A stretch of 43,373 nt of DNA from contig NZ_BJDL01000033.1 of assembly GCF_005405125.1 (NCBI RefSeq), positions 1-43,373 on the forward strand. The letters are read 5' to 3'. Under the pieces are notes generated by a model that saw nothing but the letters and a program-made list of their open reading frames with translations, did no database searches and had not been told where the DNA came from. This DNA is from Lactiplantibacillus songbeiensis (lineage in GTDB: Bacteria; Bacillota; Bacilli; Lactobacillales; Lactobacillaceae). Shown in pieces: positions 1-43,373 of this stretch. How positions within the stretch are numbered: the stretch's first letter is position 1; every line of letters begins with the position of its first letter. The translations under genes and the position numbers were made by a program.

Positions 1-77
1 GAGGATGTGTCCTTTTAGTTTACACAAAAATTGGTGTTGATGGGAAATCCATCAACACCAAATATTGTAGAACCCTA

Positions 78-126
78 AAATAGCGCCTTAGTCCCAACCA
101 TTGCGGTTCGGGCTAAGGCGCTATTT
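78..126 (-). terminator. hairpin terminator after the YslB-like gene
   Basis: A perfect 14-bp inverted repeat (AAATAGCGCCTTAG and its complement, 78-91 and 113-126) lies directly downstream of the minus-strand gene ending at 131. The 21-nt loop can pair internally (CCCAACC with GGTTCGGG, one bulge). The U tract on the minus strand is short (TTTT), so strength is uncertain. Confidence 0.6.
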
Positions 127-130
127 GGCG

Positions 131-640
131 TTAATTTTCAGAAGCATCAGGGTCGACATCCGAGCGCACGATATCGATCGGGGTGGCTGGGTCGTGATTA
201 GTTAGCGGCTGCTTGTGGTCAACCGTTACGGCCATTTCAATCTTCAAACGTTTAGTGGCCGTGAGCTTCGCTTCACTGACACAGTTAAACCGTTGGGCGG
301 CTTGTTCAGCGAGAAAGCCAGTTTCTAACATATAATCGGGATTTTTAATGGCGGCGTTGCGGCGGGCAACGGGTTCGCCATTCAGTTCGTAAGTTAAGAG
401 GTCATTACTGGTACTCGTGACGACCAAGTGGCCCCAACCAGCTTGATCGAAAAAGGTAACCAAATCGGCATCACTATCCACGGGAAACTTGCGGGCCAAG
501 TCTTTACCGGCCCAATAGAGAATACCGCTGCTATCGTCACCTAATAGGTTCGGTAGGAGGGCATCGCGTAAAATTTCCACGCTTAAAACGGAGGATTTGG
601 CGGCATTACCGGCAAATTGAGAATAAAAGGCGTTCGTCAT
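131..640 (-). CDS. DUF2507 / YslB-family protein
   Basis: A predicted cytosolic protein of 169 residues of the DUF2507 (B. subtilis YslB) type; no biochemical role is established that I can name. The frame is open to 745, but I choose the ATG at 640 because AAGGATC sits just upstream (about 6-12 nt) and the first 35 codons of the longer frame overlap the likely promoter. The protein begins MTNAFYSQFAGN and has the family-like stretch GILYWAGKDLARKFP near residues 40-54, followed by an F-x-x-x-GWG segment. In Firmicutes this family often lies beside the glutamate racemase gene, as here, where the two are divergent. The fold resembles small V4R-like ligand-binding domains, but that is inference. 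Confidence 0.75.
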   Translation of the reverse strand: MTNAFYSQFAGNAAKSSVLSVEILRDALLPNLLGDDSSGILYWAGKDLARKFPVDSDADLVTFFDQAGWGHLVVTSTSNDLLTYELNGEPVARRNAAIKNPDYMLETGFLAEQAAQRFNCVSEAKLTATKRLKIEMAVTVDHKQPLTNHDPATPIDIVRSDVDPDASEN

Positions 641-694
641 GATAGATCCTTTCCATGTGTGTAATCGCAGCATTACGGCCGCTTTATAAATGTT

Positions 695-725
695 ATTATA
701 CCTTGTTTCAGCGTCCTTGCGGCAA
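695..725 (-). promoter_or_regulatory. putative promoter for the YslB-like gene
   Basis: On the minus strand a perfect -10 TATAAT (complement of 695-700) is preceded by TTGCCG (720-725) with a 19-bp spacer. The spacer is longer than ideal, so only the -10 is convincing. Confidence 0.45.
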
Positions 726-833
726 TTTTCCGTGAATTTTACCAAATTGTCAGCTTTGTTGGTTCCGGGTTTGACCAGGGACTGGAACCATTGTTACCAC
801 CGTTTGAACTGGTTAATGCACCAGGTGACTAGC

Positions 834-862
834 TTGAAATCACTTCAAAAAAAGGCCATAAT
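834..862 (+). promoter_or_regulatory. promoter for the murI operon
   Basis: TTGAAA (834-839), a 17-bp spacer and CATAAT (857-862) match the sigma-A consensus. Transcription would start near 869, about 30 nt before the murI ATG. Further upstream a 7-bp inverted repeat (TGGTTCC/GGAACCA, 760-766 and 784-790) of unknown meaning lies in the divergent intergenic region. Confidence 0.6.
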
Positions 863-898
863 GAAGATTCAGAATTAAGCGAACGGAGCGTTTTAATT

Positions 899-1714
899 AT
901 GGCAGATGAACATGCAATTGGTTTCATGGATTCTGGCGTGGGGGGCTTAACGGTTGTGAAACAAGCGTTAAAGCAACTGCCACGCGAAACAGTGACTTTT
1001 ATTGGCGATCAGGCGCGCTTACCATATGGGCCGCGCCCGAGCGCCCAAGTGCGGGAGTTTAGTTGGCAGATGGCGACGTTTTTATTGAAGCAAGACATTA
1101 AAATGTTAGTGATTGCTTGCAATACGGCGACTGCAGCGGCGTTACCTGATTTGCGGGCGAAGCTTAAGATCCCGGTGATTGGTGTGATTTCACCGGGTTC
1201 GCGGGCAGCTTTAAAAGCCTCACATTCTAAGAAAATTGGTGTTTTAGGGACGGAAGGGACGATCAAGAGTCATGCGTATCGTGACGCCATCTTGACCAAA
1301 GATCCCGATGCCCAAGTGACTGAACTGGCGTGTCCGAAGTTTGTGCCCTTAGTGGAGTCTAATGAGTATCGGTCGACCGTGGCTAAACGGGTCGTGGCTG
1401 AAACCCTACGTCCGCTACAGACGAGTGGCATTGATACGTTAGTCTTAGGTTGCACGCATTATCCGTTGTTACGGCCATTGATTCAAAATGTGATGGGACC
1501 GGATGTCACGTTGATTGATTCCGGCGCCGAGACGGTTAACGGCGTCTCATTTATGCTGGATTATATGGATATTGCCAATACGCAAGCGACTAAGACTTAT
1601 CCCGATAAATTTTATACGACTGGTTCAGCAGATCAGTTTGCAGCGATTGCGCGCGACTGGCTGGACCAACCGAACTTTCATGTTAGTCAAACTACTTTAG
1701 GCGGTGATCGGTAA
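899..1714 (+). CDS. murI: glutamate racemase
   Basis: Converts L-glutamate to D-glutamate for peptidoglycan precursors in the cytosol. Family hallmarks are visible: the N-terminal FMDSGVGGLTV (residues 9-19), the first catalytic cysteine in IACNTATAA (Cys74) and the second in LGCTHYPL (Cys185). The length of 271 residues is normal for the family. The ATG at 899 is preceded by GGAG at about 10 nt. It is the first gene of a tight operon: its stop codon overlaps the ATG of the NTP pyrophosphatase gene (TAATG). The racemase plus RdgB-type pyrophosphatase plus YfcE-type phosphoesterase order is common in lactobacilli. Confidence 0.97.
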   Translation: MADEHAIGFMDSGVGGLTVVKQALKQLPRETVTFIGDQARLPYGPRPSAQVREFSWQMATFLLKQDIKMLVIACNTATAAALPDLRAKLKIPVIGVISPGSRAALKASHSKKIGVLGTEGTIKSHAYRDAILTKDPDAQVTELACPKFVPLVESNEYRSTVAKRVVAETLRPLQTSGIDTLVLGCTHYPLLRPLIQNVMGPDVTLIDSGAETVNGVSFMLDYMDIANTQATKTYPDKFYTTGSADQFAAIARDWLDQPNFHVSQTTLGGDR

Positions 1715-2322
1715 TGAGTAAACCACAGACATTAATTATTGCAACGAATAATCCCGGCAAGGCCCGCGAATTTGCGGAAATGTTCCACGATTATGCGATT
1801 GAGATCAAGACGTTGGCTGATTTTCCCGATATTCCCGAAATTACGGAAAATGGTATTACGTTTGAAGAGAATGCCACGACCAAAGCGACTGCAGTGGTCA
1901 ATGCCACGGGCTTACCCGCGATTGCGGATGATTCGGGCTTAATGGTCGATGCGTTACATGGCGATCCTGGTGTGTTGTCAGCGCGATATGCCGGTGATCA
2001 TAATGATGCGGCCAATAATGCCAAGTTGTTGGCGAACCTCGGTGGGGTTCCCGAAGCTAAACGGACGGCAACGTTCCATACGACGCTAGTCGCATTAAAG
2101 CCCAATGGTCAAAAGCTCGTCGTTGATGGCGAATTGCGCGGCCGTATCTTGATTGCGCCACGCGGTGACAATGGGTTTGGTTACGATCCGTTATTTTGGT
2201 CAGATCAGTTTCAAAAGTCATTGGCCCAATTGACGGATGCCCAGAAGAATTCGATCAGTCATCGGGGTGCGGCGTTACGGCAATTAATGCCAAAATTTGA
2301 TGAATGGTGGGATGCCCAATGA
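1714..2322 (+). CDS. XTP/dITP diphosphatase (HAM1/RdgB family)
   Basis: House-cleaning enzyme that hydrolyses non-canonical purine triphosphates (dITP, XTP) to monophosphates, keeping them out of DNA and RNA. The N-terminal signature ATNNPGKAREF (residues 10-20), the LPAIADDSGLMVDAL block (around residues 67-81), DNGFGYDPLF and the C-terminal SHRGAAL are all present. At 202 residues it is full length. Its ATG shares a base with the murI stop codon, and its own TGA overlaps the ATG of the next gene (ATGA), so the three genes are probably translationally coupled. Confidence 0.95.
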   Translation: MSKPQTLIIATNNPGKAREFAEMFHDYAIEIKTLADFPDIPEITENGITFEENATTKATAVVNATGLPAIADDSGLMVDALHGDPGVLSARYAGDHNDAANNAKLLANLGGVPEAKRTATFHTTLVALKPNGQKLVVDGELRGRILIAPRGDNGFGYDPLFWSDQFQKSLAQLTDAQKNSISHRGAALRQLMPKFDEWWDAQ

Positions 2323-2837
2323 AGTGTTTAGTGGTGAGTGACAGTCATGGTGATCGCGATATTTTAGTGCGACTCTTAAAAGCCTATCAAGGCAAAGTTG
2401 ATGCCTTTTTCCACTGTGGCGATTCAGAGTTGCAACATGACGATCCTGTTTTTAACGAGATGGCGGTCGTGCAAGGCAATATGGACTTTGATGATCAGTT
2501 ACCCGATGCCGTGACTAAAACGGTGGCGGGTGTGACCGTCTATATGACCCATGGCCACTTGGTCGGCGTTAATCTATCGTTGGACCATTTATTGGCGAAT
2601 GCCCAACAGCAACACGCCCAATTAGCCTTTTTCGGTCACACCCATCAGTTAGGTGTGGAACGACATGCTGGTACGTTATTATTGAACCCCGGCAGTATCA
2701 GCTATCCCCGCGGTGAGTTTACTCGGATCGGTGGCACGTATGCCATTGTGGACACCGATGGGCAAACATTTGACGTGCAATACTATGATCGCTCGATGGC
2801 GCCGGTACCAGAATTAAGCTTTCATTTCGACCACTAA
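2319..2837 (+). CDS. YfcE/MJ0936-family metallophosphoesterase
   Basis: Small calcineurin-like phosphoesterase of 172 residues. The metal-binding motifs run in order: SDSHGD (D-x-H), CGDSE, GNMD, THGH and GHTH. The frame is open from 2304, but the ATG at 2319 is chosen because it starts MKCLVVSDSHGD, the usual family N-terminus, and overlaps the upstream stop as ATGA. The substrate is not evident from sequence; relatives hydrolyse phosphodiesters or nucleotides in vitro. It closes the murI operon. Confidence 0.9.
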   Translation: MKCLVVSDSHGDRDILVRLLKAYQGKVDAFFHCGDSELQHDDPVFNEMAVVQGNMDFDDQLPDAVTKTVAGVTVYMTHGHLVGVNLSLDHLLANAQQQHAQLAFFGHTHQLGVERHAGTLLLNPGSISYPRGEFTRIGGTYAIVDTDGQTFDVQYYDRSMAPVPELSFHFDH

Positions 2838-2925
2838 AGAAAGTTAAAATCTTGAGCAAAACGCCGTCATTATTTTTGCGTTTCAGGTAAAATAGTGAGT
2901 AGAGGTTTTGAGGAGGTTTTGGCTG

Positions 2926-3420
2926 ATGTTGATTAAACCAGTTGAGGATATGCTCTTGCGCAATGCCGACCATTATTTGATCCCGGCTGACATTGTCGCT
3001 AACGTCCAAACTGATAATAACTTGTACCACGCCTTTTTAGTGTTGACGAAGATCAAGTATTCAAAGATTCCGGTCCTCGATAATGCCGGTCACTTTGAAG
3101 GCTTGATCTCGTTGCCGATGATTACGGAAAAAATGCTGGGCTTTGACCAGTTAAACACGGATGTCTTGATGGATTGTCGCGTGAGTGAAGTCATGGAACG
3201 TGACGTGAAGACGGTTGAACGCGTTGAAGACGTTGAGACTAGCTTACACTTGATGATTGACAATCCGTTTGTGCCGGTCGTGGATGCGACCGGCATCTTT
3301 AAGGGAATTGTCACGCGGCGTGAATTTATGAAGAGTTTTAACTTCCTGACGCATGAAATTGGGAAGCAATATGATATGATTGAGAAGGATTTTTCGACGA
3401 GCGAAAAAGCTAAATCGTAA
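2926..3420 (+). CDS. CBS-pair protein, DarB/CbpB-like (c-di-AMP-binding type)
   Basis: A 164-residue protein made of two CBS motifs (about residues 20-75 and 85-145) with no enzymatic domain. In B. subtilis (DarB, formerly YkuL) and Listeria (CbpB), stand-alone CBS pairs of this type bind cyclic di-AMP and control other proteins such as the (p)ppGpp synthetase Rel; that activity is inferred here. The ATG at 2926 is chosen because a strong GAGGAGG lies about 10 nt upstream, whereas the longer frame would start before this site. It directly precedes dapD and the DAP deacetylase gene, a neighbourhood also seen in Bacillus (ykuL near ykuQ-ykuR). Confidence 0.85.
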
Positions 3421-3437
3421 TTTATGGAGGGTGTCAA

Positions 3438-4148
3438 ATGGCAAAATTAGATGCACAATCAATTATTAACTATATTGGCAATGCAAAAAAGCAAACGCCA
3501 GTTAAGGTTTACGTTAAAGGTCAACTTGACCAACTCGATGTTCCTGCTGGGATTAAGACGTTCTTTAGCGGTAACGCTGGTGTTTTATTCGGCGACTGGG
3601 CCGTTGTTGAACCTTTCTTGAAGGCTAATGCGGCTAAGATTGAAGATTCACAATTAGAAAATGGTGCCCGCAATTCTGCCGTCCCAATGACAGACTTAAA
3701 GCAATATAACGCGCGGATCGAACCCGGGGCCTTTATTCGGGATCAAGTCTTAATTGGCGACAATGCCGTTATTATGATGGGTGCTGTCATTAATATTGGG
3801 GCTGAAATTGGTGCTGGCTCAATGATCGATATGGGGGCCGTTTTAGGTGGCCGCGCATTGGTCGGCAAAAACTGTCATATTGGTGCCGGTGCTGTGTTAG
3901 CTGGCGTGGTAGAACCACCTTCGGCTGACCCAGTTCGGATCGACGATGATGTCTTAGTCGGCGCTAACGCGGTGATTGTTGAAGGCGTCCACGTCGGTAA
4001 AGGGGCCGTCGTTGGTGCTGGTGCGGTTGTCTTAGATGACGTTGCACCTTACACTGTCGTTGGGGGAACCCCAGCCCGGAAGCTCAAGGATATCGATGCT
4101 AAGACTAAGAACAAGACTGAATTAATGTCGGCCTTGCGTCAGCTTTAA
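3438..4148 (+). CDS. dapH: tetrahydrodipicolinate N-acetyltransferase
   Basis: Acetylates 2,3,4,5-tetrahydrodipicolinate in the acetyl branch of the meso-DAP/lysine pathway. DAP is also the third stem residue of plantarum-type peptidoglycan. A small N-terminal domain (about residues 1-85) is followed by a left-handed beta-helix built of hexapeptide repeats (about 90-210), with [14 protein letters not shown] and [14 protein letters not shown] visible. The length of 236 residues matches the family. The ATG follows GGAGGG at a good distance, and the next gene for the pathway starts 18 nt after the stop. The same gene is often called dapD in lactobacilli. Confidence 0.95.
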
Positions 4149-4165
4149 TTCGGGAGGGATCGTTG

Positions 4166-5320
4166 ATGGCATTACAAGAAGCCGATTTATTGCCAATTTA
4201 TCAACATTTACATCAGATTCCTGAACTAGGTTTGGAAGAACATGAAACCCAAGCCTACTTGTTGTCGATTATCGCGAAAATGCCCCAGACGTATTTGACG
4301 ATTAAGCAGATTCCAAGTCTGGATACGGCAATTTTGGTCAAGGTTAGTGGGCAGTCACATGATTATCGGATCGGTTATCGGACCGATATTGATGGCTTGC
4401 CGGTGACCGAAGCCACGGACTTACCATTCAAGTCCCAACATCCAGGGAAGATGCACGCTTGTGGTCATGATATTCATATGTCAGTGGCATTGGGGATTTT
4501 GAGCTATTTTGCTGAAAATCAACCGACGACTGATATGATTTTCATGTTCCAACCAGCTGAAGAAAATGCTTCCGGTGGGATGCGGTTGTATCAAAGCGGG
4601 GCTTTAGATCAAGACTGGATGCCTGACGAAATCTTCGCCTTCCATGACAATCCTGATCTACCGGCCGGCGCAATTGGCTGTCGGATGGGCACGTTATTTG
4701 CTGGAACCTGCGAGATTCATGCGCATTTGACTGGGAAGAGTGGTCATGCTGCTTTTCCACACAATGCTAATGATATGGTCGTGGCTGGGTCCGCGTTAGT
4801 CCAACAGTTACAAACGATTGTGTCACGTAATGTTGATCCGATTCAAAGTGGGGTCGTGACATTAGGGCACTTCACTGCCGGAACAATCGGCAACGTTATT
4901 GCGGGCGAAGCTCAGATTGATGGGACGATTCGCGCTTTGACCCAAGAGATGAACTTGCATATTCAACGACGGGTACGGACAATCGTTGAAGGGATTGCGT
5001 TGGCTTATGATTGCCAGATTGACCTCGACTTGCATCAAGGCGGGTACTATCCGGTTGAAAATAACGATGCGATTACCGCTGACTTTATGCAGTATATGCA
5101 AAAGGATGCGGACGTCAACTTTATCGAAACCCGGCCAGCAATGACCGGTGAAGACTTTGGTTATCTGATTCATCAGATTCCGGGGACGATGTTTTGGTTA
5201 GGGGTCGATAGTCCTTATTCGCTACATTCTGAACATATGGTGCCACATACGAGTGCCATTATGGCTGGGGTGAATGCGATGACGGGGTATTTGACCCATC
5301 GTAACGCCTTACAAAAATAA
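4166..5320 (+). CDS. dapL: N-acetyldiaminopimelate deacetylase (M20 peptidase family)
   Basis: Removes the acetyl group from N-acetyl-LL-DAP, a later step of the pathway fed by the upstream acetyltransferase. It is a 384-residue amidohydrolase of the M20D type. The metal-site motifs MHACGHDIHMS (Cys99, His101), QPAEENASGG and HSEHM near the C-terminus, together with TDIDGLP (around 73-79), are visible. A TTG at 4163 lies immediately in front, but the ATG at 4166 is better spaced (7 nt) from GGGAGGG. Co-location with dapH favours DAP deacetylase over generic aminoacylase or hippurate hydrolase assignments. The symbol follows Bacillus usage, since dapL also names an unrelated aminotransferase elsewhere. 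Confidence 0.88.
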   Translation: MALQEADLLPIYQHLHQIPELGLEEHETQAYLLSIIAKMPQTYLTIKQIPSLDTAILVKVSGQSHDYRIGYRTDIDGLPVTEATDLPFKSQHPGKMHACGHDIHMSVALGILSYFAENQPTTDMIFMFQPAEENASGGMRLYQSGALDQDWMPDEIFAFHDNPDLPAGAIGCRMGTLFAGTCEIHAHLTGKSGHAAFPHNANDMVVAGSALVQQLQTIVSRNVDPIQSGVVTLGHFTAGTIGNVIAGEAQIDGTIRALTQEMNLHIQRRVRTIVEGIALAYDCQIDLDLHQGGYYPVENNDAITADFMQYMQKDADVNFIETRPAMTGEDFGYLIHQIPGTMFWLGVDSPYSLHSEHMVPHTSAIMAGVNAMTGYLTHRNALQK

Positions 5321-5326
5321 GTGATT

Positions 5327-5374
5327 AAAAAAGGTTCTCACAACCGAGCTTGTTACTCGGGGTGAGAACCTTTT
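5327..5374. terminator. bidirectional terminator between convergent dapL and mscS
   Basis: AAAAAAGGTTCTCAC pairs with GTGAGAACCTTTT, with an inner CGAG/CTCG stem. A-rich and T-rich flanks on both sides allow use from either strand. Confidence 0.85.
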
Positions 5375-5377
5375 GCA

Positions 5378-6265
5378 TTATTTCGGATGCGTTAGGTTTA
5401 GAGTTGGTGACGGTAGCTGGATACCAGCGGCCTTAGCAGCGGCTAGGTAAGCGGCTAAAAAGTCACGTTGAATGGCGAATTGCATCCCGTTTTTAACATA
5501 GAATTGTACGCGGAAGACCAATGTGCCATCAGCTTGCGTGGCAACCCCTTGAATATCAGGTTCACCGATAATGTCTGGATAGTTAGGCATCAGGCTTTGA
5601 TTAGTCTCCTTAACAGCTTGCGTCAAGTCCTTGATGGGTGTATTGGTTAAGATATGCAAGTCAATTAAGACCCGCATATCATTTCGAGATTGGTTACTAA
5701 TGATCAAAATTTTGCGATTGGGCACAAAGTTGAGCGTGCCATCGGGACTGGTAATCTGAGTGGTCCGTAAGCCCATCGCCGAAACCGTGCCTTCAATGGT
5801 CTCAATCTTAACGTAGTCGCCCACGTCGAATTGGTCTTCTAACAAGATGAAGAAACCAGTGACGATATCGCTGACAAAGCCTTGCGCGCCTAAGCCTAAT
5901 GCCACACTGAAGATCCCGGCACTGGCAATTAAGGTGCCCACCGGTACCCCTAGTACGGACAAGACGGCGTAGATGCCAAAGAACATGATAATATAGTGGA
6001 AAATGTTGAGTAATAAGGTAAAGATCGTCGAAATTCGATTCGACGCGGTATCACTCGTATTGGCATTGGTAATAAAGATATGATGAATTAAATGCTTGCC
6101 TAAGCGATCAATAATCCAAAATAAGGCGACGAATAGAATAATTTCAATAATCTTACCGCCAATGTTAATAATAATCTGTTGCCAATCGATCTTCGCTGCT
6201 AATTTCATCCAAACGGAGACTTGTTTGGTGGGCGCATCGACGGCTAACGTTAATGGAAAAAACAT
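5378..6265 (-). CDS. small-conductance mechanosensitive channel, MscS family
   Basis: A membrane channel that opens under tension to release solutes during hypo-osmotic shock. The 295-residue protein has an N-terminal hydrophobic segment, a helix around residues 36-55, another around 82-110, and the pore-lining TM3 with the typical small-residue pattern (GTLIASAGIFSVALGLGAQ, about 112-130). This is followed by the beta domain signature QFDVGDYVKIETIEGTV and a C-terminal alpha/beta domain. The start is supported by GAGGGTG upstream on the minus strand. It is monocistronic and convergent with the dap genes. Confidence 0.9.
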   Translation of the reverse strand: MFFPLTLAVDAPTKQVSVWMKLAAKIDWQQIIINIGGKIIEIILFVALFWIIDRLGKHLIHHIFITNANTSDTASNRISTIFTLLLNIFHYIIMFFGIYAVLSVLGVPVGTLIASAGIFSVALGLGAQGFVSDIVTGFFILLEDQFDVGDYVKIETIEGTVSAMGLRTTQITSPDGTLNFVPNRKILIISNQSRNDMRVLIDLHILTNTPIKDLTQAVKETNQSLMPNYPDIIGEPDIQGVATQADGTLVFRVQFYVKNGMQFAIQRDFLAAYLAAAKAAGIQLPSPTLNLTHPK

Positions 6266-6377
6266 GCTTTCACCCTCGTTAAAGTAATCTGTTAACTAGT
6301 GTAGCAGACTTTCTAGCACCTGACTATCCGTAACTCGTCTTAAGGCGGGATAATCGTGGATGTAAGCACTTTTTTGA

Positions 6378-6406
6378 TTGCAGTATTTTTATGACAATGC
6401 TATGCT
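6378..6406 (+). promoter_or_regulatory. putative promoter of the DUF948-ytxH pair
   Basis: TTGCAG (6378-6383), a 17-bp spacer and TATGCT (6401-6406) fit a weak sigma-A promoter. The 5' leader to the ATG at 6447 would be about 35 nt. Confidence 0.4.
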
Positions 6407-6446
6407 TGTTTTAATGTAAAAAGGTCGTTGAAGGAGGAATTTTAAG

Positions 6447-6863
6447 ATGATTGCACATATTGCGGGCATCATTGCCGCCGTCGCATTTTTAGTGCTAGTT
6501 TGTTTTATTGGCATTTTCTTAGTGCGCATGACTAAAACAATGGGTGAAATTAACCGGAGTTTGAACACGATTACGGACGATGTGGATGCCTTATCCCATC
6601 AGACAGAAAATATCATGTCAAATGCCAATGAGTTATTAAAAGATGTGAATGGCAAGGTCGCTTCAATCGACCCCGCTTTTCAAGCGATGGGGGACTTGGG
6701 TCAAAGCGTCTCAGATTTGAACGCGGCGACGCGTGAGTTAACCGCGAAAGTCGGTAAGAATAACGAAAAGAAGAATCGATTTGCGAGTGCCACTAAGGTT
6801 GGTAAAGCAGCGTTTGACGTTTACCGTGACCGGCGGAACAAGCATCACGATGAGGAGGAATAA
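6447..6863 (+). CDS. DUF948-containing membrane-anchored protein (YtxG-like)
   Basis: The 138-residue protein has one N-terminal transmembrane helix (about residues 7-28) followed by a long helical region with heptad character (about 30-105) and a basic tail (KHHDEEE at the end). DUF948/YtxG proteins accompany YtxH proteins in Firmicutes and are linked with general or envelope stress, without an assigned mechanism. AAGGAGGAA precedes the ATG. The next gene begins 2 nt after the stop and its ribosome binding site lies inside this gene. Confidence 0.85.
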   Translation: MIAHIAGIIAAVAFLVLVCFIGIFLVRMTKTMGEINRSLNTITDDVDALSHQTENIMSNANELLKDVNGKVASIDPAFQAMGDLGQSVSDLNAATRELTAKVGKNNEKKNRFASATKVGKAAFDVYRDRRNKHHDEEE

Positions 6864-6865
6864 GT

Positions 6866-7390
6866 ATGTCGAAAAAAGCATTCTTAGTTGGATTAGCATT
6901 GGGCGGTGCGGTAATTGCCCGCGCAGCCATGAAGATGGATGATGAGAAGAAAGCCGACTTAAAGCAACGGGCCCAACAAGGGTTAGCCGACTTTAAAGAT
7001 CGCGCGATTGATTACGCCTTTTACGCCAACGATGCCGCCGAAGACTTTAAAGAAGAAGCTGGCAAACAATTTGCAGCGGCTAAAGATAAAGTCGTGGACA
7101 TCGCTGATCAATATCAAGCCGCTAAAGACGAAGGTGGCGACAGCTTTGGCAGTAACTTAGATGAAGCGACCGACAGCTTACGTTCTGAATTAGCCAAGGT
7201 TGAAGCCGACGATGATGATAACGCGAATGACGATATCGTGATTGATAGTGCCGCCGCATTTGGTGCGGATGATAGTGCTGATAGTGAAGCACCAACTGAG
7301 GATTCCACTGCTGATGAAGCCGAAGAGTCAGCTGCGAGTGACGCGAATGATGCCGCAACTTCCGCTGACGATGATCAGCCAGAAGCTTAA
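6866..7390 (+). CDS. YtxH-domain protein with acidic tail
   Basis: The 174-residue protein starts with the short glycine-rich hydrophobic segment typical of YtxH (FLVGLALGGAVIARAA, about residues 6-21). An amphipathic, alanine- and charge-rich helical region follows to about 115, then a low-complexity acidic tail rich in Asp, Ala, Glu and Ser (about 117-174). GAGGAGG inside the preceding gene supports the ATG at 6866. It likely works with the DUF948 protein at the membrane; no specific function can be read from the sequence. Confidence 0.8.
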   Translation: MSKKAFLVGLALGGAVIARAAMKMDDEKKADLKQRAQQGLADFKDRAIDYAFYANDAAEDFKEEAGKQFAAAKDKVVDIADQYQAAKDEGGDSFGSNLDEATDSLRSELAKVEADDDDNANDDIVIDSAAAFGADDSADSEAPTEDSTADEAEESAASDANDAATSADDDQPEA

Positions 7391-7404
7391 ATGATGATTT
7401 TTGG

Positions 7405-7436
7405 AAAACGACCTGACATTGTGTGGGTCGTTTTTT
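7405..7436 (+). terminator. terminator after the ytxH gene
   Basis: AAAACGACC (7405-7413) pairs with GGGTCGTTTT, followed by a run of T to 7436. Confidence 0.85.
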
Positions 7437-7460
7437 AGGCCAATTAATGAGGGTTATTTG

Positions 7461-7758
7461 ATGCGTAAATTAGTGACTTATCCGGCCGTATTTATCTCAG
7501 ATCAGACAACGAACACGCTAACGATTATTTTTCCCGATGTTCCTAGGGCATTAGTCAGGCTGATACGATTGAGATCGCTAAAATGCAGCCGCAACGGTTT
7601 TGGGATTGATGTTATATGATGCTAAAAGATTACCAACAATGACGCCGTTAGCGAAGATTCAGGCTAGATATCCGCATGACACGGTTCAACTTATCACGAT
7701 TGATTTGAAACAAGCGGGTTTAGACGTCATTGAGCAGACGGCACCGTACCATTTTTAA
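7461..7758 (+). pseudogene. frameshifted HicB-like (UPF0150) antitoxin-fold gene
   Basis: Three reading frames join into one coherent HicB-fold protein: MRKLVTYPAVFISDQTTN.. to FPDVP (frame from 7461), then GISQADTIEIAK (from 7547), then AATVLGLMLYDAKRLP.. through LAKIQARYPHDTVQLITIDL to the stop at 7756-7758. The F-P-D-x-P-G-x-x-[ST]-Q-[GA]-D-T pattern followed by A-x-x-x-L-x-L-x-L is the hallmark of this family. Each junction needs a -1 (or +2) shift, near 7545 and near 7583. No partner HicA toxin gene is visible next to it. Two independent shifts argue for decay rather than a single sequencing error. Confidence 0.8.
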
Positions 7759-7818
7759 ATTATCGATTGGGCTTAGCAATTAGCTGGGTCTATTTTTATC
7801 TTTATAGGAGTTGAAAAC

Positions 7819-8284
7819 AGGCTATATTCCATTGGGACGGTTGCCAAAAAGACCGGCCTTTCAAGTTATACCTTACGTTATTACGAAAAGGCGGGTCTGA
7901 CTCCATTTGTGAAACGGGATGATCATGGCCGGCGGATCTTTAATGATGATTTAGATTTATTAGCGCTGATTCGCTGCATGAAGCAAACAGGGATGCCGTT
8001 AGAAGACATTCGGCAGTTTGTCAGTTGGTGTCAGTTGGTGTCAGGCCGGCGATGGCACGTTGGCCGAACGCTTAGCGATGTTCCAGCAACAAAAATTGGC
8101 GGTTGAACAACAGATTCATGACTCGTTATTGAACTTACGAAAGGTCAATCATAAAATCGACGTCTATCAGCGCGCGGTTGCTGCTGGGAGCGAGGGCTTG
8201 GTGGACTGTGATGCTCTGCCACAGTTGTCGGCTGATGAGTTGTTGGCGCAAGTCAAAGCGTATGAAGTCGCGCAAAAGTTGTAA
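7819..8284 (+). pseudogene. MerR-family regulator disrupted by a 10-bp tandem duplication
   Basis: The N-terminal half reads YSIGTVAKKTGLSSYTLRYY and continues with EKAGLTPF and RDDHGRRIFNDDD, a textbook MerR winged-helix domain. It is then thrown out of frame by two adjacent copies of TCAGTTGGTG (8021-8030 and 8031-8040). Removing one copy restores FVSWCQAGDGTLAERLAMF and the C-terminal coiled coil through to the stop at 8282-8284. The start also looks lost: AGG stands at 7819 exactly where an ATG would be expected, 8 nt after GGAG, and no start codon precedes the HTH in frame. The regulator adjoins, and probably once controlled, the aldo/keto reductase. Confidence 0.85.
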
Positions 8285-8291
8285 ACAATGA

Positions 8292-8322
8292 TTGACTTAG
8301 AGTCCCCTCTAAGGACTATCCT
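8292..8322 (+). promoter_or_regulatory. MerR-type promoter/operator with 19-bp spacer
   Basis: TTGACT (8292-8297) and TATCCT (8317-8322) are 19 bp apart, the over-long spacer typical of MerR-activated promoters. The spacer region carries the dyad CTTAGAG-TCCC-CTCTAAG (8296-8313). It lies between the broken MerR gene and the aldo/keto reductase gene. Confidence 0.85.
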
Positions 8323-8363
8323 GTAAGCGTGGTTTGAAATTCAACCAAAGGAGTGTTTACAGG

Positions 8364-9317
8364 ATGAAACAACTTAACTTAGGTGAGACGGCTATCAAGG
8401 TGTCAGCCGTGGCATTAGGCATTATGCGGATGGTACGGTTAAACCCGGCGGACGCGGCTAATATTTTGGCAACGGTCCATGAGCAGGGCGTTAACTTTAT
8501 TGATGGTGCTGATATTTATGGCAATGGCCAATCTGAAACGACTTTTGGGACCGCTTTAAAGCAATCCGGTTTGTCACGGGATGACTTCTTTATCCAGTCT
8601 AAAGGTGGGATTGTACTTGATCCGCAAAAGAGTAGTGGTGAATTAGTCTTTGGTCAACGCTACGATTTTTCTAAGCAGCATCTGATTGCAACGGTCGATG
8701 GTATCTTAAAACGGATGCAGATTGATTACTTAGATTCATTCTTACTACATCGGCCAGATCCGTTAATGGACTTAGATGAGGTGGCCGCGGCTTTTGATGA
8801 GCTGCAAGCGGCTGGTAAAGTGCGGCACTTCGGAGTGTCTAACTTTAACCCAATGCAAGTGGCGATGCTACAAGCGAACTTAGACCAAAAGTTGATCATT
8901 AACCAGTTACAATTCGGCGTGATGCATACGGAGCCCATTCAATTTGGGTTGCACACGAACATGCAAGACACGGCCAGCTTAAATCATGATGGTGAGATTA
9001 TTGAGTATTCACGGTTGCATCACATGACGATTCAGGCGTGGTCGCCGTATCAATATGGGATGTTTGCCGGGACTTTCATTGATAATCCGAAGTTCCCCGC
9101 CTTAAATGCGAAGTTGCAGGCGTTAGCGGATCACTATGGCGTCACGAAGAATGCAATTGCGACTGCCTGGATCTTGCGGCATCCAGCAAAAATGCAAGTG
9201 ATTTTAGGCTCGATGAATCCGCAACACTTAACGGAAAGTATTGCCGGGGCCGATGTTACGTTGACCAAGCAAGAATGGGTTGATGTCTACTTCGCTGCAG
9301 GTAACGATTTACCCTAA
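8364..9317 (+). CDS. aldo/keto reductase (YdhF-like)
   Basis: NAD(P)H-dependent oxidoreductase of the AKR fold, 317 residues, cytosolic. The catalytic tetrad is visible: Asp47 and Tyr52 in FIDGADIYGNG, Lys80 in FIQSKGG and His129 in SFLLHRPDP. The cofactor-end block (LGSMNPQHL) is near the C-terminus. The TTG at 8334 would extend it by 10 residues, but the ATG at 8364 with AAAGGAG upstream gives the usual N-terminus. The physiological substrate is unknown. The MerR-type promoter upstream suggests induction by an electrophile or stress signal, but the adjacent regulator gene is broken, so expression may now be low or uninducible. Confidence 0.9.
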   Translation: MKQLNLGETAIKVSAVALGIMRMVRLNPADAANILATVHEQGVNFIDGADIYGNGQSETTFGTALKQSGLSRDDFFIQSKGGIVLDPQKSSGELVFGQRYDFSKQHLIATVDGILKRMQIDYLDSFLLHRPDPLMDLDEVAAAFDELQAAGKVRHFGVSNFNPMQVAMLQANLDQKLIINQLQFGVMHTEPIQFGLHTNMQDTASLNHDGEIIEYSRLHHMTIQAWSPYQYGMFAGTFIDNPKFPALNAKLQALADHYGVTKNAIATAWILRHPAKMQVILGSMNPQHLTESIAGADVTLTKQEWVDVYFAAGNDLP

Positions 9318-9330
9318 AATTAGCGCTAAT

Positions 9331-9368
9331 AAAAACGACTTACCCGTTAAATAGGGTAGGCCGTTTTT
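9331..9368. terminator. bidirectional terminator between the AKR gene and pepQ
   Basis: AAAAACGACTTACCC pairs, with two wobbles, with GGGTAGGCCGTTTTT. It is A-rich on the left and T-rich on the right, and sits between convergent genes. Confidence 0.8.
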
Positions 9369-9375
9369 GCTTGGC

Positions 9376-10485
9376 TTAGAGATCTAAGATTTTCATTTCT
9401 TTGGACGTATGGGTGAATGGCTTGAAGCCTTCCTTAGTGACAACCCCACAGTCTTCAATCCGGACACCGGCAACGCCTGGAATGTAAATCCCGGGTTCGA
9501 TTGAGAAGCACATGCCTTCAACTAATGGCATGTGGTTGCCAGCCATGATTGATGGGAATTCATGGTCAGTTTGGCCTAAACCATGGCCGAGACGGTGAAT
9601 GAAGTAGTCGCCGTAACCGGCTTTGGTGATGATGTCGCGGGCAATCTTGTCAACGTCTTCGGCAGGCATTCCAGGTTTAACTGCCGCTTGAGCCGTTAAT
9701 TGGGCTTCTAAACAAACATCGAAAATTTCTTTTTGTTTAGCCGTTGGTTGACCGTAAGCAATCGTCCGTGAGGCGTCGGAAGCATAGCCTTCATACATGA
9801 CACCAAGGTCAAATAGGACTAATTCATTGGGTTTAACTTGGGTGTCGTTAGTGGCGCCATGAGGTTCAGCGGCATGAGTTCCGGCTTGAACTAAGGTGCC
9901 AAAGCTCATTTCCATAATTCCTTTTTGCATTAAGGCATATTGGAGTTCGGCAGCAATTTGTTGTTCCGTCCGACCGGCTTTAACAGCGGCAAAACCGTGT
10001 TCAAAAGCGAAGTCGGCCCATTTACCAGCCATGTTCAACTTTTCAAGTTCATCTGGTGTTTTGACTAACCGTAATTGTTGAATCATTGGTGATAAGTTCT
10101 TGTCAAAATGAGCGGCTGGGAATTGTGCCTTGATGGCTTGGAAACGATCTAAGGTCAAGTTGCCTTCTTCTAACGCCCAGACTTTTGGATCCGTCAATTG
10201 GTCGTGAATATGGTTCGCGATTAAGGCGTAAGGATCTTCATGGTCGAGGTAGCCATAAACGGGATAAGGCCAGCCAGTCCCTTTGATGGCTTCGACTTCA
10301 AGGGCGGGAGCGAATAAGAATGGTTCCGCATCAGCGAAGATGAACAGTGCTAGTGTCCGTTCGATGGGGTCACTCCCAAATCCGGTTAAATAAGAAATCG
10401 TATGAAAATCACTCACATAAGTTACGTCAACGTGGTTATCATTGGTCCATTGACGAACTTGTTGTAGCTTGGTGTAATCTGCCAC
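9376..10485 (-). CDS. pepQ: Xaa-Pro dipeptidase (prolidase), M24B family
   Basis: Cleaves Xaa-Pro dipeptides in the cytosol, a late step in use of proline-rich peptides. The creatinase-like N-terminal domain (to about 130) precedes a pita-bread metallopeptidase domain. The metal ligands lie in the expected motifs LFDLGVMYEGYASDASRT (two Asp), HRLGHGLG (His), SIEPGIY (Glu) and RIEDCG (Glu). The frame is open to 10494, but the GTG there overlaps AAGGAG. The GTG at 10485 is spaced 8 nt from it and gives the start MADYTKLQQV. It is divergent from ccpA with a cre site between, the known lactobacillus arrangement. Confidence 0.95.
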   Translation of the reverse strand: MADYTKLQQVRQWTNDNHVDVTYVSDFHTISYLTGFGSDPIERTLALFIFADAEPFLFAPALEVEAIKGTGWPYPVYGYLDHEDPYALIANHIHDQLTDPKVWALEEGNLTLDRFQAIKAQFPAAHFDKNLSPMIQQLRLVKTPDELEKLNMAGKWADFAFEHGFAAVKAGRTEQQIAAELQYALMQKGIMEMSFGTLVQAGTHAAEPHGATNDTQVKPNELVLFDLGVMYEGYASDASRTIAYGQPTAKQKEIFDVCLEAQLTAQAAVKPGMPAEDVDKIARDIITKAGYGDYFIHRLGHGLGQTDHEFPSIMAGNHMPLVEGMCFSIEPGIYIPGVAGVRIEDCGVVTKEGFKPFTHTSKEMKILDL

Positions 10486-10640
10486 TTCAATCACTCCTTG
10501 AATTTTTTGAACCTATTACTAGGTTACTTATAAGTTAGTATAGCGCTGTTAGGGATGAAATTGGACCCGAAAATCTTGAAAATTTTACCACTAGCTGTGT
10601 AAAATGTTGAATTTTTGAAAGAAATACGGTATTATTTTCA

Positions 10641-10654
10641 TGAAAGCGATTTCA
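10641..10654. promoter_or_regulatory. cre site (catabolite responsive element)
   Basis: TGAAAGCGATTTCA is a perfect match to TGWAANCGNTNWCA. It sits between pepQ and ccpA, 14 bp upstream of the ccpA -35 element, so CcpA can act on its own gene and possibly on pepQ. Confidence 0.9.
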
Positions 10655-10668
10655 ATATCTATCATGAG

Positions 10669-10724
10669 TTGCAACGTGACCGTTAATTTGCTATATTGGT
10701 TGATGTTGCATGAAAACGAATGAA
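10669..10724 (+). promoter_or_regulatory. ccpA promoter with a second cre-like half site
   Basis: TTGCAA (10669-10674), exactly 17 bp, and TATATT (10692-10697) form a good promoter with a start near 10704. TGAAAACGAATGAA (10711-10724) just past that start matches the left half of a cre site but not the right half; bound CcpA there would block elongation or initiation. The half site is weaker evidence than the promoter. Confidence 0.65.
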
Positions 10725-10760
10725 AACATATGATACCAAGTAAGAAAGGGCTATTTTAAT

Positions 10761-11771
10761 ATGGAAAAACAAACAGTAACGATTTATGATGTGGCACGTG
10801 AAGCGGCGGTTTCAATGGCCACCGTCTCACGGGTCGTTAATGGGAATCCGAATGTCAAGCCAGCGACACGTAAGAAGGTCTTGGCCGTGATCGAACGCCT
10901 TGATTATCGGCCAAACGCGGTTGCCCGTGGCTTAGCCAGCAAGCGTTCGACGACAGTGGGGGTTATTATCCCGGACGTCACGAACATTTATTTTGCGTCA
11001 TTAGCCCGTGGGATTGATGATATTGCGATGATGTACAAGTACAACATCATTTTGACCAACTCCGATGATGCTGGCGAACAAGAAGTGAACGTCTTGAACA
11101 CCTTAATGGCCAAGCAAGTTGATGGGGTCATTTTCATGGGTAACCATATTGATGATAAGCTTCGTGCTGAATTCAAACGTGCTAAAGCACCCGTTGTGTT
11201 AGCTGGGACCGTTGATCCACAAGGCGAAACGCCAAGTGTTAACATCGACTATGCTGCAGCGGTTGAAGAAGCGGTCACCGCTTTAATCAAGCGTGGTCAC
11301 GAAAAGATTGCCATTGCCTTAGGACCCTTGTCACAATCAATCAACGCTGAATACCGGTTAGCTGGTTACAAGCGGGCTTTGAACAAGGCGAAGTTGCCAT
11401 ATGACGACAAGTTGGTTTACGAAGCTGGCTACTCATACGATGCTGGGACCAAATTGCAACCGGTTATCGCGGATAGTGGTGCGACTGCGGTCTTCGTTGG
11501 CGACGATGAAATGGCGGCTGGGATTATCAATGCCAGTGTTGAATCTGGGATTAGCATTCCAGATGACTTAGAAGTCATCACTAGTAACGATACGATTGTG
11601 ACCCAAATTGCGCGGCCGGCCATCACATCGATCACACAACCTTTGTATGATATTGGTGCCGTTGCCATGCGGATGTTAACCAAGTTAATGAACGATAAAG
11701 AACTCGACGAAAAGACCGTTACCTTACCATATGGAATTGTCCGTCGCGGCTCAACAAAATCGGCTGAATAG
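10761..11771 (+). CDS. ccpA: catabolite control protein A, LacI family
   Basis: Global regulator of carbon catabolite repression in low-GC Gram-positives; it binds cre sites together with HPr-Ser-P. The N-terminal LacI helix-turn-helix TIYDVAREAAVSMATVSRVV (residues 7-26) and hinge helix (RPNAVARGLAS) are followed by a periplasmic-binding-like core (about 60-330). The length of 336 residues and the pepQ<>ccpA divergent context fix the assignment. The 5' region holds a perfect cre, consistent with autoregulation. A terminator follows the gene, so it is monocistronic. Confidence 0.97.
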   Translation: MEKQTVTIYDVAREAAVSMATVSRVVNGNPNVKPATRKKVLAVIERLDYRPNAVARGLASKRSTTVGVIIPDVTNIYFASLARGIDDIAMMYKYNIILTNSDDAGEQEVNVLNTLMAKQVDGVIFMGNHIDDKLRAEFKRAKAPVVLAGTVDPQGETPSVNIDYAAAVEEAVTALIKRGHEKIAIALGPLSQSINAEYRLAGYKRALNKAKLPYDDKLVYEAGYSYDAGTKLQPVIADSGATAVFVGDDEMAAGIINASVESGISIPDDLEVITSNDTIVTQIARPAITSITQPLYDIGAVAMRMLTKLMNDKELDEKTVTLPYGIVRRGSTKSAE

Positions 11772-11793
11772 GTTAAGTTATTTGGCGTATACT

Positions 11794-11826
11794 AGGTTCA
11801 GGACTTCGGTTCTGGGCCTTTTTTTG
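11794..11826 (+). terminator. ccpA terminator
   Basis: GGTTCAGGA pairs, with wobbles, with TTCTGGGCC across a CTTCGG tetraloop-like turn and is followed by seven T. Confidence 0.85.
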
Positions 11827-11835
11827 TAGAGTGTG

Positions 11836-12150
11836 GAAGAACGACGGGTTGCCAGTGAGCATTGCCTAGCTAGTTGATTATGCGGTGGGCTTTCCGCATG
11901 GTCAACTGGCGTAGCAAGCGGAACTGGCAGTCGTTCTGGAACACGTTTCGGCTGGAAGAATAGAGAACACTACCGGTGGGTTTCCGGTATAGTTGACTGG
12001 CGTAGCTAAGCGGAGGAAGTTGCCCGAGCGAACACGTTTCGGCTAGAAAGATAGAACATACTGCGGTGGGCTTGCCGCATGGTCAACTGGCGTAGCAAGC
12101 GGAGCTGGCAGTCGTTCTGGAACACGTTTTGGCTAGAAAGATAGAAGCCA
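11836..12150. repeat. structured intergenic repeat: long imperfect palindrome plus about 90-bp tandem units
   Basis: The gene-free stretch after ccpA holds three related units of about 90 bp (11881-11970, 11971-12061, 12062-12150). Each starts with a short hairpin (TGCGG..CCGCA or ACCGG..CCGGT) and continues with GTTGACTGGCGTAGC- and GAACACGTTTCGGCT-like blocks. Units 1 and 3 are close copies; unit 2 is diverged in its middle. The left flank (from about 11838, AGAACGAC..TTGCCAGT) is the imperfect inverse of the right half of unit 1 (ACTGGC..GTCGTTCT, to 11937), so about 100 bp can fold into one long cruciform or RNA hairpin centred on 11881-11898. No protein frame is supported. Confidence 0.8.
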
Positions 12151-12215
12151 CTCAACCAGAAAAATGAACATCATAATAGGAAGACAAAAAACCGCTCCAA
12201 AGAAAGGATGATAAA

Positions 12216-13076
12216 ATGCTAACGTTAGCAAAACGCCCGGGTTTAGTGCAGTTAGGCCTAAAAGCGTCCGCTGAACCAGCACAACTAATGAATCGCCTAC
12301 AGTATCGGCCAACGACTTTTGAATTTTATACCAGTGCCGCTGACTTTGAAGGCGATGGCCTAAAACATTTGGGCGATGCGATTAAATTTGTGATCGACAA
12401 TGTGACTGAAGATGTCGTCGTGCATCATCCGATGAGTTATCACGGCGTGCATTTAGATCAATTATTAGATCCGCAGCGGCAACCAGAAGCTTATCAATTT
12501 TTACAGGATTCGACCGCGAAACTATTGGACTTAGTAACGGAATATGACTGTCGGTTGCTGGTCCATGGTGGCTATGGTGGAGGCGAGAGTACGGCGTTGG
12601 TCGCTGAATATCCATCGCTAGCAGAAGCCCGGAGCACCGTTTTCGCGCGGTTGGATGCGCTGGTTAAGCAGGGGCAAGGGCATGTGATGATTGAAAATGG
12701 GATTACGCCAAGTTTTATGTATGGTGATCCGCAGTTGGATGAACAGCTGATTCAACATCACTATCCGTTAGTTTGTGACCTGAGCCACGTCTTTATTGGC
12801 TTGCATGGTGATATGGAATTGACGATGCTGGCGTTGAAGCGGCTGCGGCCATTGATTCAGCACTATCATCTGGTGGATTCGCTTGGTCAGCGACATGATA
12901 GTCTGCCATTAGGTGAAGGCTTGATTGACTGGCAGCGGGTGTTAAGCGTGATGAATCCTAAGGCCAGCATGATTTATGAGGTACCGGATGAATCGGATAG
13001 TACTTGTGCTAATATGTTAGCGAGTTATCATTACTTGCGTGGGGTGGAAACGAAATTGATTGAAAGTCGAGGGTAG
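12216..13076 (+). CDS. TIM-barrel protein of the AP-endonuclease-2 / sugar isomerase-epimerase superfamily
   Basis: A 286-residue protein of the xylose-isomerase-like TIM-barrel type (PF01261). Likely metal- or substrate-site motifs run along the barrel: VVHHPMSYHG, LVHGGYGGGES, MIENGITPS, CDLSHVFIG, YHLVDSLG..HDSLPLGEG and IYEVPDESDS. The GEG after a His-Asp pair is typical of sugar-phosphate isomerases and epimerases. The substrate cannot be named. The ATG has AAAGGATG upstream. The following DsrE-like gene starts 5 nt after the stop, so the two are likely co-transcribed. Confidence 0.8.
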   Translation: MLTLAKRPGLVQLGLKASAEPAQLMNRLQYRPTTFEFYTSAADFEGDGLKHLGDAIKFVIDNVTEDVVVHHPMSYHGVHLDQLLDPQRQPEAYQFLQDSTAKLLDLVTEYDCRLLVHGGYGGGESTALVAEYPSLAEARSTVFARLDALVKQGQGHVMIENGITPSFMYGDPQLDEQLIQHHYPLVCDLSHVFIGLHGDMELTMLALKRLRPLIQHYHLVDSLGQRHDSLPLGEGLIDWQRVLSVMNPKASMIYEVPDESDSTCANMLASYHYLRGVETKLIESRG

Positions 13077-13081
13077 TAGTG

Positions 13082-13402
13082 ATGGCGAAAGTGGTGGTTC
13101 ACGTTGATGACGTGGATAAAGTTGAGATAGCGTTTAGTAATGTTCATAATTTAATTATGGCCCTGCCGACTAGCGAGATTGTGATCGTTGTTAATGGTGC
13201 GGCCGTGACAACGTTGGTGGATACGATGTGGACTGAGTTTATGCAGGCTAATCCACAGGTGGAAGTCGATGCTTGTCATAACGCGTTAGCAAGTCATCAA
13301 GTTGAAGAGACCGATTTGGTTGCTGGCGTGCGCGTGGTGCCGGCGGGTGTTGTGCGGATTGTTGAGCTGGAGGAGTTGGGGTTTCGGTATTTGAAACCAT
13401 AA
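13082..13402 (+). CDS. DsrE-like small protein
   Basis: A 106-residue alpha/beta protein resembling the DsrE/DsrF-like fold. It has VVVHVDDVDKVEIAFSNVHN at the start, IVIVVNGAAV in the middle, a cysteine in DACHNAL (around 68) and the characteristic VRVVPAGVVRIVELEELGF end. Members move sulfur through such a cysteine in some bacteria; whether this one does is unknown. The ATG at 13082 is preferred over the GTG one codon earlier because the GAGGG site is then better spaced. Confidence 0.7.
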   Translation: MAKVVVHVDDVDKVEIAFSNVHNLIMALPTSEIVIVVNGAAVTTLVDTMWTEFMQANPQVEVDACHNALASHQVEETDLVAGVRVVPAGVVRIVELEELGFRYLKP

Positions 13403-13478
13403 TTCTATATGTATGTGATTAGTAGTCAATGTTGGTAGCAATTAATTTCGATTTAATGGGCTTTAAAGGCTATTAACG

Positions 13479-13507
13479 GCATCTTTCAATTGGAAGGTGC
13501 TTTTTTT
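13479..13507 (+). terminator. terminator after the DsrE-like gene
   Basis: GCATCTTTC-AATT-GGAAGGTGC stem-loop followed by seven T. Confidence 0.88.
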
Positions 13508-13510
13508 ATG

Positions 13511-13572
13511 TAATTGTAATTATTATCAATTACAATTATAATTCACAATAATTTGTGCTTAAACACAAATTA
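13511..13572 (+). promoter_or_regulatory. recombinase promoter embedded in two perfect palindromes
   Basis: TTGTAA (13514-13519), 17 bp, TATAAT (13537-13542) is a near-consensus promoter. Its -35 and spacer coincide with an 11-bp perfect inverted repeat (TAATTGTAATT/AATTACAATTA, 13511-13521 and 13528-13538). A second 9-bp perfect inverted repeat (TAATTTGTG/CACAAATTA, 13549-13557 and 13564-13572) covers the transcription start. The arrangement suggests autoregulation or recombinase binding sites in front of the gene. Confidence 0.7.
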
Positions 13573-13594
13573 CTACTAATCAAGGAGTGACAAC

Positions 13595-14218
13595 ATGCAA
13601 CAGATAATTATAGGTTATGCGCGGGTCTCAACTGCTGAAAATCGGCAGGAACTTGGACTAGAGTTACAATTACGGGCCTTAAAAGATAATGCGTGTGATG
13701 TTATCTTTTCAGATCAGCTTTCAGGAAGCAATGATCAGCGGCCAGAATTTAATCAAGCGGTGACATTGGCTAAGAAAAAAGCCGCTGCGGGGTGGCAAGT
13801 TAAATTTATGGTGTATAAACTAGACCGATTATCGCGACGGACGGTGAAAATGATTACAACAATTGATGACTTAACGCAACATCAGGTACAAGTAATCTCG
13901 TTATGTGAACAACTTGATATGTCAACACCGACTGGTATTTTACAATATCAGATTTTGGCCACGTTTAGTGAGTATGAGTTAAATACGATTCGTCAACGCA
14001 CACGGGATGCTTTGGCAGAACTAAAGAAACATGGTCAAAAGTTAGGTCGGCCAAGGTTAGCAACTGATGTCGAGCAGCGTATCTGTCAGCTTTATCAAAT
14101 TAGTGATTATCCGGTAAAGATGATTGCTAAAGAGTGTCGGGTTGCCGTATCGACTATCTATAATGTGGCGAAGCGAAATCAGCTAAGTAGGCGTAAATCA
14201 GCCTTGACTAATCGTTAA
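13595..14218 (+). CDS. serine recombinase (resolvase/invertase family)
   Basis: A 207-residue site-specific recombinase. The nucleophile is Ser12 in GYARVSTAENRQ. The catalytic arginine block is YKLDRLSRR (around 74-82), followed by the E helix FSEYELNTIRQRT and the GRPR linker. A C-terminal Hin-type helix-turn-helix (MIAKECRVAVSTIYNVAKR, about 176-194) binds DNA. The size is that of small invertases and resolvases, not of large integrases. AAGGAGTG supports the ATG. Its substrate site is not known. It opens an accessory island and adjoins a pair of 17-bp inverted repeats. Confidence 0.93.
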   Translation: MQQIIIGYARVSTAENRQELGLELQLRALKDNACDVIFSDQLSGSNDQRPEFNQAVTLAKKKAAAGWQVKFMVYKLDRLSRRTVKMITTIDDLTQHQVQVISLCEQLDMSTPTGILQYQILATFSEYELNTIRQRTRDALAELKKHGQKLGRPRLATDVEQRICQLYQISDYPVKMIAKECRVAVSTIYNVAKRNQLSRRKSALTNR

Positions 14219-14316
14219 TTAATTATGATAATATAAACTAGCAACTTGATAGGCCACTAGTACAAAAAACGACCGTTTATTGTAGTTACGTACATATACA
14301 ACTTAATCCGCTTTCA

Positions 14317-14355
14317 AACCTTGCTAAAGCTTAATTTAGCAAGGTTCATTTTTTT
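14317..14355 (+). terminator. first terminator after the recombinase
   Basis: Perfect 12-bp stem AACCTTGCTAAA/TTTAGCAAGGTT with a 6-nt loop, then CATTTTTTTT. Confidence 0.88.
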
Positions 14356-14387
14356 CGACTGTTAAGTCCATTTAACGGTCGTTTTTT
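14356..14387 (+). terminator. second, tandem terminator
   Basis: CGACTGTTAA-GTCCAT-TTAACGGTCG (one wobble) followed by six T. The remainder of the gene-free stretch 14388-14558 shows no clear site except a ribosome binding site (GAGAGGAG, around 14537-14544) for the next gene. Confidence 0.8.
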
Positions 14388-14558
14388 GTAGTTATTTTTA
14401 AAAGTTGGGTTCGTAAATGTGAAAATAGTGAAAAGAGGTGGGAAAACCTACTTTATGGAACTATCAGCAGTGTAAAGCTTTTTTTAATAGTCATTTAACT
14501 GGCATCATAATTTGTTTAAGCGAGTTGGCACTCGTTTGAGAGGAGTAGTACGGAACGT

Positions 14559-15740
14559 ATGCGTATATGGAGAATTGGGTTGATCATGGGGATTTTAGGA
14601 CTGAGTGCGGTGGGTCTGGCTGGATGCCAATCGAAGCCACATGCAGCTACTAAGGTGCCATTAAAAGTTGCCATGCAAACCTATCAAGACAAAGATGGGC
14701 AAGATAAATTGACCTTTGGCAAGCACCATCGTTTTTGGCGGCAGGTTGTGACGCAATCAGGAACGGTTACGCGTGACCTGCAAACGGGAACTTACCAAAC
14801 GAAACGGCAACAGTTGATTTTAAACATTGATCAAACACAACGGGCTACTTACAAAAACAAGCAGGATCTAACAACTAACCAAGTCCCTTTAACCTTAAGT
14901 AATCAACAAGCCGGTGGTTACAATGAGCAGACAGTGCTGACTAAAACTGCTACTCAATCGGTGACGTTACAAGTTAAAGGCAACAAGTTAGTTGATCCGC
15001 AAACAGAGCAACCTTTAGCACGGCAAAAGCAGTTCTCAAACACAGGTGCCACAACGCTTAAACAAGTTAATCAGCAGTATACCAAAACCGGCGCCGATGC
15101 AGTTAACCAACGGACGTTTGTGGCTAAGTTACCGCAACAAACGCTATGGATTGCCTTCAATGGTGATCATACTTGGCAGATGCATGTGATTAATCGGCCA
15201 CAACGAACCGATACGTATGACCAAGGAACTTGGCAAGTTGACCATCAGCGATTACAGACTAAATCGACTGGTGCTATTCGGCAATTTAAGATTAAAGGTG
15301 CGGTTGTTAATCCGACCAATTATCAAAGCTTGACCGAGTTAACCGCTGCACAATTGGGCCGCTATCAGTTTAGTATCAACGGATCATACGTGCAGGTTAA
15401 GACGGCCGATAAGACAGTCAACTTACAGCGCTTAGCAACAATAGATATTAAAACTGTTGCAATGGCCCAGAATCAGTATTTGACGACGACAAAGCAAGTA
15501 TTGACGGCTAATAACCCGTTTAAGTCCCAAGCTGCCTTTAAAAATTGGTTGAATCAACATCATGCAACGACACAACAGCTTGCTAACAAGCAATCCTTTA
15601 AACAGGCGACTGGTTTGAAAGTGGTTTATGTTAGCGGGCCATTTGTGCTGGCTAGTGATGGTCAAGTGTATCAGCAACGCGTCACTGGCTGGGAAGTCGC
15701 TGGTGAACAGACGGCGGCGTTACCGATGATTAAAGATTAA
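14559..15740 (+). CDS. predicted lipoprotein, unknown family
   Basis: A 393-residue protein with a lipoprotein signal peptide: basic MRIWR, a hydrophobic core, and lipobox VGLAGC with Cys23 as the lipid attachment site. The mature part is Gln/Thr/Lys-rich and shows lipocalin-like patterns (TFGKHHRFWRQVV.., GTYQTKRQQLILNI, TWQMHVINRP..GTWQV), in which G-T-[WY] strands are followed by short beta segments. This suggests beta-barrel-like ligand-binding modules. I recognise no named domain. It is the first of a run of exported proteins and is not clearly a paralogue of the ones downstream. Confidence 0.75.
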   Translation: MRIWRIGLIMGILGLSAVGLAGCQSKPHAATKVPLKVAMQTYQDKDGQDKLTFGKHHRFWRQVVTQSGTVTRDLQTGTYQTKRQQLILNIDQTQRATYKNKQDLTTNQVPLTLSNQQAGGYNEQTVLTKTATQSVTLQVKGNKLVDPQTEQPLARQKQFSNTGATTLKQVNQQYTKTGADAVNQRTFVAKLPQQTLWIAFNGDHTWQMHVINRPQRTDTYDQGTWQVDHQRLQTKSTGAIRQFKIKGAVVNPTNYQSLTELTAAQLGRYQFSINGSYVQVKTADKTVNLQRLATIDIKTVAMAQNQYLTTTKQVLTANNPFKSQAAFKNWLNQHHATTQQLANKQSFKQATGLKVVYVSGPFVLASDGQVYQQRVTGWEVAGEQTAALPMIKD

Positions 15741-15768
15741 GTGTGTTTGTTATTTTGGAGGAATAGAT

Positions 15769-15819
15769 ATGAAAGAAAATAGACAAGTCACTGCAATGGG
15801 TAAGCGGCGATTAAATTGA
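15769..15819 (+). CDS. 16-codon leader ORF coupled to the next lipoprotein gene
   Basis: An ATG at 15769 behind an excellent TTGGAGGA site opens a 16-residue frame (MKENRQVTAMGKRRLN). Its TGA (15817-15819) overlaps the TTG start of the following lipoprotein gene by two bases. That TTG has no ribosome binding site of its own, so ribosomes probably reach it by termination-reinitiation. Alternatively, a single indel has split the n-region of a longer signal peptide, since the peptide is basic as such regions are. Confidence 0.5.
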   Translation: MKENRQVTAMGKRRLN

Positions 15820-17003
15820 AAATAAAGACAATTATTACAGCTAGTATGTTAGCTGGCTTACTACTCAGTGGCTGTCAGGCTAAAGACCCAGTTAAAAAAC
15901 AAGCTACTTCAGCATCCAACACGAGTTCTAAAGTTGCTAAGCAATCGGTTGCCAGTTCTAAGCAGGTGAGTTCAACTAAAAAAGAAACGCCACCAGCATC
16001 TGAAATGACTACCGTGTTGTCAAAACTATCAGCCAAGTTACCAGAAGATGATAGTACACAAAATAATGGTGAAGTGACTTACTCGCAGTTCTACTATCAA
16101 AATGATAACTGGCATTGGAAGATGTCATCGAAGCAACGTGGAACGATTATTGGTGGCAAGGTTCAGTCGTTAACCAAAACAGATGCCAGCTATAAATTAG
16201 CGATGGTCACGGATAGTGGGGAACAGTATCAATTGACTCTGGATTATGATCTGGATGAAAACGCCGAATATTACACCGTTACTGCTAAAGCTAATGGGCA
16301 AAGTGTTAAAGGCACCTATATTCTGGGCGATAATAGTGCAGCTTGGACAGCTGGGGTTCCGACTACCTTACGAGGAACTTGGTCGACTGATTTTTATCAA
16401 GCCGATACCGGTAATAAGAAATATCCTTACGTTCGGACTCGTTTTCATTTTAGTGATCAAAGCCTAGTTGGTAATACAAATACTTATACTAAAAATTATA
16501 CGTTTGGTATGGAGGGTGCTGGTTGGGGTGCTAATCAGGATCCAGAATATAAGCAATTAAATGCAACAACGTATTTATTAAAAACTCATGGAGTAAATGG
16601 CAATTTGTTCGAAGTTTATCTTGCTAAGCTAAACGGCCGTTCATTATCGTTAGGACTTACTAATGCACCAGCAACCTTTACTAAGGTATCAAGTTCACCA
16701 ACCAAAAGTCTAGGCTACGATGATAATCCTGCTAAAAATTTAACTGAAAATCAGGTTGAAGATTGGATTAGCCGTCATATTACGGATTTTAATCATACGA
16801 CACATGATGTTAAGAAGGCCGGATACATGTTTAGTAAGGACAAAAAAGGCATTTTAAATATTGATGTTCGCGATGTTGATTATAAGTACACCGTCCCATC
16901 TATCGGCTTTTTCAGGATTACTAAAGATGGTGTGCTGGAGGCTGAAGATATGGCAGATGGTGGTCAGTCATGGTATCCAGTCTCAGATGACCCTAATCGG
17001 TAA
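15816..17003 (+). CDS. lipoprotein with the shared NN-E-V-T-Y-S module, a lipocalin-like middle and a C-terminal domain
   Basis: A 395-residue predicted lipoprotein. The signal peptide ends in LLLSGC (Cys20), then a Ser/Lys-rich spacer (21-62). Residues about 66-170 form a module found repeatedly in this cluster, with TQNNGEVTYSQFYYQ, an aromatic W-x-W pair (WHWKMSS) and QRGTI. Residues about 184-300 look like a lipocalin-type segment (LRGTWSTDFYQ..). A C-terminal domain from about 305 (NLTENQVEDW) is shared with the lipoprotein gene at 17659. The start is a TTG coupled to an upstream mini-ORF. The function is unknown; a cell-surface location is strongly indicated. Confidence 0.8.
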   Translation: MKIKTIITASMLAGLLLSGCQAKDPVKKQATSASNTSSKVAKQSVASSKQVSSTKKETPPASEMTTVLSKLSAKLPEDDSTQNNGEVTYSQFYYQNDNWHWKMSSKQRGTIIGGKVQSLTKTDASYKLAMVTDSGEQYQLTLDYDLDENAEYYTVTAKANGQSVKGTYILGDNSAAWTAGVPTTLRGTWSTDFYQADTGNKKYPYVRTRFHFSDQSLVGNTNTYTKNYTFGMEGAGWGANQDPEYKQLNATTYLLKTHGVNGNLFEVYLAKLNGRSLSLGLTNAPATFTKVSSSPTKSLGYDDNPAKNLTENQVEDWISRHITDFNHTTHDVKKAGYMFSKDKKGILNIDVRDVDYKYTVPSIGFFRITKDGVLEAEDMADGGQSWYPVSDDPNR

Positions 17004-17208
17004 GGTGATTCTAAAGTATATGTCATGAAACTAAAGGAATAGTAATGCCCTTGGATGATGGTAATGGTGTTTTTGAGATTAGACTTCGTCGGCATATAAA
17101 AAGAAAAGTATATGGGTAAAAGTATTGAATGTTAAAACGAGATGTGTTCATCAATTGGTTTGTGATCGACAACATCCGCAATGGTAAGTTCCTTTGAAGG
17201 GGCAATTC

Positions 17209-17643
17209 ATGAAATTAAAAAGATGGCAATATTTAGTAATGTTAGCAGCGTTACTTTTCGGATTAGGTGCTGTGGGAAGCTTTAGCAACACTAACACAGC
17301 GACACCAACTGTTAATGCCGCAACTAAGCATTATATTAAGTGGCACGGTAAATATTATCGTTCAAAGTATACTTTGAAAACGATGCGTAAAAAGAAGCAT
17401 TTGAAATATAAATTTTATGGCTATGGTTATGACAATAAATTTGTAGGAATTACTAAGTCTGCGATTACTGGTTGGTATTCAGCCAATCCAGCATCTAAGA
17501 AAGAAGTTCATGTTAAGCATCATAAAGGCACCTATGCAAAGTTTGATACTGATCCTGTTAGTATTGGTCATACAGTTCATTTTGTGAATCTCAAAACTGG
17601 CCACGTTTATAAATATGAATACGACGAATATTACGGTAATTAA
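17209..17643 (+). CDS. small secreted basic protein
   Basis: A 144-residue precursor with a standard signal peptide (MKLKRWQYLVMLAALLFGLG..) and likely cleavage after VNA, around residue 36. The mature protein of about 108 residues is rich in Lys, His, Tyr and Gly (KWHGKYYRSKY, KFYGYGYDNKF) and lacks cysteines. The frame is open from TTG 17194, but the ATG at 17209 has AAGGGG upstream and gives a normal signal peptide. No family is recognised; the aromatic and basic composition suits binding to the cell wall or a polyanion, which is inference. Confidence 0.7.
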   Translation: MKLKRWQYLVMLAALLFGLGAVGSFSNTNTATPTVNAATKHYIKWHGKYYRSKYTLKTMRKKKHLKYKFYGYGYDNKFVGITKSAITGWYSANPASKKEVHVKHHKGTYAKFDTDPVSIGHTVHFVNLKTGHVYKYEYDEYYGN

Positions 17644-17658
17644 TAAGGGGATAGCACG

Positions 17659-18528
17659 ATGCAAAAATTGATTAAGATCAGTGCGTTATCGTTAATAAGT
17701 TTACTGATTTTAAGTGGCTGTGGGAAGCAAGCCGCACAGCCAGCTAAAAACAGTTCATCTAGTAAGAGTAGTCAGGTTGTAAAAGCTGCCAGTAGTAAAG
17801 CTAGTAGTCGTCAGTCCAGTCAATCAGTAACGCAGGCTAAAACAACTAAGCCAGCTAAAACAGATACAGTGGGCGATGCCTTGGCTAACTTAACGACTAA
17901 GCTACCAGAAGATACGGCTACTCAGAATAACAATGAGCTGACGTATTCACGTTTCTATCAAAGTAATCAGCACTGGTATTGGGAGTTAAGTTCAAGTAAA
18001 CGCGGCGTATTTGCAGAAGGCCAAGTGAAGTCACTTAGTAAACAAAGCGGTGGCTACTTGTTAAGTATGCAATCCAGTGCTGGGCAACAATATCAGTTGC
18101 AGCTAACATGGTTGGATGATCAACATCAATCCTATCAAGTACAGACGTCATATTTGAGTATTAGTGGTAAGTATAGTGCTGACTATGCTAATCAAAGTAG
18201 TCAGTCATCTGCTAATGGCTCTAACGTGGATACTAAGAATTTGACGGAAGACCAATTAATTGACTGGGCTTGGTTACATTATGCGCCTAATGTTAGATCT
18301 GGTTTTGGTAGAGAAGACTTTTTCTTTATGTTTAACCAAGAGGATGATGGGACGGTTTCGGTTGATATTCGCGAAAACCATGATAGTAAACATATGCGTG
18401 CAGCTCATATGGCGCGGAGTGTTGCACCACGTGTGGCTACGTATCGGGTAAATGCCAAAGGTGAGTTGGAGTCCTATGATGTTGCTCATAATTCATATAA
18501 GGTAGTTGCGACTCAATACGGCGAATAA
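17659..18528 (+). CDS. lipoprotein with shared module and C-terminal domain
   Basis: A 289-residue paralogue, shorter than the lipoprotein encoded at 15816. The lipobox is LILSGC (Cys21), then a Ser/Lys/Gln-rich spacer. The shared module spans about 72-175 (TQNNNELTYSRFYQ.., WYWELSS, KRGVF), and the C-terminal domain from about 194 (NLTEDQLIDW, ..VSVDIRENHD.., YRVNAKGELESYDV). The lipocalin-like middle domain of its relative is absent, so the two differ by a clean domain gain or loss. AAGGGGAT precedes the ATG. Confidence 0.8.
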   Translation: MQKLIKISALSLISLLILSGCGKQAAQPAKNSSSSKSSQVVKAASSKASSRQSSQSVTQAKTTKPAKTDTVGDALANLTTKLPEDTATQNNNELTYSRFYQSNQHWYWELSSSKRGVFAEGQVKSLSKQSGGYLLSMQSSAGQQYQLQLTWLDDQHQSYQVQTSYLSISGKYSADYANQSSQSSANGSNVDTKNLTEDQLIDWAWLHYAPNVRSGFGREDFFFMFNQEDDGTVSVDIRENHDSKHMRAAHMARSVAPRVATYRVNAKGELESYDVAHNSYKVVATQYGE

Positions 18529-18553
18529 TTGACCGGTTAGGAGCGGGGGCCCA

Positions 18554-19456
18554 ATGAAAAAAGTAGTTTTAATTGTCACTGGAATAATTGTTGCGGTGTT
18601 ACTAATCTTTGGCGGGTTGCAGTGGATTGGTAGTCAATCTAATCGTTCATCAGTGACTAATACAGCCCCACAAACCAGTGAGTCTCAGTCTAAGCCATCA
18701 AAGAGCAGTAGTTCAATGACAACAAGTCAGTCTAGTTCGCAAAAAGTGCGTGTCACTCATGCTAAGGCAGCTAGCCAAGCTAATGAGTTATCGATGAACA
18801 GGAATACGTTAACTGATTTAAGCCATTCTCGGGCTGAGCAAGTGAGTACGATTAGCAATCGTGAGGTGACTTTTTCTGAGTTTTGGGAAAATAACGGGAA
18901 CTGGTACTGGACGTTGTCATCTGATCAACGTGGTAGTTTTGAAAATACCAAGATTACGGCGGTGACTAAGCAGGGTAACCAGTATCAAATGAACGCTGTT
19001 ACGACTACTGCTCCTAAGGATGTTCACTTAGTTTTAAACGTGGTTAAGTTGGCTGGTGGCTATGAGTTACAAACGGACTTTCAGCATATTCGTGGTATTT
19101 ATGATAATGGACAATCCGTCGATAACGTTAGCGACCATGGTAGTGATCTATTAAGTGACCACTCAGAACAAGCAACTGAAGGCAAGTTGACCCGGGATAA
19201 TCATGAGGTGACGTATTCTGACTTTTATCAAGCTAGCGATGGCTGGCATTGGCGATTGCATTCAAAAGAGCGCGGGACGATTGAAGACGGTCGAATAAGA
19301 GCAATGAAGACGTATGATGATATGCCATATCTTTATGTAACGAGTGCCGTTGATCCTAACCAGACGAAGTATGTGTTGCAGTTTGATGTCCATAAAAATG
19401 GTGAGTATTGGATTCAAACTAATTATCAGCATCTAGAGGGCCAATACTTGCCTTAA
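18554..19456 (+). CDS. membrane-anchored protein with two copies of the shared module
   Basis: A 300-residue protein. It has one N-terminal membrane helix (residues 4-24, no lipobox cysteine) and a Ser/Thr/Gln linker (28-80). Module A covers about 95-184 (SNREVTFSEFWENN, WYWTLSS, QRGSF) and module B about 206-298 (DNHEVTYSDFYQ, WHWRLHS, ERGTIEDG). Each module ends in [QL]-[TN]-[DN]-[FY]-Q-H-[IL]-x-G-x-Y. The extracellular part is thus a tandem repeat of one domain. It is closely paralogous to the next gene, including at the DNA level over the membrane helix. Confidence 0.8.
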   Translation: MKKVVLIVTGIIVAVLLIFGGLQWIGSQSNRSSVTNTAPQTSESQSKPSKSSSSMTTSQSSSQKVRVTHAKAASQANELSMNRNTLTDLSHSRAEQVSTISNREVTFSEFWENNGNWYWTLSSDQRGSFENTKITAVTKQGNQYQMNAVTTTAPKDVHLVLNVVKLAGGYELQTDFQHIRGIYDNGQSVDNVSDHGSDLLSDHSEQATEGKLTRDNHEVTYSDFYQASDGWHWRLHSKERGTIEDGRIRAMKTYDDMPYLYVTSAVDPNQTKYVLQFDVHKNGEYWIQTNYQHLEGQYLP

Positions 19457-19490
19457 GGCTACTGTGTATTGAAGAGAAAAAGGGTGCCAT

Positions 19491-20423
19491 ATGAAAAAAG
19501 TAATTTTAGTCGTGACTGGGATGATTATTACTGTGTTACTAGTCTTTGGTGGTTTGGAATGGATTGGTAGTCAACCGGATCATTCAGATGCGGCGAGTCA
19601 AGCTAGTTCGTCTAAGGCAACTAGTCAGCAATCGTCTAGTCAATCATTGGTCAGTAGCAGTGCGGTTAGTGAAAGTAGTTCATCAGCAGTTGCGCAATCT
19701 AGTGTGAGTGCTACGGATAGTGAGACTGGGGAGAAGTTATCCGCTGATGATAGCAGTGCGTTGGATGATTTGAAGGGAACACGGGCGGAAGAGACTAGCA
19801 CGATTAATAATAAAGAAGTGACATTCTCACAATTCTATCGGGCCAGTGGTTCCTGGAATTGGGTCATTCAATCACAACAACGCGGTACGATTGCAGTAAC
19901 TGATATAACTTCGATTAATAAGCAAGGTAATCAGTATCAAATGAAGGCTCACGAGGCTGATTCGAATGTGACTGATAATTTAACCGTTAATGTGCACTCA
20001 GATGGAAGCTATGATTTACGCTCCAATAGTCTGAATTTGCATGGCGAGTATGGTAGTCAGGCAGATAATCCTAATAAAATTAGTCATGATGTCAGTGAAT
20101 TAATCGATATTCATGGTGAGAAGGTAAAGGAAGATTCATCAACGCGGAATAATGGTGAAATCACGTATTCGGAATTTTACGAAGGTAGTGATGGTGGTCA
20201 TTGGCGAATTAGTTCTAATAAACGAGGCACGATTGAAGACGGTCGAATTGATTCAATTGAAAGTGTTGATGTGGGGGCTGCGCTGTTGCATATGACAAGC
20301 GATGTAGATCCTAGTAAACCGTCATATGATTTATATGTGATGCCAGCTAATAATGCTGATTTCTTCTATGAAATTCAGACGGATTATCAGCACTTGCATG
20401 GGATGTATGACAATCCAGGGTAA
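19491..20423 (+). CDS. membrane-anchored protein with two copies of the shared module (paralogue)
   Basis: A 310-residue protein. The N-terminal helix is nearly the same as in the upstream paralogue (MKKVILVVTGMIITVLLVFG), then a long Ser/Ala/Gln linker (31-90). Module A covers about 104-187 (INNKEVTFSQFYRA, WNWVIQS, QRGTI) and module B about 214-305 (RNNGEITYSEFYEG, HWRISSN, KRGTIEDGRID). Module B of the two paralogues is more alike than A is to B within one protein, which fits duplication of a two-module gene. The gene follows its paralogue by 34 nt. Confidence 0.8.
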   Translation: MKKVILVVTGMIITVLLVFGGLEWIGSQPDHSDAASQASSSKATSQQSSSQSLVSSSAVSESSSSAVAQSSVSATDSETGEKLSADDSSALDDLKGTRAEETSTINNKEVTFSQFYRASGSWNWVIQSQQRGTIAVTDITSINKQGNQYQMKAHEADSNVTDNLTVNVHSDGSYDLRSNSLNLHGEYGSQADNPNKISHDVSELIDIHGEKVKEDSSTRNNGEITYSEFYEGSDGGHWRISSNKRGTIEDGRIDSIESVDVGAALLHMTSDVDPSKPSYDLYVMPANNADFFYEIQTDYQHLHGMYDNPG

Positions 20424-20453
20424 AAGACTATTAAAGGGGGAAGACAGGCTGAC

Positions 20454-20927
20454 ATGGATAGTAGTACAAAAACTTTTTTAGACATATTAGTCGCGATTCC
20501 TAAAATTTATTGTTTGGCATTAATTTTGTTTATTGTTATCAAACTATTTCAGAATACGTTAACTGCTGGCGACTTTAAACAATTTAAAAGCTGGTTTAGC
20601 AAGATTGATATCGGATACCTGGTGATTAGTTTCTTGTTTGTAGTAGCGGAAAACATAGCAGAAAATATGCTAGATTGGGTCATAATGTTACTGTTATTAA
20701 TTCTTGTTAAGACGTTGAGTGCTAGTGCTTTGCGGCTATATCATCGACTTTCAATTGTCATGATACTGTATGTTATCGAACTGTTTTCGTTATTGGCTCA
20801 TTTTGATACACCGGTATTATTGACGGAAACTTTGTGGGTCATTGAAATTGGAATCATCATGTTTTCAATGGCTTTTTATCTGCTATTAGTAATTCGATTA
20901 CATCATGACAGGGGAAAATTAAGGTGA
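20454..20927 (+). CDS. four-helix membrane protein, unknown
   Basis: A 157-residue, strongly hydrophobic protein with four predicted membrane helices (about 10-32, 52-68, 70-90 or a merged segment, and 98-118, with a last one about 126-148). The ends and loops are short and basic. No motif is recognised. AAAGGGGGAAG upstream supports the ATG. It lies in the same direction as the module proteins and the next gene starts 6 nt after its stop, so it may be part of the same export-protein operon. Confidence 0.6.
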   Translation: MDSSTKTFLDILVAIPKIYCLALILFIVIKLFQNTLTAGDFKQFKSWFSKIDIGYLVISFLFVVAENIAENMLDWVIMLLLLILVKTLSASALRLYHRLSIVMILYVIELFSLLAHFDTPVLLTETLWVIEIGIIMFSMAFYLLLVIRLHHDRGKLR

Positions 20928-20933
20928 TTAATT

Positions 20934-21320
20934 TTGGATGAAAAGAAAAAGCGTAGTTTTAAAGATGAGTCATTAAACTTGGATGAAGAATTTGATCAAG
21001 AATATGCCAAAAAGAAAATAGACCAAGCTAATCAAAAAGTGCATCATGCTCATCATTTTTACGGTGGTTCATATGTCGTTGTTTTTAAAATTGCCAATGT
21101 TATCGTTGCTTTGGCTGTTGCAGGGTTGATCCTATTCATAGCGCAACTCTGGAAAGATGACTTTACCTATGGCTTGATACCGGCAATTGTAGTCGGACTC
21201 ATTATTTGGTATGTGAATAATTTTATCGTCAAGCAATTTGAAAATATCAGTATTATTGCTAAAAATTCGACTAAAATTTTGAATATTTTAGCGGATCAAG
21301 AAGCGCGGAAGCATCAATAA
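20934..21320 (+). CDS. two-helix membrane protein, unknown
   Basis: A 128-residue protein starting from TTG at 20934 with AAGGTGA 7 nt upstream; the ATG four bases later is out of frame. It has a charged N-terminal region (1-45), two membrane helices (about 52-72 and 80-100) and a C-terminal helical tail. This topology is shared by small DUF4282-like membrane proteins, but I cannot confirm the family. It is probably co-expressed with the preceding membrane protein. Confidence 0.6.
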   Translation: MDEKKKRSFKDESLNLDEEFDQEYAKKKIDQANQKVHHAHHFYGGSYVVVFKIANVIVALAVAGLILFIAQLWKDDFTYGLIPAIVVGLIIWYVNNFIVKQFENISIIAKNSTKILNILADQEARKHQ

Positions 21321-21321
21321 A

Positions 21322-21471
21322 AAGAATTCAAGTAATTATTAAAAGGGAGATCTTTAGCATGTCATTGAACAAATTAGTTATTGCATCGTTGGCGGGAGTT
21401 TCGTTATTAGGGGGCATGGTTGTTACTAGTACACCGGCGATGGCGAAGTCTAAGACGTTTAAGTACTATGA
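21322..21471 (+). repeat. direct repeat, copy 1 (leader plus signal-peptide DNA)
   Basis: About 150 bp, from the leader to about codon 37 of the secreted protein, recur nearly unchanged at 22961-23110 (offset 1639), whereas the DNA beyond diverges. Both copies share AATTATTAAA, the ribosome binding site, the TTTAGC spacer before the ATG and the KSKTFKYY codons. Confidence 0.85.
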
Positions 21472-21982
21472 AGGTAACGATAAAGTTGACGCACTCCATA
21501 AAAAATATAAAAGTATGGATAAATATACTTTAAATAAAACATTTAAAGTTCAGTATTCAGGAATACTTAAGCTTAATCATTTATATGTCTTTCATGTTTC
21601 CCCAAAACACAGTAAATATCAAACTTGGGTTAAAGTAACTGGAAAATTAATTAATAAGGGTTATGGTCAGATTGCATTGGGCATTACTCATACTAATAAT
21701 GAAGGCAAGTATCCAGGTGTTATCAACTCACATGTATCATTAAAAAACGCTGTTCCCTTTAAAGCAGCGCAGAGCATATCATACGGACCTATCGGATGTC
21801 CTTTTTACGAAGAAAGACGAGTTAATTCAAAGAGTTCACAGTCATTTGATTTGATTTTGCACACAAAGCAAGCTACTAAAAAGTTAGGAACTTCTACGCT
21901 GGTGTTACGAACAGCAGGTATCCCATCTGATGGTAGTAAAGTTGCTAACAATACAAAAGTGGTTAAGTTAAATTTGAATTAG
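21359..21982 (+). CDS. secreted protein, paralogue of the one at 22998
   Basis: A 207-residue precursor with signal peptide MSLNKLVIASLAGVSLLGG.. and likely cleavage after AMA (about residue 29). The mature part is Lys/Ser/Thr-rich and contains NHLYVFHVSPKHSKYQTWVK and a GPIG segment. No family is recognised; the pattern of an extracellular beta-rich domain (K[YF]QTWVKV[TS]G) resembles ligand-binding domains of secreted lactobacillus proteins. AAGGGAGA lies upstream. The first 110 coding bases and the leader are almost identical to those of the second copy. Confidence 0.75.
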   Translation: MSLNKLVIASLAGVSLLGGMVVTSTPAMAKSKTFKYYEGNDKVDALHKKYKSMDKYTLNKTFKVQYSGILKLNHLYVFHVSPKHSKYQTWVKVTGKLINKGYGQIALGITHTNNEGKYPGVINSHVSLKNAVPFKAAQSISYGPIGCPFYEERRVNSKSSQSFDLILHTKQATKKLGTSTLVLRTAGIPSDGSKVANNTKVVKLNLN

Positions 21983-22173
21983 TTAATATCAAGATAATGC
22001 TAATTCTATCTAGAGACTAGAATCGTTTTACGTATTATCCGTTAAGCTTGACTGGAAACTTTAATCCCTTGGGTAATCTAAAAAATGGAAATAACGACTG
22101 ATGTTGAATCGTAGTAAGTCAATATAAAACTGTTGTTTCTTATACTTTCTGATTATATGTATGGAGGTGAATG

Positions 22174-22893
22174 ATGAGAATATTAGGTGCGTCCAAAAGC
22201 CCCAAAGTGGCTTTAATCATGGCTATTTTTCTTGTTAGTATTACATCGAATGCTTGTGGAAGAAGCTCACAAACTTCTAGTTTGTCGAATCACAGTACTA
22301 AAATTAGCCGTGCAAAACGTATTACTCAGTCTGAATCAAGGGATGAAAGTCAATCAAAAGAAAAAGCGAACAAAGAATCCGAATCTAGCCATTTAGATTA
22401 TCTTGCTGAAAGCAGATTGGGCGATGCTTATGATGAAGATATATATGGGAAAGATAAGACAAGCAATGAACAAATGTATTCAATATTTGAAATCATAGGT
22501 GGTAAGAAGGTTTTGCGGGCGATTTCGGCTAATAATGGTGATGTAGGCGTTAGTGTGTATGTAGTTGGGTTAACGCGAGTTGGACAATCGACAATGAAGT
22601 ATAAAATTGATGCTAAAGACCGGGCTACTGGTGAACAGGGTATCATTTACTTTACTTGGCTTGATGAAAGTTTATCACGTTATAAAGTATATTCGGATGA
22701 CTATAATATTGATAGAGTATATACGGTTAAGCATGACAGATCCGTCATGAAAAACGCTCAGAGTAAGCTTCAAGAAAGTCGTCGAGATGAACAGGTCTCG
22801 TCGGATCGAGAGGCTAACGTTGATAATGACGATGGAGAATCGATTAAAATGCCTGGTGATACGCAGGAGGGGAAACAGTCCAATCCATTTTAA
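22174..22893 (+). CDS. predicted lipoprotein, unknown
   Basis: A 239-residue protein with a signal peptide ending in a lipobox-like SNAC (Cys28). A long Ser/Glu/Arg/Lys spacer (30-75) and a globular middle (about 90-185; EQMYSIFEIIGGKKVLRAIS, VSVYVVGLTRVG, RVYTVKHDRS) follow, then a hydrophilic acidic tail. The second of two tandem ATG codons (22174) is chosen because GGAGG then sits 6 nt away. It is inserted between the two secreted paralogues. Its AT-rich composition and rare-looking codon use are consistent with acquired DNA. No domain is recognised. Confidence 0.65.
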   Translation: MRILGASKSPKVALIMAIFLVSITSNACGRSSQTSSLSNHSTKISRAKRITQSESRDESQSKEKANKESESSHLDYLAESRLGDAYDEDIYGKDKTSNEQMYSIFEIIGGKKVLRAISANNGDVGVSVYVVGLTRVGQSTMKYKIDAKDRATGEQGIIYFTWLDESLSRYKVYSDDYNIDRVYTVKHDRSVMKNAQSKLQESRRDEQVSSDREANVDNDDGESIKMPGDTQEGKQSNPF

Positions 22894-22960
22894 AATACAC
22901 GAGTATTTTTTAAGATCTGTTATATTTTAGTGGATTAATAGACGCTAGAATATCAGGAAC

Positions 22961-23110
22961 AAGAATTTAAGCAATTATTAAAGAGGAGATTTTTAGCATG
23001 TCATTGAACAAATTAGTTATTGCATCGTTGGCAGGAGTTTCGTTATTAGGGGGCTTGGTTGTTACCAGTACACCGGCGATGGCGAAGTCTAAGACTTTTA
23101 AATACTATGA
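22961..23110 (+). repeat. direct repeat, copy 2 (leader plus signal-peptide DNA)
   Basis: Second copy of the 150-bp leader and signal-peptide block seen at 21322-21471, with only scattered substitutions. Confidence 0.85.
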
Positions 23111-23612
23111 CAATAATAGTTCCAAGCATTATAAAAAGTATCAAAGCATGAACAAATACACGTTAAACAAAAAATTCACTGTACGATATTCTGGAACAGT
23201 TAAGATTAATCATATTTATGTTTTTCATGTTTCACCAATGCGCAGTAAATACCAAACTTGGGTAAAAGTAAGTGGTAGGTTAACTAATAACAGCACTGGT
23301 CGTATTGCTTTAGGAAAATCGGCACATTACAGCGATAGTGATGATTACTATTATGTTCCTAATTCAGAAATATCATTAGCAACGAGTGTACCGCTGAAGG
23401 CTTCGAAAGCATTGTCGTTTGGACCAATTGGTGATTCTTGGAATGATGGGTTAGGATCGCATTACTGGGAAAAGTTTGATTTGATTTTACACACAAAGTC
23501 GGCAACTTCAAAATTGGGAGCATCTACTTTAAAGTTTCGAACATCATATGAAGGTGAAACTTCTAATAAGGTTATTAATACTACTAAAACCATTAAGCTA
23601 AACTTGAACTAG
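22998..23612 (+). CDS. secreted protein, paralogue of the one at 21359
   Basis: A 204-residue precursor with the same signal peptide (one substitution, Met20 to Leu) and the same KSKTFKYY start of the mature part. After that, identity drops to perhaps half, with conserved blocks NH[IL]YVFHVSP, KYQTWVKV[ST]G, [SF]GPIG and KFDLILHTK. The ends match (TKTIKLNLN versus TKVVKLNLN). Strong GAGGAGA precedes the ATG. The stretch between the two copies holds an unrelated lipoprotein gene. Confidence 0.75.
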   Translation: MSLNKLVIASLAGVSLLGGLVVTSTPAMAKSKTFKYYDNNSSKHYKKYQSMNKYTLNKKFTVRYSGTVKINHIYVFHVSPMRSKYQTWVKVSGRLTNNSTGRIALGKSAHYSDSDDYYYVPNSEISLATSVPLKASKALSFGPIGDSWNDGLGSHYWEKFDLILHTKSATSKLGASTLKFRTSYEGETSNKVINTTKTIKLNLN

Positions 23613-23640
23613 TCAAGTAGTTGTTGGAAAAAATGGTTAT

Positions 23641-23671
23641 GAGGGATTAACTGGTGTCTCTCGTTTTTTTT
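23641..23671 (+). terminator. terminator after the secreted paralogue
   Basis: GAGGGAT/GTCTCTC stem with wobbles, followed by eight T. Confidence 0.7.
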
Positions 23672-23756
23672 CTGTGAGTCTAGAAAAGGAATTAAGCAAT
23701 CTGATTCTTATAAATGTAAATCAGGGATGGTCTAAAGTAGTGTTGGAGGATGTAAA

Positions 23757-24293
23757 GTGAAAAAATTAATATCAAGTTTAATACTGTGTATTTCAGTGTT
23801 TGGTATTGCAGTCTGCCTAAATAATGTCAATGTATCAGCTAGTCGGCATTCAAGTGTTGTGACTAAAAAAGTATCAAAGCGTAAAACGGTTTCAAAGAAA
23901 AAGAAGGCTAAAAAGTACGGCTACAAACTGACAAATCTGAAAGCAAAAATAGTGCCGTACAAAGTTAAAAAGGGAACGAAAATTAACTTGGTAGAGGTGA
24001 CTGGAGAATTAAAGGTTTCCAAAAAATCTTTAGCAAAGAAATATGAAGTAACTGGAATGAATTATGTAACTTGTGACGGAGAATGGACTGACGACGTATC
24101 TAAAGATAATACTTTTGCTACGATGGAGCTTGGTGTCCTTAAAAGAACAAAGACAACCCTATTCTCAAAGTCATCACCTAAACATGTTTGGGTTACAGCC
24201 ATTAGTGATACTGGCGGTGACTATACTACAAAATATGGATTTTATAAATTATCAGCCACAAGAAAAGTAGCAGTTAAACAAGCTAAGCGTTAG
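23757..24293 (+). CDS. secreted lysine-rich protein, unknown
   Basis: A 178-residue precursor beginning at GTG 23757 behind TTGGAGGATG. The signal peptide ends around NVSASR (about residue 29), followed by a very basic stretch (RHSS..KKVSKRKTVSKKKKAKK, about 30-59). A compact domain (KLTNLKAKIVPYKVKKGTK.., NYVTCDGEWTDDVS) and a basic tail complete it. Lysine clusters suggest attachment to teichoic acids or another anionic polymer. No family is recognised. Confidence 0.65.
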   Translation: MKKLISSLILCISVFGIAVCLNNVNVSASRHSSVVTKKVSKRKTVSKKKKAKKYGYKLTNLKAKIVPYKVKKGTKINLVEVTGELKVSKKSLAKKYEVTGMNYVTCDGEWTDDVSKDNTFATMELGVLKRTKTTLFSKSSPKHVWVTAISDTGGDYTTKYGFYKLSATRKVAVKQAKR

Positions 24294-24381
24294 TACAAGT
24301 GGAAAAGCCTCAAAAGATAAGTAGTACTAGCAAATAGTGTGGTCATTGATTTGTTGATTCACTTTAGTAGAGTAGCACACA

Positions 24382-24433
24382 TTACACAAAAGAGGCCTAA
24401 CAATCTGATGGTTGTTGGGTTTCTTTTGTGTAA
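24382..24433. terminator. long hairpin, probable bidirectional terminator
   Basis: A perfect 12-bp outer repeat TTACACAAAAGA/TCTTTTGTGTAA (24382-24393, 24422-24433) encloses an inner CCTAACAA/TTGTTGGG stem. The inner stem followed by TTTCTTTT reads as a terminator on the plus strand, and the outer A/T tracts allow the minus direction as well. Confidence 0.65.
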
Positions 24434-24457
24434 CCAGCATGTAGCGTAAAAATCGGT

Positions 24458-24722
24458 TTACTTTTTAGGAGTGGTGTCGGGGTTTATCGGGATACGTAGG
24501 TCTAAATCATTACTTTGTCCAATATTGAACTCAGGATAATTCGATTACTCAAATAAAAATCATCGACAACTTTCATTTTATATTTAGATGAGTATCCGAT
24601 TCTATATTGAAAATAGGCTAATAATGATGATGCTTGGATGAACGTGTCAAAATAATATAAAAATGGAACTTGAGTTATATCACGTAATTACAGTTAGAAA
24701 GCCTGATCAGGTGACTATTTAC
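24458..24722 (-). pseudogene. decayed minus-strand gene fragment, unidentified
   Basis: On the minus strand two frames join into a protein-like sequence. The first runs from about 24722 (..YVITQVPFLYYFDTFIQASS.. through AYFQYRIGYSSKYKMKVVDDF, open to a stop at 24502). After a frame change near 24545-24556 comes YPEFNIGQSNDLDLRIPINP with a stop at 24458. The composition is natural for a protein, but there is no start codon or ribosome binding site. It seems to be the 3' remnant of a gene whose family I do not recognise. Confidence 0.4.
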
Positions 24723-24769
24723 TTATAGATTACGAGCTTGTAGTGGGCTATCCAATGAAAGACGGAGGT

Positions 24770-24907
24770 ATGGCGCGTATAATGATGATATTGGATAATC
24801 TGTTTTATTTGTCCCAACAAGCATGGTGGCAAACGCTCAAAGATATTTTTACGTTATTGGCAGGCTTAGTAGCATTAGTGACACTGGTGTTAAACACTAA
24901 AGGCTAG
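24770..24907 (+). CDS. small hydrophobic peptide, holin-like or type I toxin-like
   Basis: A 45-codon frame with a single C-terminal membrane helix (TLKDIFTLLAGLVALVTLVL) and a short polar end (NTKG). GGAGG lies 1 nt before the ATG at 24770, which is too close, and 13 nt before the in-frame ATG at 24782, so the exact start is unclear. Size and topology fit the small holin-like or Fst/TxpA-like toxins of lactobacilli, but homology is unproven. The preceding stretch 24434-24769 otherwise holds only the decayed minus-strand gene. Confidence 0.4.
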   Translation: MARIMMILDNLFYLSQQAWWQTLKDIFTLLAGLVALVTLVLNTKG

Positions 24908-24923
24908 ACGTTTAAATAATACG

Positions 24924-25289
24924 ATGAGTGTTGTTGATTTCTATAATCAAGATGTTCGTCAGTGTTTAATTCGAACTTTCAAGGGTTATAAGATACTGTT
25001 ACATCAACAAGCAGATATTCATCAAGGTGAGAAAAACGCTTTGGCAGAATTGGCAGATGTACCGGAAGCTGTTCATTGTTTAGATGAATTAGGGCTATAC
25101 TTGATTCATTCGGTTGATAAACCGCTAGTTTTAACCGTTATTTCTAGTGAGGCTAGCCGTTTCTTAGAAGATGAAGATATTTTTGAAATTGTTGATTTAT
25201 TGGTAGCGACTTCTAGTTCGATTGGCATCAGAAGCTTATATCGGGATTTAAAAATGGAGCGTGATTTGCATGCAAGATTCAATAACTAA
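24924..25289 (+). CDS. hypothetical protein, 121 residues
   Basis: A cytosolic, mainly helical, slightly acidic protein (SVVDFYNQDVRQCLIRTFKG.., LDELGLYLIHSVDKPLVLTV, DIFEIVDLLVATSSSIGIRS). No signal peptide, cysteine motif or known fold is recognised. The upstream ribosome binding site is poor. The start of the next gene (25270) overlaps its 3' end by 20 bp, indicating a coupled pair. Location next to a toxin-antitoxin locus suggests plasmid- or island-derived DNA. Confidence 0.6.
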   Translation: MSVVDFYNQDVRQCLIRTFKGYKILLHQQADIHQGEKNALAELADVPEAVHCLDELGLYLIHSVDKPLVLTVISSEASRFLEDEDIFEIVDLLVATSSSIGIRSLYRDLKMERDLHARFNN

Positions 25290-25506
25290 ACAGGCCTCGC
25301 AACATCAATCAACTGAAGATAAAAGGACGCCGTCAATTGACGAAGAATCATTGGCTGCGGTCAATCGGATGCGTCGTGAACTCAGACAGCCGCCGTTACG
25401 GATGGCTAAATATTTGGAACTAATCCGAACACCAGATCAACGAATGGCGCGGATGTTGGCGCGACCACATTATCGTTTTCATTGGTGGCAGCGACTGTTT
25501 GGATGA
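25270..25506 (+). CDS. hypothetical basic protein, 78 residues
   Basis: A small Arg-rich protein (NRMRRELRQPPLRMAKYLEL.., RMARMLARPHYRFHWWQRLF) with a polar N-terminus. The ATG at 25270 is chosen over the GTG at 25261 because GGAG (about 25255-25258) is then about 11 nt away instead of 2. It overlaps the end of the preceding gene. The basic, aromatic tail suggests nucleic-acid or membrane contact. No family is recognised. It stops 17 nt before the -35 element of the type III antitoxin promoter. Confidence 0.55.
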   Translation: MQDSITKQASQHQSTEDKRTPSIDEESLAAVNRMRRELRQPPLRMAKYLELIRTPDQRMARMLARPHYRFHWWQRLFG

Positions 25507-25522
25507 GTGTGAGGCGTTAGCC

Positions 25523-25551
25523 TTGTAGTTTGTTAAATAACCCAGTATAAT
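25523..25551 (+). promoter_or_regulatory. promoter of the type III antitoxin RNA
   Basis: TTGTAG (25523-25528), exactly 17 bp, TATAAT (25546-25551). The predicted start, about 25558, falls at the first antitoxin repeat. Confidence 0.85.
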
Positions 25552-25558
25552 TCAAAAT

Positions 25559-25663
25559 GAAATAAGAGATTCGCTGCTATAAGTGCGACCGATAAAATAA
25601 GAGATTCGCTGCTATAAGTGCGACCGATAAAATAGGAGATTCGCTGCCAAAAGTGCGACCGAT
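25559..25663 (+). repeat. three 35-bp tandem repeats of the antitoxin
   Basis: Units 25559-25593, 25594-25628 and 25629-25663. Units 1 and 2 are identical except for the first base. Unit 3 has three changes (AAGAG to AGGAG, and CTATAAG to CCAAAAG in the presumed loop), while the pairing TCGC and GCGA blocks are unchanged. Confidence 0.97.
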
Positions 25664-25666
25664 ATT

Positions 25667-25702
25667 AGCGGGGGTGACAACATGGTCATCTGCCGCTTTT
25701 TT
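25667..25702 (+). terminator. terminator between antitoxin RNA and toxin gene
   Basis: AGCGG..TGAC-AACATG-GTCA..CCGCT followed by six T. Its position between repeats and toxin gene is diagnostic of type III loci, where partial read-through sets the RNA:toxin ratio. Confidence 0.88.
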
Positions 25703-25718
25703 CGTTAAGGGGGATAAC

Positions 25719-26204
25719 GTGGAGTTAGGGTATGTTGATGAGGGGTATGTTAATTATTTACGTCAAGCTGACCACCGGGTATTGATGAATAAGCATCAGC
25801 GTCCTTATCTTGGGGCAGTCTTACAAGTAGCGGGGGGACTGTACTTTGCGCCACTGGAAACGGCCAAGTCAGGTAAACGAGTGAGTAATCAAATTTCAGT
25901 TAAAGTTTGGGATGAACAGGGAGAACAGGATCAACCGATTAGTTATATCTTGCTGAATGACATGATACCGATTGATTTAGTATATTGGCATCCCATCAAG
26001 ATGGATCAATTGCGGTTAACTCAACCGGTTCGTTATCGGATGTTGTTGAAAGAACAGCATTTTATGCGGAAACATGTCGCACAAATCATGAATAAAGCGG
26101 AGCGAGTCTATAGAAATCGCACTCAAAAGAAAATTCCATTCATCAATCAGATGTGCTTGGATTTTAAGTTACTTGAACGTGCAGCAAAAAAATATCAGGA
26201 TTAA
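25719..26204 (+). CDS. toxN: type III toxin, ToxN/AbiQ-family endoribonuclease
   Basis: A sequence-specific endoRNase that arrests growth when freed from its RNA antitoxin; relatives act in phage abortive infection. Starting from GTG 25719 (AAGGGGGA 5-6 nt upstream) it has 161 residues, close to the usual 165-200. Family features are visible: the N-terminal YVDEGYVNYLRQADHRV, RPYLGAVLQVAGGLYFAPL (residues 28-46), the active-site-like LETAK (46-50) where many members have L-[ST]-S-P-K, LLNDMIPID (78-86), YRMLLKEQHFMRKH..IMNKAERVY, and the C-terminal CLDFKLLERAAKKY (from Cys146). The frame is open from 25653, but that part overlaps the terminator. The Ser-to-Thr change at the presumed catalytic position is worth checking. 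Confidence 0.9.
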   Translation: MELGYVDEGYVNYLRQADHRVLMNKHQRPYLGAVLQVAGGLYFAPLETAKSGKRVSNQISVKVWDEQGEQDQPISYILLNDMIPIDLVYWHPIKMDQLRLTQPVRYRMLLKEQHFMRKHVAQIMNKAERVYRNRTQKKIPFINQMCLDFKLLERAAKKYQD

Positions 26205-26207
26205 ATA

Positions 26208-26498
26208 ATGGCTAAGAACATTGTTGATCTTTCATCAATTGATAGTAAGTCTTATCACCAGTTAGTACTGACTGCTAAGGCTGAGGCTAATATTGATGAA
26301 GTATCTAATAAATTGGAATTTCAAACCATGGGAATTCAATCAGGTACGATTGATGACTAGCAGTTAATTGGTATATTTGCTAATTCAATTAAAACCTACT
26401 GTATGGCCAATGCCATGGCTTTTGAGCGTTGCAAACAAAGTAGAGATTATGTTCAACTAGAGCGACTAATTCAAGAATGGGGTTATAAGGATGAGTAA
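26208..26498 (+). pseudogene. 96-codon gene interrupted by one in-frame amber codon
   Basis: MAKNIVDLSSIDSKSYHQLV.. reads to a TAG at 26358-26360 and continues in the same frame (QLIGIFANSIKTYCMANAMA.., RDYVQLERLIQEWGYKDE) to TAA at 26496-26498. The rest of the frame has no other stop, and the start lies 4 nt after the toxin stop. The stop therefore looks like a recent nonsense mutation. If read as is, a 50-residue peptide is made. Family not recognised; the composition is helical and cytosolic. Confidence 0.6.
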
Positions 26499-26673
26499 AA
26501 TTACTGGAATTTCTGATGCTGAAATCGATCGAATCTTCCAAGAACATGTAGATTGGGGCGGCGTGCACATGACGAAGGAAAAAGTAAACAAAGCGTTACA
26601 TGCCGCTTGGGAGAAGAAGCGTTTAGCAGAAGCCACCGCCCAAGCTAACGACAATCAAAAACCAAGCAAGTAA
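26491..26673 (+). CDS. small hypothetical protein, 60 residues
   Basis: A helical, charged protein (GISDAEIDRIFQEHVDWGGV.., KEKVNKALHAAWEKKRLAEA) whose ATG overlaps the end of the preceding interrupted frame by 8 nt. A weak ATAAGG lies upstream. No known family is recognised. It is the last gene of the accessory stretch before yebC. Confidence 0.55.
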   Translation: MSKITGISDAEIDRIFQEHVDWGGVHMTKEKVNKALHAAWEKKRLAEATAQANDNQKPSK

Positions 26674-26732
26674 GCCTAGTTTCATTTCAACGTAATCGCA
26701 CTAAGAATTCCGCCTGTTCACGGTTCCAAACC

Positions 26733-26761
26733 TTGAATTTAGCCGGTTTATTTGTTAAACT
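26733..26761 (+). promoter_or_regulatory. putative yebC promoter
   Basis: TTGAAT (26733-26738), 17 bp, TAAACT (26756-26761), about 55 nt before the yebC ATG. A short palindrome ATGTTTAAACAT follows around 26770-26781. Confidence 0.5.
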
Positions 26762-26815
26762 ACTAACCGTATGTTTAAACATAAATCGAATAAATAAAAG
26801 AAAAGAGGAGTCACA

Positions 26816-27547
26816 ATGTCAGGACATTCAAAATGGCATAACATTCAAGGGCGTAAAAACGCTCAAGATGCTAAACGTGGGAAGATTTTCCAAAAAATCT
26901 CTCGTGAACTTTATATGGCTGTAAAAGCCGGGGGTCCTGATCCAGATTCTAACTCGAATTTGCGGTTGATCATGGATAAGGCCAAAGCTGCCAACATGCC
27001 TAAAGATAACATCAAACGGGCAGTTGATAAAGGTAGTGGCTCCGGTGCGGCGAACTACGAAGAAGTTGTCTACGAAGGCTACGGCCCTGGTGGTATTGCG
27101 GTGTTAGTTCACGCTTTGACGGATAACAAGAACCGGACCGCAGCTGCGGTTCGTTCAGCGTTCACCCATCATGGTGGGGCCTTAGCTGCAACCGGTGCGG
27201 TTAGTTACATGTTTGATCGGAAGGGTTACATCGTCATCGAACGTGCTGATCTTGACACGGATGAAGATACGATGTTAATGGATGTTTTAGATGCTGGTGG
27301 CGATGATTTACAATCTAGCGACGAAGCCTTTGAAATTTACACTGACCCTAAACAATTAGCAGAAGTTCGGGATGCGTTACAAGAAAAAGGGTATACTTTA
27401 GCAACTGCTGAATTAACCATGATTCCTGAAAACTTAACCGATGTTCCTGCTGATAAAGTTGAAAAGTTACAACACATGCTTGAAGAACTCGAAGATAACG
27501 ACGACGTATCAGATGTCTACGAAGCCGCTAACTTCCCAGAAGACTAG
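26816..27547 (+). CDS. yebC: YebC/PmpR-family protein (transcription/translation factor)
   Basis: A 243-residue cytosolic protein starting with the invariant [20 protein letters not shown] block, followed by the three-domain YebC fold ([35 protein letters not shown].., [10 protein letters not shown]). The family was long annotated as a DNA-binding regulator (PmpR). More recent work assigns YebC-type proteins to easing ribosome stalling at proline-rich sequences; which role applies here cannot be read from sequence. AAGAGGAG supports the ATG. It marks the return to conserved core DNA. Confidence 0.97.
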
Positions 27548-27559
27548 CAAGCTGACATT

Positions 27560-27605
27560 AGCGACTAAGTCATTCCCAATTGGTGAGTGGCCTAGCCGCT
27601 TTTTG
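27560..27605 (+). terminator. yebC terminator
   Basis: AGCGACTA..CATTCCC-AATT-GGTGAGTG..TAGCCGCT long imperfect stem followed by TTTTTG. Confidence 0.65.
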
Positions 27606-27690
27606 TTTACCCAAAATGGGTTCTAACTGGTTTATTGGCAAGCAGTTTGCTAAAATTAAGCTATTGAGGACTTGAAGGGACGAAAATTTC

Positions 27691-28611
27691 ATGAATAAAG
27701 TAACCGTATTAGGTAGTTTAAATGTTGATACGATTTTGCGGTTTAAACGGTTTCCAAAACCAGGTGAGACCTTGCCACTAACTGGCAAAAGTATTGCTGG
27801 CGGTGGCAAGGGTGCCAACCAAGCCATTGCCGCTGCGCGTGCGGGCGCCCAGACGACCTTTATCGGTAAGGTTGGTCAAGATCAAGAAGGTAACTTTATG
27901 GTCAAACAACTGACTGATAGCGGCGTTGATGATCAGTACGTTGCCCATAGTGATCAGGCGGCCACGGGTTCGGCGTTCATTCTGCTGGATAGCAGTAGTG
28001 AGAACCGGATTCTGATTGATGGCGGGACTAATCAGCAGGTGACCGCAGCCGATGTTGATGCTGCAAAGCCAGCGATTGCGGCTAGCGACTTTTTGATTGC
28101 CCAATTTGAAACACCATTAGCGGCGACTGAACATGGTTTTGAATTAGCCAAGGCTGCGGGTACAGCAACTATCTTAAATCCAGCGCCAGCGACCATGGCG
28201 GTACCAGCGAGCTTGTTAGCCTTAACCGACCTAATCGCCCCAAATGAAACGGAGACCGAAACGTTGACTGGGGTGCATATTACGGATGAGCGCTCGATGA
28301 TTAAAGCGGCCACTAACTTGCAACAACAAGGCGTGGCCAACGTGATTATCACCGTCGGCAGTCACGGCGCGTTTTGGATGCGGGGGACGGCACATGGTTT
28401 TGTTCCCGCCTACAAAGTGAATGCCGTGGATACGACGGCAGCTGGCGATACCTTTATCGGTGCGTTGAGTTCAGTCTTACAGTCCGACTTTAGTAATTTA
28501 GCGGCGGCGGTGCGGTTTGCTAACCGGGCCTCGTCACTAGCTGTACAACAATTAGGGGCGCAACCATCAATTCCCACGAAAGCTGAGATTCAAGCAGCCG
28601 AACGCGCTTAG
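27691..28611 (+). CDS. rbsK: ribokinase-family sugar kinase
   Basis: Phosphorylates ribose (or a related pentose or nucleoside) at O5 with ATP. The 306-residue PfkB-fold protein starts VTVLGSLNVDTI. It has the ribokinase GGGKGANQAIAAARAGA motif (about 37-53), the NPAPA block and the C-terminal anion-hole/catalytic signature DTTAAGDTFIGAL (Asp of the GD motif). The order of motifs matches ribokinase better than other PfkB members. No ribose transporter or rbsD is nearby, so it may serve nucleoside salvage. Confidence 0.9.
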   Translation: MNKVTVLGSLNVDTILRFKRFPKPGETLPLTGKSIAGGGKGANQAIAAARAGAQTTFIGKVGQDQEGNFMVKQLTDSGVDDQYVAHSDQAATGSAFILLDSSSENRILIDGGTNQQVTAADVDAAKPAIAASDFLIAQFETPLAATEHGFELAKAAGTATILNPAPATMAVPASLLALTDLIAPNETETETLTGVHITDERSMIKAATNLQQQGVANVIITVGSHGAFWMRGTAHGFVPAYKVNAVDTTAAGDTFIGALSSVLQSDFSNLAAAVRFANRASSLAVQQLGAQPSIPTKAEIQAAERA

Positions 28612-28636
28612 GACGTAAATTTAAATAAAAACTGTG

Positions 28637-28678
28637 AACGAGTGAGTTAAATTAATTTTTAACTTGCTCGTTTTTTTT
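28637..28678 (+). terminator. rbsK terminator
   Basis: AACGAGTGAGTTAAA pairs with TTTAACTTGCTCGTT (two wobbles), then eight T. Confidence 0.88.
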
Positions 28679-28728
28679 AATTGGAAAAACCGGGTTTTAC
28701 GGAGTTGGTAGTGAAAGGAGCGAGTTAA

Positions 28729-29709
28729 GTGTCAGTTGAAGTCCAGTTAAGTACCATCATTCAGGCCGCAGTCGATCAGCAGGCCAGTGATATTTATTGG
28801 TTGCCGACCGCGGAAGCCTATCAAGTTTTAATTCAAGCTACTGGTCAATTGACAACGCTAATGACTTTGGAAGTCGACCGCGGCCAGCAGTTGATTAATC
28901 ATATTAAGTATCGGAGCAATATGGCCATCAGTGACCATCGCCGCCCACAACTTGGCGCGATGACGATGACCGTTTCGCAAGCGGTACTCAACATGCGGAT
29001 CTCAACCGTGGGTGATTTTTTAGGTCGGGAGTCCTTAGTCTTACGATTGCTCTATCCGGATAGCCCGGCGAATTTACAGTATTTAGTGCCAACCCAACGC
29101 GTCACGTTACAGCGACAATTGCAGCAAAGTGGGTTAATTATTTTTTCGGGACCAATGGGGTCAGGGAAGACCACGACCATGTATGATTTAGTTCGCGAAT
29201 ATGGCGGACAAAAAGTGGTGATGACGATTGAGGATCCCGTTGAAATCTACGAGCCCCAATTTTTACAGTTACAAGTGAATCCCGCGGCCCAAATGGCGTA
29301 TGCGGATTTATTGAAAGTCGGGTTACGGCATCACCCGGAAGTCTTTATCATTGGTGAAATTCGGGACGCAGAGACCGCTCAGATTGCGGTTCAAGCTGCT
29401 TTGAGTGGACATTTAGTGTTGAGCACTTTGCATGCGCGGGGTGTCTACGGGGTATTACCACGGTTAGAACAATTAGGTGTTGATCGGGGCACCTTATTGC
29501 AGGCACTAGCGACGGTCACGTATCAGCGGTTGTTACCATTAACAGATGGGACGCAAGCGACGATATTTGATATTGTGACGGATTCGACGCAATTGTCGAT
29601 GGCCGAAACTGGTCAATTAATGACCGCGGAATGGAGGCGATTAATTGAAGCACAAGTCACAAGCGGCCACCTCGACACGACCGTGGCCCAACAGCTTACG
29701 GGGGACTAA
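28729..29709 (+). CDS. comGA: competence pseudopilus assembly ATPase
   Basis: Traffic ATPase of the PilB/GspE family that powers the DNA-uptake pseudopilus from the cytoplasmic face. Walker A GPMGSGKTT is at residues 141-149, the Asp box and Walker B region at VFIIGEIRDAETA (about 203-215), followed by the His box (LSTLHARG). The length is 326. GTG is the start (AAAGGAG 8 nt upstream). It opens the seven-gene comG operon: all seven genes overlap or nearly touch and end before the YtxK-type methyltransferase. No clear sigma-A promoter is seen in the 50 nt upstream, in keeping with control by a dedicated competence factor. Confidence 0.95.
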   Translation: MSVEVQLSTIIQAAVDQQASDIYWLPTAEAYQVLIQATGQLTTLMTLEVDRGQQLINHIKYRSNMAISDHRRPQLGAMTMTVSQAVLNMRISTVGDFLGRESLVLRLLYPDSPANLQYLVPTQRVTLQRQLQQSGLIIFSGPMGSGKTTTMYDLVREYGGQKVVMTIEDPVEIYEPQFLQLQVNPAAQMAYADLLKVGLRHHPEVFIIGEIRDAETAQIAVQAALSGHLVLSTLHARGVYGVLPRLEQLGVDRGTLLQALATVTYQRLLPLTDGTQATIFDIVTDSTQLSMAETGQLMTAEWRRLIEAQVTSGHLDTTVAQQLTGD

Positions 29710-30694
29710 GCGCTTATCAGTTAAAGTACAAGCAGGGTTATTTGAAACGCTTGCGGATTTAATTACGAATGGGTTTTCCCTGCGCGCCGCGATGAGCTTT
29801 GTCGTGGATGTCCAAGGGCGGCAGTATGCTGGTTTACGGGTGGCAATTACTCAGTTAGAATGCGGTGAAGATTTGGCCACTGCTTTACAGGACTATATTG
29901 CGGTGGATTTATATTACCAGTTATTAATCGCAGAGCAGCATGGTGAATTAGTGTCGACATTAGTTCAAGCAGGGCGATTAATGCGGACAAAAGCTGCACA
30001 GCAGCAACAGATTCGACGATTACTACAATATCCGTTAGTGCTGCTGGCGTTGTTAGTGGGGACCTTGATCGTGGTTAAGACGGCAATTTTACCGAATTTT
30101 GATCAAGCACTCACTGCGCCAGCAAGTGCCCTGTCCTGGCAGCTGATTTTAGGCAGCTTAGCGAGCATTTGCGGGTTAGCGGCACTATTAGTCATTGGTC
30201 AGCTTAAACGGCTACCAGTCCGCGCTCGTTACCAGCAATTAGCCCGCTGGCCATTAGTTGGTCCATTAATTCGGACCTATTGCGGCTATTATCTGGCTTT
30301 AAATGCCGGGATGCTGTTGTCGGGGGGACTGGGATTACGGGCGATTTGTGAAGTGAGTCGGCAGTTTAAAAGTCAATCCTTGTTGCAGCAACAGGGTACG
30401 GCGGTTGAAAAAGCTTTATTAGCTGGCCAATCATTAACCACGATTATTCATGGTGATCGGCTGCTGCCAGATGAATTAGCCGTGTTAGTTGGTAAAGAGA
30501 GTCCACCCGAACAGCTCAGTAAAGAATTGATTTATTTTGCAACGTTGCAATATGACCGGCTTGTCCGGGATTTGAATCGGCTCATCAGCTGGATTCAGCC
30601 ATTAATGTTTATGGTGATTGCCGTTGTAATTGTTGGCACGTATCTGAACATCTTGTTACCGATGTACAACTCAATGGGGGAATTAGGAAAATGA
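29645..30694 (+). CDS. comGB: competence pseudopilus inner-membrane platform protein
   Basis: Polytopic GspF/PilC-type protein, 349 residues, that anchors pseudopilus assembly. The TTG at 29645 is convincing because GGAGG lies 7 nt upstream and no other start follows before the conserved region (LFETLADLITNGFSLRAAM). This makes it overlap comGA by 65 bp. Membrane helices are visible at about 133-153, 167-187 and near the C-terminus (LMFMVIAVVIVGTYLNILLP). Two GspF-like halves are recognisable. Confidence 0.93.
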   Translation: MKHKSQAATSTRPWPNSLRGTKRLSVKVQAGLFETLADLITNGFSLRAAMSFVVDVQGRQYAGLRVAITQLECGEDLATALQDYIAVDLYYQLLIAEQHGELVSTLVQAGRLMRTKAAQQQQIRRLLQYPLVLLALLVGTLIVVKTAILPNFDQALTAPASALSWQLILGSLASICGLAALLVIGQLKRLPVRARYQQLARWPLVGPLIRTYCGYYLALNAGMLLSGGLGLRAICEVSRQFKSQSLLQQQGTAVEKALLAGQSLTTIIHGDRLLPDELAVLVGKESPPEQLSKELIYFATLQYDRLVRDLNRLISWIQPLMFMVIAVVIVGTYLNILLPMYNSMGELGK

Positions 30695-31044
30695 TGACAT
30701 TAAAAAAAGTAATGCGGAAGAGTTTAGCACCACAAAAAGGGTTTACTTTAATCGAAATGGTGATCGTTTTAGCAATCATTGCATTGTTGATGTTGATTAT
30801 TGTACCGAACTTGAATACACAAAGAAAATCTGCACATGAGCGTCAAAGTGCAGCATTGGTCACAGTGGTTCAAAATCAAGCTGAAATGTATATTAATGAT
30901 TTTGATGTGAAAGATCCAAGTGAAGTGACTGTAAAACTGCTCGAAGATAAAGGTTATTTGACTTCAAAACAAGCAAAGCAAGCAAACGATGAAAAAATTC
31001 AAACGGTAAAACCAGACAAAAACAATGCTAAGCCGGCTAGCTAA
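30691..31044 (+). CDS. comGC: major pseudopilin
   Basis: Main subunit of the competence pseudopilus, 117 residues. A type IV prepilin leader with basic residues ends at KG, with the cleavage site in QKGFTLIEMVIVLAIIALL (processing between G and F, Glu at +5), followed by the usual N-terminal helix. The C-terminal part is helical and Lys-rich. The ATG overlaps the comGB stop. Processing would need ComC peptidase, which is not in the window. Confidence 0.93.
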   Translation: MMTLKKVMRKSLAPQKGFTLIEMVIVLAIIALLMLIIVPNLNTQRKSAHERQSAALVTVVQNQAEMYINDFDVKDPSEVTVKLLEDKGYLTSKQAKQANDEKIQTVKPDKNNAKPAS

Positions 31045-31489
31045 ACGTCATCAAGCCTTTACGTTGCTAGAATCAGTCATTGTGTTGACGCTGTTAGGAA
31101 CAATGTTACTGATTGGCATTTATCGATTTCCATCACGCCAACGTCAATTAACAGACGAAAAAATGTTTTGGGAACGATTTAGTACGGTTTGGAATCAAAG
31201 TGTTTTTCTTTCAAGCAGTCAGCGGCAAGCGTATTTTATTCAGTTTGAGCAATACGAAAGACAAATCGTGGTTGATCACGTTGACAAAGTGAGCGGAGAG
31301 AGACGAAGTGTCATCATTCCATTTCCAGAAACGCTAAAATTAGACGTTACTGGAAATAAATCTCTGGTCGTTATTTATCCGAGTGGTCATACGACTGTTA
31401 CGACAATCAAGTTTACCTCTCAAATAAGTGGAAAAACGTCACTAAGCTTTCAATTTGGTTGGGGGGCGTATCGTGTTAAAAAGAACTAA
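31025..31489 (+). CDS. comGD: minor pseudopilin
   Basis: A 154-residue minor pilin with prepilin motif HQAFTLLESVIVLTLL (cleavage between A and F instead of G and F; Glu at +5 present), then a globular domain. It overlaps the 3' end of comGC by 20 bp, so translation is likely coupled. The position in the operon identifies it as ComGD. Confidence 0.88.
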   Translation: MLSRLAKRHQAFTLLESVIVLTLLGTMLLIGIYRFPSRQRQLTDEKMFWERFSTVWNQSVFLSSSQRQAYFIQFEQYERQIVVDHVDKVSGERRSVIIPFPETLKLDVTGNKSLVVIYPSGHTTVTTIKFTSQISGKTSLSFQFGWGAYRVKKN

Positions 31490-31697
31490 TCCGTCCCATG
31501 CCGGTTTTGTTATGGCGGAAACGATGATTTCATTATCGATTTTAACAAGTGTTCTCTTGTTTTGGGGCAATATGGAAGTGATGATGCAACAACATGAACG
31601 TCGACTGGTGAGAACAGTGCACTCGGAAAGAATTCAATATGAAAAGTATCAGCTGAGCGTTCCAGCAGTTAGTCGTAGGCTAAAGTATGTTAAATAG
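31473..31697 (+). CDS. comGE: minor pseudopilin
   Basis: A small protein (74 residues from GTG 31473) with a prepilin-like segment HAGFVMAETMISLSILTSVL (Glu at +5 after F). The frame is open from TTG 31455, but GGGGGGCG lies 5-6 nt before the GTG. It overlaps comGD by 17 bp and comGF by 11 bp. It is shorter than many ComGE proteins, but the operon position is unambiguous. Confidence 0.8.
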   Translation: MLKRTNPSHAGFVMAETMISLSILTSVLLFWGNMEVMMQQHERRLVRTVHSERIQYEKYQLSVPAVSRRLKYVK

Positions 31698-32136
31698 ACA
31701 TAGGGGATTTACGATGATTGAAGTGATGCTGTCGCTAAGTGTTTTATTAATAATAGGCGGCATGATTATTCAAGGCGAGCGCAATATTTTTACGCGCTCT
31801 CATCGACCATTGCCTGAAGTAGAGTGGTATTTAATGTTACATGAATTAGAAAATCCAGTCCATAATTTTCAAATTAGTCAAAATAATCAGATCTCAACTA
31901 TCACAAGAAGTAAAGAAAGTAGAAAGGGAAAAACCAAACCAGCTATAACGTTTACTTTTATGTATGCAGCAAAGCTACATGATTTGCGTATCAGATCGTC
32001 AGGTGGTGGTTTTATGGTCCTAATGACTAATGTAAAATCATTCAAAATTGATGAAAATCATAATTTATCCGTCACCACCCTAAAAGGCCAAACCTTCAAG
32101 TCTCGACTATTACTCCCAAAGGTGGCTGAAAAATGA
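31687..32136 (+). CDS. comGF: minor pseudopilin
   Basis: A 149-residue protein with a short leader and GFTMIEVMLSLSVLL (G-F cleavage, Glu at +5), then a globular region with the ComGF-like end (SFKID..LSVTTLKGQTFKSRL). It overlaps comGE and comGG (ATGA). Confidence 0.88.
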   Translation: MLNRHRGFTMIEVMLSLSVLLIIGGMIIQGERNIFTRSHRPLPEVEWYLMLHELENPVHNFQISQNNQISTITRSKESRKGKTKPAITFTFMYAAKLHDLRIRSSGGGFMVLMTNVKSFKIDENHNLSVTTLKGQTFKSRLLLPKVAEK

Positions 32137-32390
32137 AGCATCGCGGCACAGTCTTATTCTCAGTTTTAAGCTTTGTCTTAATCTTTAGTGCGTTTGAAAC
32201 GTATCGTTATCTCAACTACGTGCAACGGCAACAAGTCTATCAAACGTTGATCAATGACTATCGTCACCCGACTAAGTTAACTGTGCAAAAACACACAAAG
32301 TCAGTGCAATCGACGCGGTCAAAAGCCAGAACAACATCTACGCAAAAAGAGAACGCTTCCGCTCGTCACCGGGGCTCCAGCTTGAATTAG
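32133..32390 (+). CDS. comGG: competence protein ComGG-like
   Basis: An 85-residue protein with an N-terminal membrane helix (VLFSVLSFVLIFSAFETY, about 7-24), then a basic, Thr/Ser-rich tail. It lacks the G-F-T prepilin motif, as expected for ComGG, which is poorly conserved. The ATG overlaps the comGF stop. The assignment rests on position. Confidence 0.75.
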   Translation: MKHRGTVLFSVLSFVLIFSAFETYRYLNYVQRQQVYQTLINDYRHPTKLTVQKHTKSVQSTRSKARTTSTQKENASARHRGSSLN

Positions 32391-32437
32391 CAGCTGAAAA
32401 TCGGTAAGATAAGTGCGTATCAAGTATTTTCGAAGAG

Positions 32438-33457
32438 GTGAGCATTCTGGCACAAGCAGAAACTGAGACTTTATACAAAGTCTTAGATCAATCAGTGACA
32501 ATTTTAATGCAACAACTATCAGTTTCCTACGTCGATGCGTTAATCGAAACTGGTGATAACTTATTGGGGCAGACGGTGCAGGTCGAAGCCGGCCAACCGG
32601 ATGCTGAACATGTGGCGGAACTAACGAAACTTTATGCATCGGTTCAATTGAGCCAATTAGATGCCGAAACGATTCGTCGAGCCATTCAATTAGCACTTTT
32701 AAAAGCGATTCATAGTGATCGCGTAGATCCTAATCATCAGATGACGCCAGATTCAATCGGGTTATTGACGGCTTATTTAATTGCGAAGCTAGTTGGCCCA
32801 AATGACAAACTATCCATTTTAGATATTGCGGTTGGTACCGGGAACATGTTAACAACGGTGATGAATCAGTTACAACCAACTCGGAAAGCCACGATTCAAG
32901 GCTATGGGGTTGATAATGATGATAACCAATTAGCAATTGCGGCGATGAGTATGGATTTGCAACAATCTAAAGTGGAACTGTTCCATCAAGATGCGATTGA
33001 TCCTTTAGTGATGCCTAAAACTGAAATTGCAATCGGGGATTTACCAGTGGGTTATTACCCATTGGATGAACGGGTACAAGATTTTAAGACTAAAGCAACC
33101 AATGGGCATTCCTATGTGCATCATTTGATGATGGAACGGGCAATGTCGCAATTACAACCCGGTGGCTGGGGTGTCTTCTTGGTACCAACGAACATCTTCC
33201 AGTCACAAGAAGCCCAAGGGTTACTCAAGTGGATGAGTTCGGCAGCCTATTTACAAGGTTTGCTAAATTTACCAACGAATCTATTCCTAGACGAAAAGTC
33301 GCGTAAATCGGTGGTTGTCTTACAAAAACGGGGGGCCAAAGCTAAACAAGCTGGCAAAGTTTTATTAGGCGAGTTCCCATCGTTTGAAGATACCCGCGCG
33401 TTTGAAGCTTTCACGGCCCAGATTGACGACTGGGTTGGTCAAAATATTAGTCGTTAA
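32438..33457 (+). CDS. class I SAM-dependent methyltransferase, YtxK family
   Basis: A 339-residue N6-adenine-type methyltransferase-fold protein with motif I ILDIAVGTGNML (127-138) and a motif IV-like DLPVGYYP near residue 200 in place of NPPY. The substrate is unknown. Position between comG and ackA is conserved in many Bacilli. The start is uncertain: the GTG at 32438 directly abuts the AAGAG site, whereas in-frame ATT (32444) or CTG (32447) would be correctly spaced, giving a protein beginning around LAQAETETLY. Confidence 0.88.
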   Translation: MSILAQAETETLYKVLDQSVTILMQQLSVSYVDALIETGDNLLGQTVQVEAGQPDAEHVAELTKLYASVQLSQLDAETIRRAIQLALLKAIHSDRVDPNHQMTPDSIGLLTAYLIAKLVGPNDKLSILDIAVGTGNMLTTVMNQLQPTRKATIQGYGVDNDDNQLAIAAMSMDLQQSKVELFHQDAIDPLVMPKTEIAIGDLPVGYYPLDERVQDFKTKATNGHSYVHHLMMERAMSQLQPGGWGVFLVPTNIFQSQEAQGLLKWMSSAAYLQGLLNLPTNLFLDEKSRKSVVVLQKRGAKAKQAGKVLLGEFPSFEDTRAFEAFTAQIDDWVGQNISR

Positions 33458-33470
33458 GGAGTGAGTCGAT

Positions 33471-34673
33471 TTGGGGAAGACGATTGCGATTAATGCGGGC
33501 AGTTCCACGTTAAAGTTTAAGTTATTTGAAATGCCACAAGAGCAAGTGATTGCCAGTGGTGCGGTTGAACGCATCGGATTTGATGAATCACCGGTGCATA
33601 TTCGATACGGATTGGATCACAAGTATCAAGAACGTGAAGTTGTGCCGAATCATCAAACGGCGGTGAACATTATTCTTGATGAATTGATCAAGCTGCATAT
33701 TATTGCGACCTATGATGAAATCACCGGGGTCGGTCACCGGGTCGTTGCTGGCGGGGAAATCTTTAAGGATTCCGTATTGATTACGGATGCAGTCTTACAA
33801 AAGATTGAGGACCTAGCCGAATATGCGCCTTTGCACAATCCGGCTAATGCAGTTGGCATTCGGGCGTTTAAAAAGATTCTGCCAAATGTCCCAGCCGTTG
33901 CCGTGTTTGACACATCGTTTCATACGAGTATGCCAAAAGTGAACTATCTGTATTCATTACCGTATGAATACTATCAGAAGTTCGGGGCCCGGAAGTTCGG
34001 CGCTCATGGCACGAGTCACCGCTATGTGGCCGGTCGGGCAGCTAAACTATTGGGTCGGCCGTTAGCGGATTTGAAATTGATTACGGTGCATTTAGGGGCT
34101 GGGAGTTCAATTACAGCCATTCAAAATGGTCAAAGCTTGGATACGTCGATGGGTTTTACGCCCTTAGCTGGGATTACGATGGCCACACGTTCGGGGGATG
34201 TTGACCCGTCGTTAGTAGCATATCTCATGCAAAAGTTGAATATTTCCGATCCCGATGCGATGTTGAAGATTTTAAATACCAAGTCGGGTTTACTCGGTAT
34301 TGCCGGGTCCGCGGATATGCAAGAGTTAGAAGCACGTTGTGACCATGATCCACAGGCCCAACTGGCGATTGACATTTTTGTCAACCGGATCGTCAAGTAT
34401 ATCGGCGCTTATATTGCTGAAATGCAAGGTGTGGATGCAATCGTGATTACGGCTGGGATTGGTGAACGTGATGCCAAGATGCGGCAACGGATTGCGGATC
34501 GGCTAGGTTACTTTGGGGTCAAGCTTGATCCCCATAAGAACCAAGTCAGTGGAGTCGAACGGGATCTGAGTGCCGCCGATGCGACGACCCGAATCGTGTT
34601 GATTCCAACGGATGAGGAACTGATGATTGCGCGGGATGTTGAACGGATTGGCCATCCGGATCAATCTAAATAG
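33471..34673 (+). CDS. ackA: acetate kinase
   Basis: Makes ATP and acetate from acetyl phosphate and ADP, the energy-yielding step of the phosphoketolase and pyruvate branches in these bacteria. It is a 400-residue ASKHA kinase with INAGSSTLKFKLFE at the start, the substrate-site block FDTSFH, GAHGTSHRYVAGRAA, HLGAGSSI, GFTPLAG and GDVDPSL. The start is TTG at 33471 with AAGGAGTGAG upstream. It follows the methyltransferase gene by 13 nt and is closed by a strong terminator. Lactobacilli often have several ackA copies; the comG-linked one is this type. Confidence 0.96.
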   Translation: MGKTIAINAGSSTLKFKLFEMPQEQVIASGAVERIGFDESPVHIRYGLDHKYQEREVVPNHQTAVNIILDELIKLHIIATYDEITGVGHRVVAGGEIFKDSVLITDAVLQKIEDLAEYAPLHNPANAVGIRAFKKILPNVPAVAVFDTSFHTSMPKVNYLYSLPYEYYQKFGARKFGAHGTSHRYVAGRAAKLLGRPLADLKLITVHLGAGSSITAIQNGQSLDTSMGFTPLAGITMATRSGDVDPSLVAYLMQKLNISDPDAMLKILNTKSGLLGIAGSADMQELEARCDHDPQAQLAIDIFVNRIVKYIGAYIAEMQGVDAIVITAGIGERDAKMRQRIADRLGYFGVKLDPHKNQVSGVERDLSAADATTRIVLIPTDEELMIARDVERIGHPDQSK

Positions 34674-34681
34674 CTCAAGTG

Positions 34682-34718
34682 AAACGTATTTAGCAGGCAA
34701 CTGTTAGATACGTTTTTT
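34682..34718 (+). terminator. ackA terminator
   Basis: 15-bp stem AAACGTATTTAGCAG/CTGTTAGATACGTTT with a GCAA tetraloop and a T run. Confidence 0.92.
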
Positions 34719-34918
34719 GTGTTCACCTGAAAGTTATTCATTTTAATGTGCTTTAGTTTCACATTACTCATGTTAATTGGTTAGTTAAGTAACATTTTAG
34801 CAGTTGGAGGTTGAGTCCTACTAGTTAGCTATTGATAGCGCTTGCGACGCTTGGCTTCTAATGAGTCTAGCATAAACAGGTCTATACCAAAATGGCTAAA
34901 AGTTCAATGTGCACCCTT

Positions 34919-34947
34919 TTGAATGCCACTAAAAGCACCGGTATAAT
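34919..34947 (+). promoter_or_regulatory. promoter of the amino acid permease gene
   Basis: TTGAAT (34919-34924), exactly 17 bp, TATAAT (34942-34947). A weak cre-like sequence TGATAGCGCTTGCG (34833-34846, three mismatches) lies about 75 bp upstream and is not convincing by itself. The stretch 34719-34918 shows nothing else clear. Confidence 0.8.
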
Positions 34948-34972
34948 AAGGTCAAGGGGAGTGTGCTTAACT

Positions 34973-36355
34973 ATGAAAGAAAGTCAGCAGCCACAAGATG
35001 AACAATTGTCGCGTGGTTTAAAAAGTCGGCATGTGCAGTTAATTGCGATTGGCGGCACGATTGGGACTGGTCTGTTCTTAGGGGCCGGACAGTCTATCCA
35101 CTTGGCTGGGCCGTCAATTCTGATCGCGTACTTAGTGACCGGCTTGATGTGTTTCTTATTGATGCGAGCGTTAGGTGAGTTATTATTATCTGATCTTAAT
35201 ACCCATTCATATATTGACTTTATTCGTCAATACTTGGGTGAAAAGACTGGTTTTGTTGCTGGGTGGACTTATTGGGTCTGCTGGGTGACGATTGCGATGG
35301 CTGAAATTACCGCCGCTGGTGAGTATATGCAGTTCTGGTTCCCAAAATTACCACAATGGGTGCCAGGCGTCATCATCTTACTATTATTATTGGCCTTAAA
35401 TTCGGTCAACGTCTCAGCTTTTGGGGAAACTGAGTTTTGGTTCGCCATTATCAAGATTGCGGCGATTGTTGCCTTGATTGTGGTCGGGATCGTCATGGTC
35501 GTGTTCAGCGTGAAGACGCCAGTCGGTCATGCCAGCTTAGGCAACTTAGTTAATTATGGTGGCTTTATGCCCCACGGTATCAAAGGGTTAGTGCTATCCT
35601 TCCAGATGGTCCTGTTTAGTTTTATTGGGATTGAAATGGTTGGGATGACGGCTTCTGAAACCGAAGATCCTAAAAAAGTGATTCCTAAAGCGATTGATAA
35701 CATTCCATTACGGATTATTTTATTTTATGTTGGCTCGTTATTTTTCTTAATGTGTATGTATCCATGGCGTTATTTCTCGGCGGCACACAGTCCCTTTGTA
35801 CAAGTTTTTACCAACTTAGGGGTAACCGCTGCGGCAGCCATTATCAACTTTGTCGTTTTAACTGCGGCCGCATCGTCATGTAACAGTGCCTTATTCAGTA
35901 CCGGGCGGATGTTGTTCTCATTAACTTATGGCAAAAAAGGGAAGTTTGCCCATTCGATGGGGCAGTTGTCAAGCAGTCAAGTGCCACGCAATGCCTTGCG
36001 TTTTTCAACGCTAGTGATTGGCATCGCGGTATTGCTTAACTTGGTAATGCCTGGCAAAGTCTTTTCACTAATTGCCAGTGTGTCGACGACTTGTTTCATC
36101 TTTATCTGGGGGGCGATTGTTTTAGCCCACCTCGCATATCGTAAGCAAGCCGGCAGACCTGATAAGCAGCAATTTCGGATGCCGTTCTTCCCAATCTCTG
36201 ATTATCTGATTTTGATTTTCCTCGGTTTCATTGCCGTGGTGCTCTGCTTAAAGTCAGAAACGTTGATTGCCTTAATTGCGGCGGCCATTTGGATCATCGT
36301 GCTCTATAGTATTAAAGTGATTGATGATCGAATGCATCGGTCAACCCTAAAATAA
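34973..36355 (+). CDS. amino acid permease (APC superfamily, AAT family)
   Basis: A proton-coupled amino acid importer with 12 predicted membrane helices and 460 residues. The signature HVQLIAIGGTIGTGLFLGAG (helix 1), the ALGELLL helix 3 start, SFIGIEMVGMTASETEDPKK and CNSALFSTGRML are typical of the AAT family (lysine, aromatic, histidine, GABA and similar permeases). The substrate cannot be called. The frame is open from 34892, but that stretch overlaps the promoter; the ATG at 34973 follows AAGGGGAG and gives MKESQQPQDEQL. It is monocistronic. Confidence 0.9.
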   Translation: MKESQQPQDEQLSRGLKSRHVQLIAIGGTIGTGLFLGAGQSIHLAGPSILIAYLVTGLMCFLLMRALGELLLSDLNTHSYIDFIRQYLGEKTGFVAGWTYWVCWVTIAMAEITAAGEYMQFWFPKLPQWVPGVIILLLLLALNSVNVSAFGETEFWFAIIKIAAIVALIVVGIVMVVFSVKTPVGHASLGNLVNYGGFMPHGIKGLVLSFQMVLFSFIGIEMVGMTASETEDPKKVIPKAIDNIPLRIILFYVGSLFFLMCMYPWRYFSAAHSPFVQVFTNLGVTAAAAIINFVVLTAAASSCNSALFSTGRMLFSLTYGKKGKFAHSMGQLSSSQVPRNALRFSTLVIGIAVLLNLVMPGKVFSLIASVSTTCFIFIWGAIVLAHLAYRKQAGRPDKQQFRMPFFPISDYLILIFLGFIAVVLCLKSETLIALIAAAIWIIVLYSIKVIDDRMHRSTLK

Positions 36356-36360
36356 TGCTC

Positions 36361-36393
36361 AAAGTCGATCAACTAATTGGTGATCGGCTTTTT
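36361..36393 (+). terminator. permease gene terminator
   Basis: AAAGTCGATCA-ACTAATTGG-TGATCGGCTTT followed by T. Confidence 0.85.
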
Positions 36394-36485
36394 ATTTGGT
36401 TTGAACTGAACCGCAGCAGTGCCTTTTAGGGGGCTAAGCGGTACAATTAAAAGTGATTTGAATTTAGGTTAAAATGAGGGACATT

Positions 36486-37094
36486 ATGCAATATTTTACT
36501 TCAGATACACATTTTTATCATAAAGATTTATTAGGGATGAATGATTTTGCACCCCGGCCGTTCCCGGACGTTGAAACGATGAATCAAACGATTATTGATC
36601 ATTGGAATGCACGCGTGACCGATCACGACACCGTCTATCACCTGGGTGACGTGGCCTTATACTTCACGCATCCCGCCCAATTATCTAATCAACAGGTTTG
36701 TGCAATTTTATGCCAATTACATGGTAAAATTGTGTTTATTAAGGGTAACCATGATTCACGCGCCTTTTTCAAATATTTAGCGGCGCATGATCCCCAATTA
36801 AATGGCCAACCGAAGTTTGAATTCCATGACGTTGGGGTGCTGATCAAGTATGATCATCGCCAATATTATATGACCCATTACCCGATGATGATGGGGATCG
36901 TTAAGCAGATCATTAACTTGCACGGTCATATCCATCATTATGCGGTGAACATCAAGGAAAATTTGAACGTCGGTGTCGATACGCCGGAGACGGCTTATTT
37001 AGATCATCCTGTGCCATTTGGCGCGCCGTTTTCGTTAGCGGAGATTGAGCAGATGGTTCAAGGCAAGGCGGACGATTTCGCTAAGCGGCAGTAG
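36486..37094 (+). CDS. calcineurin-like metallophosphoesterase
   Basis: A 202-residue cytosolic phosphoesterase with motifs SDTHFYH, LGDVALYF, GNHDSR, THYPMM and LHGHIHH in the correct order. Related phage and lactobacillus proteins hydrolyse phosphodiesters or nucleotides; the substrate is unknown. The ATG at 36474 would add four residues, but GAGGG lies 5 nt before the ATG at 36486, which is preferred. Confidence 0.88.
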   Translation: MQYFTSDTHFYHKDLLGMNDFAPRPFPDVETMNQTIIDHWNARVTDHDTVYHLGDVALYFTHPAQLSNQQVCAILCQLHGKIVFIKGNHDSRAFFKYLAAHDPQLNGQPKFEFHDVGVLIKYDHRQYYMTHYPMMMGIVKQIINLHGHIHHYAVNIKENLNVGVDTPETAYLDHPVPFGAPFSLAEIEQMVQGKADDFAKRQ

Positions 37095-37161
37095 GGGTGT
37101 GCTTGACCGGTTTCATGGAATGCTTTAGGATTAACGAAGATAATTATTGAGGGGCGACGGC

Positions 37162-38547
37162 ATGAGTGAACGTGTGACAATTTTGCATACTAATGATTTA
37201 CATTCCCATTTTGAACGGTGGCCGCGCATTCGCCGGTATTTATTGGCGCAACGGGCGAACCAGCAAGCTGCTGGGGCCACAGTGTTAACGTTGGATCTGG
37301 GCGATGCGGTTGATCGTGCGCATCCGTTGTCCGAAGCTACCCGGGGCCAAGCCAACGTCCAATTACTGAACCAGATCGGTTACGATGCCGTGACGGTTGG
37401 TAATAACGAAGGCTTAGGCTTAACTAAAACGGAGCTCAATCAGTTGTATCAGCACGCGAACTTTGACGTCGTTTTGGACAATCTAACGGACGTCAAAACG
37501 GGTGCGCAACCTGACTGGGCTTTACCAGCCAAAATCATCACCACACCAGCGGGCACCCGGATCTTGTTAGTGGCCTTTACGGCGCCATTTACGTTAACCT
37601 ATCCGTTAGCAGGCTGGACCCCCACTAGTGTCAAAGATCGCTTGCCACAGTTATTGCAACAATATAAGGGGCAATACGATGTGTTAGTCGTGATGTCACA
37701 CTTGGGAATTAACGTCGATCGTTGGTTAGCGAAACACTATCCAGTGATTGATGTCATTATTGGCAGCCATACCCATCATTTACTAGTGAATGGGGAAACC
37801 GACCACGGTGTCTTAGTGGCAGCTGCGGGTAAGTTTGGTGAACATATCGGTCAAATTAATTTGACGATTGGTGATCAGCACCATGTGACGACGGCGCAAG
37901 CGCAAACGGTGACGACGGATACCTTGCCTGAAGAAGTAACGGATGCCGCGGAGATTCAACGTTGGCAAGCCGAGGGTGAACAGCTTTTGGCTCAACAAGT
38001 GGTCGCTAATGTGCCCAAGCAGCTGAATCCGCATTGGCATCATCAAAGCGAGTTGACGGCATTAGGGTTGCGGGCGATTACTGACTATGCAGGGACAGAA
38101 CTCGGCATGCTCAATGGTGGCTTATTTATGCGGGACTTACCAAAAGGTCCGGTTAATCTGAATGATTTGCACACGATGCTCCCGCACGCGATGCATGTGA
38201 TTCGGGTGACCTTGAGTGGGCAAGACTTGTGGCGCTTAGTCTATGAGATGGAGTTAGCGCGGCCATTTTTGAATAAGTTCCAGTTACACGGGATGGGCTT
38301 TCGTGGTCAGGTCTTTGGCTATATCCAATACCAAGGACTAACTTGGGACGCGACTGATAAGACATTGACAGTCTTAGGGCAACCAATCGATAAGCAGGCG
38401 ACGTATCAGATCGCCTTACTGGATCATCATTTATTTATTCCGTTTTTCCCAACCTTAACGATTGGTGGTCAGACGGATATTCTATTTAAGGCATTTTTAA
38501 GAACGGTCGTGGGGGATTACCTCGCTAAAAAATGGCCGTTATCATAA
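37162..38547 (+). CDS. YunD-like 5'-nucleotidase / 2',3'-cyclic phosphodiesterase family protein
   Basis: A 461-residue protein with an N-terminal metallophosphatase domain (TILHTNDLHSHF, LGDAVD, VGNNEG, MSHLGI, IGSHTHH) and a C-terminal 5'-nucleotidase substrate domain (from about 270; GMLNGGLFMRDLPKGPVN). There is no signal peptide, so it is cytosolic, as in B. subtilis YunD. The usual H of GNHE is N here (GNNEG), as in YunD-type proteins. The ATG at 37162 follows GAGGGG. It starts the yunD-yutD-yutF block. Confidence 0.88.
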   Translation: MSERVTILHTNDLHSHFERWPRIRRYLLAQRANQQAAGATVLTLDLGDAVDRAHPLSEATRGQANVQLLNQIGYDAVTVGNNEGLGLTKTELNQLYQHANFDVVLDNLTDVKTGAQPDWALPAKIITTPAGTRILLVAFTAPFTLTYPLAGWTPTSVKDRLPQLLQQYKGQYDVLVVMSHLGINVDRWLAKHYPVIDVIIGSHTHHLLVNGETDHGVLVAAAGKFGEHIGQINLTIGDQHHVTTAQAQTVTTDTLPEEVTDAAEIQRWQAEGEQLLAQQVVANVPKQLNPHWHHQSELTALGLRAITDYAGTELGMLNGGLFMRDLPKGPVNLNDLHTMLPHAMHVIRVTLSGQDLWRLVYEMELARPFLNKFQLHGMGFRGQVFGYIQYQGLTWDATDKTLTVLGQPIDKQATYQIALLDHHLFIPFFPTLTIGGQTDILFKAFLRTVVGDYLAKKWPLS

Positions 38548-38568
38548 ACAAAGAAAGGTGGTGTCGGT

Positions 38569-39201
38569 TTGAACCGCGATCATATTAACGAACTCGCTGA
38601 ACAACAAGCAGAACGCCGACAAAATCTCTATCACGGTTTGCGGACCGACCGTACCCATATCGAAGTGAACAAACACCCATTTGAGATCGTGTTTGAGTAT
38701 CGGGATGGGTTTGATTTGGACAAATTTGTCGAACGGTTTAGTCCCGTTTTAAACAAGTACGATTATGTTGTGGGTGACTGGGGCTTTGAACAATTACGGT
38801 TGAAGGGCTTCTTTAAAGACGAAACTAAGGATGTGCAACGGTCGCAGACGATTGGCAGTGTCCAAGACTATCTCTATGAATATTGTAATTTTGGCTGTGC
38901 CTACTTTATTCTAAAGAATGAACGGGTCATTAAGCCGAAACGGACGAGTCATCCGCGTAAAGATGAACATCGCACGAACAAACGCGACAATCAGTCGTCA
39001 CGGGGCCGCAGTAATCGGAGCAGTAGTCGCAGTAAACAACGGCGCAAAGGGAATCATAAGTCCTTTACGACGAAGCAAAAGGCCGCGCCATTTAGCGAAA
39101 AACAGCGGCGTCCAGCGAAGGTTAAAGCTAATAGTGGTAATCAGGCAAAGACGACTAAGCAGACGAGTGGCAAACGGCATTTTACAATTCGACAGAAGTA
39201 G
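38569..39201 (+). CDS. YutD-family protein (DUF1027) with basic tail
   Basis: Residues about 20-120 form the YutD-like domain (FEIVFEYRDGFDLDKFVERF, YDYVVGDWGFEQLRLKGFF, YLYEYCNFGCAYFILKN). After residue 125 comes a low-complexity Lys/Arg/Ser/Gln-rich tail of about 85 residues that is absent from short homologues and suggests RNA or ribosome contact. The start is TTG 38569 behind AAAGGTGG. The function is unknown; the gene is regularly found beside yutF and yunD. Confidence 0.85.
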   Translation: MNRDHINELAEQQAERRQNLYHGLRTDRTHIEVNKHPFEIVFEYRDGFDLDKFVERFSPVLNKYDYVVGDWGFEQLRLKGFFKDETKDVQRSQTIGSVQDYLYEYCNFGCAYFILKNERVIKPKRTSHPRKDEHRTNKRDNQSSRGRSNRSSSRSKQRRKGNHKSFTTKQKAAPFSEKQRRPAKVKANSGNQAKTTKQTSGKRHFTIRQK

Positions 39202-39216
39202 AGAGGATTTTTTAGT

Positions 39217-40008
39217 TTGAGTAAGTATAAGGGATATTTAATTGATTTAGATGGGACTGTTTACCGTGGGCGTGAACGTATTCCAGCTGCCAAGCGGTTT
39301 ATTGAGCGCTTGCAAGCGACCAAGACGGACTTTTTGTTAGTCACGAATAATACGACGAAGTCTCCGGAAGATGTGGCCGCTAATTTGGCTGACAACCATG
39401 ATATCCATGTCAGCCCGAATAATGTCTATACGGCTGCACTAGCGACGGCTGATTATGTTAATGAATTGGCTGGTGACGGTGACAAATCCATGTATGTGAT
39501 TGGCGAACTCGGCCTCAAAGGGGCGATGCTAGCTAAGGGTTTTCACTTTAATGAGAAGGACCCACGTTTTGTCATTGTTGGTTTGGACTATGATGCGACG
39601 TATCATAAGTTTGAGTTAGCAACGTTAGCCATTAAACGCGGCGCCAAGTTCATTGGGACCAACGCTGATACTAATCTGCCGAACGAACGGGGCTTAGTAC
39701 CTGGGGCCGGTTCCGTGATTGCGATGGTTGAACGGGCGACCCAACAACGGGCGACCTATGTTGGTAAGCCAGAAACCATCATTATGCAAAAGGCAATCGA
39801 ACGGATTGGACTCGATAAGCGTGATTGTGTGATGGTTGGGGACAACTATATGACGGACATTTCAGCGGCCATCAATTTTGAGATGGATTCGTTGCTCGTT
39901 TATACGGGGGTCTCAACGCCAGAATTAGTGGCACAGCAGCAAATCAAACCAACTAATGAGATTAACTCATTAGATGAATGGGACTTGGAAAATGGCGTGG
40001 TTAAATAA
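39217..40008 (+). CDS. HAD-family phosphatase, NagD/YutF type
   Basis: A 263-residue HAD-IIA hydrolase. Catalytic Asp residues are in LIDLDGTVYRG (about 8-18), motif II in LVTNNTTKSP, the C2 cap between, and the Asp motif IV in MVGDNYMTDI. NagD/YutF-type proteins dephosphorylate small phosphates such as nucleotides or sugar phosphates; the in vivo substrate is uncertain. The start is TTG 39217 (GAGAGGA upstream). Its 3' end overlaps the next gene. Confidence 0.92.
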   Translation: MSKYKGYLIDLDGTVYRGRERIPAAKRFIERLQATKTDFLLVTNNTTKSPEDVAANLADNHDIHVSPNNVYTAALATADYVNELAGDGDKSMYVIGELGLKGAMLAKGFHFNEKDPRFVIVGLDYDATYHKFELATLAIKRGAKFIGTNADTNLPNERGLVPGAGSVIAMVERATQQRATYVGKPETIIMQKAIERIGLDKRDCVMVGDNYMTDISAAINFEMDSLLVYTGVSTPELVAQQQIKPTNEINSLDEWDLENGVVK

Positions 40009-40630
40009 ATGCCGTGACTGGCTGTTATGGCTAGGCCTGTATTTATGGGTGTTGAGCGGTACAATTATATTAACGATTAATGCAACCTGGCTGTATTGGC
40101 TGAATGCTCAGTTTCAGCATTTAGGGGCCATTGTCAACTTATCGACTGGTCGACTAATGACCAACTATTTTCAATTGTTGGCCTATCTGAACTTTCCGTG
40201 GGTCCGGTCGCTCAAAATGAGTGACTTTACGGATTCAACGAGTGCGTTGATTCATTTCGCAGACGTCAAGAATCTATTTATGTTAGATATTGTCGTCTTC
40301 ATCATCACTAGTGTGACGACCTATGTCTTTTTTCAGCAGCTTAAACGGCGCCAGCAACTTTGGCGCTTCGTGTTGCCGATGCAAACGGCGCTATGGGTAC
40401 CACCAATCGTTGCAGCAATCATGGCGGTTAATTTTGATCAATTTTTTGTCTTCTTTCATCAAGTTTTGTTCCGGAATGCCGACTGGTTGTTTGATCCGTT
40501 GTACGATCGAATTATCTTAGTGTTACCAGACACCTTTTTTATGCAATGCTTTGTATTAGCTATCGTCATCATGGAGTGGGCATTTGCCTACTACTTATCG
40601 ATTGGGAAGCGCGCACTACAAGCTTTATAA
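39992..40630 (+). CDS. TIGR01906-type integral membrane protein
   Basis: About 212 residues with five predicted membrane helices (first about 9-30, then near 95-115, 130-150 and the C-terminus) and a long extracytoplasmic loop with Trp/Asp-rich elements (FPWVRSLKMSDF). This family lies downstream of yutF in lactobacilli and streptococci; no function is known. The frame is also open from ATG 39974; the ATG at 39992 (MAWLNKCRDWLLW) is chosen as the more typical N-terminus, but neither has a strong ribosome binding site, as is common for coupled genes. Confidence 0.8.
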   Translation: MAWLNKCRDWLLWLGLYLWVLSGTIILTINATWLYWLNAQFQHLGAIVNLSTGRLMTNYFQLLAYLNFPWVRSLKMSDFTDSTSALIHFADVKNLFMLDIVVFIITSVTTYVFFQQLKRRQQLWRFVLPMQTALWVPPIVAAIMAVNFDQFFVFFHQVLFRNADWLFDPLYDRIILVLPDTFFMQCFVLAIVIMEWAFAYYLSIGKRALQAL

Positions 40631-40632
40631 TC

Positions 40633-40669
40633 AAAAAAGGCCACTGACAAGTTGTCGGTGGACTTTTTT
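40633..40669. terminator. bidirectional terminator between convergent genes
   Basis: AAAAAAGGCCACTGACAA pairs with TTGTCGGTGGACTTTTTT. Confidence 0.88.
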
Positions 40670-40671
40670 GA

Positions 40672-41325
40672 TTAGTCTTCTTCAGGAGTATGACTGAAGC
40701 GGGCTTTCAATGCGGAGACAATGGCTGGAATTAAGGAAATCACGATAATGCCAATGACGACTAATGAGAAGTGAGCTTTGACGAACGGAATGTTACCGAA
40801 GAAGTAACCCCCACCGCAACATAAGACGACCCATAGCACACAGCCGATGACGTTATAGCGAATGAATTGACGATATTGCATGCGGCTGCTAGCAGCGACG
40901 AATGGGACGAATGTCCGGATGATGGGCATAAAGCGGGCAATCGTGACGGTGATGCCACCGTGTTTGTCAAAAAACTTTTCAGATTTAGCAAGTTGTTTTT
41001 GATTAATCAGTTTCCCAAACCACGAGGTCCGTGTGAGGGCTTCACCCAGCGAATGACCGATTAAGAAGTTTAACGAATCGCCAGCTAGAGCAGCGAGTAA
41101 GAATAAGCCGACAAACGACCAGATGTGTAAGCCGTAAGTGGGGTTGGCAGCGAGCGCACAGGCTGCGAACAATAATGAATCCCCAGGTAGAAAGGGCAAG
41201 ATCACCGCACCAGTTTCAATGAAGATAATGGCAAAGAGGATTAAGTAAGTCCAGATACCGAAGCTGTTGACGATGGTGACCAGATGTTGATCAATGTGTA
41301 GTACGAAATCAACTAGAAAACTCAT
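40672..41325 (-). CDS. DedA-family membrane protein
   Basis: A 217-residue polytopic protein of the DedA/VTT family; relatives flip lipids such as undecaprenyl phosphate or phosphatidylethanolamine. The hallmark blocks are present: VILPFLPGDSLLFAACALA, GDSLNFLIGHSLG, F-x-[KR]-x-G-G (FFDKHGGITVTIARFMPIIR) and AASSRMQYRQFIRYN. The start at 41325 is chosen because TTGGAGGTAACC on the minus strand provides a strong site; the longer frame starts inside that site. Confidence 0.92.
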   Translation of the reverse strand: MSFLVDFVLHIDQHLVTIVNSFGIWTYLILFAIIFIETGAVILPFLPGDSLLFAACALAANPTYGLHIWSFVGLFLLAALAGDSLNFLIGHSLGEALTRTSWFGKLINQKQLAKSEKFFDKHGGITVTIARFMPIIRTFVPFVAASSRMQYRQFIRYNVIGCVLWVVLCCGGGYFFGNIPFVKAHFSLVVIGIIVISLIPAIVSALKARFSHTPEED

Positions 41326-41502
41326 GGTTACCTCCAAATAATGTTTAACTTTTTTATCTGATACAGCATACCAGATAATGCTTCGGAATACTATGACCCG
41401 TGATGAATCGCAACCGAAATATTAGGATTAAGAGAGTTTTACTAGTAATTCCCCGGATTCTCTTGTATTATCGAGTTATTCTATGAAGAAAAAGGTGATC
41501 TT

Positions 41503-42087
41503 GTGGCTTACCCACAATTAGATTTGTCCCAAGTTAAGGGACCTAAAGCAACGATTAAAACTAACTATGGCGACATTCAGGTGCAATTATTTCCAGAACA
41601 AGCACCTAAGAGCGTTGAAAACTTTGTCGGTTTAGCGAAAAAGGGGTACTACGATGGTATTATCTTCCATCGAATCATTCCCGATTTCATGATTCAAGGC
41701 GGTGACCCTACTGGGACTGGTGCAGGCGGTGAAAGCTTGTGGGGAAATCAGTTCGAAGATGAATTCTCACCCGAAGTCTTTAACATTCGTGGGGCCTTGT
41801 CAATGGCTAACGCTGGTCCGAACACTAACGGTAGTCAATTTTTTATCGTTCAAAACCATCATCTACAAGATGGTATGGCCGACCAAATGACTCAAGCCGG
41901 CTATCCAAAAGAAATTGTATCGGCTTATGGTCAAGGTGGGACGCCTTGGTTAGATTTCCGGCATACTGTTTTTGGTGCTGTTAGCGATGGGATGGATATC
42001 GTTGATACGATTGCGACTGTGAAGACAGGAATGCAAGATAAGCCAGTTAAAGATGTGGTCATCGAAACGATTACGATTACAGACTAA
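41503..42087 (+). CDS. cyclophilin-type peptidyl-prolyl isomerase
   Basis: A 194-residue cytosolic cyclophilin (no signal peptide or lipobox). Catalytic block [19 protein letters not shown], the [17 protein letters not shown] block and [12 protein letters not shown] are intact. An insertion (about residues 125-150; [17 protein letters not shown]) is typical of the Lactobacillus type. The start is GTG 41503 behind AAAGGTGAT. It catalyses proline cis-trans isomerisation in protein folding. Confidence 0.93.
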
Positions 42088-42102
42088 AGTTTAACTTGGG
42101 GG

Positions 42103-42132
42103 GGCAGCTGCTTAAAGGCAGTTGCCTTTTTT
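42103..42132 (+). terminator. cyclophilin gene terminator
   Basis: GGCAGCTGC-TTAAA-GGCAGTTGCC and six T. Confidence 0.88.
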
Positions 42133-42142
42133 AGTACCACCG

Positions 42143-42172
42143 TTGTGAATTCAACAACTTTCAGGTTATAAT
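42143..42172 (+). promoter_or_regulatory. promoter of the S1-domain gene
   Basis: TTGTGA (42143-42148), 18 bp, TATAAT (42167-42172). Confidence 0.7.
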
Positions 42173-42224
42173 ATCTAGGATTGCAGTTTAGATAGAAAAC
42201 AAAAATTAAGTGAGGCGTATACGT

Positions 42225-42626
42225 ATGAGTGATTATCGAATTGGCATGCGGGTACATGGTCGTGTGACGGGCATTCAACCTTATGGGGCGTTTGTAACCT
42301 TAGATGCCGAACATCAAGGTTTGATTCACATTTCAGAATGTCACGAAGGTTATGTCAAAAGTATTACTGATTATCTAAAGGTTGGACAGGCGGTTGACGT
42401 GGTTGTTTTAGATATCGATGAGTACACGGGTAAGATTAGCTTGTCACTGCGCTGTGTTGAACATCAGCCACAACCGACGAATAGTGATTTAGAAATTTAT
42501 AAGACGTTTCGGCACAAGCATTTTTGGACTAATCGTCATGTGCATGCTGGTTTCGATCCCATTGCGACTCATTTGGATGGTTGGATTGAAGATTCATTGA
42601 ATCACTTAAAGGAAGGCGTGCATTAA
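42225..42626 (+). CDS. S1 RNA-binding-domain protein (general stress protein 13 / YugI-like)
   Basis: A 133-residue protein. One S1 domain spans about residues 5-75 (GMRVHGRVTGIQPYGAFVTL, QGLIHISECHEG, GQAVDVVVLDIDEYTGKISL), followed by a short C-terminal region (RHKHFWTNRHVHAGFDPIAT). The domain binds single-stranded RNA; YugI-type proteins associate with ribosomes. The ATG at 42225 (GAGG 9 nt upstream) is preferred over GTG 42210. It is coupled to the next gene (TAATG). Confidence 0.88.
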   Translation: MSDYRIGMRVHGRVTGIQPYGAFVTLDAEHQGLIHISECHEGYVKSITDYLKVGQAVDVVVLDIDEYTGKISLSLRCVEHQPQPTNSDLEIYKTFRHKHFWTNRHVHAGFDPIATHLDGWIEDSLNHLKEGVH

Positions 42627-43006
42627 TGAAGAAACAAGTTGCAGGTACGATTATGAGTGTCGATACAGATGGGGCTAGTTTCTTAGTTCAACAACAAGGC
42701 TCACAGTATTCGTTTTACAATTTTCCAGTGTTTACCGGTCAAACGCCTTTGGGCTCAGTTTTAAGTAAGTTACGTGAGGAGGTTGGGCTGGATGTCGACC
42801 AGTTACGTTTGTTTGATTCAGTCATTGCTGAGCTTGATGATGAAAAAGTGGCGTTGTTTGTTTTTAATAATCTAACCATTAACGATCATGTACGGGCTTT
42901 GTTTGCTAAGCAAGGCTTACAGTTTGTGGCCGGAAGTCAGTTACATCAGTTGTTTGAGAGTGTTCACGTTAATACGCAGCCCCTATTTGAACAATTATCA
43001 AAATAA
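42626..43006 (+). CDS. degenerate Nudix-like protein
   Basis: A 126-residue protein. The central segment SVLSKLREEVGLDVDQLRLF resembles the end of a Nudix helix (R-E-x-x-E-E-x-G-L), but the preceding G-x5-E part is missing, so hydrolase activity is doubtful. The first half (GASFLVQQQGSQYSFYNFPV) fits the Nudix beta strands. The ATG overlaps the stop of the S1 gene, suggesting joint function. An alternative reading is an unrelated small alpha/beta protein. Confidence 0.6.
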   Translation: MKKQVAGTIMSVDTDGASFLVQQQGSQYSFYNFPVFTGQTPLGSVLSKLREEVGLDVDQLRLFDSVIAELDDEKVALFVFNNLTINDHVRALFAKQGLQFVAGSQLHQLFESVHVNTQPLFEQLSK

Positions 43007-43020
43007 TTTTAAATAAAAGC

Positions 43021-43049
43021 TTGACCTGCATAGTAATTCTTGATAAGAT
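43021..43049 (+). promoter_or_regulatory. upstream promoter of the rRNA-type leader
   Basis: TTGACC (43021-43026), 17 bp, TAAGAT (43044-43049). About 140 bp upstream of the duplicated promoters; it could drive either the rRNA leader or a short unlisted RNA. A small hairpin AGCTA-CGAAA-TAGCT follows around 43070-43084. Confidence 0.6.
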
Positions 43050-43158
43050 ATTACTTGTCGCTGCGAGAGAGCTACGAAATAGCTAAACCACACGGCATAA
43101 GCAACGCTTGGATGATAAATGCAGATTGTATAAATATTCAATTTCTTTTAGAAAGTTG

Positions 43159-43187
43159 TTGACAGTTATCAATCAGTTTGTTATTCT
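43159..43187 (+). promoter_or_regulatory. rRNA-type promoter P1
   Basis: Perfect -35 TTGACA (43159-43164), 17 bp, TATTCT (43182-43187), in a duplicated module (see repeat). Confidence 0.8.
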
Positions 43188-43248
43188 TATAAACGTTGTG
43201 TTGAGGCAATCAACGTGCTACTTAATTAAATCAGTTTGAAAAAAGTTG

Positions 43249-43277
43249 TTGACACTTATGAGTCGCGATGGTAAACT
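43249..43277 (+). promoter_or_regulatory. rRNA-type promoter P2
   Basis: Perfect -35 TTGACA (43249-43254), 17 bp, TAAACT (43272-43277). Downstream, TTTGAAAACTGAACAAAG is a leader element typical of lactobacillus rRNA operons, which supports a 16S rRNA gene just outside the window. Confidence 0.85.
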
Positions 43278-43373
43278 GATTAAGTTGCGTTGAGGTAATC
43301 AACGAACGAACTTAGACCTTTGAAAACTGAACAAAGTTTCGACGAATCAAATGTGTAGGGTCTATCAATTCTT

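Follow-up and report, generated by a model that had tools for sequence, protein, structure and literature searches.

The region 25523-26204 of the window, i.e., of the whole stretch of 43,373 nucleotides from Lactiplantibacillus songbeiensis (contig NZ_BJDL01000033.1) that was analyzed in this study, raises the question of whether it holds a complete ToxIN/AbiQ-like type III toxin-antitoxin (TA) locus, as a preliminary description made from the letters alone had proposed. It is indeed an intact type III TA locus of the ToxIN family, consisting of a putative promoter, three 35-nt ToxI units, a terminator and toxN (Table 1). The ToxN fold, the repeat array, the terminator, a pseudoknot supported by covariation and the predicted catalytic positions were all found.

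Layout of the locus and its toxin

The promoter had been called near-consensus. This is correct for its perfect TATAAT, but the -35 hexamer TTGTAG agrees in only three of six positions and the promoter is absent from the list of the promoter scan, which demands 4/6 in each hexamer, so that the wording was too strong. The three direct repeats lie head-to-tail, as described (95% matches and a score of 189 with Tandem Repeats Finder; identities of 100/97/89% in a second repeat comparison), and the three bases by which unit 3 differs from units 1 and 2 all fall outside the TCGC/GCGA core. The terminator after the repeats reaches -19.7 kcal/mol (z -3.66), a stability that none of 200 shuffles attained. 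The GTG-started frame runs from 25719 to a TAA ending at 26204; a longer version of the frame could start from a GTG at 25653, within unit 3, but the relatives begin at the equivalent of 25719. Right after toxN, a short ORF (26208-26487), for which profile searches yielded nothing above any family cut-off, has its frame broken by a TAG at 26358. The 3′ half of a 60-aa ORF (26491-26673) is also present in L. dongliensis, the breakpoint being at 26588/26589.

Table 1. Features of the toxIN locus and of the segment carrying it (window coordinates).
Feature	Position	Strand	Details	Basis
Putative toxIN promoter	25523..25551	+	-35 TTGTAG 25523-25528 (3/6), -10 TATAAT 25546-25551 (6/6), spacer 17	sequence
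ToxI unit 1	25560..25594	+	stem 1 25565-25567 with 25576-25578; stem 2 25571-25574 with 25585-25588	repeat calls, covariation, covariance-model match
ToxI unit 2	25595..25629	+	same sequence as unit 1 in the register used	repeat calls, covariance-model match
ToxI unit 3	25630..25664	+	A->G 25635 and T->C 25648 (stem 1), T->A 25650 (loop)	alignment, covariation, covariance-model match
Intrinsic terminator between toxI and toxN	25667..25702	+	hairpin approx. 25667-25697, T-run 25697-25702	terminator scan, folding
Ribosome-binding site	25707..25713	+	AAGGGGG, 5 nt 5′ of GTG	sequence
toxN	25719..26204	+	161 aa, ToxN/AbiQ-family toxin; predicted catalytic region R28, L46-E-T48-A-K50
Accessory segment	13404..26588		toxIN near right end, adjoining yebC (26816-27547)	no blastn match in three congener loci; lower G+C

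The toxN product scored 103 bits in Pfam (cut-off 25). An AlphaFold2 model built on a 10-sequence alignment reached a pLDDT of 90.8 and superposed on four ToxN/AbiQ crystal structures, by which the predicted fold of the window protein is certainly that of ToxN; a single-sequence AlphaFold2 run was useless (pLDDT 37.7). The closest solved toxin is ToxN of Bacillus thuringiensis (PDB 4ATO; sequence 4.9e-21; Foldseek 5.9e-13, TM 0.86). Among the NCBIfam models, no ToxN/AbiQ model was matched, and an identity as TenpIN was rejected, as the TenpIN model, whose cut-off is 90 bits, gave a score of 13.8.

In alignments to solved structures, E47-T48-A49-K50 falls on T52-S53-P54-K55 of ToxN-Pa and on L-S-Y-K of AbiQ. 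The AbiQ serine aligned with T48 is presumably Ser51 (chain index 52), the catalytic residue, which places T48 at the position of the catalytic hydroxyl (AbiQ Ser51/ToxN Ser53) and K50 at that of Lys55; R28 would occupy the Lys33 position, provided the gap is placed before it. As AbiQ Ser51Thr is described in the available text of PMC5086642 as retaining RNase activity, Thr48 is compatible with catalysis. For ToxN-Ec, Thr52Val and Lys55Ala are each stated to abolish toxicity (PMC8860590, in part). The Lys55 position is conserved in the window toxin. The Thr52 position is E47, which is a point against the ToxIN reading, though not a disqualifying one, because AbiQ has a leucine there and Thr52 is not family-wide. 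LETAK, suggested as the possible mark of a divergent subfamily, belongs to a clade trait, [LF]-[EV]-[ST]-x-[KR], found at all 13 loci of the close Lactobacillaceae group. LETAK itself recurs in the second toxin of the same genome and in L. dongliensis, next to LESAK, LESRK, LESSK, LVTAK, FETSK, FETAK, LETAR and LESKK in the rest of the group. It is not general to the family, since more distant Lactobacillaceae ToxNs carry LSSPK, LGSPK, LSSYS or LSHQT. No close orthologue of the window toxN was found.

The ToxI pseudoknot

At ten further Lactobacillaceae loci, units of the same pseudoknot class stand before toxN. Their spacing is 35 nt, except for 36 nt in L075 and in one unit of L066, and for L074, which has a single unit. 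From these loci and the window, 23 distinct units (11 loci, three of them with truncated toxN) were aligned without gaps. Left out were the third unit of L066 (36 nt) and L073, which has no array on its contig; the units of L070 are those of the source genome's second ToxIN locus and were entered once. The structure .....[[[...((((.]]]......))))......, an H-type pseudoknot, was paired in 97.5% of the 161 cells of this alignment, with changes on both sides in five of seven pairs and 18 double-change cells. Pairing, double-change cells and covariation score were each reached by none of 500 shuffles, the weaker measures by 3/500 (number of double-change pairs) and 400/500 (number of pair types), with statistics that ignore the relatedness of the sequences; registers slid as a control paired only 35-57%. 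Stem 2 occurs as UCGC/GCGA, UCUC/GAGA, UUGC/GCAA, CCGC/GCGG, UCAC/GUGA and CUCC/GGAG. In the window, stem 1 joins A-G-A with G-C-U in units 1 and 2 and G-G-A with G-C-C in unit 3, and thus two of the three differences of unit 3 represent one compensatory A-U to G-C change.

A further set of 12 units, from the window, L004, the toxin-less array L100, a Carnobacterium plasmid and a Staphylococcus epidermidis plasmid (four rows common to both sets), was paired to 85.7% overall. Its stem 2 was paired to 100%, with double changes at all four pairs; shuffles reached the weaker measures in 246/500 (pair types) and 60/500 cases (double-change pairs). The third stem-1 position formed a standard pair in none of these 12 units and therefore probably either makes an A.G contact or stays unpaired. 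Folding single 35-nt units for a pseudoknot, the check proposed beforehand, was uninformative: minimum free energies (MFE) were no better than those of shuffles (z -0.26 to -0.71), which is expected from a method blind to pseudoknots. The covariation, found in both stems among the 23 units and in stem 2 of the further set, nonetheless shows by comparative analysis that the window repeats fold as an H-type pseudoknot. No Rfam family was found at gathering score over the locus, where the one chance hit was to a snoRNA (10 bits vs 55).

Taken as a whole, the window locus is very probably a chromosomal ToxIN module that works in the way proposed for the family. One promoter would drive the ToxI array, and a leaky terminator would let some transcripts reach toxN, resulting in an excess of antitoxin. 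ToxN, a MazF-like endoribonuclease, would process the precursor by cleavage in its A-rich linkers (AUAAAAUAAG), releasing H-type pseudoknots of about 35 nt; by analogy with the family, these would assemble head-to-tail with ToxN to form an inactive complex. A phage that halts host transcription or depletes ToxI may then free ToxN, which would cleave A-rich RNAs of phage and host and so abort the infection. RNase activity and phage defence of the window locus are thereby inferred from characterized relatives. For a Bt-like ToxN, phage defence is not guaranteed, since the available text of PMC5449768 gives no abortive phenotype for the B. thuringiensis ToxIN against over 100 phages; for the window locus it appears probable, not certain.

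Genomic setting and alternative readings

The locus sits in a 13.2-kb insertion beside yebC, which is in agreement with the accessory island described before: 13404-26588 has no blastn match in the compared loci of three congeners (L. dongliensis, G003 and G018), and its G+C is 0.33-0.45 compared with 0.46-0.49 on the flanks. L. dongliensis (G004) shows 93% identity on both flanks and carries a different 151-aa ORF in place of the insertion. The variable site lies between the gene at 13079-13402 and yebC. A DNA query against 20 other congeneric genomes left the toxIN part unmatched apart from one genome with a related repeat array; it matched the yebC side and gave two short matches elsewhere, one of them being that array. 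The insertion's cargo includes several secreted- or lipoprotein-like ORFs that, by eye, resemble each other (14559-20423 and 21359-24293). Further to the left, an imperfect 91-nt tandem repeat (11881-12146, 2.9 copies) lies between a regulator gene and the gene at 12216, and is also found in L. dongliensis.

A second intact ToxIN is encoded in the same genome (L001, C1:114959-115423, minus strand), with a toxin 43% identical to that of the window and two units whose stem 2 reads UCUC/GAGA; L. dongliensis holds a near-identical copy. Given their different stem sequences, the two systems probably do not cross-neutralize. No further arrays were listed in the source genome by the unit covariance model among the 150 of 925 first-look candidates scored.

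Within the genus, four of 21 genomes had a PF13958 match; at family level the count was 15 of 397 (14 above the cut-off) and at order level 15 of 395 (13 above the cut-off), in samples that overlap. The 23 match rows in the 397 family genomes included seven with stops and several fragments. ToxN relatives occurred on 88 plasmid records. Scans for related loci with the window toxin sequence alone gave no match; an alignment-based query recovered 11 genome loci and one viral contig (L077), which has the same size as the contig of the genome locus L076. Of ten order-level loci, the motif script placed only two, neither of which is in the RNA counts, and only L028 entered the protein alignment. 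The DNA of 24300-26815 had no match in the plasmid and phage collections.

Could the locus be a non-working remnant in a degrading island, like the arrays without intact toxin in congener G005? The TAG in the adjacent downstream ORF points in this direction, as do the G005 arrays, with a toxN C-terminal remnant (L099) or no toxin (L100), the seven of 23 family rows with stops and the truncated toxN frames of L068, L074 and L075 among the loci used. The window toxN, however, is uninterrupted over 161 codons, has a ribosome-binding site and keeps Thr48, Lys50 and Arg28, while stem 2 is kept in all three units and stem 1 of unit 3 by its compensatory pair; decay is therefore improbable here. That the repeats arose by chance beside an unrelated gene, or form its leader or riboswitch, might be argued from the lack of an Rfam family at gathering score, but is refuted by the covariation and fold results and by the ten other loci in which such units precede toxN; it can practically be dismissed.

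A more serious alternative concerns the role of the module, which might be mainly addiction and stabilization of the island rather than phage defence. The serine recombinase at the left end of the insertion (13595-14218) and the plasmid-borne relatives are in line with this idea, against which stands that the characterized ToxIN-Pa, ToxIN-Ec and AbiQ are reported to abort phage infection (PMC5086642 and PMC9391042, available text). Stabilization as the main role appears unlikely, although less so than decay, and the two roles are not mutually exclusive.

ToxI-like units without a toxin, and known systems

The window ToxIN is a genuine and complete module of a known type; the surprise lies in a by-product, ToxI without toxin. 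In bacteria, congener G005, which has no PF13958 match, carries two such arrays. L099 (G005:C139, 2467-2536, minus strand) has two units, with no more of toxN downstream of them than its C-terminus in decayed form (3e-9 as the best tblastn value when L099 and L100 were searched). L100 (G005:C125, approx. 2193-2300), the only array in the genus matched by the window DNA query (74%), has three diverged units and a terminator; its stem 2 is fully paired in each unit (UCGC/GCGA, UCCC/GGGA, AUUC/GAAU), and no toxin remnant was found there.

In phages, the pattern GGTGATTNNCTACCN{1,4}AAGTG was searched in IMG/VR and found in 20 stretches, or 15 once near copies were merged. By rough estimate, a collection of this size could yield about as many chance matches to the pattern alone. 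Nevertheless, the three stem-2 pairs that it leaves free were completed in 19 of the 20 (14 of the 15 merged), where about 1 in 32 would be expected by chance. One of the 20 records is, judged by its length, phiTE itself (L103, 142,349 bases). Fourteen were searched whole for PF13958 with no match, by a method that does not prove absence, and an exact search of viral contigs for the window's own unit type gave none. When a 39-nt unit was searched against 50,697 phage records, 127 gave a match at E up to 1, and in 107 of these the match covered at least 80% of the unit; among the 60 matches listed, only phiTE is annotated as pseudo-ToxI. At 15 phage loci (L120-L134, with the same rIII site represented four times), stem 1 was always complete (once with a G-U), no unit had fewer than three of the four stem-2 pairs, and none lay in an annotated gene, apart from the annotated pseudo-ToxI of phiTE itself. 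tRNA genes flank the unit on both sides in L125, L126, L128, L130, L131 and L134 (approx. 501-540) and in L080 (459-482), which are unrelated lytic phages; Klebsiella pzk-kv7 (L125) and Pectobacterium DU_PP_IV (L131) have two tandem units.

Phage T4 carries the unit GGAGATTCACTGCCTTAGTGTGAGCTAAAT between rIII and 30.9 (L136, NC_000866.4 128500-132500, approx. 2251-2281, minus strand). A unit lies 3′ of rIII in nine of the 14 phages looked at, close to rIII in T4, T2, RB51, VR26, JK36 and P896, and some 70-90 nt or more further away in CkP1, KPV15 and EI. PhiZZ23 has a degenerate unit at this site, the flanks of RB69, F2 and SF are continuous without one, and HY01 has other sequence. Besides T4, T2 and RB51, those with a unit at the rIII site are some Mosigvirus, Gaprivervirus, Karamvirus and Klebsiella T4-like phages, and no feature is annotated at this place in the phage stretches examined. 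Most enterobacterial units keep CUAG after stem 2, where C27 and U28 were found necessary by Blower et al.; the phiTE pseudo-ToxI is described there as being without them (PMC3475682, available text).

It appears possible, if somewhat doubtful, that ToxI pseudoknots travel without toxin, gained and lost as a cassette, and that the phage and bacterial units serve as decoy antitoxins against ToxINs of the matching stem type. According to the accessible part of PMC9391042, a plasmid-borne toxIN strongly restricts T2 and T4 and RB69 less, RB69 resistance being credited to TifA. The restricted T2 and T4 carry the unit and the less restricted RB69 does not, which counts against a decoy role. Since its stem type differs, the T4 unit may be the counterpart of a different ToxN; it may also have a role other than that of a decoy. 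No report of these toxin-less phage units was found in the literature searched, which comprised sources other than preprints.

The locus adds a well-formed ToxIN to the food-related genus Lactiplantibacillus, for which literature listings showed no experimental work on type III TA systems. The original type III classification (Blower 2012, NAR) may, reportedly, list Lactobacillus loci. With its two dissimilar ToxINs, the genome is useful for orthogonality tests. The larger value lies in the alignment that the locus enabled: from it came a ToxI pairing rule, supported by covariation, that covers these Lactobacillaceae and the Carnobacterium and Staphylococcus plasmids and that then brought to light the toxin-less ToxI-like RNAs of T4 and other phages. 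The extent of such escape routes is a question that Blower et al. did not settle (PMC3475682, available text). If the decoy reading were true, the ToxI pairing code of such loci would be under attack by RNA mimics far beyond the single phiTE case.

Compared with known systems, the window locus resembles the B. thuringiensis ToxIN (PDB 4ATO) in having it as closest solved toxin and in its repeat array, which for B. thuringiensis is given as approximately 2.9 repeats of 34 nt (PMC5086642, available text). The toxins are, however, 28-30% identical, LETAK stands against an aligned L-TSRNDK in 4ATO, and the window unit measures 35 nt. Identity drops to 24-25% for AbiQ of Lactococcus lactis (AbiQ/antiQ, PDB 4GLK) and to 23-24% for the Pectobacterium atrosepticum and Escherichia coli ToxINs (PDB 2XD0, 7D8O), where the ToxI-Pa unit measures 36 nt and Thr52-Ser53-Pro54-Lys55 takes the place of Glu-Thr-Ala-Lys. 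Much closer are the Lactobacillaceae ToxINs of Levilactobacillus koreensis (two loci), enshiensis, mulengensis and cerevisiae, Lactiplantibacillus nangangensis and dongliensis, and Lentilactobacillus parakefiri, with toxins 40-49% identical (parakefiri stood outside this alignment, with 52% over 67 residues in a separate search) and the same motif and pseudoknot classes. Unlike the window, most of them have GGU/ACC as stem 1, and the enshiensis and parakefiri toxins are truncated. The stem-1 form [AG]GA/GC[CU] is shared by the window, G001 (L004) and the G005 array L100, with A.G at the third position in all but one unit. The toxin-less phage RNAs found here are of the same kind as the pseudo-ToxI of phiTE, which is stated to be inactive as a single unit (PMC3475682, available text), but whereas this RNA has GAC after stem 2 (positions 27-29), units of the VR26/JK36 type have CUAG and that of T4 has GCUA.
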